64,000 nucleotides of DNA, from assembly GCF_000807775.2 (NCBI RefSeq), contig NZ_CP047385.1, forward strand, positions 992,001 through 1,056,000, in the 5' to 3' direction. The position numbers were made by a program, and so were the translations under genes. How positions within the stretch are numbered: position 1 is the stretch's first letter; every line of letters begins with the position of its first letter. Under the pieces are notes generated by a model. It saw only the letters and a program-made list of their open reading frames with translations. It was not told the origin of the DNA and did no database searches. Shown here piece by piece: positions 1-64,000 of the stretch. The DNA comes from Pandoraea fibrosis. GTDB taxonomy: Bacteria; Pseudomonadota; Gammaproteobacteria; Burkholderiales; Burkholderiaceae.

Positions 1-132
1 CAGCGGGCTAGGGTGATGCCTCGTGGCAAACCGTGCTTCGGACCGGCCGGCACGGCAACGCGGGTCGCCACGACCGGCGTCGCCATGCACTGCGGCCGCC
101 GGGAGGGCGGCCGCGAGCGGTTGCGCGAAGGA

Positions 133-459
133 TCAGAGCGCCTTGATGGTGCCCTTCGGCAGCAGGGTCGTGATGGCGCCCTTCTGCACGTTGATCTCGA
201 CGTTCTCTGCGATCTCAACGGTCACGAAGGTCTCGCCGACCTTCGAGATACGACCGGCCAGGCCGCCCGACGTCACCACTTCGTCGCCCTTGGCGAGCGC
301 AGCCAGCATGTTGCGGGTCTCTTTCTGGCGCTTCATTTGCGGACGAATCATGATGAAGTACAACACCACGAACATCAGCACGAGCGGCAGGAAGCTCATC
401 AGGTTGCTGGTCGGACTGGCAGCGCCTGCCGTCTGAGCGAAGGCTTCGGAAATCAGCAC
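133..459 (-). CDS. yajC: Sec translocase accessory subunit YajC
   Basis: This 108-residue protein matches YajC, the small inner-membrane partner of SecDF in the Sec export machinery. It has a short N-terminus and one hydrophobic segment at about residues 21-40 ending in IMIRPQMKRQ. A soluble cytoplasmic tail follows with the family's KGDEVVTSGGLAGRI stretch. Length is normal for the family. It lies downstream of queA and tgt on the same strand, the common proteobacterial order queA-tgt-yajC-secD-secF; secD would fall just outside the left edge of the window. The 132 bases to its left hold no gene I can support. Confidence 0.97.
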   Translation of the reverse strand: MLISEAFAQTAGAASPTSNLMSFLPLVLMFVVLYFIMIRPQMKRQKETRNMLAALAKGDEVVTSGGLAGRISKVGETFVTVEIAENVEINVQKGAITTLLPKGTIKAL

Positions 460-633
460 GTTCGGTTCTCCTTATGTAAGACGTGTAAAAGCCGCGTGTG
501 GCCGGTCTTGCGGACACGCGCGGCGTGTGTTTCGGTGCGAGGATGCAGGATCCAAGCCCGGCATTTTACCACTGCCCGACCCCGTTCCCCCGGGGATTCG
601 GTGCCCATTTCAATCGTTGTCGGGCCCCGGCCA

Positions 634-2992
<2,359 letters not shown>

Positions 2993-3094
2993 CAGCGTTT
3001 ACAATGCGTAGCAACCGACATTTTACTTGGTTCGTCCGAAGGCTTGCCGGCACGGTGTGTGCCGCACGGGCGAACGCCCCCGACTCGCGACTGC

Positions 3095-5416
3095 ATGACC
3101 GAACGCAGAATGCCCGCCACCGCGCCTGACGACGCCCCTGCCGACCTCGTGGATCTTGCCGATGCCGCAGGCGCACAGGCAGATGCCGCGTCCCGCCCCG
3201 CTGCGAAACGCGCGCGGCGCACGTCCGCCGAGACTGACACGCCAACCGGCGCGCACGCTTCCGAGCCCGAGCCCAAGTCCGCCAAGTCGGGAAAGACGGC
3301 GAAGTCTTCCCAATCCGCCAAATCCGCAAAAGACGCCAAGCCCGCCGCACGCAAGACGGCTGGCTCCGCCACGGTCGACAAGCTCGCCAAACTGGGTCTG
3401 AAGCGCGACATCGACCTGATCCTGCATCTGCCGATGCGCTACGAGGATGAAACCACGCTGCGCAAGATCGGCGACGTGCTGCCCAGCGAACTGGCGCAGG
3501 TCGAAGGCGTGGTCACGGCGAGCGAAGTGGCGTACCGGCCGCGCCGTCAGTGGGTAGTACGCATCGCGGACGACGGCCACGAGCTCGTGCTGCGTTTTCT
3601 GAATTTCTACGGCAGCCAGCAGAAGCAACTCGCCATTGGCACGCGCGTGCGGGTGCGCGGCGAAGTGCGCGGCGGTTTTTTCGGACTGGAGATGGTGCAC
3701 CCCGCGTACCGCGTAGTGCAGGACGCTGCGGCGCCGCTTCCCGAATCCCTCACGCCGGTGTATCCGAGCGCGGCTGGCTTGTCGCAGGCCTATCTGCGCA
3801 AGGCGATTCACAACGCCATGGAGCGCACCCCGTTGCCGGAGTTGTTGCCGACGGGGCTGCTTCAGCGCGCCATCGGCCCTGACCATCCCCTCCCGGCGCT
3901 GGCCGATGCCGTGCGGCTGTTGCACGCGCCGCCCCCTAACGTGTCGGAGACGGCGCTCATCGAGCGTTCGCATCCGGCATGGTTGCGCATCAAGTGCGAG
4001 GAACTGCTCGCGCAGCAACTGTCGCTCAAGCGGGCGCAGGCGGCGCGCCGGCGTCTCGCGGCGCCGTCCTTCGGCAAGCCCGTGCCGGGCGGTTTGCTCC
4101 AGCGTTTCGAAGCTGCGTTGCCGTTTCGTCTGACGGGCGCGCAGCAACGCGTGTGGGCAGAAATTCAGACCGATCTGGCCGAACCGCATCCGATGCAGCG
4201 TCTGTTGCAGGGCGACGTGGGCAGTGGCAAGACGATCATCGCGGCGCTGGCCGCGGCGCAGGCGATCGACGCCGGCTTTCAGGCGGCGATCATGGCGCCG
4301 ACCGAAATCCTCGCGGAACAGCATCTGCGCAAGCTCTCGGCGTGGCTCACGCCGTTGGGCGTGGAGGTCGCATGGCTGGCCGGCAGCATGAAGGCCAAAG
4401 AGAAGCGCGAAGCGCTCGCGCGCGTGGCGAGCGGCGAGGCGCAACTCGTCATCGGCACGCACGCGATCATTCAGGACACGGTCACGTTCGCGCGTCTGGG
4501 CATGGCGGTCGTCGACGAACAGCACCGGTTCGGGGTGGCGCAACGTCTCGCCCTGCGCAGCAAGATGCAAACGGCGGGCATGGGGGCAAACGCCATGCCG
4601 CATCAATTGATGATGAGTGCGACGCCCATTCCGCGCACGCTCGCGATGACCTACTACGCCGATCTCGATGTCTCCGTGATCGACGAGTTGCCGCCGGGCC
4701 GCAGCCCGGTCGTCACGAAGCTGATCAGCGACACGCGCCGCCCCGAAGTGATCGATCGCGTTCGGGCGGCGGCGCTGGCCGGACGTCAGGTGTACTGGGT
4801 GTGTCCGTTGATCGAGGAAAGCGAGGCGCTGCAATTGCAGACGGCCGTCGACACCCACACCCAATTGGTCGCGGCGCTGCCCGAACTGCGCGTGGGACTC
4901 GTGCACGGACGTCTCTCCCCGGCAGAAAAAGCCGCCGTGATGGATGACTTCACGCGCGGCGACACCCATCTGCTGGTGGCGACCACTGTCATCGAAGTGG
5001 GCGTGGACGTGCCCAACGCGTCGCTCATGGTGATCGAACATGCGGAGCGCTTCGGACTTGCGCAATTGCACCAGTTAAGAGGACGCGTCGGGCGGGGCTC
5101 CGCAGAATCCGTTTGCCTGCTGATGTACGCGTCGCCATTGTCGATGGGCGCGAAGGCTCGCCTGCAAACGATGCGCGAGACGACCGACGGTTTCGTCATC
5201 GCGCGGCGCGATCTGGAAATCCGCGGGCCGGGTGAGTTTCTCGGGGCGCGGCAGTCGGGCGCGGCCATGCTGCGCTTCGTCGATCTGAATGAGGACGCGT
5301 GGTTGATTCCTGGGGCGCAGGAAGCGGCCGATGTGCTGCTGAAGTCCCATCCCGGCGCGGTGGCTGCGCATCTGGAGCGCTGGCTTGGGGCGCGGGAAGA
5401 CTATCTGAAGGCGTGA
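3095..5416 (+). CDS. recG: ATP-dependent DNA helicase RecG
   Basis: A 773-residue RecG, the branched-DNA translocase that regresses stalled forks and processes Holliday junctions. The wedge/OB domain is followed by Walker A LLQGDVGSGKTIIAA, the DExH-like box VVDEQHRFG, the motif MSATPIPRTLAMT, and helicase C-terminal motifs including TTVIEVGVDVPNA and QLRGRVGRG. The frame is open far upstream, but that part is antisense to queA; the ATG at 3095 follows the queA start and is the likely initiator. About 90 residues precede the conserved core (VDKLAKLGLKRDIDL) and are rich in Ala, Lys, Ser and Thr, a low-complexity basic tail absent from the usual ~690-residue RecG. Confidence 0.95.
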   Translation: MTERRMPATAPDDAPADLVDLADAAGAQADAASRPAAKRARRTSAETDTPTGAHASEPEPKSAKSGKTAKSSQSAKSAKDAKPAARKTAGSATVDKLAKLGLKRDIDLILHLPMRYEDETTLRKIGDVLPSELAQVEGVVTASEVAYRPRRQWVVRIADDGHELVLRFLNFYGSQQKQLAIGTRVRVRGEVRGGFFGLEMVHPAYRVVQDAAAPLPESLTPVYPSAAGLSQAYLRKAIHNAMERTPLPELLPTGLLQRAIGPDHPLPALADAVRLLHAPPPNVSETALIERSHPAWLRIKCEELLAQQLSLKRAQAARRRLAAPSFGKPVPGGLLQRFEAALPFRLTGAQQRVWAEIQTDLAEPHPMQRLLQGDVGSGKTIIAALAAAQAIDAGFQAAIMAPTEILAEQHLRKLSAWLTPLGVEVAWLAGSMKAKEKREALARVASGEAQLVIGTHAIIQDTVTFARLGMAVVDEQHRFGVAQRLALRSKMQTAGMGANAMPHQLMMSATPIPRTLAMTYYADLDVSVIDELPPGRSPVVTKLISDTRRPEVIDRVRAAALAGRQVYWVCPLIEESEALQLQTAVDTHTQLVAALPELRVGLVHGRLSPAEKAAVMDDFTRGDTHLLVATTVIEVGVDVPNASLMVIEHAERFGLAQLHQLRGRVGRGSAESVCLLMYASPLSMGAKARLQTMRETTDGFVIARRDLEIRGPGEFLGARQSGAAMLRFVDLNEDAWLIPGAQEAADVLLKSHPGAVAAHLERWLGAREDYLKA

Positions 5417-5593
5417 ACGCTGGCCTTGGTTGGCTCTGGCTGGGCGTCTGTGCGGCGGCGAGGGATGGGGCCGGATCGGGGGGATGACGATGAGCGCGTC
5501 GCCCGAAAACGGGCAATTGCCGCTCGATTGTGCTATAAAAAACAAAATCTATCGATTGCGGTACTTCGATTAATTTACACAGGTTAGGACGAC

Positions 5594-6538
5594 ATGACCC
5601 TCACGGAACTCAAGTACATCGTGGCGGTGGCGCGTGAACGCCATTTCGGTCGCGCGGCGGAAGCCTGTTTCGTCAGCCAGCCGACGCTCTCGGTGGCCAT
5701 CAAGAAGCTCGAAGACGAGCTGAACGTACAGATTTTTGAGCGTGGCGCGGCGGAAGTGAGCGTGACGCCCCTCGGCGAGCAGATCGTCGCCCAGGCGCAA
5801 CGCGTGCTCGAGCAGACCATCGCCATCAAGGAAATTGCCAAGCAGGGGCGCGATCCGCTGGCCGGGCCGCTGCGTCTGGGCGTGATCTACACGATCGGGC
5901 CGTATCTGCTGCCCGCGCTCGTCAAAGAGATGATCGAGACTACGGCGCAGATGCCGCTCATGCTGCAAGAGAACTACACGCTCAAGCTCATCGAGTTGCT
6001 CAAGCAGGGCGAGATCGATGCCGCGATCATGGCGCTGCCGTTCCCCGAGAGCGGCCTGATGGTGCGTCCGCTATACGACGAGCCGTTCGTGGTGGCGCTG
6101 CCGCGCTCGCATCCATGGGCCGATCGCACGCAGATCGATGCCGGCGACCTCAAGCAAGAGACGATGCTTCTCCTCGGCAGCGGCCACTGCTTCCGCGATC
6201 ATGTGCTCGGCGTGTGTCCGGAGCTGATGCGCTTCTCGCAGAACGCCGATGGCATCCAGAAGACGTTCGAGGGCTCGTCGCTCGAAACGATTCGCCATAT
6301 GGTCGCAAGCGGTGTCGGAATTACTGTCCTGCCGAAGACGTCGGTGCCGGACACGCAGGCCCCCGACAGCTTGTTACGCTATGTGCCGTTCTCGGCCCCG
6401 GTGCCGGACCGTCGCGTCGTGCTGGCGTGGCGCAAGAGCTTCACGCGTCTGCCGGCCATCGAAGCGGTGGCTCAGGCCATTGCCCGCTGCCATCTGCCGG
6501 GCATCATCCCGCTCGATCTGCCGGCGACGTCGAACTGA
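5594..6538 (+). CDS. oxyR: Hydrogen peroxide-sensing LysR-type regulator OxyR
   Basis: A 314-residue LysR-family activator. The winged HTH occupies about residues 1-60 (MTLTELKYIVAVARERHFG, CFVSQPTLSVAIKKLE), followed by a LysR substrate domain. The redox pair GHCFRDHVLGVC puts cysteines at 199 and 208, the same numbering and spacing as the disulfide-forming pair of E. coli OxyR, which makes this OxyR rather than a generic LysR protein. It is followed on the same strand by katA, a classical OxyR target, and dps lies about 3 kb away. Confidence 0.95.
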   Translation: MTLTELKYIVAVARERHFGRAAEACFVSQPTLSVAIKKLEDELNVQIFERGAAEVSVTPLGEQIVAQAQRVLEQTIAIKEIAKQGRDPLAGPLRLGVIYTIGPYLLPALVKEMIETTAQMPLMLQENYTLKLIELLKQGEIDAAIMALPFPESGLMVRPLYDEPFVVALPRSHPWADRTQIDAGDLKQETMLLLGSGHCFRDHVLGVCPELMRFSQNADGIQKTFEGSSLETIRHMVASGVGITVLPKTSVPDTQAPDSLLRYVPFSAPVPDRRVVLAWRKSFTRLPAIEAVAQAIARCHLPGIIPLDLPATSN

Positions 6539-6611
6539 CGCCGCGTTGAGGGGGCGCTGATAGAGCGCTGACCCATCGGGGCGACCCCGTCCCGAGATCC
6601 CTGAATTCGCC

Positions 6612-6646
6612 ATACGCCGCTGCCTTGTGCCGCGGCGTATTGCTTT
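6612..6646 (+). terminator. Terminator after oxyR
   Basis: A perfect 9-bp stem (ATACGCCGC at 6612-6620 with GCGGCGTAT at 6632-6640) with an 11-nt loop is followed by TGCTTTTG. It probably separates oxyR from the katA transcript. Confidence 0.65.
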
Positions 6647-6799
6647 TGCCTATTAAATATATAAAAACGATTAATTCGACCGTTTTAATAAAAATAATTA
6701 ATCTTGAGTCACTCGTTTGAAACCGCCCCGCCCAAGCGATGAGGGTCCTTCAGACGATGATCGCTGCCCCCGCAGCACGACGCATTCGAGGTGCCGACG

Positions 6800-6883
6800 A
6801 TGACCCAACTGAAGGCCTATTTGCACGACATCGAAACCACGCTGAAACCCATACTCGCCGACTTCGCGCTCATGAGCGCCTGA
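6800..6883 (+). CDS. Possible 27-residue leader ORF upstream of katA
   Basis: The ATG at 6800 opens a 27-codon frame reading [17 protein letters not shown] and ending [16 protein letters not shown] motif sits about 6 bases upstream of the start, and the frame stops 41 bases before the katA start. It lies in the 386-bp oxyR-katA intergenic region; the rest of that region is the oxyR terminator and a very AT-rich stretch (6650-6710) likely to hold the katA promoter. Protein-coding status is uncertain; it could be chance or a leader peptide. Confidence 0.3.
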
Positions 6884-6924
6884 GTCTCGCGAGATTGCCC
6901 GATCAGGAAACAGGAGAGCGTCAC

Positions 6925-8373
6925 ATGTCAGAAACGAAAAAACTCACTACTGCCGCCGGTGCACCGGTGCCCGATAACCAGAACACGATGACGGCCGGCC
7001 CCCGGGGCCCGGCGCTGCTGCAAGACGTGTGGTTTCTCGAGAAACTCGCCCATTTCGACCGCGAGGTCATTCCGGAGCGTCGTGTGCATGCGAAGGGGTC
7101 GGGCGCCTTCGGCAAGCTCACCATCACACACGACATTACGAAGTTCAGTCGGGCTCGCGTGTTCGAGGCGGTCGGCAAGGAAACGCCGGTCTTCCTCCGT
7201 TTCTCCACGGTCGCCGGTGAGCGCGGCGCGGCCGATGCCGAACGCGATGTGCGCGGTTTCGCCCTGAAGTTCTACACCGACGAGGGGAACTGGGATCTCG
7301 TAGGCAACAACACGCCGGTGTTCTTCGTGCGCGATCCGCTCAAGTTCCCCGACTTCATCCACACGCAAAAGCGCGATCCGAAGACGAACCTGCGCAATCC
7401 GACGGCCGCATGGGACTTTTGGTCGCGTCACCCCGAGTCGCTCCATCAGGTAACGATTCTGATGAGCGATCGCGGCTTGCCGGCGAACTATCGTCAGCAG
7501 CACGGCTTCGGTTCGCATACGTTCAGCTTCATCAACGCCGCGAACGAACGCTTCTGGGTGAAGTTTCACTTCAAGTCGATGCAGGGTGTCGAGAACCTCA
7601 CGAACGCGCAGGCGGCAGAGGTCGTGGCGGGGGATCGGGAGAGTGCGCAGCGTGATCTGTTCGCGTCGATCGAGGCGGGCGACTTCCCGCGCTGGCGCAT
7701 GCAGGTGCAGGTGATGCCCGAGGCAGAGGCCGAGACCTATCGCATCAACCCGTTCGATCTGACGAAAGTGTGGCCGCATGCGGACTACCCGTTGATCGAC
7801 GTAGGCGTGCTGGAGCTGAACCGCAACCCGGAGAACTACTTTGCCGACGTCGAGCAAGCGGCCTTCAATCCGGCCAACGTGGTGCCGGGCATCGGCTTCT
7901 CGCCGGATCGCATGTTGCAGGGACGCCTGTTCTCTTACGGCGACACGCAGCGCTATCGACTGGGCGTGAACCACAGCGCGATTCCGGTCAATGCGCCGAA
8001 ATGCCCGTTCCACAACAGCTTCCATCGGGATGGCGCGATGCGCGTGGACGGCAATCTGGGCAGCACGCCGAACTACGAACCGAATCGCTACGGCGCGTTT
8101 GCCGAGCAGCCGGAATTCCGTGAGCCGCCGCAAGCCGTGGGTGCCGTGGCCGATCGCTTCGATCACCGCGAGGATGACGACTACTACTCGCAGCCGCGTG
8201 CCTTGTTCCATCTGTTCGACGATGCGCAGAAGTCGCGGTTGTTCGGCAATATCGCCGCCGCAATGCAGGGCGTGCCCGACGACGTCGCCGAGCGTCAGAT
8301 CGGTCACTTCGCCAAGATCGATCCGGCGTATGCGCAAGGGGTGATCGCAGCACGTCAGGCGTTGCTGAAGTAA
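6925..8373 (+). CDS. katA: Monofunctional haem catalase, small-subunit type
   Basis: A 482-residue catalase that disproportionates hydrogen peroxide to water and oxygen in the cytoplasm. The distal haem His lies in [12 protein letters not shown] (His55), followed by [28 protein letters not shown] blocks, and the proximal haem ligand Tyr is in [17 protein letters not shown]. The size is that of clade 3 small-subunit catalases. The start at 6925 follows CAGGAGAGCGTCAC, a good ribosome binding site; the frame is open 62 codons further upstream without family similarity. It lies downstream of oxyR, so OxyR control is probable though inferred. Confidence 0.96.
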
Positions 8374-8410
8374 CGCACGGATGTCGTAACACGACGCTTG
8401 GCGAAGTTGG

Positions 8411-8434
8411 CGGGGACGGGTAACACCGTCCCCG
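8411..8434. terminator. Hairpin between convergent katA and ThiE-like gene
   Basis: A perfect 9-bp GC-rich inverted repeat (CGGGGACGG and CCGTCCCCG) encloses a 6-nt loop in the gap between two convergent genes. There is no clear T-tract, so the call as a bidirectional terminator rests on position and stem strength. Confidence 0.4.
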
Positions 8435-8495
8435 TGCAGGCGTTGCGGCTGGCGCTCGCGAATCGTGGCGAACGCGAGATCGGATACGGAATACG

Positions 8496-9176
8496 TCAGG
8501 CCGCTGGCCAGAAGGCACGGATCGCCGCAATACCGTAGGCGCCAGCATGACGAGCGCTCATGAGCGTGTCGGCGCGCATGCCGCCGAGGGCGAAGACCGG
8601 CAGCGAGGTTTGCGCAGCAAGTGCGGTGAATGCGGGCCAGCCGAGCGGTGTCGCGTCGGGGTGCGTGGCGGTGGCAAGTACGGGGGAGAGCGTGACGAAG
8701 TCGAGTCCCAACGCCGTGGCATGGGCGAGTTGCGCGGCGTTGTGACAGGCGGCGCTTATTAGCTTCCAGCCCGCGGGGCGTGCGTGACTGGCCATCAGCC
8801 GATCGCTGGTCAGGTGCCAGCCATCGGCCTGCGGCACGGTGCCGGCGTGAACACCGTTCGCGGCGTCGAGCCAGAGGTCAGCAACGTCGTGCGGCGGGTT
8901 GAGGATGAGTTGTGCCCCGGCGGCATGCGTCAACGCCAGCGCACTCTCTGCCAGCGCACGATAGCCGTCGGCATCGAGGGATCGATTGCGAAGCTGTACG
9001 AGGCGCGTGCCGCGCGCGAGCGCTTGTGCGAGCTGCGACGAAAACGTGGCGATCTGCGCACGCGATGCGACGTCGGGCGTGACCAGAAGCTGGCGGGGCA
9101 GGGCGAGTTGAGCGGGGTTCGAGGTGTCGTTGACGAGGGCGCTCACGCGGGATGTTCCGGCGGGATGGGTGGGCAT
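8496..9176 (-). CDS. ThiE/TenI-like thiamine phosphate synthase family protein
   Basis: A 226-residue TIM-barrel protein of the thiamine monophosphate synthase/TenI superfamily. Recognisable blocks are [23 protein letters not shown] near the N-terminus, HLTSDRL in the middle, [25 protein letters not shown] and the C-terminal phosphate-site region PVFALGGMR. In many betaproteobacteria this domain is the C-terminal half of a Nudix (MutT)-ThiE fusion; here it stands alone after a ~25-residue tail, with no Nudix gene alongside. It could be a true ThiE or an accessory TenI-like enzyme; genuine thiamine synthesis is not established. It is convergent with katA and divergent from dps. Confidence 0.75.
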
Positions 9177-9366
9177 CGGCAGGCGGTTGGCGGACTCTGC
9201 TGCGCCGCAGTCGCGGCGGGTATGCGCGCAGTGTACCCGGAATGGCGGATTGAACGTCTCGAGGAAAGTACGGAGGTGCGGGGCACGCGTCGGCCTCCGC
9301 CGACATTTTCATGACAGGGTTCCCCCCATGTATGAAGGGGGCACCATAGCAAACGGAGTCAACATC

Positions 9367-9855
9367 ATGGCAAAGAAAAGCAACGTGGCCAGCGTGAACA
9401 TCGGCATCAGCGACAAGGATCGCAAGCATATTGTGGAGGGTCTGAGCCATCTGCTGGCCGACACCTACACGCTCTACCTGAAGACGCACAACTTTCATTG
9501 GAACGTCACCGGTCCGATGTTCAACACGCTGCATCTGATGTTCGAAGGGCAGTACAACGAACTGGCGCTGGCCGTCGATCAGATTGCCGAGCGGATTCGC
9601 GCACTGGGCTACCCGGCACCGGGAACCTACAAGGAGTTCGCGAAGCTTTCGTCGATTCCCGAGGCGGACGGCGTGCCGGCCGCTGAGGAGATGATCCGTC
9701 AACTGGTCGAAGGGCAGGAAGCGGTCACGCGCACTGCGCGCGGCATCTTCCCGATCGTCGATGCGGCATCGGACGAGCCGACCGCCGACCTGCTCACGCA
9801 ACGCATGCAGTTGCATGAGAAAAACGCGTGGATGCTGCGCAGCTTGCTGGCCTGA
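9367..9855 (+). CDS. dps: DNA-binding ferritin-like protein Dps
   Basis: A 162-residue Dps miniferritin. It forms dodecamers that oxidise and store iron with peroxide and protect DNA. The intersubunit ferroxidase ligands are visible as His44, His56, Asp71 and Glu75, with the spacing of the E. coli ligands. The Lys-rich [13 protein letters not shown] tail may help DNA binding. The ATG at 9367 lies just after GGAGTC and gives the normal length. A strong terminator follows. Proximity to oxyR and katA suggests co-regulation, but I did not find a convincing OxyR site. Confidence 0.95.
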
Positions 9856-9882
9856 ACTTGGCCTGTCTCTGGTTTCCCTTCA

Positions 9883-9909
9883 CGCCCGTGCGCTCGCACG
9901 GGCGTTTTT
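9883..9909 (+). terminator. Terminator after dps
   Basis: A perfect 9-bp stem (CGCCCGTGC with GCACGGGCG) with a 4-nt loop is followed by TTTTT, a textbook intrinsic terminator. Confidence 0.9.
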
Positions 9910-10043
9910 GCTCGTGATGCGCCAGCCTCCGTCGGCACGGCGTCACGTGTTTTTCTCACACAGGCGCATCGTTTCCCCTATCGCGCGGGAATGGTCATAG
10001 AGAAAGGGGTGCACTCCTTGGTGCAGTCCAGTACACTCGCCGG

Positions 10044-10832
10044 ATGCCCTTCGATTGGCTCGCCCGCAACCTTCTCGTCAGCCTGTTTCTGCCACCGGTC
10101 AATGTGCTGGTGCTCGCAGGGCTTGCGTTCGTGGTCTGGCGTCGCTGGCCGCGTGTTGGCAAGACGCTGGCGGCGGTCGCCATGCTGGCGCTCTGGGTGC
10201 AGGCGATGCCCTGGTTCGGCCGGCAATTGGCCCATCCGCTGGAGGTCGGAACCCTTGTCGACCTCAAGGCGGTCGACGCCGCCCGTCAGGCGCCGGGGGC
10301 TGCTGCGAAGCTGCCGCAGGCCGTGGTGATTCTCGGCGGTGGGGCGAACCTTCACGGGCCGGAATATGGCCGTGCCAATGGCGCAGACATCAGCGATGCC
10401 ACACTTGCCCGCTTGCGCTACGGCGCGTTCCTTGCACGTCGAGCGCAGTTGCCGGTACTCGTCTCCGGAGGCAGCCCGACAGGCGAGGCCGTCGAAGCCC
10501 GTGTGATGGCGGAAATTGCGACGGACGAGCTGGGGGTGCCAGTGCGCTGGGTCGAGGCTCAATCATTGAACACGGCGCAAAACGCCGCTTTTAGCGCGCA
10601 TATGCTGACGAACTCCGGCGTATCGCGCATCTATCTGGTCACGAGCACATGGCATATGCGCCGTGCCCGCGATCAGTTCGAACGTGCCGGACTCACGGTG
10701 GTACCCGCACCGTGCTGCAACGCGAACGCGTTCGAGCCGGATATCGTGCCGGGCTGGTGGCCGACCGTCGGCGGCCTGCGCACCACGCATCAGGCCTTGC
10801 GTGAGTGGATGGGCCTGGCGGTGGGGCACTGA
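10044..10832 (+). CDS. YdcF/ElyC/SanA family (DUF218) membrane-anchored protein
   Basis: A 262-residue protein with two N-terminal hydrophobic segments (about residues 8-30 and 40-58). A DUF218 domain follows, marked by AVVILGGGANLHGPEYG, PVLVSGGSPTGEAVEARVM, the acidic/asparagine site EAQSLNTAQNAAFSAHML and the C-terminal TSTWHMRRARDQFER. Relatives such as ElyC and SanA affect envelope biogenesis and antibiotic sensitivity; the exact reaction is not known. Neighbours do not help assign a role. Confidence 0.85.
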   Translation: MPFDWLARNLLVSLFLPPVNVLVLAGLAFVVWRRWPRVGKTLAAVAMLALWVQAMPWFGRQLAHPLEVGTLVDLKAVDAARQAPGAAAKLPQAVVILGGGANLHGPEYGRANGADISDATLARLRYGAFLARRAQLPVLVSGGSPTGEAVEARVMAEIATDELGVPVRWVEAQSLNTAQNAAFSAHMLTNSGVSRIYLVTSTWHMRRARDQFERAGLTVVPAPCCNANAFEPDIVPGWWPTVGGLRTTHQALREWMGLAVGH

Positions 10833-10950
10833 CCCGCGCGGCATCCGCAAAATGTCACGAAGCCCCGGCATCGTAGGCAGAAGATTGATGCTCCGGAGTC
10901 CCGCGTTCGCGAGGCTTCCTGATTTGCCAACCCTAAAACGAGAGAGACGT

Positions 10951-11358
10951 ATGAAGACGAAAGCAGTCCTGAGCGTTGAAGACGTGCAGAAGATCAACGC
11001 CGCCGCTGTGGCCGAAGCGACCGCCAACGGCTGGAACGTGTGCATCACGATCGTCGACGACGGTGGCCATGCCCTGTCGCTGTATCGCATGGACGGCGCT
11101 GCCCCCAGCACCGCCATGATGTCGCTGGGCAAAGCGCAGACGTCGGCCGTCGGCCGTCGCGAAAGCGGTGCGTTCGAAGAGATGATCAACGGCGGGCGCT
11201 TCGCATTTCTGAGCGCGCCGAACACGGCGATGCTCGAGGGCGGCGTGCCCATCGTCGTCGACGGCAACGTCATTGGTGCGGTGGGCGTGTCCGGTGTGAA
11301 GTCGGCGCAAGACGCACAGATCGCACGCGCCGGCATTGCGACCGTGACCGGCGGCTGA
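10951..11358 (+). CDS. GlcG/HbpS-type haem-binding family protein
   Basis: A 135-residue single-domain protein of the GlcG/HbpS family. The conserved core reads NGWNVCITIVDDGGHALSLYRMDGA, LGKAQTSAVGR, GVPIVVDGNVIGAVGVSG. Members have been reported to bind haem or to accompany glycolate and other operons; the physiological role here is open. The ATG at 10951 follows AACGAGAGAGACGT. It sits 118 bp after the YdcF-like gene and ends before a strong intrinsic terminator. Confidence 0.85.
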   Translation: MKTKAVLSVEDVQKINAAAVAEATANGWNVCITIVDDGGHALSLYRMDGAAPSTAMMSLGKAQTSAVGRRESGAFEEMINGGRFAFLSAPNTAMLEGGVPIVVDGNVIGAVGVSGVKSAQDAQIARAGIATVTGG

Positions 11359-11420
11359 TCGAACGATCGATGCGCCAGGGCGTCCGGGGCTCCGGATCTT
11401 TGCCCTGCGCCGGAAAGACA

Positions 11421-11456
11421 AAAACATCGCCGATGACATTCGGCGATGTTTTTTTT
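11421..11456 (+). terminator. Terminator after the GlcG/HbpS-like gene
   Basis: A perfect 10-bp stem (AACATCGCCG with CGGCGATGTT) with an 8-nt loop is followed by eight T residues. Confidence 0.92.
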
Positions 11457-11471
11457 CGGGCGCGCCAAAAG

Positions 11472-11495
11472 AAAAACCCGTCCGCGAGGACGGGT
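11472..11495 (-). terminator. Minus-strand terminator facing hemP
   Basis: ACCCGTCC at 11476-11483 pairs perfectly with GGACGGGT at 11488-11495 around a GCGA tetraloop. On the minus strand the stem is followed by TTTTTC. It lies 275 bp beyond the hemP stop, so it may end the hemP transcript or a separate small RNA. Confidence 0.8.
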
Positions 11496-11769
11496 CAAAG
11501 GCTTGTCAGGCCGGATGGCCCTACCTGAGGCTTGGCAGGCCGGGCCACGAGGAGAACATCAATGAAACCCGAGGGGATGGACAAAAAAAGTGGCTTGGCT
11601 GGCGCGCAACGCAGGTAGAGAGGGGCTTGCCGTAACTATATGGGATCGCGTTGCGTTCGCTGGCTACTGCCAAACACCTCTTAGGCGAGGTGGTCCCCAC
11701 AAAACTCGGTGAAGGTGACGGCACGGTCGTGGTCATGCCGCCGCCAAAATTCGTGATGGCTTGGGTGCC
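11496..11769 (-). other. Gene-free stretch between hemP and its terminator; possible small RNA
   Basis: No convincing protein is encoded here. A 71-codon minus-strand frame (11521-11736) lacks protein character and a ribosome binding site. The stretch has a 13-bp near-identical direct repeat, GGCTTGTCAGGCC at 11500-11512 and GGCTTGGCAGGCC at 11529-11541. It ends at a good minus-strand terminator. A long hemP 3' UTR or a non-coding RNA would both fit. Confidence 0.35.
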
Positions 11770-12021
11770 TTACTTCGTCAGAATCAACTTGCCGTAACGG
11801 GTGGCGCGTAGCTGATACGTCTGTCCGTTGTGCAGGATGTTCACGCACTGCGTGCCTTGCAGCAGGTGATCGCTGGTCAACACACGGCCTGTGGCGTGGC
11901 TGGCCGGCTTGTCTGCCGCCGGGCTGGCCACTTGCGTGCGCGACACCGACAGGGTGCGGCGCGGCGCGGTAGCAGGCTGGGTCTGGCGGGCAGTGGTGTG
12001 GCTTGCGGTCATCTCGCTCAT
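11770..12021 (-). CDS. hemP: Haemin uptake protein HemP
   Basis: An 83-residue protein whose C-terminal half is the HemP domain: VLTSDHLLQGTQCVNILH, then NGQTYQLRATRYGKLILTK at the extreme C-terminus. The N-terminal ~45 residues are Thr/Ala/Ser-rich and not conserved. HemP proteins accompany TonB-dependent haem uptake genes and are iron-regulated; the molecular action is debated. A Fur-type box sits about 30 bp upstream of the start. No haem receptor is adjacent, so it is a solitary hemP in this window. Confidence 0.9.
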   Translation of the reverse strand: MSEMTASHTTARQTQPATAPRRTLSVSRTQVASPAADKPASHATGRVLTSDHLLQGTQCVNILHNGQTYQLRATRYGKLILTK

Positions 12022-12050
12022 CCGTGTGGCTGACTGTGAGATGAATCTTA

Positions 12051-12069
12051 AATGAGAATCATTCCCATT
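12051..12069. promoter_or_regulatory. Fur box upstream of hemP
   Basis: AATGAGAATCATTCCCATT matches the 19-bp Fur consensus GATAATGATAATCATTATC at most positions. It shares its first nine bases, AATGAGAAT, with the bfd upstream box at 17043. It lies in an AT-rich promoter region. Confidence 0.8.
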
Positions 12070-12187
12070 TATATTTGAATTTGGCTATTGTTGTCTTTGA
12101 TTGAATAGTTTTCCGCTAAGCGGTGATTTGCCGGACGCTAAGCCTCATGGTCCGGCAAACGACTGGCTGGGGCTTGCCTGAGGTGGT

Positions 12188-12658
12188 TCAGCCCAGTGCG
12201 CCTTGCTCGGCGAGCGCCCGGATCTGCCCGATCGTATCGATGTCCGCCTCGCGGTACGCGGATTTCACAAACTCGCTGTAACGTGTGTCGGCCGTGGCGG
12301 CATCTTCCTGCAGCGTAGTGCTGTAGGTGAAGCGAACGAAGTAGTGCGTCGGCGTCGGCTCTTCGATACGCATCGTAAGGGTGCCCCCCGCGTGCTGCTC
12401 GGTCGCCGCCGTTTCATAACGAACGGACTGGAGGGGATCGAACACGACCCGGTCATGCACGATGGCTTCGCCAAAACGCAGCTCACGGGTGAGCGTGTCG
12501 TCTGTGCGCTCGTGCACGATGCACTTGTCGAGTCCCAGCACGAAAGATTCCGGCTGTTCGGCGCGCAGCACGAGGCCACGCCAGAGTTGATCGCGCGTCA
12601 GCGCGAAGGCCAGCGGATTCAGGAGGTCGTTGACCTCGATCAGGTGTTCGTACTGCAA
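12188..12658 (-). CDS. SRPBCC family (DUF1857-like) protein
   Basis: A 156-residue START/Bet v1-like protein: MQYEHLIEVNDLLNPLAFALTRDQLWRGLVLRAEQPESFV at the start, FGEAIVHDRVVFDPLQSVRYET in the middle and a long C-terminal helix ending IGQIRALAEQG. Members have a hydrophobic pocket, but the ligand is unknown. It is followed downstream, on the same strand, by a 166-bp gap to the gene-free hemP upstream region, and lies just after the OsmC gene in transcription order. Confidence 0.75.
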   Translation of the reverse strand: MQYEHLIEVNDLLNPLAFALTRDQLWRGLVLRAEQPESFVLGLDKCIVHERTDDTLTRELRFGEAIVHDRVVFDPLQSVRYETAATEQHAGGTLTMRIEEPTPTHYFVRFTYSTTLQEDAATADTRYSEFVKSAYREADIDTIGQIRALAEQGALG

Positions 12659-12724
12659 GAAAATCTCCCCTTCAATCGATGACTGCCAGTGAGCAGCAAT
12701 AGCACGCCAGCAACGCGCCGGATA

Positions 12725-13135
12725 TTACTCGACCAATGCACTCTCGATGGCAATGGTGCCCGACAATACCTTGTGAATTGGGCACGCATTGGCAATTTCC
12801 AAGAGGCGCTGACGCTGTTCCTCCGACAAATCGCCCGCCAGTTCGATCTTGCGCGTGATCTGCGTCGTCCCGGCAGGCGGTTTGCCGTCCGGGTTCATCG
12901 CCAGTGTCACCTTCACGTCCTTGAGCGGCCACTCTTTACGGCGTGCATACATCTGCAACGTGATTGACGTGCACGCACCGAGACTGGAGAGCAACAATGC
13001 CGCCGGGGCGGGGCCCAGGTCGGCGCCGCCGAGCGTTGCAGGCTCGTCGGCGCTCCATTCGTGCTTGCCGTCAGAGAGATGGGTGGTGAAACCTGCGGCG
13101 CCCAGATGGGCGGTGACAATCGCGTCTGCGGCCAT
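12725..13135 (-). CDS. OsmC/Ohr family peroxidase-like protein
   Basis: A 136-residue OsmC-family protein. The two conserved cysteines, in [17 protein letters not shown] (Cys55) and NACPIHKVL (Cys118), are the redox pair that reduces organic hydroperoxides in OsmC and Ohr. The [18 protein letters not shown] block is the usual family signature. It is closer to the YhfA/OsmC-like subgroup than to Ohr. The gene sits 67 bp upstream of the SRPBCC gene on the same strand. Confidence 0.88.
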
Positions 13136-13294
13136 GGCAGCTCCTGTAAGGGCTCAATGCACGAAGTGGAACATGTCGAGAGATGACAAGAACGGCCCGG
13201 CGATGAGATCGGGCCACAACGCACTCTGCGTGCCATTGTGACCCAATTTCGCCGGGCCGGTGCGAACGGCGGGCGTCGACCCGCCAGCGCATGC

Positions 13295-14191
13295 TCAGGC
13301 GGCGGAACCCGAGGCGGGAATGCGTCCCATGCGGCCCGCCTGGAAGTCGAGAATCGCCTGACGGATCTCGCCTTCCGTGTTCATGACGAACGGGCCGTAA
13401 CGGGCCACCGGCTCACCCAGCGGCTTGCCACCGATCAACAGGAACGAGAGCGGTTTGTCGCTATCGTTGCGCACCGTGATGCCTTCGCCTTCGTTGCCGA
13501 AGACGACCATCTGATGCGTCTTGGCGGGCGAGGCGTCGGCACCGAAATGCCCTTCGCCGTCGATCACGTAGGCGAACACATTGAAGTCCGCAGGCACCGG
13601 ATGCTCGAGCAGGGCTTGCGGTTGCAACGTGAAATGCTGGTAAAGAATCGGCGTGCGTGTCTCGATGGCCGCGCGTGTGCCAAGCGCCTCGCCGGCGATG
13701 ACACGCACCGAGACTTTGCCGTCGTCGCTCGTCGCGCTCGGGATGCCTGCGGCAGGCAGTTCCTGATAGCGCGGCGTCATCATCTTGTCCGTGCGCGGCA
13801 AGTTCACCCACAACTGGAAGCCGTGCATTTCGCCGCCACGCTGCTGGAAGGCTGCCGAAGGCATTTCGGAGTGAATCACGCCGGCGCCCGCCGTCATCCA
13901 CTGCACGTCGCCAGGCGTGAGCTTGCCTGCGTGGCCTTGCGAGTCGCGATGCTCCATCTCACCGGCAAGCAGGTAGGTCACGGTCTCGAAGCCACGGTGC
14001 GGGTGATCGGGCGCGCCCTTGGCGTCGCCGGGGGCCACCTGCATGGGCCCCATCTCGTCGAGCAGCAGAAACGGATCGAAGTCCGCCAGCATACGGGTCG
14101 GGAACGGACGATTCACGTAAAAGCCGGCGCCTTCCTGCGTTTGCGCTGCCGTAAAGATGCGGGCGACCGGGCGGGCGTAGGGGGTGCTCAT
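13295..14191 (-). CDS. Pirin family protein
   Basis: A 298-residue bicupin of the pirin family. The N-terminal cupin carries the metal ligands His63 and His65 in DHPHRGFETVTY and His107 and Glu109 in GAGVIHSEMPS. The C-terminal cupin has the usual LLIGGKPLGEPVARYGPFVMNT motif. Bacterial pirins act as quercetin dioxygenases or interact with metabolic enzymes; no substrate can be read from the sequence. It is transcribed as a single gene. Confidence 0.92.
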   Translation of the reverse strand: MSTPYARPVARIFTAAQTQEGAGFYVNRPFPTRMLADFDPFLLLDEMGPMQVAPGDAKGAPDHPHRGFETVTYLLAGEMEHRDSQGHAGKLTPGDVQWMTAGAGVIHSEMPSAAFQQRGGEMHGFQLWVNLPRTDKMMTPRYQELPAAGIPSATSDDGKVSVRVIAGEALGTRAAIETRTPILYQHFTLQPQALLEHPVPADFNVFAYVIDGEGHFGADASPAKTHQMVVFGNEGEGITVRNDSDKPLSFLLIGGKPLGEPVARYGPFVMNTEGEIRQAILDFQAGRMGRIPASGSAA

Positions 14192-14368
14192 GGGGAAATC
14201 TCCTGTAGGGACGGGCGTCGAGATGACGTCTTGCGTCCAATGTCATGCCCCAACTATATCGGGGCAGATGGCACCGGGAGTAGCCCGTAACACAGGAAGG
14301 ATTGTTACCCGATTGGAACAATATCGGGCAAGCGCGGGGTGGCGACGCAGTTTGCGAATCGTCGGGAC

Positions 14369-14398
14369 AAAAAAAGCGCGGTGACGAGCACCGCGCTT
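14369..14398 (-). terminator. Terminator after exbD
   Basis: AAGCGCGGTG pairs perfectly with CACCGCGCTT (10-bp stem, 5-nt loop). On the minus strand it is followed by seven T residues. It closes the tonB-exbB-exbD operon. Confidence 0.92.
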
Positions 14399-14431
14399 CC
14401 CTTCTGCGAAACGTGAATCGACCGGACTGGC

Positions 14432-14857
<426 letters not shown>

Positions 14858-14884
14858 AGCGAACTCCTTCTCTTGCGTGGCCGC

Positions 14885-15622
14885 TTAGCTGGCGCTGGCC
14901 GGGGTGGACTTGCGCACCGGCGTAACGTTGGTCGCGAACTGCGTCGAGTGCAGGCTGGCGCCGGTCAGGAAGTAACCGTGCAGGCTGTGTGCGAAACGAT
15001 TGAGCTTCGAGACGATGCCCTTGTTGGCACGCGTCAGGGCGTTGAAGCCGAGCACGGCCGGGATGGCGACGAACAGACCGAAGGCGGTCATGATGAGCGC
15101 CTCGCCCACGGGGCCGGCCACCTTGTCGATGGTCGTCTGACCCGAGGCACCGATGGCGAGCAGGGCGTGATAGATCCCCCACACCGTGCCGAACAGGCCG
15201 ACGAACGGCGAGGTCGAACCGATCGAGGCGAGCATGGCCAGGCCGCTTTGCAGACGTGAAACTGTGTCGTCCACCGAGTTCTTCAGGGCGCGCGTGATCC
15301 AGTCGCTCACGTCCATCTTGTCATGCAGATGCGGCTGGCTTTGGCGGTGATGTTCGGCGGCGTCCTGACCGGCCAGTGCCAGTGCGAGGAACGGGTTGTT
15401 CTGACCCGATTCGCCCAGTTTCTGCAAACCGGCGGAAAAGTTCTCCGAGTGCCAGAAATCCGGCTCGGCGGAGCGCGTCAGGCGGCTCAGGCGGAAGACT
15501 TGCGTGCCCTTGATGATGATGACCGTCCAGGACAGCACCGACATCACCAACAGCACGATCGCGATCGCACGGGTGACGAAATCGCCCTGCGCCCAGACGT
15601 GGCTCAAACCATACTCTTGCAT
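14885..15622 (-). CDS. exbB: MotA/TolQ/ExbB proton channel protein ExbB
   Basis: A 245-residue protein with three predicted membrane helices. The first is near residues 15-35 (VTRAIAIVLLVMSVLSWTVII), and a pair lies in the C-terminal half with the family motif LASIGSTSPFVGLFGTVWGIYHAL. It is the pentameric scaffold of the TonB energising complex. It lies 39 bp downstream of tonB and upstream of exbD. Confidence 0.95.
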   Translation of the reverse strand: MQEYGLSHVWAQGDFVTRAIAIVLLVMSVLSWTVIIIKGTQVFRLSRLTRSAEPDFWHSENFSAGLQKLGESGQNNPFLALALAGQDAAEHHRQSQPHLHDKMDVSDWITRALKNSVDDTVSRLQSGLAMLASIGSTSPFVGLFGTVWGIYHALLAIGASGQTTIDKVAGPVGEALIMTAFGLFVAIPAVLGFNALTRANKGIVSKLNRFAHSLHGYFLTGASLHSTQFATNVTPVRKSTPASAS

Positions 15623-15661
15623 TTTGCGTTCCTCGGGAGATCCAGTTCGTAAATCGTTACG

Positions 15662-16366
15662 TTAATCGTTCAGATTGAAATTAAACGGTTTGGTCGCCGC
15701 GGCTTCCACCGCACGGCCGTTTTGCATCGGGGGCGCGCAGCGCATCGCCAATGCGGCGGTGCGGGCGGCCTGATCGAGGCGGGGGAAGCCGCTCGACTTG
15801 GTGACATTGGCGCTCGAGACCACCCCGCGGGTGTCGATCACGAGACGCAACGTGACGGTGCCTTCCTCGCCAACGCGACGTGACTGCGTAGGGTAGACCA
15901 CGCGGGGTTCGTCGCATTTGACGGCAAGCCCTTCGATCGGTCCCGACGGTGCGGGGGCGGGCGCCGGTGCAGGCGGCGCCGGGGGCGTCGGCGCGGCGTT
16001 TTGCACCGGTTCGACTTGCTGCTGCGGCGGCGCGACCGGTTCGGCCTTTTGAGTAATGGCGTTCTTCGGTTGCTCGCGCGGCTTGGGCGGCGGTGGCGTG
16101 ACCTTCGGCTTTGGCGGTTCCGGCTGCGGTTTGGGCGGCGCGGGTTGGGGCGGGGTCGGCGCCGGTGTGAGCGGAATGATCGTGGCGGTAAACGTCGTCG
16201 GTTCGATCGTTGCCTTCTCGGGGTCGTTGCGCAGGTGCGACAGACCGACCAGAGCGGCAATGTGGAGGACGACGATCGCGGCCGCGATCGCGATGGCGCG
16301 CGGCGACGTCAGCGGATCTCGGATCTGCGTGAGCGCAAGGCCAGATGGGGGCACGGCGGTCGACAT
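15662..16366 (-). CDS. tonB: Energy transducer TonB
   Basis: A 234-residue TonB. One N-terminal membrane anchor (about residues 24-45, AIAIAAAIVVLHIAALVGL) precedes a Pro-rich periplasmic linker with PPQPAPPKPQPEPPKPK-type repeats. The C-terminal TonB domain reads RVVYPTQSRRVGEEGTVTLRLVIDTRG and ends PFNFNLND. It spans the periplasm to deliver proton-motive energy to TonB-dependent receptors such as the one at 57704. It is the first gene of tonB-exbB-exbD. I see no clear Fur box in its upstream region. Confidence 0.95.
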   Translation of the reverse strand: MSTAVPPSGLALTQIRDPLTSPRAIAIAAAIVVLHIAALVGLSHLRNDPEKATIEPTTFTATIIPLTPAPTPPQPAPPKPQPEPPKPKVTPPPPKPREQPKNAITQKAEPVAPPQQQVEPVQNAAPTPPAPPAPAPAPAPSGPIEGLAVKCDEPRVVYPTQSRRVGEEGTVTLRLVIDTRGVVSSANVTKSSGFPRLDQAARTAALAMRCAPPMQNGRAVEAAATKPFNFNLND

Positions 16367-16460
16367 GATAACGGCTAGGGTACGCTAAATTGCGGCGATG
16401 AACGGTGAGTGAAGCGCAGTGTGCGAAACCTCGGAGTTCGGGATGGCCGGACGTGCGATC

Positions 16461-16488
16461 AAAGGAAAACCGCGCCAAGGGGCGCGGT
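16461..16488 (-). terminator. Terminator after the 20-codon peptide gene
   Basis: ACCGCGCC at 16469-16476 pairs perfectly with GGCGCGGT at 16481-16488 around an AAGG loop. On the minus strand it is followed by TTTTCC. It lies 36 bp beyond the stop of the small ORF at 16524-16586 and about 95 bp upstream of the tonB start. Confidence 0.82.
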
Positions 16489-16523
16489 CGGCGAACGCAG
16501 TGAGTTGAAAACCCTGCCTGAAC

Positions 16524-16586
16524 TCACCTTCGAAACAGGAAAAACGACAAACATAACGTCGAAACAAAGCCAATCAGGAGTTCCAT
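16524..16586 (-). CDS. Putative 20-residue membrane microprotein
   Basis: The ATG at 16586 opens MELLIGFVSTLCLSFFLFRR and then TGA. On the minus strand a strong Shine-Dalgarno, GGAGGTG, lies 5 bases before the start. The peptide is one hydrophobic helix ending in two arginines, the positive-inside pattern of known bacterial single-span microproteins. An intrinsic terminator follows 36 bp later. It lies 161 bp downstream of bfd on the same strand and could be the last gene of that transcript or have its own promoter. No family is recognised. The remaining bases between tonB and bfd (16367-16747) show no other gene. Confidence 0.55.
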   Translation of the reverse strand: MELLIGFVSTLCLSFFLFRR

Positions 16587-16747
16587 CTGACACCTCCAGG
16601 GTGACGAATCGCTGGCTGGCGCATGACGCCGCTAGACGCCTGGCTGGCTCCGTAACCATCGTGAACCGAAAGGACGCCGGTCACGACAGTGAAATCGAAA
16701 CAGATGCGACGAGGCGAATATGGTCTTCGCCATTGCGTTGACGTCGA

Positions 16748-17017
16748 TTATGCCGCCAGGGCAAGTTCGCGCGTCATGACCACGACTTCGGTCGAGGTCT
16801 CGACGTGATCTGCCTGGGCCGACTGGCAGCAGCCACCGCATGAGCGGCCGCAGCATGGCGTGGCACCCGAGACCATCTCCTGAACGTACGGCCCGCACTT
16901 GCCGCAGCAAAGCGCGACGCCGAGGTCGATCTGAAGATCTTCCATCGTGGAGGCGCCGGCGTCGAGACAGGCCTTGATCTGGCGCTCGGAGACGGATTTG
17001 CAGACACAGACGATCAT
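16748..17017 (-). CDS. bfd: Bacterioferritin-associated ferredoxin Bfd
   Basis: An 89-residue protein beginning MIVCVCKSVSERQIKACL. The [2Fe-2S] ligands Cys4, Cys6, Cys38 and Cys41 (VCVC and CCGKC) match Bfd, which donates electrons to bacterioferritin to release stored iron. A Cys-rich tail (TPCCGRSCGGCC) follows, longer than in the ~64-residue E. coli protein. I start at the ATG at 17017 rather than 24 bases upstream, as the family begins at this Met. A Fur-type box lies about 25 bp upstream, and bfr is about 1.1 kb away. Confidence 0.92.
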   Translation of the reverse strand: MIVCVCKSVSERQIKACLDAGASTMEDLQIDLGVALCCGKCGPYVQEMVSGATPCCGRSCGGCCQSAQADHVETSTEVVVMTRELALAA

Positions 17018-17042
17018 GGTGAAAACGTCAAAATGTAACACT

Positions 17043-17061
17043 AATGAGAATAATTATTATT
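17043..17061. promoter_or_regulatory. Fur box upstream of bfd
   Basis: AATGAGAATAATTATTATT matches the Fur consensus closely and shares AATGAGAAT with the hemP box. It sits about 25 bp before the bfd start, a position suited to iron-dependent repression. Confidence 0.85.
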
Positions 17062-17130
17062 TAAGTCATGGCGTTTTGCAAGCCCCATCGACCTATCCCA
17101 TAGTCCGCACAGGGATATACGTCGGTGGTC

Positions 17131-18000
17131 TTAGGCGGGAATGATGGGAAGGTCCGGCGGCAAATCCAGACAGGCCGGGCCATGCGGCGCGATGCCGGCA
17201 ATCTCGACCGTTTGTACGCGCGGGGCGTTGGGCAGGAGTCGATCGGCCATCGTTTGGAGGGCATCGGCGTTGGCGGTCGTCATCAACTGGAGGTCGCCGT
17301 GCGCGCCGATCGGGGAGGTGGCATGCAGCCCATCGGTTTCAAGACGCCGTTGAAGCTGGCGGGCGATGGCGGCCCCGGTGTCGATGAGCGTCAGGGTTGT
17401 GCCGAAGCGCCGTTCAATGGCGGGAATCAGGAAGGGGTAATGGGTACAGCCGAGCACGAGCGTATCGGCCCCTTGCGCCATCATCGGCTCGATGAACTTG
17501 TCCAGGAGCGCCATGACCGCAGGGGAATCGACGTCGCCGGCTTCGATGCGTTCCACGAGCCCGTGGCCCGGTTGGCAAAGGAAACGCTGCCCTTGCGCCG
17601 TGTGACGCGCCAGCAGATCCGCGAATCGGGCGCTTCGTAACGTTGCGGCCGTGGCGAGCACGCCGATCACGCCACTGCGCGATACGGCGGCGGCGGGCTT
17701 GATGCCGGGCTCGACACCGATGACCGGCCACGGCGCGTCGGCGCGCAGCGCGGCAACGCCATGCGCCGTAGCGGTATTGCAGGCCACGACGAGCGCCTTG
17801 GCGTCATTCGCGCGCAACCACCGGCCAATCGCGAGGCTGCGCTGTTCGATGAACGTATCGGGGCGCTCGCCATACGGTGCGAAGCGTGAGTCGGCCACGT
17901 AGAGCAGCGACTCGTGAGGGAGCAGAGCGCGTATGGCCTGAAGGACCGACAGGCCACCGAGGCCGGAATCGAAGACGCCAATCGGCGCGTTGGAGGGCAT
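17131..18000 (-). CDS. murI: Glutamate racemase
   Basis: A 289-residue MurI that interconverts L- and D-glutamate for peptidoglycan. Both catalytic cysteines are present, Cys74 in VVACNTATAHG and Cys185 in LVLGCTHYPFL, with the N-terminal IGVFDSGLGGLSVL motif. It lies downstream of bfr on the same strand but beyond a terminator, so it is probably separately transcribed. Confidence 0.96.
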   Translation of the reverse strand: MPSNAPIGVFDSGLGGLSVLQAIRALLPHESLLYVADSRFAPYGERPDTFIEQRSLAIGRWLRANDAKALVVACNTATAHGVAALRADAPWPVIGVEPGIKPAAAVSRSGVIGVLATAATLRSARFADLLARHTAQGQRFLCQPGHGLVERIEAGDVDSPAVMALLDKFIEPMMAQGADTLVLGCTHYPFLIPAIERRFGTTLTLIDTGAAIARQLQRRLETDGLHATSPIGAHGDLQLMTTANADALQTMADRLLPNAPRVQTVEIAGIAPHGPACLDLPPDLPIIPA

Positions 18001-18005
18001 GGCAA

Positions 18006-18033
18006 ATGAAAAAGGGCCGGCAAATGCCGGCCC
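18006..18033 (-). terminator. Terminator after bfr
   Basis: GGGCCGGC at 18014-18021 and GCCGGCCC at 18026-18033 form a perfect 8-bp stem with an AAAT loop. On the minus strand it is followed by TTTTTCATTT. It overlaps the murI upstream region. Confidence 0.88.
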
Positions 18034-18115
18034 CGAAATTTTAGCGCAAACCTTGCCGGCCGATACTGGCCCGGCGTAGCGCCCGTTATGTGTCTTGTGG
18101 GGTGTGACGAGCTTA

Positions 18116-18592
18116 TTATTCGAACGACGCCATGCCCGACTGCTGGTAGTTCTGGAGACCGACCTTGTCGATCAGGTCGATCTGCGTTTCGAGCCAGTCG
18201 ATGTGCTCTTCGGTGTCGTGCAGGATCTCGTTGAAGATTTCACGCGAGACGAAATCCTTCGCGCTTTCGCAATGCGCGATACCTTCCTTGCAGGTCTGCT
18301 GCGAGATGTTCTCAAGCTTCAGGTCGCACTTCAGGATTTCGAGGGTGTCCTCACCGATGAGCAACTTGTGCAGATCTTGCAGGTTGGGCAGGCCGTCGAG
18401 CATGAAGATGCGTTCGATCAGCTTGTCGGCGTGCTTCATCTCGCCGATGGACTCGTCGTATTCGTGCTTGCCGAGTTTGTCGAGCCCCCAATGCTTGTAC
18501 ATCCGGGCGTGCAGAAAGTACTGGTTGATCGCCGTCAGCTCGTTCGTGAGCTGCTTGTTGAGGAGTTCGAGGACTTTCTTGTCGCCTTTCAT
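18116..18592 (-). CDS. bfr: Bacterioferritin
   Basis: A 158-residue bacterioferritin forming haem-containing 24-mers that store iron. The start [36 protein letters not shown] is diagnostic. The ferroxidase Glu and His residues are in [17 protein letters not shown] and EEHIDWLE, and the haem ligand Met is in IGEMKHAD. The frame is open some 300 codons upstream, but the ATG at 18592 gives the exact family N-terminus. Bfd, its electron donor, is encoded nearby. Confidence 0.97.
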
Positions 18593-18763
18593 TTCGGATC
18601 CCTGTTTTTTCATGCAATTTGCAAGCGGTTGAAGAGTAGCTCGAAAAGCCCGGAAAGCCAAGCTCCACAAGGCTTTTCGTGAACCGAGGTGCGAATGGAA
18701 ATACGATCCATTCTCGCCGCGCAATATGACATCGACGTCGCACGAGGCGACATCGCGAGGGCG

Positions 18764-18790
18764 AAAAAAAAGCCCGGACGATGCCGGGCT
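18764..18790 (-). terminator. Terminator after fumarase
   Basis: AGCCCGG pairs with CCGGGCT (7-bp stem, 6-nt loop). On the minus strand it is followed by eight T residues. Confidence 0.88.
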
Positions 18791-18864
18791 TTGTCCTTCG
18801 GGCTGACGAGACCGTTGACGGGGCTCGTGCAGCCTGACCTCCTGTGTCGACGGGAACCGTCGAA

Positions 18865-20388
18865 TTACTCGGCAGCGACCGGAATCTTGCCGATCTTGGC
18901 TTGCCATTCCTTCGGGCCGGTCTGGTGCACCGACACGCCGGTCGAATCGACGGCCACGGTCACGGGCATGTCCTTGACGTCGAATTCGTAGATCGCTTCC
19001 ATGCCGAGGTCGTCGAACGCCAACACGCGGGCGGCGCGAATCGCCTTGGAGACGAGATACGCGGCGCCGCCGACGGCCATCAGGTACGCAGCCTTGTGCT
19101 GCTTGATGGCTTCGATGGCGGCCGGGCCACGTTCCGACTTGCCGATCATGACGGCGAGGCCCGTCTTCGACAGCATCATGTCGGTGAACTTGTCCATGCG
19201 GGTGGACGTGGTCGGACCGGCCGGGCCGACGACTTCGTCGCGTACAGGATCGACCGGGCCGACGTAGTAAATCGCACGTCCCTTGAAGTCGACCGGCAGC
19301 GGTTCGCCCTTGGCGATCATGTCGGCGATGCGCTTGTGGGCGGCGTCGCGACCGGTGAGCATCTTGCCCGAGAGCAGCAGAGTCTGGCCCGGCTTCCAGC
19401 TCGTGATTTCTTCCGGCGTGAGCGTGTCGAGATCGACGCGCTTGCTCGTCTCGGTGTTCGGCGCCCAGTGCACGTTCGGCCATGCGTCGAGCGACGGTGC
19501 GGCGAGGAACGACGGGCCCGAGCCGTCCAGCGTGAAGTGCGCATGACGCGTTGCCGCACAGTTCGGGATCATGGCGACCGGCTTCGATGCTGCGTGCGTC
19601 GGGTAGTCGAGGATCTTCACGTCGAGCACCGTAGCCAGACCGCCGAGACCTTGTGCGCCGATACCCAGCGCATTGACCTTCTCGAACAGCTCGATACGCA
19701 GCTCTTCGTTCCAGTTTTGCGGGCCGCGCTTGATCACGTCATGGATGTCGATCGGGTCCATGAGCGATTCCTTGGCGAGCACCATGGCCTTTTCCGCCGT
19801 GCCGCCGATACCGATGCCGAGCATGCCCGGCGGGCACCAGCCGGCGCCCATCGTCGGCACCGTCTTCACCACCCAGTCGACGATCGAGTCGGACGGGTTG
19901 AGCATGACGAACTTCGACTTGTTTTCCGAACCGCCGCCCTTGGCTGCGACCGTGATATCGACCTTATCGCCTTCCACGATTTCGTAGTGGATGACGGCGG
20001 GCGTGTTGTCCTTCGTGTTCTTGCGGCCGGCTTCGGGCGGCGCCACGATCGAGGCGCGCAGCACGTTGTCCGGGTGCATGTAAGCCTGACGCACACCTTC
20101 GTTGATCATGTCGGTGAGGCTGCGCTTGGCGTCCCAGCGCACGTTCATGCCGACCTTCACGAACACGGTCACGATACCGGTGTCCTGACACAGCGGACGG
20201 CGGCCTTCGGCGCACATGCGGCTGTTGGTCAGAATTTGCGCGATGGCGTCCTTGGCCGCGGGGCTTTGCTCGGCCTCATAGGCACGGCCCAGGGCCTGAA
20301 TGTAATCGTCCGGATGGTAGTAGCTGATGTACTGCAGGGCACCGGCGACGCTCTGAATGACGTCGTCTTCTTTAATGACGGTAGACAT
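18865..20388 (-). CDS. Class I (iron-sulfur) fumarate hydratase
   Basis: A 507-residue class I fumarase with both the alpha ([23 protein letters not shown]) and beta ([32 protein letters not shown]) domains in one chain. It interconverts fumarate and malate using an oxygen-sensitive 4Fe-4S cluster held by conserved cysteines. It corresponds to FumA/FumB of enterobacteria; the exact paralogue symbol is not decidable. It follows the UPF0114 gene by 15 bp, suggesting an operon. Confidence 0.95.
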
Positions 20389-20403
20389 GAAACGGCTCTC
20401 GAC

Positions 20404-20988
20404 TTAGTGGGGACTGGTAGGGGTAATGACGTGCTGCGGGGTAGCGTATGCCGGGGCGTGGCTATCGTTCGTCATCTTGTTGACGACGGCCATGACAACG
20501 GCAGAAAGCAGAAAGGCGCAGTGAATGATCACTTGCCACATGATGGTGTGCGGCGTTTGCTGAGACGCATCGATGAACGTCTTGAGCAGATGAATCGACG
20601 AGATGCTGATGAGCGCCATCGACAGCTTCACCTTGAGCACGCCGGCGTTCACGTGATCGAGCCATTCCGGTTCGTCCGGATGGCCTTCGACACCGAGGCG
20701 GGAGACGAACGTCTCATAGCCGCCGATGATCACCATGATGAGCAGGTTCGAGATCATCACCACGTCGATCAGACCGAGCACGACGAGCATGATCTGCGTT
20801 TCGTCGAACGTCGTGGCGTGCGAGATCAGGTGCCAGAGTTCGACCAGAAACTTGTAGACGTAGACGCCTTGTGCGGCAATCAGGCCCAGATACAGCGGCA
20901 GTTGGAGCCAGCGGCTGAAGAAAATGACGCGGGGCAGGGGGCGCAGGGGGCGCCGCGGCGCGTCGGATGAGCGGCCGGGAGTCGACAT
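20404..20988 (-). CDS. UPF0114 (YqhA) family membrane protein
   Basis: A 194-residue inner-membrane protein of the UPF0114/YqhA family. About four hydrophobic segments can be drawn, including [42 protein letters not shown] and a C-terminal [20 protein letters not shown]. The conserved [10 protein letters not shown] motif follows the second pair. I start at the Met at 20988; a Met 15 codons upstream is possible. Function is unknown, and close spacing to fumarase suggests co-transcription. Confidence 0.85.
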
Positions 20989-21172
20989 GGCTATTTTGAC
21001 GGAGTGGAGACATTGGCCTGCGGTATCGACCACAGGCTGTAGTTATCAAATACGCAAAGCAACTGCGAAACCACCGGGCAACGGGCTTACCGCAGGTATG
21101 TCACGGATTGCGCGTCGCAAAATCGGCATGGCGGGCATTTTACAACGTCTTGTCCGGCATGCCGCGTCCGAT

Positions 21173-22162
21173 TCAGTCCCGGGCCGGCAATAGCGTCTTG
21201 CGCGTACCGGCGGACGGCAGCGCCGCGAGCACGATCCCGGCCACCGTCAGGGCCAGCGCGGCGCCCTGAGCGAGCGTCAGTCGCTCACCCAGGAAGATCA
21301 CGCCGTAAGCCGTGGCGGCCACGGGCACCATGGCGGTGAATACCCCGGCGAGTTGAGCGCTGACGTGCCGAATGCCGCGCATCCACAGGAAGAACGAGAA
21401 CACGCTCGCAGCGAGGCCGTACCAGACGATGAGCGCCCAATGGCCGGGCGTGAGCGACGCGTAGTCCACGGCCATCAGACCCACCACGCCAAGCGGCAGC
21501 ATCAGTACGCCGCCGATCAGGTGTGTATAGGCGCAGATATCGATGGCGGAGAGTTCGGCGGCGAGTCGTTTCGAGACGATCACGTAGATCGCTTCGCAGA
21601 CGACGGCGCCCAGCACGAGCGCGTTGCCAAGCCACGCATTGCCCGCTTCGGTGGTGCCGGCGCCGTGGGCGTCGCCGCGAGAGAGGTTCAGCAGGGCCAC
21701 GCCGGCAATCGCCAGCCCGACGCTCACCAGTGTGCGCCGCGACGGATGCTCGCGCAGCACGGCCCACGACAGCAGCGCCACACAGGCGGGCAGGGTTGCG
21801 GTGATAACGCCGGCGGCCGTGGCCGTCGTCATCCGAACGCCCGAGAGCATGAGCAGGGTGAAGAGGAACGTGCCGAAGAACGTCTGCACGAACAGGTGCC
21901 ACCATTGGCCGCGCGTGACGCGCCGCATGGCCGAGGGCCGGTAGCGCGGGGCGAGCGCGATGACGGCGATCACGAAGCGCCACAGGGCGAAGGCGGCCAC
22001 GGGCATGACGGCGACCATGGTCTTGCCGATGCCGACGTTGATCCCGACAAAGGTCATCGCCAGCGCCAGCGCGAAGCTTGGGAAGCGGGCGAACACGCGG
22101 TCGGTGGCCGAGGGCGCGCTGGGAATATCGGCGGGCGGTTGAGGCGAAGATGTCGAATTCAC
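21173..22162 (-). CDS. EamA/DMT-family transporter
   Basis: A drug/metabolite transporter with ten hydrophobic segments in two EamA repeats, starting at FPSFALALAMTFVGINV. The second repeat contains LIVWYGLAASVFSFFLWMRGIRHVSAQLAGVFTAMVPV. Substrate is not predictable. The frame is open to 22297; I prefer the GTG at 22162, which has CGGAG five bases before it and gives a 329-residue protein with a short cytoplasmic tail, typical for the family. It is divergent from acs. Confidence 0.85.
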   Translation of the reverse strand: MNSTSSPQPPADIPSAPSATDRVFARFPSFALALAMTFVGINVGIGKTMVAVMPVAAFALWRFVIAVIALAPRYRPSAMRRVTRGQWWHLFVQTFFGTFLFTLLMLSGVRMTTATAAGVITATLPACVALLSWAVLREHPSRRTLVSVGLAIAGVALLNLSRGDAHGAGTTEAGNAWLGNALVLGAVVCEAIYVIVSKRLAAELSAIDICAYTHLIGGVLMLPLGVVGLMAVDYASLTPGHWALIVWYGLAASVFSFFLWMRGIRHVSAQLAGVFTAMVPVAATAYGVIFLGERLTLAQGAALALTVAGIVLAALPSAGTRKTLLPARD

Positions 22163-22397
22163 GGGCGCTCCGGGCGAGTCCGGGGTGGCGAGATAGGGTT
22201 GATGCGGGTAGGATTGTAGCGAATACGCCACAGTCTGCTGCAATGCGGTGACGCGTCCGCGTGAGTCCCGCACGTGGGACACGAAGCTTGCGTGCACCAG
22301 TGTAAGGCGTTAGTAAGTCGCTCGTCTTAATGTGACGTTAGCGATTTGATTTGGCTTGATTGCAATCGGTTTGCATATTCATAAGAGGGGACAACTC

Positions 22398-24380
22398 ATG
22401 GCAGCAATTGAATCGGTATTGCAGGAGCAGCGCGTTTTCGCGCCGCCGCAGGCGCTGGTCGCCAAAGCGAACATCTCCGGCATGCCCGCCTATGAGGCGC
22501 TGTGCGCTGAGGCCGAGAAGGATTACGAGGGATTCTGGGCGCGTCAGGCGCGCGAGAATCTGGCCTGGCACAAGCCGTTCACCAAAGTCCTCGACGAGAC
22601 CAACGCCCCCTTCTATACGTGGTTCGAAGACGGTCAGATCAACGCGTCGTACAACTGTCTGGATCGTCAGATCGAGGCGGGTCTGGGCGACAAGAACGCC
22701 ATTCTTTTCGAAGCTGACGACGGTACGGTCACGCCCGTGACCTATCGCGACCTGCTCGCGCGCGTGAATCGCTTCGCCAATGCGCTCAAGGCCAAGGGTG
22801 TGAAGAAGGGTGACCGCGTGGTCATCTACATGCCGATGTCGGTCGAAGGCGTGGTCGCCATGCAGGCGTGCGCCCGCATCGGTGCAACGCACTCGGTCGT
22901 GTTCGGCGGTTTCTCGGCCAAGTCGCTCAACGAGCGTGTGATTGATGCCGGCGCCGTCGCCATCGTCACCGCCGACGAGCAGATGCGCGGCGGCAAGGCG
23001 CTGCCGTTGAAGTCCATCGTCGACGAAGCGCTCGCGATGGGCGGTTGCGACCATGTGAAGTCCGTGATCGTCTACCGTCGCACCGGCGGCAACGTCACCA
23101 TGCAAGCGGGCCGCGACGAAGTGTTGCAGGACCTCGTTGCCAGCCAGTCGGACCAGTGCGAACCCGAGTGGGTGGGCGCGGAGCATCCGCTTTTCATTCT
23201 CTACACGTCGGGCTCGACGGGCAAGCCGAAGGGGGTGCAGCACAGCACCGGTGGCTACCTGTTGTGGGCGTCGCTCACCATGCAGTGGACGTTCGACATC
23301 AAGCCGGACGACGTTTTCTGGTGCACGGCCGACATCGGCTGGATCACCGGCCACACGTACATTGCTTATGGCCCGTTGGCCGTGGGCGCGACGCAGGTGG
23401 TGTTCGAGGGCGTGCCGACGTATCCGAACGCGGGGCGTTTCTGGGACATGATCGGCCGTCACAAGGTGACGGTGTTCTACACCGCGCCGACGGCGATCCG
23501 TTCGCTGATCAAGGCGGCTGAGCAGACGCCCGACGTGCATCCGAAGAAGTACGACCTGTCGTCGTTGCGCATTCTCGGGTCGGTCGGTGAGCCGATCAAT
23601 CCGGAAGCGTGGATGTGGTACTACGAGAACGTTGGCGGCGCCCGTTGTCCGATCGTCGATACGTGGTGGCAGACGGAGACGGGCGGTCATATCATCACGC
23701 CGCTGCCGGGCGCCACGCCGTTGGTGCCGGGATCGTGCACGTTGGGTCTGCCGGGCATTGCCGTGGCGATCGTTGACGAGACCGGGCAGGACGTGCCGAA
23801 CGGTCAGGGCGGCATGCTGGTGATCAAGCGTGCGTGGCCGGCGATGATTCGCACGATCTGGGGCGACCCGGAGCGTTACAAGACGAGCTACTTCCCGTCG
23901 GAGCTGGGCGGCAAGATTTACCTCGCGGGTGACGGTTCGATTCGCGATGCCAAGACCGGTTACTTCACGATCATGGGGCGAATCGACGACGTGCTGAACG
24001 TTTCGGGTCACCGCATGGGCACGATGGAAATCGAGTCGGCGCTGGTGGCGAATCCCATCGTGGCGGAGGCTGCGGTGGTGGGGCGTCCGGACGACACGAC
24101 GGGCGAGGCGATTGTCGCATTCGTGGTGCTCAAGCGTTCGCGTCCGACGGGGGACGAGGCCAAGCAACTGGCGCTCGAGCTGCGTAACTGGGTGGGCAAG
24201 GAGATCGGGCCGATCGCCAAGCCGAAGGACATCCGTTTCGGGGACAACCTGCCGAAGACACGCTCGGGCAAGATCATGCGTCGTTTGTTGCGTGTGATCG
24301 CGAAGGGCGAGGAGATCACGCAGGACACGTCCACGCTTGAGAATCCGGCCATTCTGGAGCAGCTCAAGCAGGCGCAGTAA
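22398..24380 (+). CDS. acs: Acetyl-CoA synthetase (acetate-CoA ligase)
   Basis: A 660-residue AMP-forming acetyl-CoA synthetase. The adenylation motifs [24 protein letters not shown] and the hinge region [15 protein letters not shown] are intact. The regulatory/catalytic lysine is in [11 protein letters not shown] (Lys625), the residue acetylated to inactivate the enzyme in other bacteria. The ATG at 22398 follows AAGAGGGG. Acetate uptake may be served by the DUF4212/SSS pair immediately downstream. Confidence 0.97.
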
Positions 24381-24401
24381 GCGCACGGTCGCCGGCCTGC
24401 T

Positions 24402-24908
24402 ATGGCGCATCGCTCGCAGACCGGCGCGGCCGGCACGACTGACAGCATGAGTGTCGGCGTGGATAACAGCGGGACGCCGCCGGACCTGGCGTCCGGCGGG
24501 TCGCCGTCCGATGTCGACTGGCATGGGGCGGCGGCAGCTGTCGCGTCGCGCCATTGGCGGCGCACGTTGCGGCTGGTGGCGGTCCTGATGGTGATCGGCT
24601 TCGGGGTGACGTTCGTGCCGCAATTCTGGGCGCGCGAATGGGCGTCGCTGCGATTTGCCGGGTGGCCGCTACCGTTTTACATGGGTGCGCAGGGGGCGAT
24701 CCTGATCGATATCGGTCTGATCGTCATTTATGCGTGGCTGCAGCGTCGCAACGACGCGCGCTATCACCGTGAGCTGCATGCGTTACGCGATGCACATCGC
24801 GACAGCCTTGGCCTTGGCGTTGATGGGGCCGGGCCGAGCCGCGCGGCGGTGGCAGCGACCTCACGAAGTGCTTCCTCTCGCGCCGTTTCGGCGCCGACCT
24901 ACCGATGA
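24402..24908 (+). CDS. DUF4212 symporter small subunit
   Basis: A 168-residue protein with two membrane helices (about residues 56-76 and 92-113) and the DUF4212 signature VIGFGVTFVPQFWAREWASLRFAGWPLPFYMGAQGAILIDIGLIVIYAW, here quoted in parts: FVPQFWARE and GWPLPFYMGAQG. Such small subunits are encoded next to large sodium:solute symporters. Its stop overlaps the start of the next gene by four bases (ATGA), a sign of translational coupling. It begins 22 bp after acs, so all three are likely one operon. A later Met at residue 16 is also a possible start. Confidence 0.88.
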   Translation: MAHRSQTGAAGTTDSMSVGVDNSGTPPDLASGGSPSDVDWHGAAAAVASRHWRRTLRLVAVLMVIGFGVTFVPQFWAREWASLRFAGWPLPFYMGAQGAILIDIGLIVIYAWLQRRNDARYHRELHALRDAHRDSLGLGVDGAGPSRAAVAATSRSASSRAVSAPTYR

Positions 24909-26923
24909 GTTTCACGCGCAGATTGATGCGCTACTACCTGTACTACACGGCGGGTTTCCTTGCGTTCGTGTTGATGATTGGTCTGCTCGAGCGGGTCAAT
25001 GGTCCGGGGGTGTGGATCGGTTACGCCTTCCTTTTCGTGACGATTGCCGTCTATGCCGTGATCGGCCTGATCTCGCGGACATCGGACGCGGCCGAGTACT
25101 ACGTTGCGGGACGACGCGTGCCGCCGATGTTCAACGGTATGGCATGTGCGGCGGACTGGATGAGTGCGGCGTCGTTCATGGGGTTGGCGGGGTCGCTGTA
25201 CGTGTCCGGTTACGACGGCCTGGCTTACGTCATGGGGTGGACGGGGGGCTATTGTCTGGTGGCGTTCCTGCTCGCGCCGTATTTGCGCAAGATGGGTCGT
25301 TACACGGTGCCGGACTTTCTTGGCACGCGATACGACAGCAATCTGGTGCGCGCGCTGGGTGTCTTCTCGACGATTCTGTGTTCGTTCGTCTACCTTGTTG
25401 CGCAGATTCAGGGCGTGGGGCTGATTGCGTCGCGGTTCATTGGGGTTGAGTTCACCATTGGCATCTTCTTCGGGTTGGCGGGCATTCTTGTGTGCTCGTT
25501 CCTTGGCGGGATGCGTGCCGTGACTTGGACGCAAGTGGCGCAGTACATCATCATGATCACGGCGTTTCTGGTGCCGACGGCGATGATTGGTCATCAGACG
25601 GGCAACGGGTGGTTTCCGCAATTCAGCTACGGCCAGGCGTTGGCGAAGGTTGAAGCGCTGGAGCGGGAGATTCAGCAGTCGGTGCCGGAGCGGGAGGTGC
25701 GCGACTACTACCGTGAGCAGGCGGAGCAGATGCAGCGGCGTCTGGACGGATTGCCGGATAGCTTTTATAGCGAGCGTGCGGAGCTGGAGCGGCAGTTGCT
25801 GGACACGAAGCGTCGGAATGGGCCGTTGCGCGATGTGAAGGTGTTGGAAACGAAATTGGATGCGTTTCCGCGCGATGTTGGTGAGGCGCAGAATCAGTGG
25901 CTGGAATTGCGCAATCAGTATGTGGAGCGCAGTGAGCCTCCGCATGCGATGACGGAGCCGTTCCCGGCGCGAGACGATACGACACGAAGCTCGCAGCGGT
26001 TGAATTTCCTGTTGTTGATGTTGTGTCTGATGATCGGCACGGCGAGCTTGCCGCATATTTTGACGCGCTATGGCACGACGGCGACGGTGCAGGGCGCGCG
26101 CAGTTCGGTGGGGTGGACGCTATTTTTTGTGGCGCTGCTGTATGTGAGTGCGCCAGCGTTGGCGGTGATGCTCAAGTACGACGTGTTGTTGCATCTGGCG
26201 GGGGCGCGTTACGAGAATCTACCGGGATGGGTGACGCAATGGCGGCATGCGACACCGGTGCAATTGGACATCTCGGACGTTTATCGTGATGGGGTGGTGC
26301 AATGGGGCGAAATCTGGATGCAGCCGGACATGTTGGTGCTGGCGGGCCCGGAAATCGCTGGGTTGCCGTATGTCATATCGGGATTGGTGGCGGCGGGCGC
26401 GTTGGCGGCGGTGTTGTCGACGGCGGACGGATTGTTGCTGACGATTGCGAATGCGTTGTCGCACGACGTCTATTTCCACATGGTGGATAGAAATGCGTCG
26501 AGCCAGAAGCGGGTGACGACATCGAAGATTTTGTTGTTGTGTGTGGCGATGTTTGCGTCGTATGTGACGTCGCTGAAGCTGGGAAATATTTTATTTTTGG
26601 TGGGGGCGGCATTTTCGTTGGCAGCATCGTGTTTGTTCCCGGCGTTGGTGCTGGGGGTGTTTTGGAAACGCACGACACGGCTGGGTGCGACGGCGGGGAT
26701 GGTGAGCGGGTTGTTGGTATGCGTGTACTACATCGTGACGACGTATCCGTTCTTCACGAGGCTGACGGGGTTTGTGGGGTCCCGCTGGTGGGGCGTTGAC
26801 CCGATTTCGGCGGGGGCGTTCGGGGTGCCGGTGGGGTTTGCGGTGGCGATCGCGTTTAGCTTGCTGGGCGGACGCCCGAGCGCGCGGGACCGGCATCTGG
26901 TGGACCACTTGAGGCGTCCGTGA
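24905..26923 (+). CDS. Sodium:solute symporter family protein (VC_2705-like large subunit)
   Basis: A 672-residue SSS-family transporter related to the acetate permease ActP. The family motif region SDAAEYYVAGRRVPPMFNGMACAADWMSAASFMG and the later STADGLLLTIANALSHDVYF are clear, with 12 or more hydrophobic segments. An unusual hydrophilic, charged, coiled-coil-like insertion occupies about residues 250-355 between membrane helices. Position after acs suggests uptake of acetate or another short carboxylate, but this is inference. Confidence 0.88.
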   Translation: MSFTRRLMRYYLYYTAGFLAFVLMIGLLERVNGPGVWIGYAFLFVTIAVYAVIGLISRTSDAAEYYVAGRRVPPMFNGMACAADWMSAASFMGLAGSLYVSGYDGLAYVMGWTGGYCLVAFLLAPYLRKMGRYTVPDFLGTRYDSNLVRALGVFSTILCSFVYLVAQIQGVGLIASRFIGVEFTIGIFFGLAGILVCSFLGGMRAVTWTQVAQYIIMITAFLVPTAMIGHQTGNGWFPQFSYGQALAKVEALEREIQQSVPEREVRDYYREQAEQMQRRLDGLPDSFYSERAELERQLLDTKRRNGPLRDVKVLETKLDAFPRDVGEAQNQWLELRNQYVERSEPPHAMTEPFPARDDTTRSSQRLNFLLLMLCLMIGTASLPHILTRYGTTATVQGARSSVGWTLFFVALLYVSAPALAVMLKYDVLLHLAGARYENLPGWVTQWRHATPVQLDISDVYRDGVVQWGEIWMQPDMLVLAGPEIAGLPYVISGLVAAGALAAVLSTADGLLLTIANALSHDVYFHMVDRNASSQKRVTTSKILLLCVAMFASYVTSLKLGNILFLVGAAFSLAASCLFPALVLGVFWKRTTRLGATAGMVSGLLVCVYYIVTTYPFFTRLTGFVGSRWWGVDPISAGAFGVPVGFAVAIAFSLLGGRPSARDRHLVDHLRRP

Positions 26924-26990
26924 TGAGGGTGCGGAGAAGAAATTTTACGTGGGCGACGCGAAAGGGTATGGGATGTTGCCGCCGACCTGC

Positions 26991-26996
26991 TATAAT
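26991..26996 (+). promoter_or_regulatory. Pribnow box of the tRNA-Ser gene
   Basis: A perfect TATAAT lies 14 bases upstream of the mature tRNA 5' end. No clear -35 hexamer is seen at the usual spacing. Confidence 0.6.
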
Positions 26997-27009
26997 GCGC
27001 GACTCTTCA

Positions 27010-27100
27010 GGAGAGATGGATGAGCGGTTTAAGTCGCACGCCTGGAAAGCGTGTATAGGTTAATAGCCTATCGGGGGTTCGAATCCCCCTCTCTCCGCCA
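27010..27100 (+). tRNA. tRNA-Ser (anticodon GGA)
   Basis: The acceptor stem GGAGAGA pairs with TCTCTCC, followed by G and an encoded CCA. The anticodon stem-loop CACGCCTGGAAAGCGTG gives anticodon GGA. A long variable arm (TATAGGTTAATAGCCTATC region) is typical of serine tRNA, and the T-arm is GGGGGTTCGAATCCCCC. Its 3' part is the attachment site of the adjacent integrated element, which leaves the gene intact. Confidence 0.97.
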
Positions 27101-27101
27101 C
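27058..27101 (+). repeat. attL: 44-bp direct repeat in the tRNA-Ser 3' end
   Basis: This is the left copy of the repeat that bounds the element. It starts in the variable arm (GGTTAATAGCC) and ends one base after CCA. It is identical to 45418-45461. Confidence 0.93.
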
Positions 27102-27183
27102 GGATACATAAGGCTTTGCAGCGAAGTGCCCGCTCAGCTTGTGCAATAGATGCGCGAGTGTGCAATAGAGCGGGCTGCAAAGT

Positions 27184-28281
27184 TCACTTCAAAGGCATCA
27201 CCTTCTCGGCTTTACGGCGATACACGCGACGCGTGGTCCGGCTATCCGTGTGCGATAGCAGCGCCTGAGCATGCTCCAGCGTCTCTGCGTCACTTGCTGC
27301 TTTGGCACGCAAGTCGTGCTCTGAAAATCGCTCGGAGACGTCCGTTTCCTCAAGAACTCTGTCCATGAAATCGCGCCAAAGCGAGTCCCATCCGCCTGCG
27401 CGTCCAGTCAGTTCGTTGATGTACGGTTCTGCCCGGCGATTACAGAATAGATGAGTGGCGTTCTGCGCCGACCTGGCATCGATAGCCTCCCTCACGCAAC
27501 GACGCAGTTCTTCGGTCCATTGATAGAGCGTTCGTTTCCCCGTCTTCTTGGCCGTCTTGTTTCGCTCGATCAGAATCCCATCGTCGGTAAAGTGCCTCTC
27601 CGGTTGAAGGCGTAGCAAGTCGCCGCGCGCCATGCCGGTCATGCCCTTAAGTCGAATGTAGGCCTGGACCATTCGAATGCCGCCACGAGGCCGCTTGGGC
27701 TTGATAGACATACACGCATCAACCTCCCAGTCCTCTACATAGCGTGTCCGTGCGTCTTCGCCCTTTAGGCGGACCTCGAATTTGAATGGGTGGCGATCAA
27801 GGTATCCCCATTCGACTGCTTTGGTAAAGGCATGTGACAGCACTTCGATTTCTCTATGGGCTGCGGTGACTGCCGGAACTTCCTTAAAGCTCCCGTCGGG
27901 TTGCTTCACTTTCTTTCGACGGAGATTTACGTAGGCGTAAATGTGTCTCGGTTTTATGCCACCCAACGGCGCATCGTGAAATTTTTCGCGTAGCTGCTTC
28001 ACTGCGAGTTGGTTTTGCGTCTGCGTAGTGGGAGCTTTGGTCGGGACGACTTCGAGTGCATAACGGTCAAGTAGTTGGCCAACGGTCTTCGCCTTGTCCA
28101 GGGTTCCGAGACGTTCGGCCCAGACCCGATACGATTCCGGGAGTGTTTTGCCGAGACGAAACTTCTTTTTCCCATCCCAATGAAGCTCCATGCCAGGGGG
28201 GACTTCGTAGTAATAAGCCCCGTGATAGTGTCGCCATCGAGACGGAAGACCTCGATTTTCTGGTTTGCGCGGAACTGGCAT
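27184..28281 (-). CDS. int: Tyrosine-type site-specific integrase
   Basis: A 365-residue phage integrase. The N-terminal arm-binding and core-binding regions are followed by a catalytic domain with the first Arg in KGMTGMARGDLLRLQ, the box HDLRAKAASD, the His in LLSHTDSRTTR and the nucleophile Tyr in RRVYRRKAEK near the C-terminus. The start at 28281 shares a base with the upstream gene's stop (TGATG); a start 15 bases earlier is also open. It lies 84 bp from the tRNA-Ser attachment site, as expected for the element's own integrase. A decayed homologue lies at 45521-45894. Confidence 0.92.
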   Translation of the reverse strand: MPVPRKPENRGLPSRWRHYHGAYYYEVPPGMELHWDGKKKFRLGKTLPESYRVWAERLGTLDKAKTVGQLLDRYALEVVPTKAPTTQTQNQLAVKQLREKFHDAPLGGIKPRHIYAYVNLRRKKVKQPDGSFKEVPAVTAAHREIEVLSHAFTKAVEWGYLDRHPFKFEVRLKGEDARTRYVEDWEVDACMSIKPKRPRGGIRMVQAYIRLKGMTGMARGDLLRLQPERHFTDDGILIERNKTAKKTGKRTLYQWTEELRRCVREAIDARSAQNATHLFCNRRAEPYINELTGRAGGWDSLWRDFMDRVLEETDVSERFSEHDLRAKAASDAETLEHAQALLSHTDSRTTRRVYRRKAEKVMPLK

Positions 28282-28502
28282 CAGGCGACGCTCCAAACAG
28301 GGTTCCAGTCAGACGATGACTTTTCCGGCATGCGTCCCCCAAGAAGTGATTCCACATGCGCTCGCAACACGAGTACATGGCCGTCGGGCCTCACCCGATG
28401 TTCGATGCCCATAGAGCGAAGTGCGAAGACTTGGTTGTTTCGCCGCCGTCGCCCCGTCAATTCAGACAGTTCCTCGACGCTGAGAAAAAGCGATGCAGTC
28501 AA
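28281..28502 (-). CDS. DUF4224 domain protein, probable excisionase or integrase partner
   Basis: A 73-residue protein with the DUF4224 pattern FLSVEELSELTGRRRRNNQ and LRSMGIEHRVRPDGHVLVLRAHVES. Such proteins are regularly encoded directly before phage integrases and are thought to be small DNA-binding accessory (excisionase-like) factors. Its stop overlaps the integrase start, indicating coupling. A degenerate copy lies at 45895-46022. Confidence 0.8.
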   Translation of the reverse strand: MTASLFLSVEELSELTGRRRRNNQVFALRSMGIEHRVRPDGHVLVLRAHVESLLGGRMPEKSSSDWNPVWSVA

Positions 28503-28503
28503 T

Positions 28504-29283
28504 TCAGTTCTCCTTCGTTGCTAACCAGAAGCTTCCGAGCCCCTGATTCCAAAATGCTTGGCAGTTGTCCAACTTCGCGCCAGCCTCTTGAGCCGCTTCA
28601 AATGCAGTCACGATGGCCTTCACCGGGTCGTCGCTCAAGATGTGGTCGATGGCATCTCGCTCGGGGATCGTAATGCCACGACTCGACCAATAGCGCTTCT
28701 CGTTCATCTTGTGCTCGGCAAAGTCCTTGGTCAGATATTTGCCGAGGTAAGCCGCCAGCTTGTGATGTTGACCTTTCTGACGAAACGGATTGCGCACATT
28801 GACGTTGCCGTTGTCCTCGCCAACGATGGATATCCAGATCGCGCGGAGCACCCTGTAGTTCTGCCGTCCCTTTACCGCGATGTGTAGATGCCACGCGCCC
28901 CGTTTCTGACGTTCCGGAACTGCGATGTACTGGAAGTCCTGAATCTTGTTCAAGCGGCGGCGTAGAGCGTCGAAATGACGCTTCAGGCGCTCCTTGTCCT
29001 GCATATTCTCCCGGTAGGTCAACGTAATCATGCGATCCGCGCCAATGGCCTTACAACGCAATCTGACTTGTTGCTTGGCCCGTTTGGCCGCCGCCATTTG
29101 GTTATCTTCCGAGTTTTCGGATTCGCCGCGCTTGGCTTTCGGCAAGGTGTGAAGCCGCTGGGCGCCCATGTAGCGGTCGAATCGGGTGACGGTGACCTCC
29201 ACCTGACCCTGTCCAAAATTTCGTCCCCTGACGATCCACTCTCGTCGGAAGGCGGAATCGTTCACTAAACTCGGTTCTTGCAT
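28504..29283 (-). CDS. Inovirus rolling-circle replication initiator (HUH Rep)
   Basis: A 259-residue HUH endonuclease. Motif 1 is RMITLTYRENM, motif 2 is AWHLHIAV (His132 and His134), and motif 3 is AAYLGKYLTKDF with tyrosines 179 and 183. It would nick the double-stranded origin to start rolling-circle synthesis of phage DNA. The ATG at 29283 has AAAGGAGC just before it, so I prefer it to a Met 19 codons upstream. It lies two bases upstream of the DUF4224 gene start, at the integrase end of the phage rather than next to the ssDNA-binding gene. Confidence 0.88.
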   Translation of the reverse strand: MQEPSLVNDSAFRREWIVRGRNFGQGQVEVTVTRFDRYMGAQRLHTLPKAKRGESENSEDNQMAAAKRAKQQVRLRCKAIGADRMITLTYRENMQDKERLKRHFDALRRRLNKIQDFQYIAVPERQKRGAWHLHIAVKGRQNYRVLRAIWISIVGEDNGNVNVRNPFRQKGQHHKLAAYLGKYLTKDFAEHKMNEKRYWSSRGITIPERDAIDHILSDDPVKAIVTAFEAAQEAGAKLDNCQAFWNQGLGSFWLATKEN

Positions 29284-29437
29284 GGCAGCTCCTTTGTCAT
29301 GTGTCATCGCGGAGAAGGCGTTGGCCCCGGTGTTCTGCATCGGGGCCTTTTTTCATCCGGATCGAAGTCGAAGTGTTTCTGTCCCGGCTGGATGCCCTTT
29401 GCCACCCCCTTTCTCGTTAAGTGTTACGGATATAAAT

Positions 29438-31105
29438 TTAGGGCGCGCTTCGCGCGCCCCCGCCGTCCTCGACCCTGCGGGCGGCGGCGGTCGCGCGAAG
29501 CGTCGTTCTTTCTTCGATCCGCGCCACTTTGTTGGCGGGAGCGGAAAGGCGGTTTTCAATGAGAGGAGGTGTAGCCGGTGGTGGCGCTTCGGCGGGCGTC
29601 TGGGGTGCTACCCGCTGCTCGGTCGCGCGGGTCGCGCTGAGTCGCGCGTCAACGGCCCGGACGTTGCAGGTGCGTCCGCGGGCATCCATGGCTTCGGCAT
29701 CGGCGCCGACACTCCCGACGCTAGACGTCCTGACACGCTCTACCTGGAGGACGAGAAGGATCTCGGTGTTCGAGGTCGCATCGGCCTGGCTATCGAGGAA
29801 TCGGGGCAGGAAAGACAGTCCCGTGGTGTTGTCGGATGCCTTGTTGGTTGTCAGTCCGCCAATGAGGATGATGTCGCCATCCTGCGAACTGATTTCGGTG
29901 CTCACTTCCCGGGTGTTCAGCGTTGGTGACTTGTTGACGCCAGTCGTCGTTTTCACGAAGTCGCTGATTTGCTGCGAGACGTGCAGATCGATAACGCAAT
30001 CCTTCACGGTCGGGCGCAACTCGAAGATGACGCCGGACGAGTGGTATTCGACCGATTGAACCGGTTCACCGCCACCGCGAGGGTAGGAGACGGACTTGAG
30101 CACCGGGACTTTCTGCCCCACGGTGAGCTTTCCCCGCGAGCCGGATCGGATACGCAGGTTCGGGCTATTGATGACCTGAAATCGTGTGTCTTTCGATAGT
30201 GCCGAAAACACCGTGTCGAGATCTCCCGCTGTGATGCGCACAGCGTTGCTCAGCTTCTCTCCTGTCACCTGTATGGATAGCCCTAAACCTTTGGATAGCA
30301 GATCCAGTGCAAGCTGAAACGCGGAACCATGTTCGCTGCTTTGGGTGACCTCGTAGGCCGTTGCTCGCACAGCGACTTCACCGACCGGCGTATCGACGAG
30401 CGGTAGTAACTCCTGGAGCATCAGAATTTCGGCTTTCGTTCCACGGAAAACGAGCGTGTCGCCTTTCTGGTCGATGAGCATCGCCGCAGAACCGTCGAGG
30501 ATATTGCCGCCCGCTCGTCCCTCGGGTGGGGCAGCGACTTCGCGGTTCACGGTGAACTGCCCTCGAAACACTGGCCTGACGAGATTGGCGAGATAGGCCG
30601 TGTCTCGATATTGGGGGCGATAGACGTAGGTGGATTGCGGTTCCGCGTCTACGCTGATACTTGACCGCTTGAATACGAAGTCGACACCTTGGCGCCTTTC
30701 GATGCCGAATCCGAGAGAATCCAGAAACGTGATCAGGAATGCACGTAGGTCGCCGCGCCTCGTATCGAACCGCATCGAGACCATTCGCGGGTCATCGAGC
30801 ACTTCGGGGGAAATGACATAAGGCGTCTTGATGGCTTCGCCGTAGAGCAAGGAGACGAGCTGCGCCACATTGACGAACTGGAAGTCGAATTTTCCGGATG
30901 AGGGGCTCGGCCTTAATCGAGGGGGCGGGCCACTTGCGTTGGTCCAGTCGGGCGAGTGGGGGCGCTCGACGCTGTCCCGAATCGCCGGGCCGTCATCGTG
31001 AAGGGCTGGCCCTCGGTAATCGATGGGGGCGGGCACGATGCGAGGCTCGTCCGCAAATGATTGGGCTGCAGCGATCAACATCGCGCCGGCGAACAGGGAC
31101 TTCAT
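29438..31105 (-). CDS. Secretin (pIV/GspD-like outer-membrane channel)
   Basis: A 555-residue secretin. A signal peptide (MKSLFAGAMLIAAAQSFA) leads into N-domains with FDFQFVNVAQLVSLLYGEA and NLVRPVFRGQFTVNRE. The secretin core has VGQKVPVLKSVSYPRGGG, SGVIFELRPTVKD and DGDIILIGGLTTNKASD. It would form the outer-membrane pore for extrusion of phage filaments. The C-terminal ~90 residues are Ala/Pro/Arg-rich and beyond the family core. The start overlaps the end of zot by four bases. Many inoviruses borrow a host secretin, so an own copy is notable. Confidence 0.88.
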   Translation of the reverse strand: MKSLFAGAMLIAAAQSFADEPRIVPAPIDYRGPALHDDGPAIRDSVERPHSPDWTNASGPPPRLRPSPSSGKFDFQFVNVAQLVSLLYGEAIKTPYVISPEVLDDPRMVSMRFDTRRGDLRAFLITFLDSLGFGIERRQGVDFVFKRSSISVDAEPQSTYVYRPQYRDTAYLANLVRPVFRGQFTVNREVAAPPEGRAGGNILDGSAAMLIDQKGDTLVFRGTKAEILMLQELLPLVDTPVGEVAVRATAYEVTQSSEHGSAFQLALDLLSKGLGLSIQVTGEKLSNAVRITAGDLDTVFSALSKDTRFQVINSPNLRIRSGSRGKLTVGQKVPVLKSVSYPRGGGEPVQSVEYHSSGVIFELRPTVKDCVIDLHVSQQISDFVKTTTGVNKSPTLNTREVSTEISSQDGDIILIGGLTTNKASDNTTGLSFLPRFLDSQADATSNTEILLVLQVERVRTSSVGSVGADAEAMDARGRTCNVRAVDARLSATRATEQRVAPQTPAEAPPPATPPLIENRLSAPANKVARIEERTTLRATAAARRVEDGGGARSAP

Positions 31106-32163
31106 CGCGATTCTCCGAAGAACCGAGAAGCGGGCTTTTGCCCCGACCATGCAGTGACCTGTTGACCGTCGACCTCACCGATGATCGCGAGGCCACGATT
31201 GCGAAATGCTGATGAGGGCTCGATGCGTAAGCGCCCAGCGTTATCGCTCAGCACGACATAGCGCTTTCCTGTGACCGAGTATTGCCCCACGACGCGCCAT
31301 CTATCGCTAAGCGTCGGAGCGCGGGGCACAAGATCGGATCGCACATTGGTGGGAGCGGGCAGACTTCCGTCCGATTCCACCTTAGTAGGCGACGACTCCG
31401 TGGCCAGTTCGGGATGAAAGAATCGCCAGAGGAGAACCCCAACGCCGGTCCAGCAGCCCACGAAAAGTACGGCGGTCATCCACAGCTTGGGATTGCGCAG
31501 CATGTTTTGCCGGGAATCGATGGCGCGCTCTTTCCCTTTGCCGCCCGCATACGACTGATACAGCGGAAAAATGGCTTTGTCGTATGTTGTGGTCGTGGTC
31601 CCCAGTCGTGCTGCCTTGGTGATCCGCCCGCCGCCGAACATCTCGACGCGATAGCGATTGCCTAGCCCCAATTCCTTGAGCTTCTTCGTGACGAACGTGA
31701 CTTCGATCACCGAGCGTAACTGCCGGTGGAGATCCGTGATCGACTGGATCATCAACGCGACATCGCACGAAACGCCAGTTTCCGGATGCACATAGTGTCG
31801 ATGCATCCGGAAGAAGCGCATGTGCTCGGGGCTGATTTTGTGCGAGACGGACCAGAACTCCCACGCCTCATCGATCGCCACTAGATCGCCTGCTTTGACG
31901 ATTGAGTCGAGGTCCGGCCTCGTTTCGTCGGGAAAGAAGCCTGCCTTGAGAACGTCTGCGTTTGAAATAGGAATCAGCGCGCCAAGCGTTGTCGGGTCTG
32001 CTTTCTTCACGTCCGTGCAGTAAGCGTGAATAGCGTCCGCGTTGATGCCGTCGACATTGGTCACCACACGTCTGCCAGACAAAACCGCTGGCACGATGAC
32101 GCTGCTAACGACCTCATAGCTCTTGCCCGATCCCATCAAGCCTGTGTAAGCGTTGATTGCCAT
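31102..32163 (-). CDS. Zot-family filamentous phage assembly ATPase (pI-like)
   Basis: A 353-residue Zonular occludens toxin domain protein, the morphogenesis ATPase of inoviruses. The Walker A loop is GLMGSGKS at residues 8-15, and Walker B lies in LVAIDEAWEFW. One membrane helix near residues 225-245 (WMTAVLFVGCWTGVGVLLW) separates the cytoplasmic ATPase from a periplasmic tail. It would couple ATP hydrolysis to filament assembly at the inner membrane. The name Zot is a family label; toxin activity should not be assumed. Confidence 0.92.
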   Translation of the reverse strand: MAINAYTGLMGSGKSYEVVSSVIVPAVLSGRRVVTNVDGINADAIHAYCTDVKKADPTTLGALIPISNADVLKAGFFPDETRPDLDSIVKAGDLVAIDEAWEFWSVSHKISPEHMRFFRMHRHYVHPETGVSCDVALMIQSITDLHRQLRSVIEVTFVTKKLKELGLGNRYRVEMFGGGRITKAARLGTTTTTYDKAIFPLYQSYAGGKGKERAIDSRQNMLRNPKLWMTAVLFVGCWTGVGVLLWRFFHPELATESSPTKVESDGSLPAPTNVRSDLVPRAPTLSDRWRVVGQYSVTGKRYVVLSDNAGRLRIEPSSAFRNRGLAIIGEVDGQQVTAWSGQKPASRFFGESR

Positions 32164-32168
32164 GGCAC

Positions 32169-32468
32169 TTACCCAATGATCGGCAAACGCCGGATGAGAA
32201 AGCGTGCTGCCATGGCGCTGACGATCATCGGTGCACCTTGTGAGACGGCAAACAGGTCGAGCCAATACCAAACCCCGGTAGGGATGCCCGAAAACACCTC
32301 GTTAAGCTTGGACACCTGCGGGAAGAGGTTGCTCGATTTGAGGGCGACGACAAATTCGCTGACGACATACCAGAGCGCAAAGAATGTCGCCCACTTGACC
32401 ACCGACGCGCGGAACATAAAGCCCAACGCGGTGTTAAGAACGCTCGCGATAATGGCAAACAGTGGCAT
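32169..32468 (-). CDS. Minor virion/assembly protein pVI-like (DUF2523)
   Basis: A 99-residue hydrophobic protein with three predicted membrane segments (MPLFAIIASVLNTALGF, WATFFALWYVVSEFVVAL and a C-terminal SAMAARFLIRRL region). Position between the adsorption protein and Zot, plus the DUF2523-like pattern, matches the pVI minor coat protein of inoviruses. It begins 8 bp after the stop of the upstream gene. Confidence 0.78.
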   Translation of the reverse strand: MPLFAIIASVLNTALGFMFRASVVKWATFFALWYVVSEFVVALKSSNLFPQVSKLNEVFSGIPTGVWYWLDLFAVSQGAPMIVSAMAARFLIRRLPIIG

Positions 32469-32475
32469 GAGGACC

Positions 32476-34140
32476 TCAGGCGGAGAGAACAATCAAAAGC
32501 GCCATGACCGCGAAGGCCGCGATCATCACCTGGCGAAGTTGTGGCCCAATGCGTTCGGCAATTTCGCAGTGGACATCGATTGGAATGGTGCGATCGAATA
32601 CCTGGAACGTTGCGCGCGGACACTCAGCACCGTGCGAAGGCATCGTCCAGGCTTTGAAGTCGGCCGTCAGCCCCAGGATCGGATCGATGATCATCTTTGC
32701 GGTGGGCGTTTCTTCCAGTGCCGGCTTACCCACTTCGGGGGCGCCACCTAGCTCCATATCGACCTTGACCCGGTTGCCGATATCGACAGTCGGGCGGTTG
32801 ACGACATTCACGTCCTGAACGCCTTCGGTGTTCTTGTTGCGGTCGGTGCCGGGCTCGCCCTCTTCATGGGGATCGCGCGCGGTGTTCGGGTCTATCTCGG
32901 GATCGGGTCTAGGATCGACGCGCGGATCTGTTTCGGGATCGACCTGCTGGTTTGGGTCTTCGCGTGGACGGATGCGAGGAGATATCGGTACCGTCTTGAT
33001 GTCTGGCGGATTGGCGGGCTCGAATACGTCGCCGATATGCGGAACCAGCTTGGGATTCTCTTTGACCCATATCACCACGTCCTCTTCCGTGACGGGCTCC
33101 GAGTCGCGATAGGGGAGTCCCGCATAGTCAGGTGCTTCCGCCGCCTGCTGCCACGATTCATCGACGATGTCGGCGAGCGTCTTGGGGCTGATCGGCATCT
33201 TCATGAGTTCCCGGTTCATGCTGGCGCGCGCTGCGTCCAGATCGGGGTAAATCGATTCCGTTGTCATCCGGTTGAACCCGTAAAAGGCGTCGCGGCTGAT
33301 GTCGAATACGGCTGGGTTCAGTTCGAGCGTCACCCATTCATGGGGCGCGGGGCAAAAGGGCGGGGCGTCGTCGTAGCAGGGCCGGTGTTTGTTTGTCCAC
33401 ATGCGTTCAGCAAAGCCTGCGAACTCGCCGTAGTCATCGAGCAATTCGATGATTTTCAGTTGCGGATCTGTATCGCCGGGCTGGAACAACCAACGTGTGC
33501 GCAGTGCCTCTAGCTCAGATATCGACGTGAAGGGGATGCGAATTCCGTGTTCTGGATAGGACAAGGCGATGCCGGCGGACTCTGGCGGCAGTAGCGGAAA
33601 TTCGTGACATGCGACTCGGGTGTTTGTGGGGGAGCATCCATGCGTTCTATACACATGTGCCCCGAGGCGTCTGAGAGTTTCGAAAAGCGGTTCGTGGGAG
33701 GGAGACGTCTTGAAGTCCGGGTAGGGCGGTAACTTCACGGGTTCCGTGCGCGGGAGCTTGCTCGCGAGCGCAACGGAACCGTCATAGGTCTGTCCGATAG
33801 CGACCTCAGCGTCGCCCAATGATGCGATCAATTGGCTACCCGCACCGACGATGCCGAGCCCCGCGAGGATTGTCAGCCAGACGGGCGCGCCAGCAAGGGA
33901 CAGGCCGATGCCCGCGCCGGTTGAGACAACGTTTAGCGCTGTGCTCGATGACGAGATTGCTTCTAACGTCGCAATAACGCGAGCGTCGTTCGCAGCGAAA
34001 CCGCGGGAGGCTGCTATCCGCGTAATGACGCCAGCGATGGCGCGATTCATGGCGAAGTTCGCGACGGGGAGCGCTTGCGGTATTGCCGGCTGTGGTGCGA
34101 GGAGGGCGAGTAGCGCTAAGGCCACCATTGCTTGTTTCAT
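32476..34140 (-). CDS. TspB-like virion adsorption protein (pIII analogue)
   Basis: A 554-residue exported protein. A signal peptide (MKQAMVALALLALLAPQPA) is followed by a large extracellular region. An Asp/Pro repeat linker follows at about residues 420-460, with DPxxDP units such as DPETDPRVDPRPDPE. The C-terminal domain CPRATFQVFDRTIPIDVHC ends in a membrane anchor IAAFAVMALLIVLSA. This layout and the C-terminal pattern match the TspB family, inovirus proteins in the pIII position that recognise the host receptor. The receptor here is unknown. The ATG at 34140 is preceded by a ribosome binding site (AGAGGATAACG). Confidence 0.78.
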   Translation of the reverse strand: MKQAMVALALLALLAPQPAIPQALPVANFAMNRAIAGVITRIAASRGFAANDARVIATLEAISSSSTALNVVSTGAGIGLSLAGAPVWLTILAGLGIVGAGSQLIASLGDAEVAIGQTYDGSVALASKLPRTEPVKLPPYPDFKTSPSHEPLFETLRRLGAHVYRTHGCSPTNTRVACHEFPLLPPESAGIALSYPEHGIRIPFTSISELEALRTRWLFQPGDTDPQLKIIELLDDYGEFAGFAERMWTNKHRPCYDDAPPFCPAPHEWVTLELNPAVFDISRDAFYGFNRMTTESIYPDLDAARASMNRELMKMPISPKTLADIVDESWQQAAEAPDYAGLPYRDSEPVTEEDVVIWVKENPKLVPHIGDVFEPANPPDIKTVPISPRIRPREDPNQQVDPETDPRVDPRPDPEIDPNTARDPHEEGEPGTDRNKNTEGVQDVNVVNRPTVDIGNRVKVDMELGGAPEVGKPALEETPTAKMIIDPILGLTADFKAWTMPSHGAECPRATFQVFDRTIPIDVHCEIAERIGPQLRQVMIAAFAVMALLIVLSA

Positions 34141-34142
34141 CG

Positions 34143-34229
34143 TTATCCTCTCAAGCCTTGAACAACCGCCCATCCGCATACGACTCCCCAGGCGAAGAAA
34201 GTCAGATCCCACAGTTCTTGCGTCGGCAT
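34143..34229 (-). CDS. 28-residue membrane peptide, probable minor coat protein
   Basis: The ATG at 34229 opens MPTQELWDLTFFAWGVVCGW and ends VVQGLRG. One short hydrophobic helix ends in a basic residue, like the tiny pVII/pIX tip proteins of filamentous phages. GGAGACC lies 4-10 bases before the start. The stop is two bases before the adsorption gene start, so the two are coupled. Conservation cannot be judged here. Confidence 0.6.
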   Translation of the reverse strand: MPTQELWDLTFFAWGVVCGWAVVQGLRG

Positions 34230-34242
34230 GATGGTCTCCGGT

Positions 34243-34279
34243 GGCCGAGCGCTCGACACGCGCGATGGAGCGCTCGGCC
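34243..34279 (-). terminator. Strong hairpin after the major coat gene
   Basis: GGCCGAGCGCTC and GAGCGCTCGGCC form a perfect 12-bp stem with a 13-nt loop, starting 12 bp beyond the coat-protein stop. There is no T-tract. Filamentous phages characteristically have a partial terminator directly after gene VIII, which this hairpin resembles in position. Confidence 0.6.
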
Positions 34280-34290
34280 ATGCTCAACGA

Positions 34291-34545
34291 TTAGCCTTTG
34301 ATAACGCCGAGCACGATCTTTGCGCCGCGTAGCGTGGCATACACGGTGACCAGCGACAGGGCGACAGCAAGGATTGCGGCGGTGGTGGAGCCCATGTTGA
34401 TGCCGTTGGTCAGTGAGGACAGGTCAGGGCCGCCACCTCCGCCGCCACCGCCATCTGCCTTAGCCAAGCAGGACGCCGTACCCAACGTAATGCCGAGAGC
34501 GGTTCGCGTGACAATCGAGCGAAGGTGTTGAAGTGCTTCTTTCAT
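34291..34545 (-). CDS. Inovirus major coat protein precursor (pVIII-like)
   Basis: An 84-residue precursor. The leader MKEALQHLRSIVTRTALGITLG ends in an AKA cleavage site around residue 42. The mature part starts with an eight-glycine run, continues with PDLSSLTNGI, and has one membrane helix (TTAAILAVALSLVTVYATL) and a basic C-terminus (RGAKIVLGVIKG) that would contact the phage DNA. This is the classic major coat plan. It is followed by a strong hairpin. Confidence 0.85.
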   Translation of the reverse strand: MKEALQHLRSIVTRTALGITLGTASCLAKADGGGGGGGGPDLSSLTNGINMGSTTAAILAVALSLVTVYATLRGAKIVLGVIKG

Positions 34546-34592
34546 AGTTACTGACTCCAATTGAGATGCCGGGATGCGCCCGGCGCGCTGGC

Positions 34593-34868
34593 TCAACCTC
34601 GACGGATGAAGCCGAGGACTGCGCCCACATGGGCACTCACGAACCAAAGGCCGACGACGGTTGTGAATGCCAATGTCCAGAAGCCCGCCATCTGTACGGT
34701 GTCGAGTGAGGTGGCGGGTGCATGTGCTTGCGCGATTTCGGGGTCGACGGAGACAAAACTGAATTGCTGGCCGTTCTCTGGCGGGCAGAGCTCGCGGTCA
34801 AGGGCGGTAATCGCCATCGGTGGGCGAATGGGTTGGCAGGCCAGCAGACGGATGGTTTGGTCTGTCAC
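34593..34868 (-). CDS. Inovirus membrane protein of unknown role
   Basis: A 91-residue protein from the GTG at 34868, which has GGAGG six bases before it and overlaps the upstream stop (GTGA). The N-terminal part is polar with CQPIRPPMAITALDRELCPPENG. The C-terminal segment MAGFWTLAFTTVVGLWFVSAHVG is a membrane helix ending in RRG. Position just before the coat gene suggests a minor coat or assembly component; no family is recognised. Confidence 0.65.
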   Translation of the reverse strand: MTDQTIRLLACQPIRPPMAITALDRELCPPENGQQFSFVSVDPEIAQAHAPATSLDTVQMAGFWTLAFTTVVGLWFVSAHVGAVLGFIRRG

Positions 34869-35029
34869 GCGCAGCCTCCGTGTGCACATTGCTGGCCTTT
34901 CGCCGCGCGAATGCACTTAGGAAGCGGATGGCCGTCGTAGTCCGAGGTTTGGGCGGCGAGCGAAAGCGTTTGTTTGGCGCGTGCCGGGCCGAAGCGGTCG
35001 CGTAGGCTGAGTAAGAACTGTCGGAACAT
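34865..35029 (-). CDS. 54-residue cysteine-containing inovirus protein
   Basis: The ATG at 35029 opens MFRQFLLSLRDRFGPARAKQ and ends CIRAAKGQQCAHGGCA with three cysteines in the last 16 residues. The stop overlaps the GTG of the next gene (GTGA), a strong coupling sign. It is basic and soluble. It lies between the ssDNA-binding gene and the coat genes; function unknown. Confidence 0.55.
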   Translation of the reverse strand: MFRQFLLSLRDRFGPARAKQTLSLAAQTSDYDGHPLPKCIRAAKGQQCAHGGCA

Positions 35030-35150
35030 CGCAACCCCCAATCTCCATCACGGCTAATGAGCTGCGACGGTGTTAAGAATCTGGCGGGGGGCCGGATATA
35101 GAAGATGAGTTATCGGCGTCTACATGAAGACGCGACGCAAGGCGGGAAAA

Positions 35151-35459
35151 TCAGGTTGTGGATTTGCCGGAAGTTGCGGGGCGCGCGCCGCTCGCACAGG
35201 GATGCAGGGCTACAATGCGCGGAACTAGATGACCATCCATCGATTGAGAAAAGGCGAATTCCGCGAGGTATTCGCCTTTGGTCGTTTCCTTAAGACCGTC
35301 CGGCAGCATGACTCGGCCGACGACGGCTTGATCGCCTTCGCTTGTCGATTGGTAGAGCACGCACTGTGCGGTGCGCATGTCGTAGGGACGCCCCGTCTTA
35401 CTTGAGATGCCTTCGAGTCGCGTGACGTCGATGATGATGAGCTTTTGTTTGCTGGTCAT
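35151..35459 (-). CDS. Inovirus single-stranded DNA-binding protein (pV-like)
   Basis: A 102-residue protein with the small OB-fold pattern of phage ssDNA-binding proteins: KLIIIDVTRLEGISSKTGRPYDMRTAQCVLYQ. It would coat progeny ssDNA and switch replication to packaging. GGTGACC lies just upstream of the ATG at 35459. It is the first gene of the leftward phage operon, divergent from the repressor. A 121-bp gap to the next gene (35030-35150) shows no ORF and could hold an origin or promoter. Confidence 0.75.
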   Translation of the reverse strand: MTSKQKLIIIDVTRLEGISSKTGRPYDMRTAQCVLYQSTSEGDQAVVGRVMLPDGLKETTKGEYLAEFAFSQSMDGHLVPRIVALHPCASGARPATSGKSTT

Positions 35460-35504
35460 AAGGTCACCGGTTGCATGTGAGCGGCAGCAGGGGAATCCGA
35501 GCTA

Positions 35505-35555
35505 CCGATGCCTAGGAATTAGACATGCCTAAAGTATAGGTTTCCATGTCTGGAA
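35505..35555. promoter_or_regulatory. Divergent operator region of the inovirus
   Basis: Between the ssDNA-binding gene and the repressor-like gene lie ATGCCTA at 35508-35514 and again at 35525-35531, exactly 17 bp apart. An inverted repeat AGACATG (35521-35527) and CATGTCT (35545-35551) overlaps them, and CCTA-n5-TAGG is nested inside. This is a likely binding region for the divergent HTH protein. Confidence 0.45.
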
Positions 35556-35576
35556 CGTATTTGGGGAAATTCCGAG

Positions 35577-35855
35577 ATGCGCGAGCGTATCTGCGAACTC
35601 ATTGAGCACGTCGCCGACGCCGACCGATGTTGGCGGGAGATGGAGGACTTCACGGGTATCCCGTCGAAGCGGTGGCAGAACGTCTCGCGAGGTCTGCAAC
35701 GCCCGACGTCCGAGATGATTGAAGCCATTGGTGAAGTCTGGCCGCAGTTTGCTTTCTGGTTGGTAACGGGGCGCACGGACGAGGCGAGCGGGCATATCTC
35801 ACCCGCCCTGGAGCAAGTGGCTCGGGACTTAAACAAAATCCGGAAGGCTGGGTAG
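35577..35855 (+). CDS. Small HTH-type phage repressor/regulator
   Basis: A 92-residue protein with a helix-turn-helix-like segment, WREMEDFTGIPSKRWQNVSRGLQRPTSEMIEAIGEVWP; the phrase IPSKRWQNVSRGLQRPTSEM matches the recognition region of XRE-like phage regulators. It is the only rightward gene of the phage core and is divergent from the replication/structural operon, the normal place for an immunity repressor. Which promoter it represses is inference. Confidence 0.7.
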   Translation: MRERICELIEHVADADRCWREMEDFTGIPSKRWQNVSRGLQRPTSEMIEAIGEVWPQFAFWLVTGRTDEASGHISPALEQVARDLNKIRKAG

Positions 35856-35877
35856 TCGCAGCGAAGGTGCTAAACCG

Positions 35878-35991
35878 ATGGCTGCAGCGGCGTTAAGCCG
35901 CGAGAACGTTTCATGGAAGTGTCCCCGTTGCCTCGCTGAGGTGGAGAGCGCCAATCAGGTACTGGGGGCGACCGGCAGTTGTTTTACTTGA
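35878..35991 (+). CDS. Possible 37-residue zinc-ribbon-like ORF
   Basis: The ATG at 35878 gives MAAAALSRENVSWKCPRCLA and ends ATGSCFT. A CPRC knuckle is present but a second CxxC is missing, so a complete zinc ribbon is not formed; it may be a truncated gene. GAAGGTG lies about ten bases upstream. It starts 22 bp after the repressor stop. The remaining bases to 36262 show no other supportable gene. Confidence 0.3.
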   Translation: MAAAALSRENVSWKCPRCLAEVESANQVLGATGSCFT

Positions 35992-36262
35992 TGTCGTCGC
36001 TTTACGTTGGAAGGTGTACGGCGAACGCTGTGCGGTGCCGCAAACCCCTCAGCGTTCCACGCGGTTGAGCCGCTAAGGAAAACAGCAAGATCGTTCATCG
36101 GCTCCCGGCAAAGTGCCGGTAAGCAGTTTCGTAAGCCTTCGCGACCACCATTCGGGCGCTCGTCGTGACGTTGGCAGGCAACTCGTCGCGGGTTTCCTCA
36201 TAGAAAAGCAGAAGTGCCTCTCGCAATGAGAGGCACCAAATTGCTGAGGGCTCGAGGCAACG

Positions 36263-36511
36263 TCAGGACAGCAGGAGTGTGGGGTTTCCTGCAAAACTCA
36301 GATCGTCGTCCAACCGTTGGGTCACGTCGAGAACTTCGTCCGCGAGGTCTCCCAGTTGCTCGAAGTATGCGTTTGCGAATTCGGAGGGAATGGCTTCCGC
36401 ACTTTCTTGATTGGCCGCCACCATGCAAAGTGCGACGAGGCGTTCGGAAAGACAGTGCAGTTTGTCGAGAGAATCGCGAACAGCGACAGGAGTAGATACG
36501 AGAGAGGTCAT
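36263..36511 (-). CDS. Hypothetical phage-associated protein, 82 residues
   Basis: The ATG at 36511 is preceded by ATGAGGACACACAGC, with GAGGAC as ribosome binding site. It opens MTSLVSTPVAVRDSLDKLHC. The product is acidic and helical (ERLVALCMVAANQESAEAIP and FANAYFEQLGDLADEVLDVT) with no membrane segment. No family recognised. It lies just beyond the phage core and may belong to it or to the cargo. Confidence 0.5.
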   Translation of the reverse strand: MTSLVSTPVAVRDSLDKLHCLSERLVALCMVAANQESAEAIPSEFANAYFEQLGDLADEVLDVTQRLDDDLSFAGNPTLLLS

Positions 36512-36994
36512 GCTGTGTGTCCTCATGCTAACCGTTTCAATCCTGCCCCTCGTGCGACGAGAGGGGGTGGGCAGGCACTGGACTGGGTTAGCGGACCGCT
36601 GATCAGTCGGATTGGGCGGCACACCCGAAGGTGTCCCAGCCCAGGCCTGCCCGTTGATTTCGTAGGCATGCATGAGACCGCACACGAAGCCGCGATGCAT
36701 TGCGGCTGTGTGCCCGGACAGATCAATCGGGCCGCTACGCCCGGTCACGTTTGGGGCGTGACGAGGACAAGCTTACAGAGACCGCACGCAGGCAACAAGA
36801 ACGCAAGCGGTGAATTATGCGAGATAAGTGCGATTTCGGATTCGTCTTAGAGGAATGTAAGGAAACATCCTTCTGAGAAGCTCATTTCCGTGCTTCTAGA
36901 GAACAAACCCGAGGGACACCATCGAGACACGAAGTAACGGTAGCGACGAGAGACTCATCTCTTGGTCTAGACGGAACCTCAAGGCATCGATTTT
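36512..36994. other. Non-coding stretch between phage core and methyltransferase
   Basis: No ORF with protein-like character or ribosome binding site was found in these 483 bases. GC falls toward its right end, marking the transition from phage to cargo. Confidence 0.5.
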
Positions 36995-38551
36995 CTAGAA
37001 AAGCTGGCGTACGATTTGCGCGATTTTTTTTGCGAGCAAGGGAGGCACAGCGTTGCCGACTTGGTGGTACTGCTGGGTTCGATTGCCTTGGAATATGTAA
37101 TTATCGGGGAACGTTTGCAGTCGAGCAGCTTCCCTCACGGTCAGACTTCGGCATTGACTGGGATCGGGATGAATAAAATAGTGGCCATCCTTGGAAATAT
37201 GGCTTGTTATTGTTGTCGATGGTTTTTCCAAAAGCTGAACCCGGAATCTGTCCGAAAACTTTCCACTTTTCCAGTTCGCATGATTCGGGTGCAACAATTC
37301 ACTCAGGTTGAAATCTTCATGCCCTTTGGGGGATTGCCCATTGGCCTTCGCGAATGTACTCGCAAATGCATATCGCATGAGGTCCGAGTCCATGTGGCCT
37401 CGCGCCTCATGATTCATCCAAACTTGGAGATGCTCGTCCTCTAGCCATTCCGCAAGCGGAGAGTCCAAGGTGCATGTCGGGTCCTTTGGCACCCGTAGTC
37501 CACCAGAACTCAAGCTATCTGCTACGCCGATGAGCCCACGTTGTAGTTCTGCAAGGATCCCGTTTTGTCCGCTAAATGTCGCTGCTTGAGACAGACTGCT
37601 AAAGTGCGTTCGGACAACGCGTGCCCACTCGTCGGGACTGTCTTTCCGTTTGCTAAGTTTGCTTCTGAGTGGCGGCAAGGATCCAATCGCGTCATTAAGC
37701 GTGGGACATTTGGATTGGAATTTTTCTAAAAAATGACTGATCGGTTGATCCATGTCCTCTCGCACGCCCAAGAGAATCACGCGGTGGCGAGCTTGTGGAA
37801 TGCCATAGTTTTCCGTACGAACCACGAACTTCCGAACATCAATGTCCTCGAGAGCCATTTTCCTGTCGAACATTGCTTCTTCGGAAAGCGAATAGATCGT
37901 ATAGCCACCCCTACGTGTTCGCTTGCCTGCTACAGCTAGATCTGGATCCGAAAGGTCTCTAAGAATCGAATGGAACACAAGCTCGCCACCAACCGTTGAT
38001 GAGAGAATCCCCTTGACATTCTCCATGACAAATACGGCAGGTCTATATTTATGGATGATTCGTAGGTATTCCTTGTACAGGAAGTGCCGATGGTCGTTTT
38101 CCGGACGATAATCACTTTTACCCTTATTTCTGGCCCGACCGACTAACGAATAGGCTTGGCATGGAGGGCCTCCAATTAGAACCCACGGTGCGCGCGAAGA
38201 CAGACGGTGCTTCCTGATTTGAGCATCCAGTGTAGCGTTGCCCTCGGGGGTGCCAAGCGTAAGTTGCAGGGCTTCCGACCTCGCCGTCTTGAGCGCTTGC
38301 TGTGCCAGCGGGTCGCTAATGATGTCTCGCCCCTCGTTGCAGAAGTCATAGTAGGCCTGAAGTGCAGAACCTCCCGCTCGTTTAAGTTCACGAAAGACCG
38401 ATCGCAACTGGAGCGTCTTGTGCGCATGTGGGTCCATCTCGGCCGAAACTACGATTTGAAATGGTTCTCCTTCAAGCGAGGAAAAACCCTCCCCGAGTCC
38501 ACCTGGGCCTGCAAACAAATCAACGATCGGTATGGACTGTTTTCTTGACAT
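36995..38551 (-). CDS. C5-cytosine-specific DNA methyltransferase
   Basis: A 518-residue Dcm-family enzyme. Motif I is DLFAGPGGLGEGF (residues 11-23), motif IV is GGPPCQAYS with the catalytic Cys131, motif VI is FVMENVKG, motif VIII is QARHRVILLG, and motif X is GNAVPPLLAKKIAQ. It is longer than Dcm (472) because of an extended region between motifs VIII and IX. The target sequence cannot be predicted. It is divergent from vsr with only about 60 bp between starts. No cognate restriction endonuclease is recognisable next to it. Confidence 0.93.
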   Translation of the reverse strand: MSRKQSIPIVDLFAGPGGLGEGFSSLEGEPFQIVVSAEMDPHAHKTLQLRSVFRELKRAGGSALQAYYDFCNEGRDIISDPLAQQALKTARSEALQLTLGTPEGNATLDAQIRKHRLSSRAPWVLIGGPPCQAYSLVGRARNKGKSDYRPENDHRHFLYKEYLRIIHKYRPAVFVMENVKGILSSTVGGELVFHSILRDLSDPDLAVAGKRTRRGGYTIYSLSEEAMFDRKMALEDIDVRKFVVRTENYGIPQARHRVILLGVREDMDQPISHFLEKFQSKCPTLNDAIGSLPPLRSKLSKRKDSPDEWARVVRTHFSSLSQAATFSGQNGILAELQRGLIGVADSLSSGGLRVPKDPTCTLDSPLAEWLEDEHLQVWMNHEARGHMDSDLMRYAFASTFAKANGQSPKGHEDFNLSELLHPNHANWKSGKFSDRFRVQLLEKPSTTITSHISKDGHYFIHPDPSQCRSLTVREAARLQTFPDNYIFQGNRTQQYHQVGNAVPPLLAKKIAQIVRQLF

Positions 38552-38612
38552 ACTTCATAGAGACTTCGGAGAGCGGGAACCACTTGGCCGTGGAAAATCC
38601 AGGATACCAGGA

Positions 38613-39035
38613 ATGGTAGATATCGTCGACGAAAACACTCGCTCCCGGATGATGTCGAATATCAGGGCGAAGGATACCAAGCCGGAGATGATCGTTCGGC
38701 GGTATTTGCATGCGCATGGCTTCCGCTTTCGGTTGCACGATAGACGGTTGCCAGGTACACCGGATTTGGTGTTGAGAAAGTACCGAACCGTAATATTCGT
38801 GCACGGTTGCTTCTGGCACCATCATGCCGGATGTCCCAAGGCGTACGTGCCTGCGTCAAACACGGATCAGTGGATGAGGAAGTTTGAGCTGAATCGAGCC
38901 CGCGACGCAAGGTGTTCGGAAATGCTTGCAATAGCAGGATGGTCCATCATCGTGGTATGGGAGTGTGAGCTTGGGGCAAATAGATCCGCTACAACGTTGC
39001 TCAAATTGCGCGAAACCCTATTAGGCTCACTCTGA
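38613..39035 (+). CDS. vsr: Very-short-patch repair endonuclease Vsr
   Basis: A 140-residue Vsr-family endonuclease, which nicks at T:G mismatches created by deamination of 5-methylcytosine. Conserved residues match E. coli numbering: catalytic Asp51 in LPGTPDLVL, His64 and Cys66 in FVHGCFWHHH and His69, followed by AGCPKAYVP. The start MVDIVDENTRSRMMSNIRAKDTKPE is the family N-terminus; upstream frame is ignored. Its pairing with the divergent C5 methyltransferase is functionally coherent. Confidence 0.93.
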   Translation: MVDIVDENTRSRMMSNIRAKDTKPEMIVRRYLHAHGFRFRLHDRRLPGTPDLVLRKYRTVIFVHGCFWHHHAGCPKAYVPASNTDQWMRKFELNRARDARCSEMLAIAGWSIIVVWECELGANRSATTLLKLRETLLGSL

Positions 39036-39071
39036 GCAGCGAAAGTCGATTTGCGCCCATGGGGGACGGAA

Positions 39072-39097
39072 TTCGCCCCGTGTCACTACGGGGCGGC
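39072..39097. terminator. Hairpin between convergent vsr and receiver gene
   Basis: CGCCCCGT (39074-39081) pairs perfectly with ACGGGGCG (39088-39095) around a 6-nt loop, without a T-tract. It lies in the 95-bp gap between convergent genes. Confidence 0.4.
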
Positions 39098-39130
39098 GCA
39101 AGCTCATGAGATAGATGGCGATGCGGACGA

Positions 39131-40300
39131 CTAGTTTGGGTGTGAGTAGTCAGGGGTTCCGATTCGACTAAAGAATGTTCCAAGTCGCTCGACTAGTGAG
39201 GGCAAGAATTCGCCGGTCAACGCGGCCACTCGCACGCCAGGAAATTGGATGTTTTCATTCACAGGGCGTTCAACGAAGCGCACCTTGTCAAAGCGCACCA
39301 TAAATGGCCCCAAGGATCTGTCTGCAAGCTTCATTTGGGGCAGGAAGTGTAAGTTTGTCTTGCTTCGGTGCTGCGTGAATTTTCTTAGTTTCTCCTCCGC
39401 GGCTCCTAGTTTCTCCAACGGCTTTTTAGTATCTGTGCCTTCAGCTGCGGCAGCTGCCTCATACGCTCCCTTGGCGGCGTTGACTGCGTCAACTAGCGCT
39501 TGCCACTCCGCTGATACGTCCTCGCATACAGCGAGCTGAATGGTATCTCCGCGGGTCGCAGGGCGAGCGAGGTCGCATCGGGGTGTGATTACGATTTCGA
39601 GGCCGGCAGCGAATTGCAGAAGGTCGCCGGTGCGAAGACCGTCCCGTATTGGCGGTACAAAGTACCACTCCTCGGGGTGCGCGACCTGATTTCCTCGCTC
39701 TTGGAGTGTGGCGTAGACGTGCGAGGTGATATGACGAGTAATTGCGCTTTGAACCTGATTTTGGCTCGGTTGGTCGACGATCCAATTAGCCCAGCGAGGC
39801 CAAATGGATTTGGCGAAGATTTTCGCCATTTCACGGCGAATCGCCTCTTGCGCGGCTTGAATGTGCTCAAGCATGGGCGCTTGCTCCGTCAACCAACGCA
39901 TCACGGCATTAGTGCCATCGCCATCGTCGCCCCCCTTCACAAAAATACGGACAGACCCCCTCGCGTATTCTGGACTGTCGACCAACTTCGTTTCACCCGT
40001 GAAGGCTGCGACTGCGGCCATCTCTGCTTCCAGTATCTCTTTTAGAGCGTCATTGCCGTCAGTGTTTGGTGCGGCGTTGCCATTCTCCAACTGCAAACGA
40101 ATGTCGACAATGGCTGCATCGAAGTTGCTAGTTGCAATACACTTTCGGACATTAGTTAACGTAGATGCGAACTGAGCTTCAATAAAAAAGCCGTGCCCCG
40201 TGTCTTGGGTGTCGGCATTGTGCATATCAAATTGACGCTTCCATGAGTTTTGTTCGTCAATGTCATCTTCGACGATGAGTACTCTCATTTGAAAAGTCAT
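39131..40300 (-). CDS. Receiver-domain protein with unrecognised C-terminal domain
   Basis: A 389-residue protein. Residues 5-130 are a CheY-like receiver with the acidic pair Asp12-Asp13 in VLIVEDDID, the phosphoacceptor Asp66 in DAAIVDIRL, a Thr in AAFTGE and a Lys in RIFVKGG. An insertion rich in Asn/Asp follows the phosphosite. The remaining ~250 residues are not a known DNA-binding output; they contain PPIRDGLRTGDLLQFAAGLE and VITPRCDLARPATRGD and a helical Ala/Lys/Glu segment. It starts 18 bp after the GHKL gene with GGGGA before the ATG, so the two form an operon and probably a signalling pair. Confidence 0.75.
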   Translation of the reverse strand: MTFQMRVLIVEDDIDEQNSWKRQFDMHNADTQDTGHGFFIEAQFASTLTNVRKCIATSNFDAAIVDIRLQLENGNAAPNTDGNDALKEILEAEMAAVAAFTGETKLVDSPEYARGSVRIFVKGGDDGDGTNAVMRWLTEQAPMLEHIQAAQEAIRREMAKIFAKSIWPRWANWIVDQPSQNQVQSAITRHITSHVYATLQERGNQVAHPEEWYFVPPIRDGLRTGDLLQFAAGLEIVITPRCDLARPATRGDTIQLAVCEDVSAEWQALVDAVNAAKGAYEAAAAAEGTDTKKPLEKLGAAEEKLRKFTQHRSKTNLHFLPQMKLADRSLGPFMVRFDKVRFVERPVNENIQFPGVRVAALTGEFLPSLVERLGTFFSRIGTPDYSHPN

Positions 40301-40318
40301 TAAAAATCCCCGATTATT

Positions 40319-42514
40319 CTAATTGCTAACTGGAAACTCGATAATAAAAGTTACATCAGGGGAGTTTTCATCAAATCTTAGATCCCCCATGCTTGCGCGG
40401 CATGCCTCGCGTGCGATGGCGAGGCCAAGTCCCGTGCCATCTGATTTTAGGCTAGCCCCGGCCTGAAAGAGACGTGGAATGTAATTTTCATCGATAAGCG
40501 GACCATTGTTTGAAATTGAAACAAGAACATTTTTTTCGTTCTTCTTGCTTGTAATTATGATTTCCCCGTCTGGGTTGTTCTTTGTCGAAATCCAGTAAAT
40601 GGCATTTTCGACGATATTCATTAGGGCTGCCTGAAAATCCTCGATATAGCCATAGGCCTTAATATCTGAGGGGACGTCGAGTTCAATGCGAATGCCGTGG
40701 TCGGCCAAGGACGCTTCGAAGAGGTCGACTGATGCACCAATCGGATGAATTACCGAGAATTCCACGGGGCGACCTCTGCGCCGACCGGAAACTGGGTCGA
40801 GCTTCTTAAATAGACGACTAAGCCCTTTGGTTCCGTTATTCACAACCTCTATCTGGCTGGGAAATTGCTTTCTCGCAATCTCTCCCTTCTTGCTCGCGCC
40901 ATCTGTCACAAATTCAATGTTTTCGGCGAGAGCTTTTCCCGCGGTAGCCATCGGATTCAGAAGACGTCGTCCTTCGTGAATGACCTGTGCGACAACCAAG
41001 CCCAATGCGGCTCGTGATTGAAGAAGTTTCTGGTACTCTTCAATCTGATCTAACGAGCTGGTTAGTGCTGTTGAGTCCTTGGCAATAGCCTTCTCTATTG
41101 AGCCCCTGAATTCCACCGGGAGCTTGGCCACGGCTTGCGAGACTGCATGGAGAGCTGCAAGCGTTTTTGCATGGGAGACATCTGCCCGTGGGCGACGACT
41201 TAGTCCCGCCCGCTCGCGATACTCCAATCGACGATCTTCGGCATAAATCAGTACGTCGCCAACCAGGCGCTTTAGCCGTTCGAAGGCCCCGTTATGCTCT
41301 AACCCCTCGCGACTACTGCGTTCCACCAGCCTATTGGTGCCCTCAGAGCCAATGTAAATGCTGCCGGATACCTGAGATATACCCAATTTTTTAGACGGAT
41401 TTTGTACTCGCTGTCTCTCAAGTTCGAGCCAATCATTTTCTGGTTCGCCGTAAGGTCTGATTCTGAATCCGCTTCGAAAGATTGCGATGCCGGCGTAGTC
41501 GCTCAAGATCTTTCTGGCATCGCGAATTCCAATTTGTTCGAAGTTTAATCCCATTCTGGAAAAAAGAGCGGATACTGACTCTGCTTCTCGATCATAAATG
41601 TTGATGCGGACGTCAAAAGCTCCGCAGGGCTCTTCGTCTTCTCGAGGTTTCGAAGAGTTCATCTCCAGAGGTAACGGGTGATTGTCGCCCTTGCAAATGG
41701 TGAACGTTCCGAAAAATTGCCCATCCTCATCGAATCTACCTTCCAGGATATAATCGGCGATGTTGGATATTTCGAAGGGCCGTATTAAATTCGGATTTTC
41801 GACATCATCGGTATTCTGCAGGTGAGTGAAGTTAAGCTTTTCGAATAAATCTTTGCCGTCGAAACCGGTAGTGGATTGTGTAAAATCAGAGATATCGAGG
41901 TGAATATCAAATTGATCACCTGCTATGTTCGGTGATGCAACTCTTCTCAACTCACGAATCAACGATTCCAAGCGTTTTTTTGTCCAGGTATCGCGAGTCG
42001 AAGTGATTTCTAGACTCACTCCGGTTGGATGTGAACTTCCCTGCGGCAGATATCGCTGACTGACCGGAATGTCTATGTCATCGAGATAGTTTTCGGCGGT
42101 GAAAATATCCCAATCGACTGACAATTTAACTTCTTCTTTTCTTCCCGAAGCATCGACGGCGACTGACTTCAGTGCGGTAAATCTTCCGAGCCGTGATGCT
42201 GCGAAGCGTCCAATGCCCTTCGCTCCAAGTAGTCGTCGCCCGCGCGGACTTACGCATCTACGTAATTTTTCGTCGGTTGCCGGTTCGAACCAACCATTCA
42301 CGACCGTTTGAAGTGTCATACCGTGTCCTGAGTCCTGGACACTGATGGCACCTCTAGGGACCGCGTCGTTCGGTGGCGTGATCTTGATTACGACAAACGC
42401 TGAATCCGCATCGTAAGCGTTCTTCACTAGCTCAATAAGTGCTGCTTCGGGGCCGCTAATAAGTTGATCCCCGATCGTTCTTATAATTCGCGCGCGCGGT
42501 CTCAGCTTTGCCAT
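40319..42514 (-). CDS. Double-GHKL protein: MORC/HSP90-like ATPase fused to histidine kinase-like module
   Basis: A 731-residue protein with two GHKL ATPase folds. The N-terminal one is HSP90/MutL/MORC-like: N box EAALIELVKNAYDADS (residues 23-38), VQDSGHGM (59-66) and LLGAKGIGRFAAS (95-107). The C-terminal one is histidine-kinase-like, with an H box VIHEGRRLLNPM (His513), an N box LMNIVENAIYW, ISNNGPLI in the G1 position (usual Asp replaced by Asn) and GTGLGLAIAREACR. There is no membrane segment, so it is cytoplasmic. The next gene encodes a receiver. Related MORC-like ATPases are known beside restriction-modification systems, and a C5 methyltransferase lies here too. Its role is inferred, not known. 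Confidence 0.82.
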   Translation of the reverse strand: MAKLRPRARIIRTIGDQLISGPEAALIELVKNAYDADSAFVVIKITPPNDAVPRGAISVQDSGHGMTLQTVVNGWFEPATDEKLRRCVSPRGRRLLGAKGIGRFAASRLGRFTALKSVAVDASGRKEEVKLSVDWDIFTAENYLDDIDIPVSQRYLPQGSSHPTGVSLEITSTRDTWTKKRLESLIRELRRVASPNIAGDQFDIHLDISDFTQSTTGFDGKDLFEKLNFTHLQNTDDVENPNLIRPFEISNIADYILEGRFDEDGQFFGTFTICKGDNHPLPLEMNSSKPREDEEPCGAFDVRINIYDREAESVSALFSRMGLNFEQIGIRDARKILSDYAGIAIFRSGFRIRPYGEPENDWLELERQRVQNPSKKLGISQVSGSIYIGSEGTNRLVERSSREGLEHNGAFERLKRLVGDVLIYAEDRRLEYRERAGLSRRPRADVSHAKTLAALHAVSQAVAKLPVEFRGSIEKAIAKDSTALTSSLDQIEEYQKLLQSRAALGLVVAQVIHEGRRLLNPMATAGKALAENIEFVTDGASKKGEIARKQFPSQIEVVNNGTKGLSRLFKKLDPVSGRRRGRPVEFSVIHPIGASVDLFEASLADHGIRIELDVPSDIKAYGYIEDFQAALMNIVENAIYWISTKNNPDGEIIITSKKNEKNVLVSISNNGPLIDENYIPRLFQAGASLKSDGTGLGLAIAREACRASMGDLRFDENSPDVTFIIEFPVSN

Positions 42515-43047
42515 AGAGGGCTCTTCGTTATCCTAGGTTTTTCCGATGCCAGCATTGTTTGCGTGGGCTGGGCGAAACTATTTGCCCTATTGTAATGCTC
42601 GAATTTCTCTATGTGTAATCAGAACACCCAAATCCTGTCATGGATGTCCGCTAACCAGAATGTATGGGGGGGCCGTACGCTTATAGCGCTGCATCATCTT
42701 CGATGAGACGGGGATGGCGAAGAATAGGGGGGCGTGTGGCGGCAAGAGGGCTAGAGTATGCCGCCACCGATGTCGGCCATAATCGGATAGTTGAGTGTTG
42801 CCCTTCGGGGTGGAACTGTCGACTGAATGTCTATGGGGTGTTCGACCAATAGACCTCTATTGGCCGGAGCTGTGTGTAAATGCGGAAGTACTTGGTTATG
42901 AGATGTCGCTTGATTTGGTTGGGGGCTGCTGCGAAGCTAATGCAAGGCGATCTGATGGTCGACGGCTTGGACTTGAGCCTTCGGCGTGCGTTTCGCACAG
43001 TCTTGACTGAAACCGGCCGCATGAACATCTGTGGGGAGACGGATGCT
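42515..43047. other. Gene-free interval between GHKL module and AbiE-like pair
   Basis: In 533 bases there are only short frames (for example a 65-codon minus-strand frame at 42831-43028) with no ribosome binding site or recognisable family. The left part probably contains the GHKL promoter. The AT content is above that of the flanking chromosome. Confidence 0.45.
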
Positions 43048-43881
43048 CTATGCCTCGCCGAACAACTCCTCGAATCCTTCCTTGCAAAGCTTGAGCATTG
43101 CTTCGGGTTCCTTTTTATCAGGGGAAATCTCCGCCGCCTCGCGGATGACGTCGTTCATCTCAGAAAATAGTTCTTTGACGCCGTCACGAACGGACTTTTG
43201 CTGGTTGGGATGCTGCGTGTTCTCAAGTTTCTTCCAGATGGGGGCGAGGTCGGTCTCGATGGCCCCATTGAAAATCTGAAGTGTATCGTGGATATAGAGC
43301 ACATCCTGTGCGCGTTTTTTCCCGACCCGCTTGTCCCTGATCAGAAGCTTCTGGATCATAAAGCTCACAGGATTCGGCACTCTCAGATCCGCTACTGCCT
43401 CGCCCAATCCAGACTCATCCTTCGGGATGGTCACAAACCAAGGGTCGTAGAGCAGTACTTCTAGGTAGCGGAGCTTTTGTGCGACAACACCTGCGTGTTG
43501 TTCGGTGGCATCGTCTTGCAATACCCCATGCTCATCGCGTTTTTTTCCGCTGCCCGTGAGTGGCGTGAGGAACTCCGCGTAAAATCCATTCGTGCCGTCG
43601 CTTAAGTTATAACGCATGGCTGGTGGCCTGAACTCACCAGCAAGGTTCGGCTCCTCCGCGAATCCTGCTCCTGCCAAGGCCTTCTTGATATCACCTTCGA
43701 GAGGTTCGCGCTTGTCGTATGCTACATCTGCGTCTCGGGTGAAGATCGGAATGTGATCTGCCGTGTAAGCGCGCGGCTCATAGCGATAGAGTCGGAATGC
43801 CCAGCCACCAATGAAGACGATCTGCTTGCGCCATGGTTCAAGGGTCACCGCAAGTAGGCTAAATTCGGCTAGTTCGCTCAC
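43048..43881 (-). CDS. AbiEii-like nucleotidyltransferase (toxin candidate)
   Basis: A 277-residue protein from the GTG at 43881, which overlaps the upstream stop as GTGA and has GGGAG seven bases before it. The nucleotidyltransferase fold is indicated by VFIGGWAFRLY (Gly25-Gly26) and TRDADVAY with Asp50 and Asp52 as the metal pair, followed by the helical region LRVPNPVSFMIQKLLIRDKR. This is the pattern of AbiEii/type IV toxins that transfer nucleotides to tRNA or other targets. The partner upstream gene is AbiEi-like. Toxicity is inferred. Confidence 0.68.
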   Translation of the reverse strand: MSELAEFSLLAVTLEPWRKQIVFIGGWAFRLYRYEPRAYTADHIPIFTRDADVAYDKREPLEGDIKKALAGAGFAEEPNLAGEFRPPAMRYNLSDGTNGFYAEFLTPLTGSGKKRDEHGVLQDDATEQHAGVVAQKLRYLEVLLYDPWFVTIPKDESGLGEAVADLRVPNPVSFMIQKLLIRDKRVGKKRAQDVLYIHDTLQIFNGAIETDLAPIWKKLENTQHPNQQKSVRDGVKELFSEMNDVIREAAEISPDKKEPEAMLKLCKEGFEELFGEA

Positions 43882-45014
43882 ACTTTTTCTCCCGCGATCT
43901 TTGCCAGCACACCGTGCTCGAGTTCGGCCGCTTGCTCCGCACCGCGCCTCGGGTCTGCTGAAACGTCCAGCCATGTCTGGATGACGTCTGACACCCATAT
44001 CCCATCTCGCATCACTCGCCCACGAAGCAACGAATTGGGGTATGGGTGCTGTTTCAGAATGAAATCAGGCCGCTCGCCTTCGCGCGCCCGACGGAGGCCC
44101 CGCCAGTTTTCACTGGTTATGAGATCAGGCACCCACAACGTCGCTGTTGCGCCATTTACGTGCCCTACGCCGAGTGCGTGCGCGGCAGAAAACTGCCCCA
44201 GTGTTGCCCCCTCTTCCCGTTTGAGCGTCTTACGTAGCTGCTCCTCAGGCACGCCACTCGCGAGAAACTTCATTGGCACACTGACGGCCGGCTTCGCGTA
44301 TGCGGCCTTCCATCGTTGCGCAAGCTTGCGTCTTTGGATGATTCTCAGGTGCGGCGCGAACTCAACCAAATTCTCTTCCTTCAGGGCATTGACGAGACGT
44401 GTAGCGGTCATGACCGATACGTCAGCTTCGCGCGCAAGCTCGGTCGCTGTCCGATATGTCCTTTCTGGAGCGTTAATTAGGTTGTCGCGTTTGATGTCCG
44501 ACGCCAGCAACAGCTTGAGCATCCATTGGGCCAGATCGGAAAGAACGAGTGTTGGTGGTGCCGAATGGCTCATTCGCCGCATAGCTGCGCTCGGCTCGTT
44601 GGCTTCCAGACCAGGAAAATCAACATACAGCGGCGTGTCCGACAGGAGGGCGATCGGTTCGCCTTCACCATATGTATGCTGAAAATCCCGAACCTTGTTG
44701 ACGAGGGTCGGTGATGCAACGCCCACCCATAGGAGGACGGCTGGCCGAAACTTTTCTTCACTTGCGTTTGCGTGAGCGCGCGATTCAAGCAGTGCCTGCG
44801 AGAACAGCGGTATCACACGATCTGTTCGTCCCTCTGTCAGCGCTTTGAGTACGGCGTGGTACTTTTCACCATGAGGACTGGTCAGGACAAAATCTGCGCC
44901 CTTGTCATCCGCTCGGCCCTCCTCGATCTCCCAGCCCCCGTTCTCAAACAGCGTACGCACGGAGTCCCGCGCTAGGCGCTCGGCAGCTCTAGTTCTGAAA
45001 TGGTGGTTACTCAT
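43878..45014 (-). CDS. AbiEi-like HTH regulator/antitoxin
   Basis: A 378-residue protein. Residues 187-220 form a winged-HTH (TYRTATELAREADVSVMTATRLVNALKEENLVEF). N-terminal residues 20-100 look like a restriction-endonuclease-type fold (GWEIEEGRADDKGADFVLTS, then EKYHAVLKAL and PAVLLWVGVAS), perhaps degenerate. The C-terminal half resembles AbiEi antitoxin tails. It is the first gene of the pair and overlaps the nucleotidyltransferase gene by four bases. Four phased repeats just upstream suggest it autoregulates, as AbiEi antitoxins do. Confidence 0.65.
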   Translation of the reverse strand: MSNHHFRTRAAERLARDSVRTLFENGGWEIEEGRADDKGADFVLTSPHGEKYHAVLKALTEGRTDRVIPLFSQALLESRAHANASEEKFRPAVLLWVGVASPTLVNKVRDFQHTYGEGEPIALLSDTPLYVDFPGLEANEPSAAMRRMSHSAPPTLVLSDLAQWMLKLLLASDIKRDNLINAPERTYRTATELAREADVSVMTATRLVNALKEENLVEFAPHLRIIQRRKLAQRWKAAYAKPAVSVPMKFLASGVPEEQLRKTLKREEGATLGQFSAAHALGVGHVNGATATLWVPDLITSENWRGLRRAREGERPDFILKQHPYPNSLLRGRVMRDGIWVSDVIQTWLDVSADPRRGAEQAAELEHGVLAKIAGEKV

Positions 45015-45017
45015 AAT

Positions 45018-45088
45018 TCACTTGGCCGAGTTATTTAAGATGGCCATGTGAAATCACTTGGCCGCGTTATATCACTCGGCCATGTTAC
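45018..45088. promoter_or_regulatory. Four 18-bp-phased repeats upstream of the AbiEi-like gene
   Basis: TCACTTGGCCGAGTTAT (45018), TCACTTGGCCGCGTTAT (45054) and TCACTCGGCCATGTTAC (45072) are repeats, with a weaker copy containing TGGCCATGTGA at 45036-45052. Their GGCC cores fall at 45024, 45042, 45060 and 45078, exactly 18 bp apart. The array begins four bases before the gene start, a typical autorepression operator. Confidence 0.75.
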
Positions 45089-45417
45089 TCCCGTGCCACC
45101 CCACATGCAAGAAGATGACCTTTTTCATCGCTGATGTGTGCTAAGGCTGTGAGGCACGGTGACGAAAGTGCACCGAGTATCGTGCGAGAGATTGTTGGAA
45201 CGCCCAAGTCCTACGTCCAGAAGCTAGTGTGGACAGCGCCACAGTGCTGGCCGCGACAATAAAGCTCCGCGCTCTGAAATGAGGGGGACATCGGTGCCAT
45301 AGTTTGTCGCGCTCCTAGGATCGCCAGTGGTTTTGGGGCGAAGTAGGGGGCGGCAATGGCACATCAAAGCTCTGTCACTCCATTGATTTTAAAAGAGATT
45401 CATGGAATGGGGGAAGC
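45089..45417. other. Intergenic DNA before attR with a possible small ORF
   Basis: The only frame of note is a plus-strand 42-codon ORF at 45134-45262 with SIVREIVGTPKSYVQKLVW, which resembles a helix-turn-helix remnant of a transposase or regulator. It has no ribosome binding site. Nothing else is supportable. Confidence 0.3.
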
Positions 45418-45461
45418 GGTTAATAGCCTATCGGGGGTTCGAATCCCCCTCTCTCCGCCAC
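45418..45461 (+). repeat. attR: 44-bp direct repeat of the tRNA-Ser 3' end
   Basis: Identical to 27058-27101. It contains the T-arm, 3' acceptor strand and CCA of the tRNA but none of the 5' half, so it is not a functional tRNA gene. Confidence 0.93.
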
Positions 45462-45520
45462 TAGATTCCATGCGGGTTTCCGGGCAGTTCAGGAAACCGG
45501 TTTGTGTCATAGATCGGGTG

Positions 45521-45894
45521 TTATGTCATTCGACCCGGTTTCTTGAGCGGATTCACCCGCTCGGCTTTCCCTCGGTAGATATGTCGTGTTGTTCTGCTAT
45601 CAGCATGAGAGAGCAGGGCGCGCGCTTGCTCGAACCGTCAAGCGACCCCGCGTCACTCGCCGCCTTGGCGCGAATGTCATGCTCACCGAACGGCACCGTC
45701 ACCTTTGTTTCTTCCATGGCTCTGGCAATGAACTCCGCCCAGAGTGATTCCCATCCGACCGCACGTCCGTGTCCCTTCACGTAGCACTCGCCCTAGCGAA
45801 TGCAGGATAGCCAGCGCGATTTCGCGACAGGGTGAGCAGCCTGCACAGCCGCAACGGCCGTGCGTAGATCGTCGTTCCGGAGATATAACGTGCG
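45521..45894 (-). pseudogene. Decayed integrase C-terminal domain
   Basis: Minus-strand translation aligns with the intact integrase at 27184: RTLYLRNDDLRTAVAAVQ against RTLYQWTEELRRCVREAI, then GWESLWAEFIARAMEET and HDIRAKAASDAGSLD. After a frameshift near 45636 it continues RALLSHADSRTTRHIYRGKA. A stop codon interrupts it at 45793-45795. Catalytic HxxR, His and Tyr motifs are still readable. It lies just outside attR, where an older element's own integrase would sit. Confidence 0.85.
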
Positions 45895-46022
45895 CTCGCA
45901 GCACGAGCATGCTGTCGTCCGGCCACACCTTGTGTTCGATGCCGAGAGTCGAGAGTCGAGAGAACGTGAGACTGCGACTCATATCGCGCGCAGCCAGTCA
46001 TCTGCCGAATTTCGTCTTGCAT
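45895..46022 (-). pseudogene. Decayed DUF4224 gene fused to the integrase remnant
   Basis: Two frames joined by a shift read MQDEIRQMTG and then LGIEHKVWPDDSMLVLRAHV, matching the DUF4224 protein at 28281 (EELSELTG and MGIEHRVRPDGHVLVLRAHV). The shift lies at a tandem GAGAGTC repeat (45944-45960), a plausible slippage site. A deletion has removed the end of this gene and the first half of the integrase. Confidence 0.75.
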
Positions 46023-46053
46023 CGTGGCGTCAGCCGCCGGAGAAGGCGGGTAC

Positions 46054-46225
46054 GTGACGATTCGAGAAAAGCTCATTCACGCGCTCGGCGGCGGGGCGCC
46101 GATCATTGCGATTGCGCTTGCGGCGAACTTCGAGGGCGTGCGGCGCGAAGCGTATCTTGACGCGGTGGGTATCCCAACGATCTGCGACGGACATACCCAG
46201 GGCGTTAAGCATCGGGATGCGGGCC
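46054..46225 (+). pseudogene. Phage endolysin (GH24-type) N-terminal remnant
   Basis: From the GTG at 46054, preceded by GGAGAAGGCGG, the frame reads VTIREKLIHALGGGAPIIAI, then AANFEGVRREAYLDAVGIPT, then ICDGHTQGVKHRD. This is the start of a lambdoid/P2-type lysozyme with the catalytic Glu in FEGVRREAYLD. Similarity ends around 46225 and the frame runs into unrelated sequence. It is probably inactive. Confidence 0.7.
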
Positions 46226-46595
46226 ATCGCCAACGCGCTCGCTTCCGCCGCGAAGCCTGTCGGCCTGCAAAGGCTTCGGTATCAAGAAGACTCCAATTTT
46301 TCGCTCGTCGGCCTTTGCCGGAGTGTGGAAGATGCAGACAGATGTCGAATTCTCGGCGGAAATTCAAACGAAATCCCCAATTCTTCAAAGGATCGTTGTT
46401 CGCCTTTCTCATATTTTTGGGGCTGGCGTATGCTGGGCGGCGATGCGCCGGGGCACGAGAGACTGCTCATATATTTCTCTCAATTCATAGGGTCGGGCAC
46501 TCATGAATAAGAATCGGTTCCGCAAAGTCTTTTGCATCATCGAGGGGGAAAAACTCGCCGCCAATCAAAGAACTACTCTGGGAGAGAGGAACCCT

Positions 46596-47732
46596 ATGCA
46601 GATCCGCCACGCCGTCACTCTTGCCTTCTTGCTTGCCCCGGTCGGGGTCATGGCGCAGAACCAAGGCCAGGCAGAGAAGAGCCCCTGGAGGACCATTGAG
46701 CCGGGTGGTGAAACCTCCTGCGCGACAGGAACACCCTATGCCTTCCATGTGAAGCCGGGTGAAGGCGCGGACGCCGCGAAGCTCATGATCTTTCTCAGTG
46801 GCGGCGGCGCCTGCTGGACGGGCGAGCAATGCGACCCCAGCTCGGCGGTTTACATTCCCTTCGCGCGTCCTCAGCCAAACGAACCGCAGTGGCGGAGCGA
46901 ATACATGGGGCGCCTTGGACTCTCTGAACGGGTTGATCCAAGCGACCCGCGCAACTGGCGGGGAGTCTTCGACCTCGGCAACCCGGAAAACCCGGTTGCC
47001 AAATGGACGCAGGTCTATGCCTCCTATTGCACAGGCGACGTATACCTCGGCAATCGCGATGTGACCTACAAGACAGCGGATGGTCGGGAGATAGCGGTGC
47101 GCCACCGGGGGCGTGCAAATGTGGAATCGGTGCTCAGTTGGGTCTATCAGAACGTGAAGAAGCCCGAGCGCATCGTCGTTGCCGGGTCGAGCGCGGGCGC
47201 CATCGGCGCGCCGATCTATGCGGCGGAAGTCGCGGATCATTATCCGGACGTTGAGATTACCGCCGTCTCGGACGGCGCGGGCGGCTATCGGTCCCCGAAG
47301 ATTGCGGAATTGATCCGGCACTGGGGCTTCTGGGATGGCGCGCCCAAATGGATGGGCGGCGTCGATCGCAAGAGCGCGACGTTCGAAGATCTCGGCCGCG
47401 CGGCGGTGAGACACGCGCCGCGTTTGCGAGTCGTCGAACTCGACACCGCCTATGACCAGGCGCAGGAAAGGTTCCAGAAGGCCTTCGGCACTCCCTCCAG
47501 GCTCTACCCGCTGCTGTTGCAGAACCGGGCGGAACAGGCCAAGGGGATTCCCGGCTTCGCAGGCTTTACGAGCCGTGGCAAGGAGCACACGCAGCTCCTT
47601 TTCGACCGCTTCTATACCAATAAAGAGGAAGGCGTTCGCGTAGTGGACTGGTTCCGCGACGTGACGGAAGGCCGCAAGGTCAAAAGCGTCACTTGCGGCG
47701 AACCGAAGTCCTGCGAAAAGGAACCGGAATAG
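46596..47732 (+). CDS. Secreted pectinacetylesterase/NOTUM-family hydrolase
   Basis: A 378-residue exported serine esterase. A signal peptide (MQIRHAVTLAFLLAPVGVMAQ) precedes the oxyanion loop LMIFLSGGGACWTGEQC, the nucleophile elbow VAGSSAGAIGAPIYA and the late catalytic His in SRGKEHTQLLF. These are the PAE/NOTUM family motifs; members deacetylate plant pectin or other esters, so the substrate is uncertain. The ATG at 46596 follows GGGAGAGAGGAACCCT. It sits in the decayed prophage and may be transferred cargo; it is intact. Confidence 0.82.
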   Translation: MQIRHAVTLAFLLAPVGVMAQNQGQAEKSPWRTIEPGGETSCATGTPYAFHVKPGEGADAAKLMIFLSGGGACWTGEQCDPSSAVYIPFARPQPNEPQWRSEYMGRLGLSERVDPSDPRNWRGVFDLGNPENPVAKWTQVYASYCTGDVYLGNRDVTYKTADGREIAVRHRGRANVESVLSWVYQNVKKPERIVVAGSSAGAIGAPIYAAEVADHYPDVEITAVSDGAGGYRSPKIAELIRHWGFWDGAPKWMGGVDRKSATFEDLGRAAVRHAPRLRVVELDTAYDQAQERFQKAFGTPSRLYPLLLQNRAEQAKGIPGFAGFTSRGKEHTQLLFDRFYTNKEEGVRVVDWFRDVTEGRKVKSVTCGEPKSCEKEPE

Positions 47733-48258
47733 GAGTCTTCCGGTTCGGACAAGGCTGTAACTTCGATAGCATTTCTGCCGCGTTGCCCGGCTGGCTTCCC
47801 GCAAAACACATGCGTCACTGGTGGTGACTACACGTGACACTGCACTGCCGGGCAAACGTGGTTGGATTTCTGAACGAATACAACCTCGATGGCTATCAGA
47901 ATGGCCTGTTCAAGTACCAGAACCCTTCCATCAATTCGCTGTGGAGCACCATGTCGGTGCAGATCAGCGTTCTTTAACCTGCTGATCGTCGCCTGATGTT
48001 GTTGAGGCCGGGAAACCGGCCTTTTGTATTTCTAAACGTGGATATTGACGCCGATGGGTTGGCCTTGCCGACCCAACATGATCGATATAGCCGATTTCAG
48101 CATCTTCACGGTCGTCTCGTCGTTGCGGGATAGCGCGCCTTCTGTGCCGTCGCGCATCTTCTGCGTGAAAGTCGTATCGCTTCCCGGCGCTCTCGGCCGT
48201 TAGCGAATATAGGTGCTTAGCGTTTCGGGGGGGAAGGCGAATTCTCTCTTCGCCAAGC
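47733..48258. other. Region of gene fragments downstream of the esterase
   Basis: Two short stretches look like broken coding sequence. On the plus strand at about 47858-47978 the frame reads VVGFLNEYNLDGYQNGLFKY and ends WSTMSVQISVL, stop. On the minus strand at about 48032-48190 it reads TFTQKMRDGTEGALSRNDET and ends IMLGRQGQPIGVNIHV, stop. Neither has a proper start, and neither belongs to a family I recognise. They fit prophage decay. Confidence 0.35.
48006..48027 (+). terminator. Terminator in the decayed region
   Basis: GGCCGG and CCGGCC form a 6-bp stem with a GAAA tetraloop followed by TTTTG. Confidence 0.6.
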
Positions 48259-48298
48259 AAACAATGAGGCCCTTGATTACCCAAGGGCCTCATTGTTT
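48259..48298. terminator. 17-bp perfect hairpin after the autotransporter gene
   Basis: AAACAATGAGGCCCTTG and CAAGGGCCTCATTGTTT are perfectly complementary with a 6-nt loop ATTACC. It lies 58 bp beyond the autotransporter stop, and A-rich/T-rich stem ends allow termination in both directions. Confidence 0.8.
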
Positions 48299-48355
48299 CC
48301 GGCGGCCTGACCTCTCTTCATCGCCGCAGTCTATGCAAGGCCCCGGAGGGGCGCC

Positions 48356-51300
48356 TCACCAGTTAAATCGAACACCGACGATGCCCTGGGCGACGGATTG
48401 CCGTGAGCGGCTGTCATCGAGCGACACGCGGTAGCTCGCCTGGCCATAGAAGCTCGTATAAGCGTTCACTCGCGCCGTCACACCGCCGCCGATCTCCACC
48501 GCCGTCTCGCCGAAACGGCTCGCGATGGGCGCGTTCGTGCCGAACGTCGCCTGGTCGCTGCCCGAAAAGGCGTGCCAGAGATTCAACAGCGCATACGGTT
48601 GCCAGAGCGTGCCCCGCGCATCGCGCCCCGTGCGTTGGAGCCGTATACCCAGCCGGCCTGTCACGGCGTTCGCCGAATCCCAATCCACACTCGAGTACGC
48701 GTCTTGCGCGTGATTCACCGACAGGTGTTGCCAGATGATCTGCGCCTGCGGCTCCCACTGCCAGTCGCTCTCGTCGCCGAACCGGATCGGGTATCCGGTC
48801 TCAAGCGAGGCGGTGTAGCCCGTTGCATGGGGCGATATTTCGGCGCCGTAGTTCGACTTTGCGTTGATGTCGTACCAGCTTGTCTGAAAGACGGCATCGG
48901 TATACCACCCGCTCGGGCCGAAATGGGTCCAATACGCGCCGACCGAGGGCCCGCTCATCGAGAGTTTTCCGACTTCCAGATCTTGTGTGCCAAGCGCGAA
49001 GCCGCTCACCGACGACGTGTTGTAGTCCGTATAAGCGGCATAGACGCCGACATGGTCGCGATGCCCGCTGTCTGTCGTGCGTCGCAAGAGGTCGAAGCCT
49101 GCCTGCACCCCGGTCTGATTGCCGGTCGCCTTGGTATCGACATCGCCCGTCCAGCGATTGTTCACGTGTGCGCCGAACACGCGTGCCCATCCCAGGTTGC
49201 CATAGGTACGGCCTTCCGGAATGCCACGAAGATTCTCCTCTTCGCCAACCCGTTGATGCAGAGTGCCGAGCGTGGCCAGCCCCATTTGTCGCGCCAGTGC
49301 CGGCACCGGCATGTAGAGCGCCACCTCGGGGCGATAGAGCGGAATTTCCGTGGTCGGCGCCGATGGACTGCTCGGTGCCACGCTCAAATTCGAGCGCAGG
49401 AACCAGTCGTCGGCGCCGGTACTGCCACCGCGAAAGAGCTGGTACTCGTAGGCACCGGCGGCAACACGTTGGCCCAGCGCAAAGGCATTCGTCGCGGAGG
49501 TGCCGCCCCCGGTCACCTGAACCAGTCGAATGCCATCGGCCGTCGTTTGCGCGCCGGGGCCGCCGGCATTATTGACCAGCAGCGCGGTGGTGCCGCTGGC
49601 CTGGCCGCCATTGACCACCAGAAGATTGGTCGGCGAGTTGTCGGTGCCGAGATAAGTGTTGAACCCGATGCGGCCGCCGGCGCCGCCGGCGTAGCTGCCG
49701 ACCGTTAGCGCACTGTACGATCCCGGCAGGGCCAGGAACTGGATCAGGCCCGCGTTACTCACAGCGCCTACAACGTTGGAGTTCCCCGTCACATTCCAGA
49801 CGCTGCTGCCATCGATTGCGACATTGGTGGCATTGCGAGCCAGGCCGGTCCAGAGGCTGCCTTGCAGCGAGACGTTTGCGGTGTTGCCGGCATCGGCCAG
49901 CAAGTCCCCCGTCCATTGCGATGCGTCGAAGCTCGCATTGACGGTATTGCCCGCGCCGCTCAACACCAGATCGCCGACCCAGCGACTGTTGCCGAGATGG
50001 TAGGTGAGGGTGGAGGGATCGACGACGATGTCGCCGGAGACGGTGGGCATGTCGACGATATTGAGCGTCAGATTGGACGCGGTGCCCGCAGCGTCTTCCG
50101 TCGCCTGCGCGAGCAACTTTCGGCCATTGACGGTCGCCGGGGCGATCGTATTGACGCCACTGAGCGTGACGGCGCCAGTGCCGCCGTCGGCCATCACGAT
50201 GGCACCGTTTGCCGCGCTCAGGCTGCCGCCATTTACCGAGACAATACTCGGCGCGCTGCCCGAGAGATAGATCGCCGCCGATCCGTTGCCGCTGACCTCA
50301 ATGGCAGTTCCCGTGGCCGACACGGTGCCGCCGTTGATGGCCGCAATGCCATGCGCCGCGCTGCCTGCGGTTGTAACCGAACCGCCGCTCGCTTGCACCT
50401 GTCCCGAATTGCTGGCCTCGATACCGTTGGCCGCAACGCCTGCGGTGGTAATGGCGGCGCGGTTCAGTGTGACGGCGCTGCCGGCGTCTTGCGCCAGGGC
50501 GCCGAAGGCGCTCTGGCCCTGCGTGTTCACGGTGATGTCGGTGGCACCGATCGTACCGCCGGCCGACGCGTGCACGCCAACGGCTTTGGCGTTCGTGGTG
50601 CTGATCCGTGTGCCGGTCAGACTGATGAGACTGCCGCTATCGGTCGCTCGGACGGCATCGGCGCCACCGACCGAGGCAGTATCGGCACCATGAGTCGTGA
50701 TGGTGCCGCCGGTGACGGAAGCCGTTCCCCCCTGTTGGGCCCAGATGCCGACGGCACCGTCGCCGTTTGTTGTCACGGCATTGTTTTCGGCCTGTAACTG
50801 ACTGCCCGCGCCCACCACATCCACGCCATGAGCTTCGAGGCCGATCTGGGCATCCGGGAACTGGAGGACGGGCGGAGAACTGCCGCTGACCCGATATCCG
50901 GTGGTGATCTCGGTGCCTTTTGCAAGCACTGTGCTGCCATCGCTGACAAGCAAGCCCGCACTCGACGGGCCTGACGTGCGGACGATGGTGCTGGTCAGCG
51001 TGATCGTGCTGGCGCCAGTGGCCTGCGCGCCCGGCGAATCGGGTTGGTAGGTGAAGATGCCATAGCCCGCGAAGTCGATCTTGCCCCCGGCGTCGGCCCA
51101 CACGCCGGGGCTGTTTGCGCCATAGGTGGCCGAACTCGCACCATTGCTCACGACGATGCTGCTACCCGGGCCCCGAGCGAGCATGCCAGGGGAGTTGGCG
51201 TTGACTGTGCCTCCGTAATAATCCCCGGACGCAATGGCGCCGCCGTTGATGGTGATGTTTCCGCCTGCGGTGGCGAACAACCCCGCGCTGCCGTTGCCGT

Positions 51301-51874
51301 AGACATTTACGTATGTGCCGATCAGGCTGAGACGGCTGCCTGCGCCTGACGCAACCGCGCCTGGGGCATTGTCACCAAAGCTGTACGTGTTCACGTTGTT
51401 CAGGGTGATCAAGCCCCCAGCATCCGCAAATGCGGCCGACGCGCCCGCACCTGAGGTCGTGATGGTGGTGTTGGTGCCGGTGATCTGGCCCCCACCGTTG
51501 GCATACAAGCCATGCCCGCCCGCGCCCAAGGTTTCGACCGTGGAAACATCCTGCGTTGTGCCGTCCAGCGTCACCGTCCCTTTGTTTGTCGCCTGTACGC
51601 CCAGGCCGGTGCCAGTTGCGGTAAGACTGACAGACGTGCCGCTATACGTTATCCCGGTGCCGGAGACTTGCACGACGGGGTCCACGCCAGTGCTTTCTCG
51701 CACGGTGAGGGCCGAATCGGCGCAACTATCAGTGGATAGGCTGAGTGTCGCTGGAGCCGGTGCGCATTGCGCCAGCGCTTGCGCCGAAGGCAGCATCGCC
51801 GCCACGACAGTGGCCAAGACATGGCGTTTGGTTCTGGGAGGGCTCTTTAACGCGGGTTTCGTCTTGCCAGACAC
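48356..51874 (-). CDS. Type V autotransporter with pertactin-like passenger
   Basis: A 1172-residue autotransporter. An extended basic signal peptide (about residues 1-35, ending SAQALAQ) precedes a passenger built of Gly/Ala/Thr/Ser-rich imperfect beta-helix repeats such as AGVAANGIEASNSGQVQASG and GSAAHGIAAINGGTVSATG. A pertactin-like region follows. The C-terminal ~290 residues form the beta-barrel (RTYGNLGWARVFGAHVNNRW onward), ending in the Omp-type GVRFNW. It would be secreted to the cell surface as an adhesin or similar. Substrate or receptor is unknown, and no protease motif is apparent. Confidence 0.9.
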   Translation of the reverse strand: MSGKTKPALKSPPRTKRHVLATVVAAMLPSAQALAQCAPAPATLSLSTDSCADSALTVRESTGVDPVVQVSGTGITYSGTSVSLTATGTGLGVQATNKGTVTLDGTTQDVSTVETLGAGGHGLYANGGGQITGTNTTITTSGAGASAAFADAGGLITLNNVNTYSFGDNAPGAVASGAGSRLSLIGTYVNVYGNGSAGLFATAGGNITINGGAIASGDYYGGTVNANSPGMLARGPGSSIVVSNGASSATYGANSPGVWADAGGKIDFAGYGIFTYQPDSPGAQATGASTITLTSTIVRTSGPSSAGLLVSDGSTVLAKGTEITTGYRVSGSSPPVLQFPDAQIGLEAHGVDVVGAGSQLQAENNAVTTNGDGAVGIWAQQGGTASVTGGTITTHGADTASVGGADAVRATDSGSLISLTGTRISTTNAKAVGVHASAGGTIGATDITVNTQGQSAFGALAQDAGSAVTLNRAAITTAGVAANGIEASNSGQVQASGGSVTTAGSAAHGIAAINGGTVSATGTAIEVSGNGSAAIYLSGSAPSIVSVNGGSLSAANGAIVMADGGTGAVTLSGVNTIAPATVNGRKLLAQATEDAAGTASNLTLNIVDMPTVSGDIVVDPSTLTYHLGNSRWVGDLVLSGAGNTVNASFDASQWTGDLLADAGNTANVSLQGSLWTGLARNATNVAIDGSSVWNVTGNSNVVGAVSNAGLIQFLALPGSYSALTVGSYAGGAGGRIGFNTYLGTDNSPTNLLVVNGGQASGTTALLVNNAGGPGAQTTADGIRLVQVTGGGTSATNAFALGQRVAAGAYEYQLFRGGSTGADDWFLRSNLSVAPSSPSAPTTEIPLYRPEVALYMPVPALARQMGLATLGTLHQRVGEEENLRGIPEGRTYGNLGWARVFGAHVNNRWTGDVDTKATGNQTGVQAGFDLLRRTTDSGHRDHVGVYAAYTDYNTSSVSGFALGTQDLEVGKLSMSGPSVGAYWTHFGPSGWYTDAVFQTSWYDINAKSNYGAEISPHATGYTASLETGYPIRFGDESDWQWEPQAQIIWQHLSVNHAQDAYSSVDWDSANAVTGRLGIRLQRTGRDARGTLWQPYALLNLWHAFSGSDQATFGTNAPIASRFGETAVEIGGGVTARVNAYTSFYGQASYRVSLDDSRSRQSVAQGIVGVRFNW

Positions 51875-52094
51875 GGTTCTCCTCCAATGGTCGATCGAGC
51901 TCGATCTATTTGGATAAGATCATAAGTATTTCTAAAGTATTTGTGTGAACCCTGTGGCATCAATGACATCCCGTCTTATACCGATGGGAATCTCTGAAGC
52001 TCGATTTGATTGGAAGTCCATGATAGTCAGTTCATGCTGGTCCACCCGGAAGAACCCCAGGTTCGCGCTTGAGGCCGCATGCGCAAGCCCGTCG

Positions 52095-52742
52095 CTATCG
52101 CAGAATCGGGCCCGGCGTATTCACGTCCACGCAGCAAACGATGGCGTCGACGCCATCGTCGTGCTCGCTCAGATACACATGTCCCACGCCACTATCGAAA
52201 TAAAGGCTATCCCCAGGTGCCAGCCGGAATTTGCTGCCGTTTTCAAACTGCAACAACAGGTTGCCCGATAAGACGAATACAAACTCTTCGCCTGCGTGGC
52301 GGATATAGTCGGGAAAATCTTCCAGCTTGCGCGCGCGAATATGTGCCCGCATCGGCACCATGCGCTTATTGGCAAGATCGGAAGCGATCATGCCGTAGCG
52401 ATAGTTGGGGGTCTCGTATATCGCCTGCTTGCCCGCCTCGGTGAACGATGGGCTGATGCCAGCGCTCAATTCGACGTTGTCGTGTCCGAAGATCGCCGAA
52501 TAGTCCAGCCCGAGTGCCCGCGCAAGTGCGCCAAATTTGTCGTAGGTCAGCGCAATATCGCCGCGCTCCGCCTTCGAGATCGTCGATACCGCGACACCTG
52601 AGCGCTCGCTCAACGCTTTGAGCGTCAGTCCGTTCGCCGTTCTTGCGTTTCGCAGTCGCGCGCCTACCGTTTCGTGACTCACCTGGCTATCGCGCTTCAG
52701 CTTGCCTGGCGAGACGGACTTCTTTCGTGTAGTTGACGTCAT
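52095..52742 (-). CDS. XRE-cupin transcriptional regulator
   Basis: A 215-residue regulator. An XRE helix-turn-helix lies at about residues 27-82 (VGARLRNARTANGLTLKALS, SGVAVSTISKAERG), and a C-terminal cupin follows (EEFVFVLSGNLLLQF, APGDSLYFDSGVGHVYL). This architecture is typical for regulators of amino-acid, polyamine or similar catabolism in which the cupin binds the effector. It is divergent from ridA, and a tandem palindromic operator lies between them. Confidence 0.9.
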   Translation of the reverse strand: MTSTTRKKSVSPGKLKRDSQVSHETVGARLRNARTANGLTLKALSERSGVAVSTISKAERGDIALTYDKFGALARALGLDYSAIFGHDNVELSAGISPSFTEAGKQAIYETPNYRYGMIASDLANKRMVPMRAHIRARKLEDFPDYIRHAGEEFVFVLSGNLLLQFENGSKFRLAPGDSLYFDSGVGHVYLSEHDDGVDAIVCCVDVNTPGPILR

Positions 52743-52818
52743 AGCACTGTAATTGAGCCTGTTGCCCCCGCCCCTGGGACCTGAACATCGCTCGCCAAGG
52801 GGATCGACATATCGGTGT

Positions 52819-52857
52819 TTTCTCGTATACGAGAAATGAAATTCTCATATATGATAA
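52819..52857. promoter_or_regulatory. Tandem palindromic operators between the XRE-cupin gene and ridA
   Basis: TTTCTCGTATACGAGAAA (52819-52836) is a perfect 18-bp palindrome. TTCTCATATATGATAA (52842-52857) is a near-palindrome of the same pattern, TTCTCxTA. Their centres are 22 bp apart, about two helical turns, as for cooperative dimers. The likely ligand is the adjacent XRE-cupin regulator. Confidence 0.7.
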
Positions 52858-52924
52858 CCGGACTGCCCACAGACGCCTGGCGTCCACCTCGACAGCCGCA
52901 TCGTCATTCTCTCCGAGTCCCACA

Positions 52925-53278
52925 ATGAAGAAAGAAATCACGCGTTTGCAAACCAATGCCCGCATGAGTCAAGTGGTCGTTGCCGGCGGTGTCGTATATC
53001 TGGCAGGTCAGGTGCCTGCCACGCAAGGCGCCACCATTACCGAGCAGACGATCGAAGTTCTGAAGCAAATCGACACGCTACTCGCGTCAGCAGGTGTAGA
53101 CAAAACCCATCTTCTGACGGCCAACATCTGGCTTTCCGATGCGCGTCATTTCGACGAATTCAACCGTATCTGGGATGTCTGGATCCCGGAAGGAAATGCG
53201 CCCACGCGAGCGTGCGTTCAATCGTTGTTGATGCGAGCCGGTTTCGACGTAGAAGTTGCCGTGACGGCGTTGGCGTAG
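52925..53278 (+). CDS. RidA/YjgF family enamine/imine deaminase
   Basis: A 117-residue RidA-family protein. Typical motifs are VVVAGGVVYLAGQVP, TEQTIEVLKQIDTLLASAGVDKTHLL and NAPTRACVQSLL, the last with the Arg that binds the substrate carboxylate. RidA hydrolyses reactive imines released by PLP enzymes and by amino-acid oxidases. It stands 97 bp upstream of an FAD amino-acid oxidase gene, whose imine products are its logical substrate. Confidence 0.88.
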   Translation: MKKEITRLQTNARMSQVVVAGGVVYLAGQVPATQGATITEQTIEVLKQIDTLLASAGVDKTHLLTANIWLSDARHFDEFNRIWDVWIPEGNAPTRACVQSLLMRAGFDVEVAVTALA

Positions 53279-53375
53279 GTCCCCCACGGCATTTGCCATT
53301 CAATCACCCCACCGTAGCGTTGCCGCGCGATTGCGCAGCGAACCGTCACAATGGGCTAACGACAATATCTCTGCC

Positions 53376-54608
53376 ATGAAATTCGATGTCCTCGTACTCG
53401 GCGCCGGGATCGTAGGCACTTCGACAGCCATCCATCTTCAGAGTCGCGGCCTGACAACCGCGCTCATTGACCGTGGAGCGCCCGGCAGGGAAACGTCGTT
53501 TGGTAACGCCGGATTGATACAGCGCGAAGGCGTCTATCCTTACGCGTTTCCTCGCGATGTCGGCACACTGCTTCGCTACGCGCGCAATCAATCAACCGAC
53601 GTGCACTATCACCCGTCGGCGCTGCCGGGCATCGCCCCATTTCTTGCACGGTACTGGCATCACTCCGCACCGCAGCGCCATGCCCGCATTGCCCGTCAAT
53701 ACAGCACCCTGATCGAGCATTGTGTGACCGAGCACAAGGCACTCATCGGCCTTGCGGGCGCGGACGACCTTCTACGGGAAGGCGGCTGGCTCAAAGTCTT
53801 CCACACCCGTGGTGCGCTCGATGCTGCGCACCAGGAAGCCGAGCGTTGGCAACGTGAGTATGGCGTGCCATTCGAGCGACTTGATGCAGCGAGACTTCAG
53901 AGGGATGAGCCGTCGCTCTCGACAGCGCTCGTCGGCGCCATTCGATATACCGCCTCGAATTCGATACGCGATCCGGGCGAGCTGGTTGCCCGCTATGCCC
54001 AGCACTTCACATCGATAGGCGGACGCATCCTTCGCGGCGATGCGACCACGCTGACTCCCCACTGGCACGTACAGACGACTGAGGGGGACATCGAAGGCCG
54101 TCAGGCGGTCGTGGCAATGGGCCCCTGGTCCGATACGATCACGAATGCTCTGGGTTACCGGCTCCCGCTGGCAGTCAAGCGTGGCTATCACCGCCACTTC
54201 CGGCCGGAGCCTGGCGCCAGACTGAATCAACCGGTGCTGGATGCCGAAAGCGGCTTCCTGATAGCCCCGATGAACCAAGGTATCCGTCTGACCACCGGCG
54301 TCGAGCTTGCACTGCGCGATGCCCCTCGGACACCCGTTCAACTGGCAGCCGTCGAACCTCTGGCGAGACGCCTGTTCCCGTTAGGCGCACCGGTCGAACC
54401 CGAGCCCTGGATGGGGTGCCGACCCTGCACGCCCGATATGCTGCCGATCATCGGCCCGGCGCCCAAGCATCGCGACCTTTGGTTCGCATTCGGTCACGCG
54501 CATCATGGCCTGACGCTAGGTCCTGTGACAGGGCGTCTGATTGCCGAGATGCTGACCGGCGCGCCAACGCTCGTCGACCCCTCGCCATTTCGTGCCGACC
54601 GATTCTGA
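53376..54608 (+). CDS. DadA-type FAD-dependent D-amino acid dehydrogenase/oxidase
   Basis: A 410-residue FAD-dependent oxidoreductase of the DAO/DadA family. The N-terminal Rossmann motif is VLVLGAGIVGTSTAIHLQSRG. Family blocks include SFGNAGLIQ, ALGYRLPLAVKRGYH and the C-terminal PCTPDMLPIIGPAP...GHAHHGLTLGP segment that contacts FAD. It most likely oxidises D-amino acids to imino acids, which fits the preceding ridA. The ATG at 53376 starts the Rossmann fold directly; earlier codons are in the ridA-dadA gap. Confidence 0.88.
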   Translation: MKFDVLVLGAGIVGTSTAIHLQSRGLTTALIDRGAPGRETSFGNAGLIQREGVYPYAFPRDVGTLLRYARNQSTDVHYHPSALPGIAPFLARYWHHSAPQRHARIARQYSTLIEHCVTEHKALIGLAGADDLLREGGWLKVFHTRGALDAAHQEAERWQREYGVPFERLDAARLQRDEPSLSTALVGAIRYTASNSIRDPGELVARYAQHFTSIGGRILRGDATTLTPHWHVQTTEGDIEGRQAVVAMGPWSDTITNALGYRLPLAVKRGYHRHFRPEPGARLNQPVLDAESGFLIAPMNQGIRLTTGVELALRDAPRTPVQLAAVEPLARRLFPLGAPVEPEPWMGCRPCTPDMLPIIGPAPKHRDLWFAFGHAHHGLTLGPVTGRLIAEMLTGAPTLVDPSPFRADRF

Positions 54609-54665
54609 CGCGGCGCGGTGCCATTCCATCGCCTGCGTGTGTCGCCGTCCGGCGGCGCTTCAGAC

Positions 54666-54692
54666 GAAAAAAAGCCCTCCGATGTGAAGGGC
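54666..54692 (-). terminator. Possible terminator after the M81 gene
   Basis: GCCCT and AGGGC form a short stem; on the minus strand it is followed by seven T residues. It lies in the 178-bp gap between convergent genes. Confidence 0.5.
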
Positions 54693-54786
54693 AAAATTTG
54701 CCGGAGTTTTGGCGATTCCCGGCAAACTATCGGATCAGCCGACTTGTCGCGAATCTGCACGATCCGTGGCGTCGATGCGCCCCGGA

Positions 54787-56244
54787 TCACGCGAACGGAT
54801 TTTCAACGCGAGGCCAGTAGTTAAGGTCGCGGTGGCGATAGGGAATGGCTGCGAAATCTGGCGTCAGTGCACCGGGCGCCGCGACGTGAACGATCGCCTT
54901 CGCCCGGGGGGCAAACTCCGCCTGGAAGTGCTGAGTCGATTTCACGACCACGAGTCGCTTGGCGTCCATTGGCACACCGATGCCCGTGAATGCGTCCACG
55001 CCGATGACTTGTGTTCGCACGGACACCAGCACGATGTCCAATCCGTTGGGCCCTTCCACCCAGATCGAGCGACCCAGCGGGATCGACATCCCGGAGATGC
55101 TCTGCGAATGCGTATCGTGCACGGCCCGAACGGTAACGCGCAGGTCAATCGGGTCGCCTGACGCGGCACCGCACTTACCGCCAATGCGAAGGTCGAGTGT
55201 GGCGCCGACGCCGGCATCCGCACAGATCTGAATGGCGCCCAAATCCCAGAAGCAACCCAATGCGACATCGGGAATACCGCGCTCGACGACCCGCCGGAGG
55301 ATGAAGGTGCTGTCTCCGGGGGCGCCACCGCCGGGGTTGTCGGCAACATCGGCTACGACCACCGGGCCGGCACCTACGGCCAGGGCGATGTCGAGCCCGT
55401 GATCCAGATCGTGCCATTGGGGCTGGACCTCACGTCGTATCGCCCAGAATTCCTGTCCGAGTTGGTGTGCCAGTGCACTGGCGAGCGCAGGGTCGCGGTC
55501 TGCAATCACCCAGAGCTTCGCACCGGCTTCGGGGACATCGCCCCAGGGAAAGCCATGGCCAAGAGACACGGAGAGAATTCCATCGCGTCCCTCGAAGGAC
55601 TTCATTCGCCGCACAAAGCCGGCCATCGGTTCCGATGTGGTGTGCCATGCCCCGACCATACGGCAATCGAATACGGCCGTGACTGGTTTTACTTTTCCCT
55701 CCACGGCCTGCGTCACCAGTCGATAGACCTCGCGCAACCGGTCGATTGCATCGGTATGCGGATATTCCTTGTAGGCGATGAGAATGTCGGCCGCACACTG
55801 CATCCGCTCGGTGAAATGACAGTGGGGGTCGAGCGTTGCCGCGATCGGCACATCGGGGCCGACAACTTCGCGAATGCACGCAAGGAGATCGCCTTCGCAG
55901 TCGTCGTAATGCTGCGCCACCATCGCGCCGTGAAGCATGAGGACGACGGCGTCAAGCGGCAGTGCTGCGCGTACACCGGCGACGATTTCATCGCGCAGCG
56001 TTTCATAGACTTCCCGGATCACGGGCCCCGAAGGCTGCGCCTCTGCGCCCAGGCCTTCGGCGATCTCGTGCTCCTCCGACTGAGCGAGTCGCCGAAGCTC
56101 TGCTAGCAGATAGCCCACACCTTCAGGCGAGCGGATGCTTGCATCGCCCCGGAAGATCCCGTATTCCTGAAATCCTCCCCACCCGGTGGGGCATGGCGCG
56201 AAGGTATTGGTTTCTGTCGAGAGATGTGCCGCGAAGATCTTCAT
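54787..56244 (-). CDS. M81 family metallopeptidase (MlrC-like)
   Basis: A 485-residue protein of the M81/MlrC (microcystinase C-like) family. The start MKIFAAHLSTETNTFAPCPT is typical. Conserved blocks are DAVVLMLHGAMVAQHYDDCEGDLL, PIAATLDPHCHFTERM, ADILIAYKEYPHTDAIDRL and VVVADVADNPGGGAPGDST. His and Asp residues in these blocks supply the zinc site. Known members cleave linearised microcystin or act on related peptides or amidohydrolase substrates; here the neighbours point to modified or D-residue peptides. Convergent with the DadA-type gene. Confidence 0.88.
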   Translation of the reverse strand: MKIFAAHLSTETNTFAPCPTGWGGFQEYGIFRGDASIRSPEGVGYLLAELRRLAQSEEHEIAEGLGAEAQPSGPVIREVYETLRDEIVAGVRAALPLDAVVLMLHGAMVAQHYDDCEGDLLACIREVVGPDVPIAATLDPHCHFTERMQCAADILIAYKEYPHTDAIDRLREVYRLVTQAVEGKVKPVTAVFDCRMVGAWHTTSEPMAGFVRRMKSFEGRDGILSVSLGHGFPWGDVPEAGAKLWVIADRDPALASALAHQLGQEFWAIRREVQPQWHDLDHGLDIALAVGAGPVVVADVADNPGGGAPGDSTFILRRVVERGIPDVALGCFWDLGAIQICADAGVGATLDLRIGGKCGAASGDPIDLRVTVRAVHDTHSQSISGMSIPLGRSIWVEGPNGLDIVLVSVRTQVIGVDAFTGIGVPMDAKRLVVVKSTQHFQAEFAPRAKAIVHVAAPGALTPDFAAIPYRHRDLNYWPRVENPFA

Positions 56245-56383
56245 TGCGAGTCCAGAGGTGTGAAGAAAACCGTTGCACACACTCTATTGAGACCGCGTTG
56301 CCGGATTGTGAGCAATGTGTATCCACATTGACACACACGTGGGAAGACGTTCGTCCGAACGTTGGCGTCGGTGCTGCAGACAC

Positions 56384-57454
56384 CTATCGCCTTGGCAGCA
56401 CGACGCGTGCAATCAGGCCACCGTCCCTGCCATTGAGCAGCGTCAGCGAACCGGCGTGCCGCTTGACCACGTCGTGTGCAATGGCCAACCCGAGCCCGGT
56501 ACCGCCGGTGTCTCGGCTACGGGATTGCTCAAGCCGGAAAAATGGCTCTAGTACCCGCTCAAGATCGCGCTCCGGAATGCCGGGGCCCTGATCGACGATA
56601 TCGATCTGAACTTCCTCATCGCCGTCGATCAGTTGAATTCGAGCCTCGCCCCCGTAGCGGATGGCATTCGCCACCAGATTGCTGAGACAACGCTTCAACG
56701 CCAGCGGCTGCGCGAGCAGCGGGGCGATGGCGCCATGCACGGAGACCTTTTGGCCACGTTCCAACGCGTCTTCCGCGATGGCGTCTACGAGCGCATCCAT
56801 ATCGATGGGGCTGAGTTCTTCCGTCACGGCCTCGTTGCGCAGAAACGAGAGTGTTGCGTCGAGCAACTGCGTCATTTCGTCGATATCGGCCACCATTCGA
56901 TCGCTGAACTCCGAGGTCTCGAGCGTCCGTAGACGAAGACGCATGCGCGTGAGCGGCGTGCGCAAGTCGTGCGAGACGGCCGCGAGAAAGCGATTGCGGT
57001 CGTTGACCTGACGCCGTATGGCCGCCTGCATCGAGTTGAAAACACGTGCGGCCTGCCGGGCTTCGATCGGGCCCGCTTCGGGAATCGGTGGCGCGTCCAT
57101 ATTGCGGGACAACTCTGCGGCACCTGCGGCCAGCGACTTGAACGGCACCGACAGCATCCGCGCGCCGACCCAGGACGAGACGAGCAGCGGAACGATCTGC
57201 ACGGCGGTGGCGAGACCCCACTGCAGCCCGGTCGACATGCCGGGAGGCGGCTTGAAGGCCTCGGAGGAGTACAGCGTATACACAAGGATGCCGGTGCCGG
57301 CTTGCGTGAGGGCCACCATGACGAGCATGACAAACAGCAGCCGATAGAACGCGGAATCGAACGATGGCTTTTGCATGATGGTGGCGGCGGGCGCGGTGGA
57401 AGAAGACTCGAACATGCCCGCCATTATCCCGCCGCCGTGTAGCGTCTTCATCAA
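56384..57454 (-). CDS. Orphan EnvZ-like sensor histidine kinase
   Basis: A 356-residue kinase. It has two membrane helices (about residues 36-60 and 80-98) with only a short periplasmic loop, and a HAMP-like linker. The phosphoacceptor His162 is in AAVSHDLRTPLTRMRLR, and the ATPase has the N box LVANAIRYGG, DQGPGIPERDLERVLEPFFR and GGTGLGLAIAHDVVKRH. All catalytic motifs are intact. No response regulator gene is adjacent, which is unusual. Starts at residue 1 or 11 are both possible. Confidence 0.9.
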   Translation of the reverse strand: MMKTLHGGGIMAGMFESSSTAPAATIMQKPSFDSAFYRLLFVMLVMVALTQAGTGILVYTLYSSEAFKPPPGMSTGLQWGLATAVQIVPLLVSSWVGARMLSVPFKSLAAGAAELSRNMDAPPIPEAGPIEARQAARVFNSMQAAIRRQVNDRNRFLAAVSHDLRTPLTRMRLRLRTLETSEFSDRMVADIDEMTQLLDATLSFLRNEAVTEELSPIDMDALVDAIAEDALERGQKVSVHGAIAPLLAQPLALKRCLSNLVANAIRYGGEARIQLIDGDEEVQIDIVDQGPGIPERDLERVLEPFFRLEQSRSRDTGGTGLGLAIAHDVVKRHAGSLTLLNGRDGGLIARVVLPRR

Positions 57455-57703
57455 CAGATTGTTTCAGGACGGAAATATCCGGGAGCCGTCACCTCGCACC
57501 GAACTCCCGCAGGTGCGAAAAGCCACTGCCGTGAGGGCTATGTTTCACGCGCGATACAAAGTCCACATGAACCAGAAATATCGCACAAATAACGTTCATG
57601 CCAGAGCCGAGACTCGAAAGAACGTGGACAGATAACGCGAAACGATCCCTAGCGCGAAGGCATCTGTGATGACCGACGTGCGGAAATCCCGGAGGAGACG
57701 ACA

Positions 57704-60061
57704 GTGGCAATCGAACAACATCGCAGGCATACCGCAGTCAACTTGCATCGATTCAGGTTTCGCCCGCGCGGAGGAACCTGGTTGGTCGGTTCGCTGCTGG
57801 GACTGGCGTCAGCTTACGGATATGCCCAAACGGCGGCATTGCCCGGTGCGGCGTCTGCTGTGAGTGCAGACGCTGAGAATGTCGACCCGTCGATTGACAC
57901 AAACGCAAGATCGGGCGATGCGGCGCAAACCGCGACCGTGGTATCGGCGAAAGACGGCGCGACGCTCAACACCGTCGTTGTGACGGCAACGCGTCGTCGT
58001 GAACCGGCGCGCGAAGTGCCGATGCAGATCAATGTCATTTCGGCAGATGAGTTGCAGAAGAGCGGTGCGAAAACGATGTCCGATTTTCTGTCGTCGGAAC
58101 CTGGGGTCGATCTCAATACGCAAGGCGGAAGCGGTGCCGGACAGATCAGCATGCGCGGCGTGACGACCGGGGAACAAACCGGTCCGACCGTCGGTGTCTA
58201 CGTCGACGATGTCGCCTTCGGGGGGAGCACGGTCTTCTCGCAAGGCGCCACGTTCGCGCTGGACATGAGCCTGCTCGATCTGAACCACATCGAGGTGCTG
58301 CGCGGGCCGCAAGGCACGCTCTACGGCGCGGGCGCGATGGGCGGGCTGTTGAAGTACGTCACCAACGAGCCGGATACCAATGCGTTCTCCGGCCAGGCCA
58401 GCGCGGGCATGTCGTCGACCAAGCACGGCGGCATTGGCAATACCGCCAGCGCGGTGCTGAATATTCCAATCAAGAACGATGTGGCCGCCGTGCGCGTTTC
58501 GGCATTCAGCCAACACGATGCTGGCTACGTCGATGCCGTCGGTCCCCAGGCGGGCAGTCGAATCGACAGGGGCGACACCTACGGTGCGCGCGCGTCGTTG
58601 CTCTTGACGCCAACCAGCCAGTTCACAGTGCGTCTGAGCGCGATCACGCAGAACATCAATCGAAACGCGCCGAATTACGTTGCCTACGACAAGAGCGGCC
58701 AACCTGTCGATGGCGATCTGACAACGCGGATTTACGCCCCGGAGCCGTTCCATCAAAACGTCCAGCTCTACTCGCTGGGCGTGGAGTACGACTTCGGATG
58801 GTCTCGCTTCAATTCGATCACGTCGTATCAATCGGTGAGAACGGATCAACCTCAGGACCTGTCGGTGGTCTACGTGCCGGCGCTGGCCGCGCAAGGGTTC
58901 AATCTGAACTCGGTCGTCGCGGCGAATCTGGCGACAACGAACAAGGTGACTCAGGAATTTCGTTTGACGTCGCCCGCGAATCAACGTCTCGAATGGCTCG
59001 GGGGACTTTTCTTTACCCGGGAGCGCAGCGAGTCGGATCAGGGCATTGTCGCGGCGTTTCCCGACGGTTCGTCGGCCTCGCTCTCCGGGCTGACGGCGCC
59101 GAGTACCTACACCGAATATGCGGCGTATGGCGATCTGACGTATCACCTGACACCGCGTCTCGCGCTCACCGGGGGCGTGCGAATCGCCCACAATCGTCAG
59201 ACCTACGACCAGACCACATCGGGGCTTCTGGGTGGGCCGCCGCAGTCGATTTCTGCGCCGTCGTCTGACACGAGCAAGACGTACATGCTGACTGCCAGCT
59301 ATGCGTTGACCGAGAACAGCAATGTGTATGCCCGCGCAGCCAGCGGCTATCGCCCGGGGGGACCGAACGCGCTGCTCGTCAGCCCGATCACGGGGCAGCC
59401 CGGTAACGGTAGCGCCACGTTCCAGCCCGATACGCTCTGGACATATGAGGCTGGCTATAAGGCCGACTTGTTCGACAAGCGTGTCTCGTTGTCAGCGACC
59501 GTCTACGACATCGAGTGGAAGAACATCCAGCAGCTTGGTGCACTGGAGGGTGTCAATCAGGTGCTCAACGCCGGTAACGCCCGCATCAAGGGGTTCGAGT
59601 TGGCGAGCAGCTTCCGCCCCGATCGGCATTGGAGTTTCGGCATGGGCTTCTCCTACATCGACGCCAGGCTGACACAAGGAAACGCCTCCACCGGGACGCA
59701 ATCGGGGGACCCGCTGCCGAACTCTGCGAAGTTCTCGGCAACCTTGACGGGGACGTATCGCTTCTCGCTCGGTTCATACGTCTCATACGTCGGCATTGCG
59801 GAACGATTCGTTGGCCGTCGTCATGCGGGATTCGGCAGCAGCAACGGCCGCCCGGATTACCCGCTGCCGGGCTATGCGGTGACAGACCTTCAGGCAGGGA
59901 TCGACTTCGGCAAGGCGAGTCTGAGCCTTTACGTGCGCAACCTGTTTGATCGGCGCGCGCTGCTCGCTGCGGGCACCGCATTGATGCCGCTTGGCGGGCC
60001 GGCGCTGGTCAGTGTGGAACAGCCGCGCACCATCGGCGCCGTGCTCACCGTTCCGTTCTGA
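57704..60061 (+). CDS. TonB-dependent outer-membrane receptor
   Basis: A 785-residue receptor. The GTG start is preceded by GGAGGAGACGAC. An N-terminal tail with a hydrophobic export segment (WLVGSLLGLASAYGYAQ) leads to a TonB box-like TLNTVVVTATRRR. The plug follows (DFLSSEPGVDLNTQGGSGAG, VGVYVDDVAFGG, IEVLRGPQGTLYGAGAMGGL), and a 22-strand barrel ends RTIGAVLTVPF. It resembles the oar/FecA-type group rather than siderophore-only families. Its neighbours imply a peptide ligand. It is followed 40 bp later by a D-aminopeptidase-like gene on the same strand. Confidence 0.92.
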   Translation: MAIEQHRRHTAVNLHRFRFRPRGGTWLVGSLLGLASAYGYAQTAALPGAASAVSADAENVDPSIDTNARSGDAAQTATVVSAKDGATLNTVVVTATRRREPAREVPMQINVISADELQKSGAKTMSDFLSSEPGVDLNTQGGSGAGQISMRGVTTGEQTGPTVGVYVDDVAFGGSTVFSQGATFALDMSLLDLNHIEVLRGPQGTLYGAGAMGGLLKYVTNEPDTNAFSGQASAGMSSTKHGGIGNTASAVLNIPIKNDVAAVRVSAFSQHDAGYVDAVGPQAGSRIDRGDTYGARASLLLTPTSQFTVRLSAITQNINRNAPNYVAYDKSGQPVDGDLTTRIYAPEPFHQNVQLYSLGVEYDFGWSRFNSITSYQSVRTDQPQDLSVVYVPALAAQGFNLNSVVAANLATTNKVTQEFRLTSPANQRLEWLGGLFFTRERSESDQGIVAAFPDGSSASLSGLTAPSTYTEYAAYGDLTYHLTPRLALTGGVRIAHNRQTYDQTTSGLLGGPPQSISAPSSDTSKTYMLTASYALTENSNVYARAASGYRPGGPNALLVSPITGQPGNGSATFQPDTLWTYEAGYKADLFDKRVSLSATVYDIEWKNIQQLGALEGVNQVLNAGNARIKGFELASSFRPDRHWSFGMGFSYIDARLTQGNASTGTQSGDPLPNSAKFSATLTGTYRFSLGSYVSYVGIAERFVGRRHAGFGSSNGRPDYPLPGYAVTDLQAGIDFGKASLSLYVRNLFDRRALLAAGTALMPLGGPALVSVEQPRTIGAVLTVPF

Positions 60062-60101
60062 TCGACGTCGATCCGAATTCCGCAATACCGGAGAATCTCA
60101 C

Positions 60102-61736
60102 ATGACTTTGCAGCAAAAAGACCTGCACGCTCGCCTCGATGCCCATCTGGCGACATTCAATCGGAGCGATGCCCCGGGGCTCGTGATCGGGATCGCGCGT
60201 GACGGGCGGGCACTGTACCGCAAGGGGTTCGGCATGACGAGCCTCGAACATGGGGTCGCCAACACGCCGGCGACCCGCATGCGAATCGGCTCGACCAGCA
60301 AGCACTTTGCTTGCCTGGCGGCGCTGCTGCTTGCGGAAGACGGCAAGCTGGATATCGATGCGGGCGTTCGCACGTATATGCCCGAATTACCCGAGTTGGC
60401 GGGCGAACCGACGCTGCGCCAGTTGATGACGCACACCAGTGGCTATCGCTGCTATCTGGATTTGTCCGTGATGACGCAAGGTGTGTCCACGATTTTGCCG
60501 GGGGCGCCGTTGGCGATCGAGCTACGTCAGCGAGACGTCAATTTCCCTCCGGGGGAGCGCATGATCTATTGCAACGGTGGGTACCACCTGCTGTCGCAGA
60601 TCATCGGGCGCGTCAGCGGTATGTCGTTTGAGCAGTTTCTTGAGCAGCGGATCTTCCGCGTCATGGGCATGAACGACACCGAGTCCGTCAGCGACGACTT
60701 GCGAATCAGACCGCGCATGGCGACACAGCATGTTCCCGACGGGGCCGGTGGGTATCTGCGCGGATTGTTTCCCTGCGTCGACGTATTGGGTGAAGGCGGT
60801 ATCGTTTCCACGATCGACGATATGTTGACGTGGGCCGGCCATCTCCGTCATCCCGACAGACTGGGGAGTCCCGATACGTGGCGTGAAATGCTGACGATGC
60901 CTCGGTATTCGAGCGGGGAAACCGGCGTCTACGCCTTGGGGCTGATGCGCACTCGGTACCGCAATGTCGAGACCATCCATCACGCCGGTGGCGTGTTCGG
61001 CGGAACGTGTCAGATGTTGACGGTGCCTTCGCATGCGCTGGACATCGTTCTGATGAGCAATGGCGCACCGGTCGACCCGGTCTCGCTGGCGACCGAGATT
61101 GTGGATATTGTTCTTGGAGACGAGGTGCTCGGCCCGCCGCGACAAGCCGCAGCAAGCACTTCGGCAAACCCCGGTCTGGTCGGCCAATATCTGTCCGTTG
61201 CGCCCCTTCAGTTTGTGGAGATCGTCGAGCGGGACGAACGTCTGCACGCCGTACTCCATCATCAGCCACACCTTGCGCAGCCGCTTATCGCGCTTGAGCG
61301 TGGATATCGTATCGAAGATGGCGCCGGTGCCCAGACCCGGGTCGTACCTCATGCGCGCACGGCAGCGGGAGACGTTCCGTCCATCGATTTCATCGAGAGC
61401 GGACATGCCGTCACACTGAATCGATATGAAGGTGCCCCGCCGGTTGAGGCGCAGGGAGTGGAAGGGCTCTGTGGTCAATACTCCAGTCACGATGCCGACG
61501 CACACGCCGTCATCTCGATTGAAGACGGGCTTCCGACGCTGTCCATTCGTGGCGCGACGGGAGGTGTGCGCTATCGCCTGAGTGCGCTTACCCGCGATGT
61601 CTGGACCTTCGAGCCAGCGGATGCCTCTGCACTCTCCACGGGCACTGCACTTGTGGAGCGTCGCGCAGACCAGGCCACTGGCTTCTCCCTGTACACGTCA
61701 CGCACGCGGGCGCTGGCGTTCTCTCGTATCGGCTAA
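60102..61736 (+). CDS. D-aminopeptidase-type serine hydrolase (S12), copy 1
   Basis: A 544-residue penicillin-binding-fold hydrolase. Catalytic motifs are Ser64-x-x-Lys67 in RIGSTSKHFACLAALLL, Tyr156-Cys-Asn158 in MIYCNGGYHLL and the third motif HAGG (294-297). Two C-terminal antiparallel-barrel-like domains follow (about residues 395-544), including GLCGQYSSHDADAHAVISIE. This three-domain layout and the motifs resemble Ochrobactrum D-aminopeptidase, which removes N-terminal D-residues. No signal peptide is seen, so it is cytoplasmic. It begins 40 bp after the TonB receptor gene and is probably in its operon. Confidence 0.82.
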   Translation: MTLQQKDLHARLDAHLATFNRSDAPGLVIGIARDGRALYRKGFGMTSLEHGVANTPATRMRIGSTSKHFACLAALLLAEDGKLDIDAGVRTYMPELPELAGEPTLRQLMTHTSGYRCYLDLSVMTQGVSTILPGAPLAIELRQRDVNFPPGERMIYCNGGYHLLSQIIGRVSGMSFEQFLEQRIFRVMGMNDTESVSDDLRIRPRMATQHVPDGAGGYLRGLFPCVDVLGEGGIVSTIDDMLTWAGHLRHPDRLGSPDTWREMLTMPRYSSGETGVYALGLMRTRYRNVETIHHAGGVFGGTCQMLTVPSHALDIVLMSNGAPVDPVSLATEIVDIVLGDEVLGPPRQAAASTSANPGLVGQYLSVAPLQFVEIVERDERLHAVLHHQPHLAQPLIALERGYRIEDGAGAQTRVVPHARTAAGDVPSIDFIESGHAVTLNRYEGAPPVEAQGVEGLCGQYSSHDADAHAVISIEDGLPTLSIRGATGGVRYRLSALTRDVWTFEPADASALSTGTALVERRADQATGFSLYTSRTRALAFSRIG

Positions 61737-61804
61737 CGTTGACGTGGGGCGGGCACTCCAAAACGCGAGTTCCCGCCCCGACGATAGGGAGCGGGATTCG
61801 ACAT

Positions 61805-63493
61805 TCACGTTAGGGACTTTGCGAATCGAAGGTTTCGCGTGCGGGGGGTGTTGATGGAAAGTCCCGCGACGTCCCGGGTGCCCGGCAGCCTGACGATGGT
61901 AATTGTTCCCGCTGTGGTGGCGTTTGGCCCTCTCGGCGAGAAGCGAAAAAGATCGATGTCGACCGGGAAGACGTCGTAGTGGCATTCGCCCGCTCTGCCC
62001 ACGATCTCGAGCGACAGGATGGGGCGATCGCCGCCGTGCACATCCTGTACCGATCCGGCAGGTCGTAGCATCGCACGAGCATCGGCTTCTTCGCTCGCAT
62101 AGGCGCCGCTCAGGGCGTCGATGTCTTCGATGCCCACGGAGGGCGGCATCTCGATGCGGCGATAGGTGGTCGCATGACCGCAATGCAAAATGTGCAAGTG
62201 CTCGACATCGCCCGGCTCGGTGGCGGGCGCCCAGCAGAGTCGGAATGTGCCATCGCCGCTCGACTCCAAGGCAAATTCGCTCGTATCGGTTTCGAGGGAA
62301 TGCTCTTGATATAGCGTTGGAGTGCTCGGTTCCAGCGGTCCGCTTAGCATCATGTATCCCCCGCGCTCGACGATGTCGTACACGATATCTCCGTTCGCTT
62401 CGCGATAGGTCCCGGCTCGTTCGGAGGCGGAGACCATTCTGGCCGGTGTCGGGGCAGGGGCTTCCTTCATCTCGTCGGCCAGCAAGACATCCAGCATGCG
62501 AAGCGAGAGCGCCGCTGGCGCCGAAACAGCCCCGTTGCTAAGCAGCACAACGTCGATGCCGTGCTCGGGAACGCATAGCATTTGACACGATCCGCCGACG
62601 ACACCACCGGCATGGTGGATCAGTTCACACCCACGATATTGCGTGCGCTTCAACCCCATCATGTAATCGCTGCGCAGGCCGCTGGAGAACACGGGGGACG
62701 AGAACATCAATTCCCATGTGGCAGGGCTACCCACGCGCTTGATTCCGCGCAAATGGGCGCACCATTTGAGCATGTCGTCCACGCACGAGACGACGCCGCC
62801 TTCACCGAGAATCTCACGCGAAGGAAATATCCCCCGGTCGTAAGATCCTGTGCCGCTCCCGACATGACTCGCGGCCATGTGGGGCTGGATCTGATCATCG
62901 CCGGACAGACAGAACGTATCGTTCATGCCCAGCGGTTCGAAGATTTCAGAGGCGAGAAATGCCGCGAACGATTGTTGGCTGACACGTTCGATTGCTAGCG
63001 AAATCAGGTGATATCCGCCGTTGCAGTACATCATCCGCTCGCCCGCCGGAAAGTTGACGCCTGTTTGCCGGCGCTGAATGTCGAGCAGGTAGCCGGGCTG
63101 GGGCGCGATCAATCCGTTGGTGAGGAGCGATATATCGAGCGCGCAGCGCTGGCCGCTGGTGTGCGTCATGAGCGAGCGGAGGGGCGCGTCACCGGCAATA
63201 CCCGTCAGTTCCGGCAAATAGCGGCGGATCGGCACATCGATATCCAGCGCTTTTGCTTCCCGGAGCAGCAGGGCCGCGAGGCATGTCATGTGTTTGGTCG
63301 TCGACCCGATACGCAGCCGGGTTCGAACATCCAGGCCAAGACCCAGTCCCGTATTCGCCATGCCGTAGGCGCGGCGTAACACCACGTCTGCGCCAATGGC
63401 GGCGCTCACGACGACGCCGGGTGCATCGCTTCGGTTGAACGGAGCAAACAGTGCTGTCAGCGCCTCGCTGTCAAATCGCTCCTGTGCCGACAC
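61805..63493 (-). CDS. D-aminopeptidase-type serine hydrolase (S12), copy 2
   Basis: A 562-residue paralogue of the gene at 60102. From the GTG at 63493, which has GGAGGAAATGCC before it, the catalytic Ser64-x-x-Lys67 (RIGSTTKHMTCLAALLL) and Tyr156-Cys-Asn158 (MMYCNGGYHLIS) fall at the same positions as in copy 1. The three-domain plan is the same. Frames further upstream belong to the preceding epimerase gene and should be ignored. It lies 16 bp after the epimerase stop on the same strand and is convergent with copy 1. Confidence 0.82.
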   Translation of the reverse strand: MSAQERFDSEALTALFAPFNRSDAPGVVVSAAIGADVVLRRAYGMANTGLGLGLDVRTRLRIGSTTKHMTCLAALLLREAKALDIDVPIRRYLPELTGIAGDAPLRSLMTHTSGQRCALDISLLTNGLIAPQPGYLLDIQRRQTGVNFPAGERMMYCNGGYHLISLAIERVSQQSFAAFLASEIFEPLGMNDTFCLSGDDQIQPHMAASHVGSGTGSYDRGIFPSREILGEGGVVSCVDDMLKWCAHLRGIKRVGSPATWELMFSSPVFSSGLRSDYMMGLKRTQYRGCELIHHAGGVVGGSCQMLCVPEHGIDVVLLSNGAVSAPAALSLRMLDVLLADEMKEAPAPTPARMVSASERAGTYREANGDIVYDIVERGGYMMLSGPLEPSTPTLYQEHSLETDTSEFALESSGDGTFRLCWAPATEPGDVEHLHILHCGHATTYRRIEMPPSVGIEDIDALSGAYASEEADARAMLRPAGSVQDVHGGDRPILSLEIVGRAGECHYDVFPVDIDLFRFSPRGPNATTAGTITIVRLPGTRDVAGLSINTPRTRNLRFAKSLT

Positions 63494-63509
63494 GGCATTT
63501 CCTCCCGTA

Positions 63510-63998
63510 TCAATTCGCCTCATGGTGAGTCTCATCGCTGCCCCAAGGGCTAGCGGGGCCCAGCAGGTAGCCATTGCGGTATTGGAACGAAGGCGTGCGA
63601 TCCTCGGCCAGAAAGCAGGGGCCATCGAGGTCGACCCGATCACTCAACTGTCCCAGCACGTAGGCCGGGGCGACGCCGAGCGACGTGCAGGGCATGCATC
63701 CGACCATGACCGAAAGCCCGAGATCCCGAATCGGCGTGATCAGCGAAAGCGCTCGCGTGAGGCCGCCGCACTTGTCCAGCTTGACGTTGACGACGTGGTA
63801 CCTGCGGGCGACGGTGGCGAGATCGTCCAGATCCTGAAACGATTCGTCTGCGGCCAGACGGATCGGATACGACATCGATTCAAGACATACGTCTTCACCC
63901 ACGGGCAGCGGTTGCTCCAGCAGCTCGACGCCAACGTGCTGCATCACCGGCAGCATCCGGATCATGTGGTCTTGCGTCCACCCCTGATTGGCGTCGAC
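63510..63998 (-). CDS. Enolase-superfamily dipeptide epimerase (C-terminal part)
   Basis: The C-terminal ~162 residues of an L-Ala-D/L-Glu epimerase-type enzyme; the N-terminus lies outside the window. Metal ligands and base are visible: Asp in VDANQGW, Glu in VELLEQPLP, Asp in RLAADES and Lys in VKLDKCGGLTRAL. The C-terminal DLDGPCFLAED motif typical of dipeptide epimerases follows. It would convert L,D- or L,L-dipeptides. It precedes the second D-aminopeptidase gene in an operon-like arrangement. Confidence 0.85.
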   Translation of the reverse strand, partial: VDANQGWTQDHMIRMLPVMQHVGVELLEQPLPVGEDVCLESMSYPIRLAADESFQDLDDLATVARRYHVVNVKLDKCGGLTRALSLITPIRDLGLSVMVGCMPCTSLGVAPAYVLGQLSDRVDLDGPCFLAEDRTPSFQYRNGYLLGPASPWGSDETHHEAN

Positions 63999-64000
63999 AG

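Follow-up and report, generated by a model that had tools for sequence, protein, structure and literature searches.

Gene Content and Mobile Context of the Locus

The window, as we call the whole stretch of Pandoraea fibrosis DNA analyzed here (64,000 nucleotides), encodes a double-ATPase kinase and a receiver protein in adjoining genes, with a C5-cytosine DNA methyltransferase and a Vsr endonuclease beside them (Table 1). The methyltransferase is the sole PF00145 gene found in the host genome. All of these genes fall in an element of 18.36 kb between two exact 44-bp direct repeats, the left one lying over the 3' end of a tRNA gene; the window's pair sits in a tRNA-borne, repeat-bounded mobile element. 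The same element carries an integrase, a set of inovirus-like genes, and a two-gene cargo consisting of an NTP_transf_8 nucleotidyltransferase, presumably AbiEii-like, and a protein with weak winged-helix matches that we take to be AbiEi-like. No relative of the nucleotidyltransferase recurs near the pair across the 63 loci surveyed below.

Table 1. Features of the window, with positions numbered from its first letter.
Feature	Position	Strand	Basis or remark
tRNA-Ser(GGA)	27010..27100	+	integration target
44-bp direct repeat over tRNA 3' end	27058..27101	+	left end of element
Integrase	27184..28296	-	Pfam Phage_integrase barely above cut-off
Inovirus-like genes: rolling-circle Rep, secretin (pIV-like), Zot-domain protein, virion protein, SSB, regulator	28504..35855		in mobile element
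C5-cytosine DNA methyltransferase, 518 aa	36995..38551	-	
Vsr very-short-patch-repair endonuclease, 167 aa as listed	38532..39035	+	
Receiver protein, 389 aa	39131..40300	-	domain and sequence analysis
Kinase (MORC-HK sensor), 731 aa	40319..42514	-	domain and sequence analysis
NTP_transf_8 nucleotidyltransferase	43048..43998	-	cargo of mobile element
Protein with weak winged-helix matches	43878..45014	-	cargo of mobile element
Exact second copy of 44-bp repeat	45418..45461	+	right end of element

Of 30 other genomes from the genus, 26 match the left flank with the tRNA at no less than 80%. By a tally of the listing, 13 of 30 genus genomes have a second copy of the tRNA end, 84–100% identical, on the same contig and strand and at most 40 kb away. 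Since such copies recur in the genus, the integration site appears to be a hotspot. Near its integrase gene, a Xanthomonas phage carries 43 bp that are 97.7% identical to the site. When the locus was compared with genome G002, the right flank alone was conserved, and no tRNA was present in the 26 kb examined. The whole element has no near match among plasmids, and E. coli genomes gave no DNA match.

The pair is sporadic in its distribution. A search of 40 other genomes, 24 from the same genus, found the receiver in none, and of 274 genomes six, the window's own among them, carry the kinase at E ≤ 1e-30. In the phages collection, seven records match the kinase, two of them near full length at 25–27% identity on unannotated faecal contigs, and no record in the collection matches the receiver at E ≤ 1e-3. 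Scanning IMG/VR with the single kinase sequence returned no relative; scanning with the alignment returned 66 loci, six of which have the receiver at E < 1e-20. Phage genes (tail, replication and integrase, or terminase) are found on the contigs of L102, L104 and L107.

It is scarcely credible, given that the receiver was found in none of those 40 genomes and given the position of the window's pair within a repeat-bounded element, that this is an ordinary housekeeping two-component system that came to lie in an island by chance. The flanks of three related loci, L014, L015 and L017, do look like housekeeping genes upon inspection of the neighbors, and the ThiC and Cu-oxidase_4 families appear once each among the matches listed for flanking proteins (the locus is unnamed there), but a methyltransferase adjoins the pair in those three loci too.

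Kinase Protein

The kinase begins with a MORC ATPase module, complete with the GHKL plus S5 cassette (residues 1–433), followed by DHp-like helices with H513 (467–575) and a CA ATPase (about 580–731). The sequence-only reading had described a MORC-like ATPase fused to a histidine-kinase-like half with its own H box, and the fusion is real: 55 of 55 kinases have both an N-terminal HATPase_c_3 and a C-terminal HATPase_c. E28, N32, D61, K99, G100, G102 and R103 do not vary in the 55 aligned kinases (window included), and neither do H513, N633, N637, G695 and G697 in the kinase half, where the H box, N box and G2 box are all present. The N boxes of both ATPases, the phosphoacceptor His and the phospho-Asp of the receiver appear to be constrained because they are invariant in the alignments.

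The G1 box of the window kinase departs from DxGxG at N669 and L673. Its Asp is kept in 51 of the 55 kinases and is Asn in four (window, L021, L104 and L085), and its second Gly is kept in 50 of 55, with Leu in the window and L021. To judge from this altered box, the window kinase could be weak or dead. The protein might be, at least in the window's clade, a MORC clamp whose relay is vestigial. Its N-terminal ATPase would then do the work, looping or compacting DNA, while the kinase half would serve as a dimerization scaffold and the receiver as a binding partner. The uniform N-terminal motifs (55/55) and the four Asp to Asn changes are in keeping with such an arrangement. We consider it plausible for that clade but improbable, because the five kinase-half residues are just as uniform and D66 of the receiver is identical in 64 of 64. 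Asn at that G1 position also occurs in some active kinases.

Receiver Protein

The receiver protein has a REC domain (about residues 1–128) with the receiver fold, acidic pocket and phospho-Asp (D66), a stretch of long helices (129–202), and a beta-rich domain (about 205–389), here called PxCD. D66, C242 and G381 are unvarying in 64 of 64 receivers. The PxCD motif carries the invariant Cys, with P240 kept in 63 of the 64 and D243 in 54. Described as unrecognised from the sequence alone, the C-terminal domain of the window protein has stayed so, with nothing matching it in Pfam, NCBIfam or PADLOC and no hit better than E 0.9 among PDB sequences; matches from these sources do not support PxCD as a nuclease or as a known fold. 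Across the 64 receivers, PADLOC models do match, with the region within the protein untraced: PDC-M60B in 26, PDC-M60C in 16 and SduA in six. The Foldseek and VIA lists for the protein are dominated by the receiver domain. Comparison of PxCD with the MazF/PemK fold (PF02452 members) gave an hhalign probability of 1%; the global score was equalled by 2 of 150 column shuffles and the local score by 7 of 150, and the reversed control scored higher locally (16.85 vs 16.0).

Survey of Related Loci

The survey comprises 63 distinct loci. A receiver at E < 1e-20 was found in 71, from which eight duplicates were removed: L001 and L006–L010, which coincide with the window or with L014–L017, and L039 and L086, which share contigs with L015 and L016. 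Its genome loci are the best 80 of 571, so it favors close relatives, and this scope holds for every count out of 63. Survey genes are longest-ORF choices, not annotations.

Kinase and receiver adjoin each other in the window and in 63 of 63 distinct loci (genome loci being the best 80 of 571), which bears out the operon partnership proposed from the sequence alone and makes the pair a real two-gene module. Co-occurrence with methyltransferases, put forward as a check in the same reading, is common. Among the 63 loci (genome loci again the best 80 of 571), a C5 methyltransferase lies within seven genes in 49 and anywhere in the locus DNA examined in 53, and the corresponding numbers for Vsr are 28 and 37. 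In the same DNA, no methyltransferase was found for the other ten, some of which are incomplete, and no Vsr for 26. For scale, of 94 genomes sampled from the class, the host's own among them, 22 have any PF00145 match at all. Over 50 systems, and with shared ancestry left in, kinase distances correlate with receiver distances at r 0.92 and with methyltransferase distances at r 0.54; in each case, 0 of 2000 permutations reach the value. Related kinases also occur in loci where no receiver match was found at E < 1e-3, amounting to 24 of the 80 genome loci (best 80 of 571) and 53 of 66 viral loci.

The occurrence of Vsr, within seven genes or overall, would fit a repair role in which the pair, as a MutL-like partner of Vsr, links the mending of 5mC mismatches to signaling, and Iyer et al. 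discuss a MutL–Vsr parallel in the part of their text available to us (PMC2292703). Such repair needs neither a receiver nor a kinase, no Vsr was found in the DNA examined of 26 loci (of 63, from the best 80 of 571), and the pair is sporadic. We hold this role to be very improbable.

In 45 of the 63 loci (genome loci from the best 80 of 571), the stretch of co-directional genes that includes the receiver (gaps ≤80 bp) has no member besides the kinase, receiver, methyltransferase and Vsr. L014, L015 and L004 leave no room for a nuclease: their methyltransferase, kinase and receiver genes, joined in L015 by Vsr, lie between other genes, and the gaps are too short for a further sizeable gene. Among the matches listed for 123 flanking proteins, which give 25 of 87 families, there are EcoRII-C (four), HNH_2 (two), the AspBHI N-terminal domain (two), HaeIII (one) and DUF4420 (one). 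In the mobile element of the window, the ORFs scanned include no nuclease besides Vsr (a few short ORFs were compared with PHROGs only or left out of the scan), and the cognate restriction endonuclease of a Type II restriction–modification (R-M) system was not found there. Sometimes, by these matches, a recognized nuclease appears to accompany the pair and in other loci none does; unrecognized ones may occur elsewhere in these loci or in the genomes.

The main rival to the reading that we favor below is that the pair regulates neighboring R-M genes, sensing an intracellular state such as NTPs, DNA damage or phage takeover and tuning the expression or activity of the methyltransferase and nuclease. 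The gene neighborhoods are the same as we would cite, and the R-M association fits regulation equally well. The varied kinds of R-M genes beside the pair (EcoRII-C, HaeIII, HNH, with methyltransferases of 311–721 aa) also suit a regulator. Bellieny-Rabelo et al. themselves speculate along these lines in what is available of their paper (PMC8011034), and the accessible text on Marinomonas provides the precedent of a CRISPR-Cas system regulated by a histidine kinase and response regulator (PMC8523701). Three points lead us to consider it unlikely: no DNA-binding output domain is recognized in the receiver, the compact loci L014, L015 and L004 offer no nuclease to regulate, and the EcoRII-N-like fusions described below place DNA recognition in the sensor.

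Comparison with Known Systems

The sequence-only reading presented the pair as a candidate new module, and that claim has to be given up in part. A larger form was published in 2021 beside R-M genes, and, in the portion of the DefensePredictor paper available (PMC13092281), HATPase and REC are named in the legend of predicted, unvalidated systems; section 8 of that paper is silent on them. The 2021 form is the HEF_HK (PF19191)/Response_reg_2 (PF19192) pair of Bellieny-Rabelo et al., for which the text available reports 91.6% linkage over 644 regions, a HATPase_c_3+HEF_HK+HATPase_c architecture, and C5 methyltransferase and Vsr neighbors, and proposes a putative soluble two-component system tied to R-M (PMC8011034).

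That form and the window's family have in common two HATPase domains, adjoining genes and a C5 methyltransferase neighborhood. Neither of its defining models fits the window's family, however. PF19191 matches none of 55 kinases at E ≤ 0.01 and PF19192 none of 64 receivers at E ≤ 0.1, while the kinases and receivers of L019 and L020 match as positive controls. The proteins of those two loci are also larger, with kinases of 993–1003 aa compared to about 730 aa in the window's family and receivers of 555–617 aa compared to 389 aa in the window. Profile comparison detected kinship for the two kinases tested and for one receiver of two. Since the Pfam models fail and the proteins are shorter, yet the profiles point to common descent, we dropped the assignment to HEF_HK/Response_reg_2 itself and filed the window's family as a putative diverged, compact sister subfamily. 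What is new here, at the level of sequence, is the EcoRII-N-like kinase fusions, the seemingly nuclease-free compact loci, the invariant Asp66 and Cys242, and the altered G1 box. Studies of what the pair does were not found in the literature searched.

Other systems resemble one part or another. For the prokaryotic MORC/paraMORC families of R-M operons, the available text of Iyer et al. 2008 (PMC2292703) does not contain the word receiver and describes no histidine-kinase half. A precedent for the N-terminal half is GHKL-Shedu VcSduA, in which, according to the portion of the report available, an N-terminal GHKL ATPase is required for phage defense and E27A abolishes it; a fused PD-(D/E)XK nuclease serves as effector there, whereas the window has a kinase and a receiver (PMC12137116). 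Residues 11–213 of the window kinase match the N-terminal part of the BbrUII/HgiDII restriction enzyme (NF050001; E 1.2e-12), but the score of 47.3 bits is far under the 550-bit cut-off, and the remainder of the enzyme is unmatched. As for DISARM, no drmA, drmB or drmC partners were found, and among the matches listed for six proteins around the pair, only the methyltransferase (DrmMII-like) fits Drm models.

EcoRII-N-like Domains on Homologous Kinases

The N-terminal domain of EcoRII recognizes DNA. Two homologous kinases, from Duganella guangzhouensis (L023) and IMG/VR (L103), are each 40% identical to the window's and have about 390 additional N-terminal residues. The first part of this extension, together with a similar piece in an Opitutales kinase (L043), resembles the N-terminal part of EcoRII. 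A profile of the three matches PDB 3hqf at E 1.2e-8 and EcoRII (1na6) at E 6.3e-8, although a designed TIM barrel comes up with it as well (E 5e-6), a sign of noise. L043 by itself matches 3hqf at E 1.5e-7, EcoRII 1na6 at E 3.5e-7 and a plant B3 domain at E 1.5e-5. It carries the significance, since L103 and L023 alone match 3hqf weakly (E 0.022 and 0.046). Searched against the ORFs of 166 loci, containing 164 kinase ORFs (duplicates included), the profile finds one further kinase, from Chitinophagaceae (L098, E 2e-7), for a total of four.

The domain is absent from the window kinase and from every window ORF, and EcoRII-C, which adjoins the pair in other loci, is likewise absent from the window. 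The suggestion that foreign DNA is the cue thus gains indirect support from four homologous kinases and none from the window kinase itself. A literature search on the combination of EcoRII-N and a kinase surfaced only a plant-factor paper. In the text available of the 2021 study (PMC8011034), the sole EcoRII is EcoRII-C among neighbors, and the term DNA-binding does not appear.

Proposed Mechanism

We tentatively favor, at a little under even confidence, the reading that the pair is a methylation-coupled DNA sensor signaling by phosphorelay. The sensor's target is probably foreign DNA. Its input side is supported by the predicted anatomy, the methyltransferase linkage and the putative DNA-recognition fusions in homologues. 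To the observed architecture, invariant sites, operon, methyltransferase linkage, mobile context and fusions, we add by inference the signaling steps, the role of PxCD and a function in defense. The C5 methyltransferase would mark self DNA, and Vsr would mend T:G mismatches arising from 5mC. The kinase protein would close on DNA as an ATP-dependent MORC clamp, and unmodified (foreign) target sites or a stalled clamp would signal to the kinase half by way of the long DHp helix. The kinase half would then phosphorylate the receiver (H513 to D66), and the phosphorylated receiver would free its C-terminal PxCD output domain. Where a nuclease gene is absent, PxCD might act alone on foreign DNA or the infected cell; where one is present, as with the EcoRII-C, HaeIII or HNH neighbors of some homologous loci, it might license the cognate nuclease.

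A more specific form, possible though on the doubtful side, is a variant of DNA restriction. The methyltransferase would mark self and, instead of a nuclease, a MORC clamp-kinase would read unmodified sites and fire a His–Asp phosphorelay to a PxCD effector on the receiver. DNA recognition would thereby be turned into an intracellular phosphosignal, and PxCD would be a new effector family. If true, two-component signaling would be joined to discrimination between self and non-self DNA. Restriction systems are usually seen as nucleases that read DNA directly, and a kinase with a clamp as its input would differ. The MORC ATPase, familiar chiefly from silencing in eukaryotes, would gain a bacterial system for functional testing.

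The PxCD domain also occurs without a receiver, in L179 and in L178; for the standalone protein of L178, a search of 274 genomes at E ≤ 1e-5 yielded no further relative outside its own genome.

The Integrative Element of the Window

Filamentous-phage genes and defence-type cargo are found together in a single element of 18.36 kb, integrated at tRNA-Ser. A large autotransporter gene lies a little way beyond it.

Coordinates of the element, its inovirus-like genes and its flank (window positions)
Feature	Position	Remarks
Integrative element, 18.36 kb	27058-45461	At tRNA-Ser; exact 44-bp repeat at both ends
Inovirus-like gene cluster	28504-35855	Rep, secretin, Zot-domain protein, virion protein, SSB, regulator
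Large autotransporter gene	48356-51874	A little way beyond the element

Homologous Kinases and the PxCD Domain

The nearest relative found is locus L021 of Duganella margarita, the kinase of which is 51% identical to that of the window. Immediately upstream of the L021 kinase are genes encoding an FRG domain and a GmrSD_N domain (L021:7190-8985). At locus L104, a GIY-YIG (LEM-3-like) protein is encoded immediately upstream of the homologous kinase (L104:8417-8992), and the contig also carries phage genes. Five kinases (L027, L101, L102, L103 and L023) have in common a further N-terminal extension of ~190 residues, which is C-terminal to the EcoRII-N-like part in those of the five that have both.

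The profile of PxCD, the C-terminal domain of the receiver, also matches two small proteins that lack a receiver (L178:92-631 and L179:2707-3375). The gene adjoining the former presumably resembles the TIGR04255 family.
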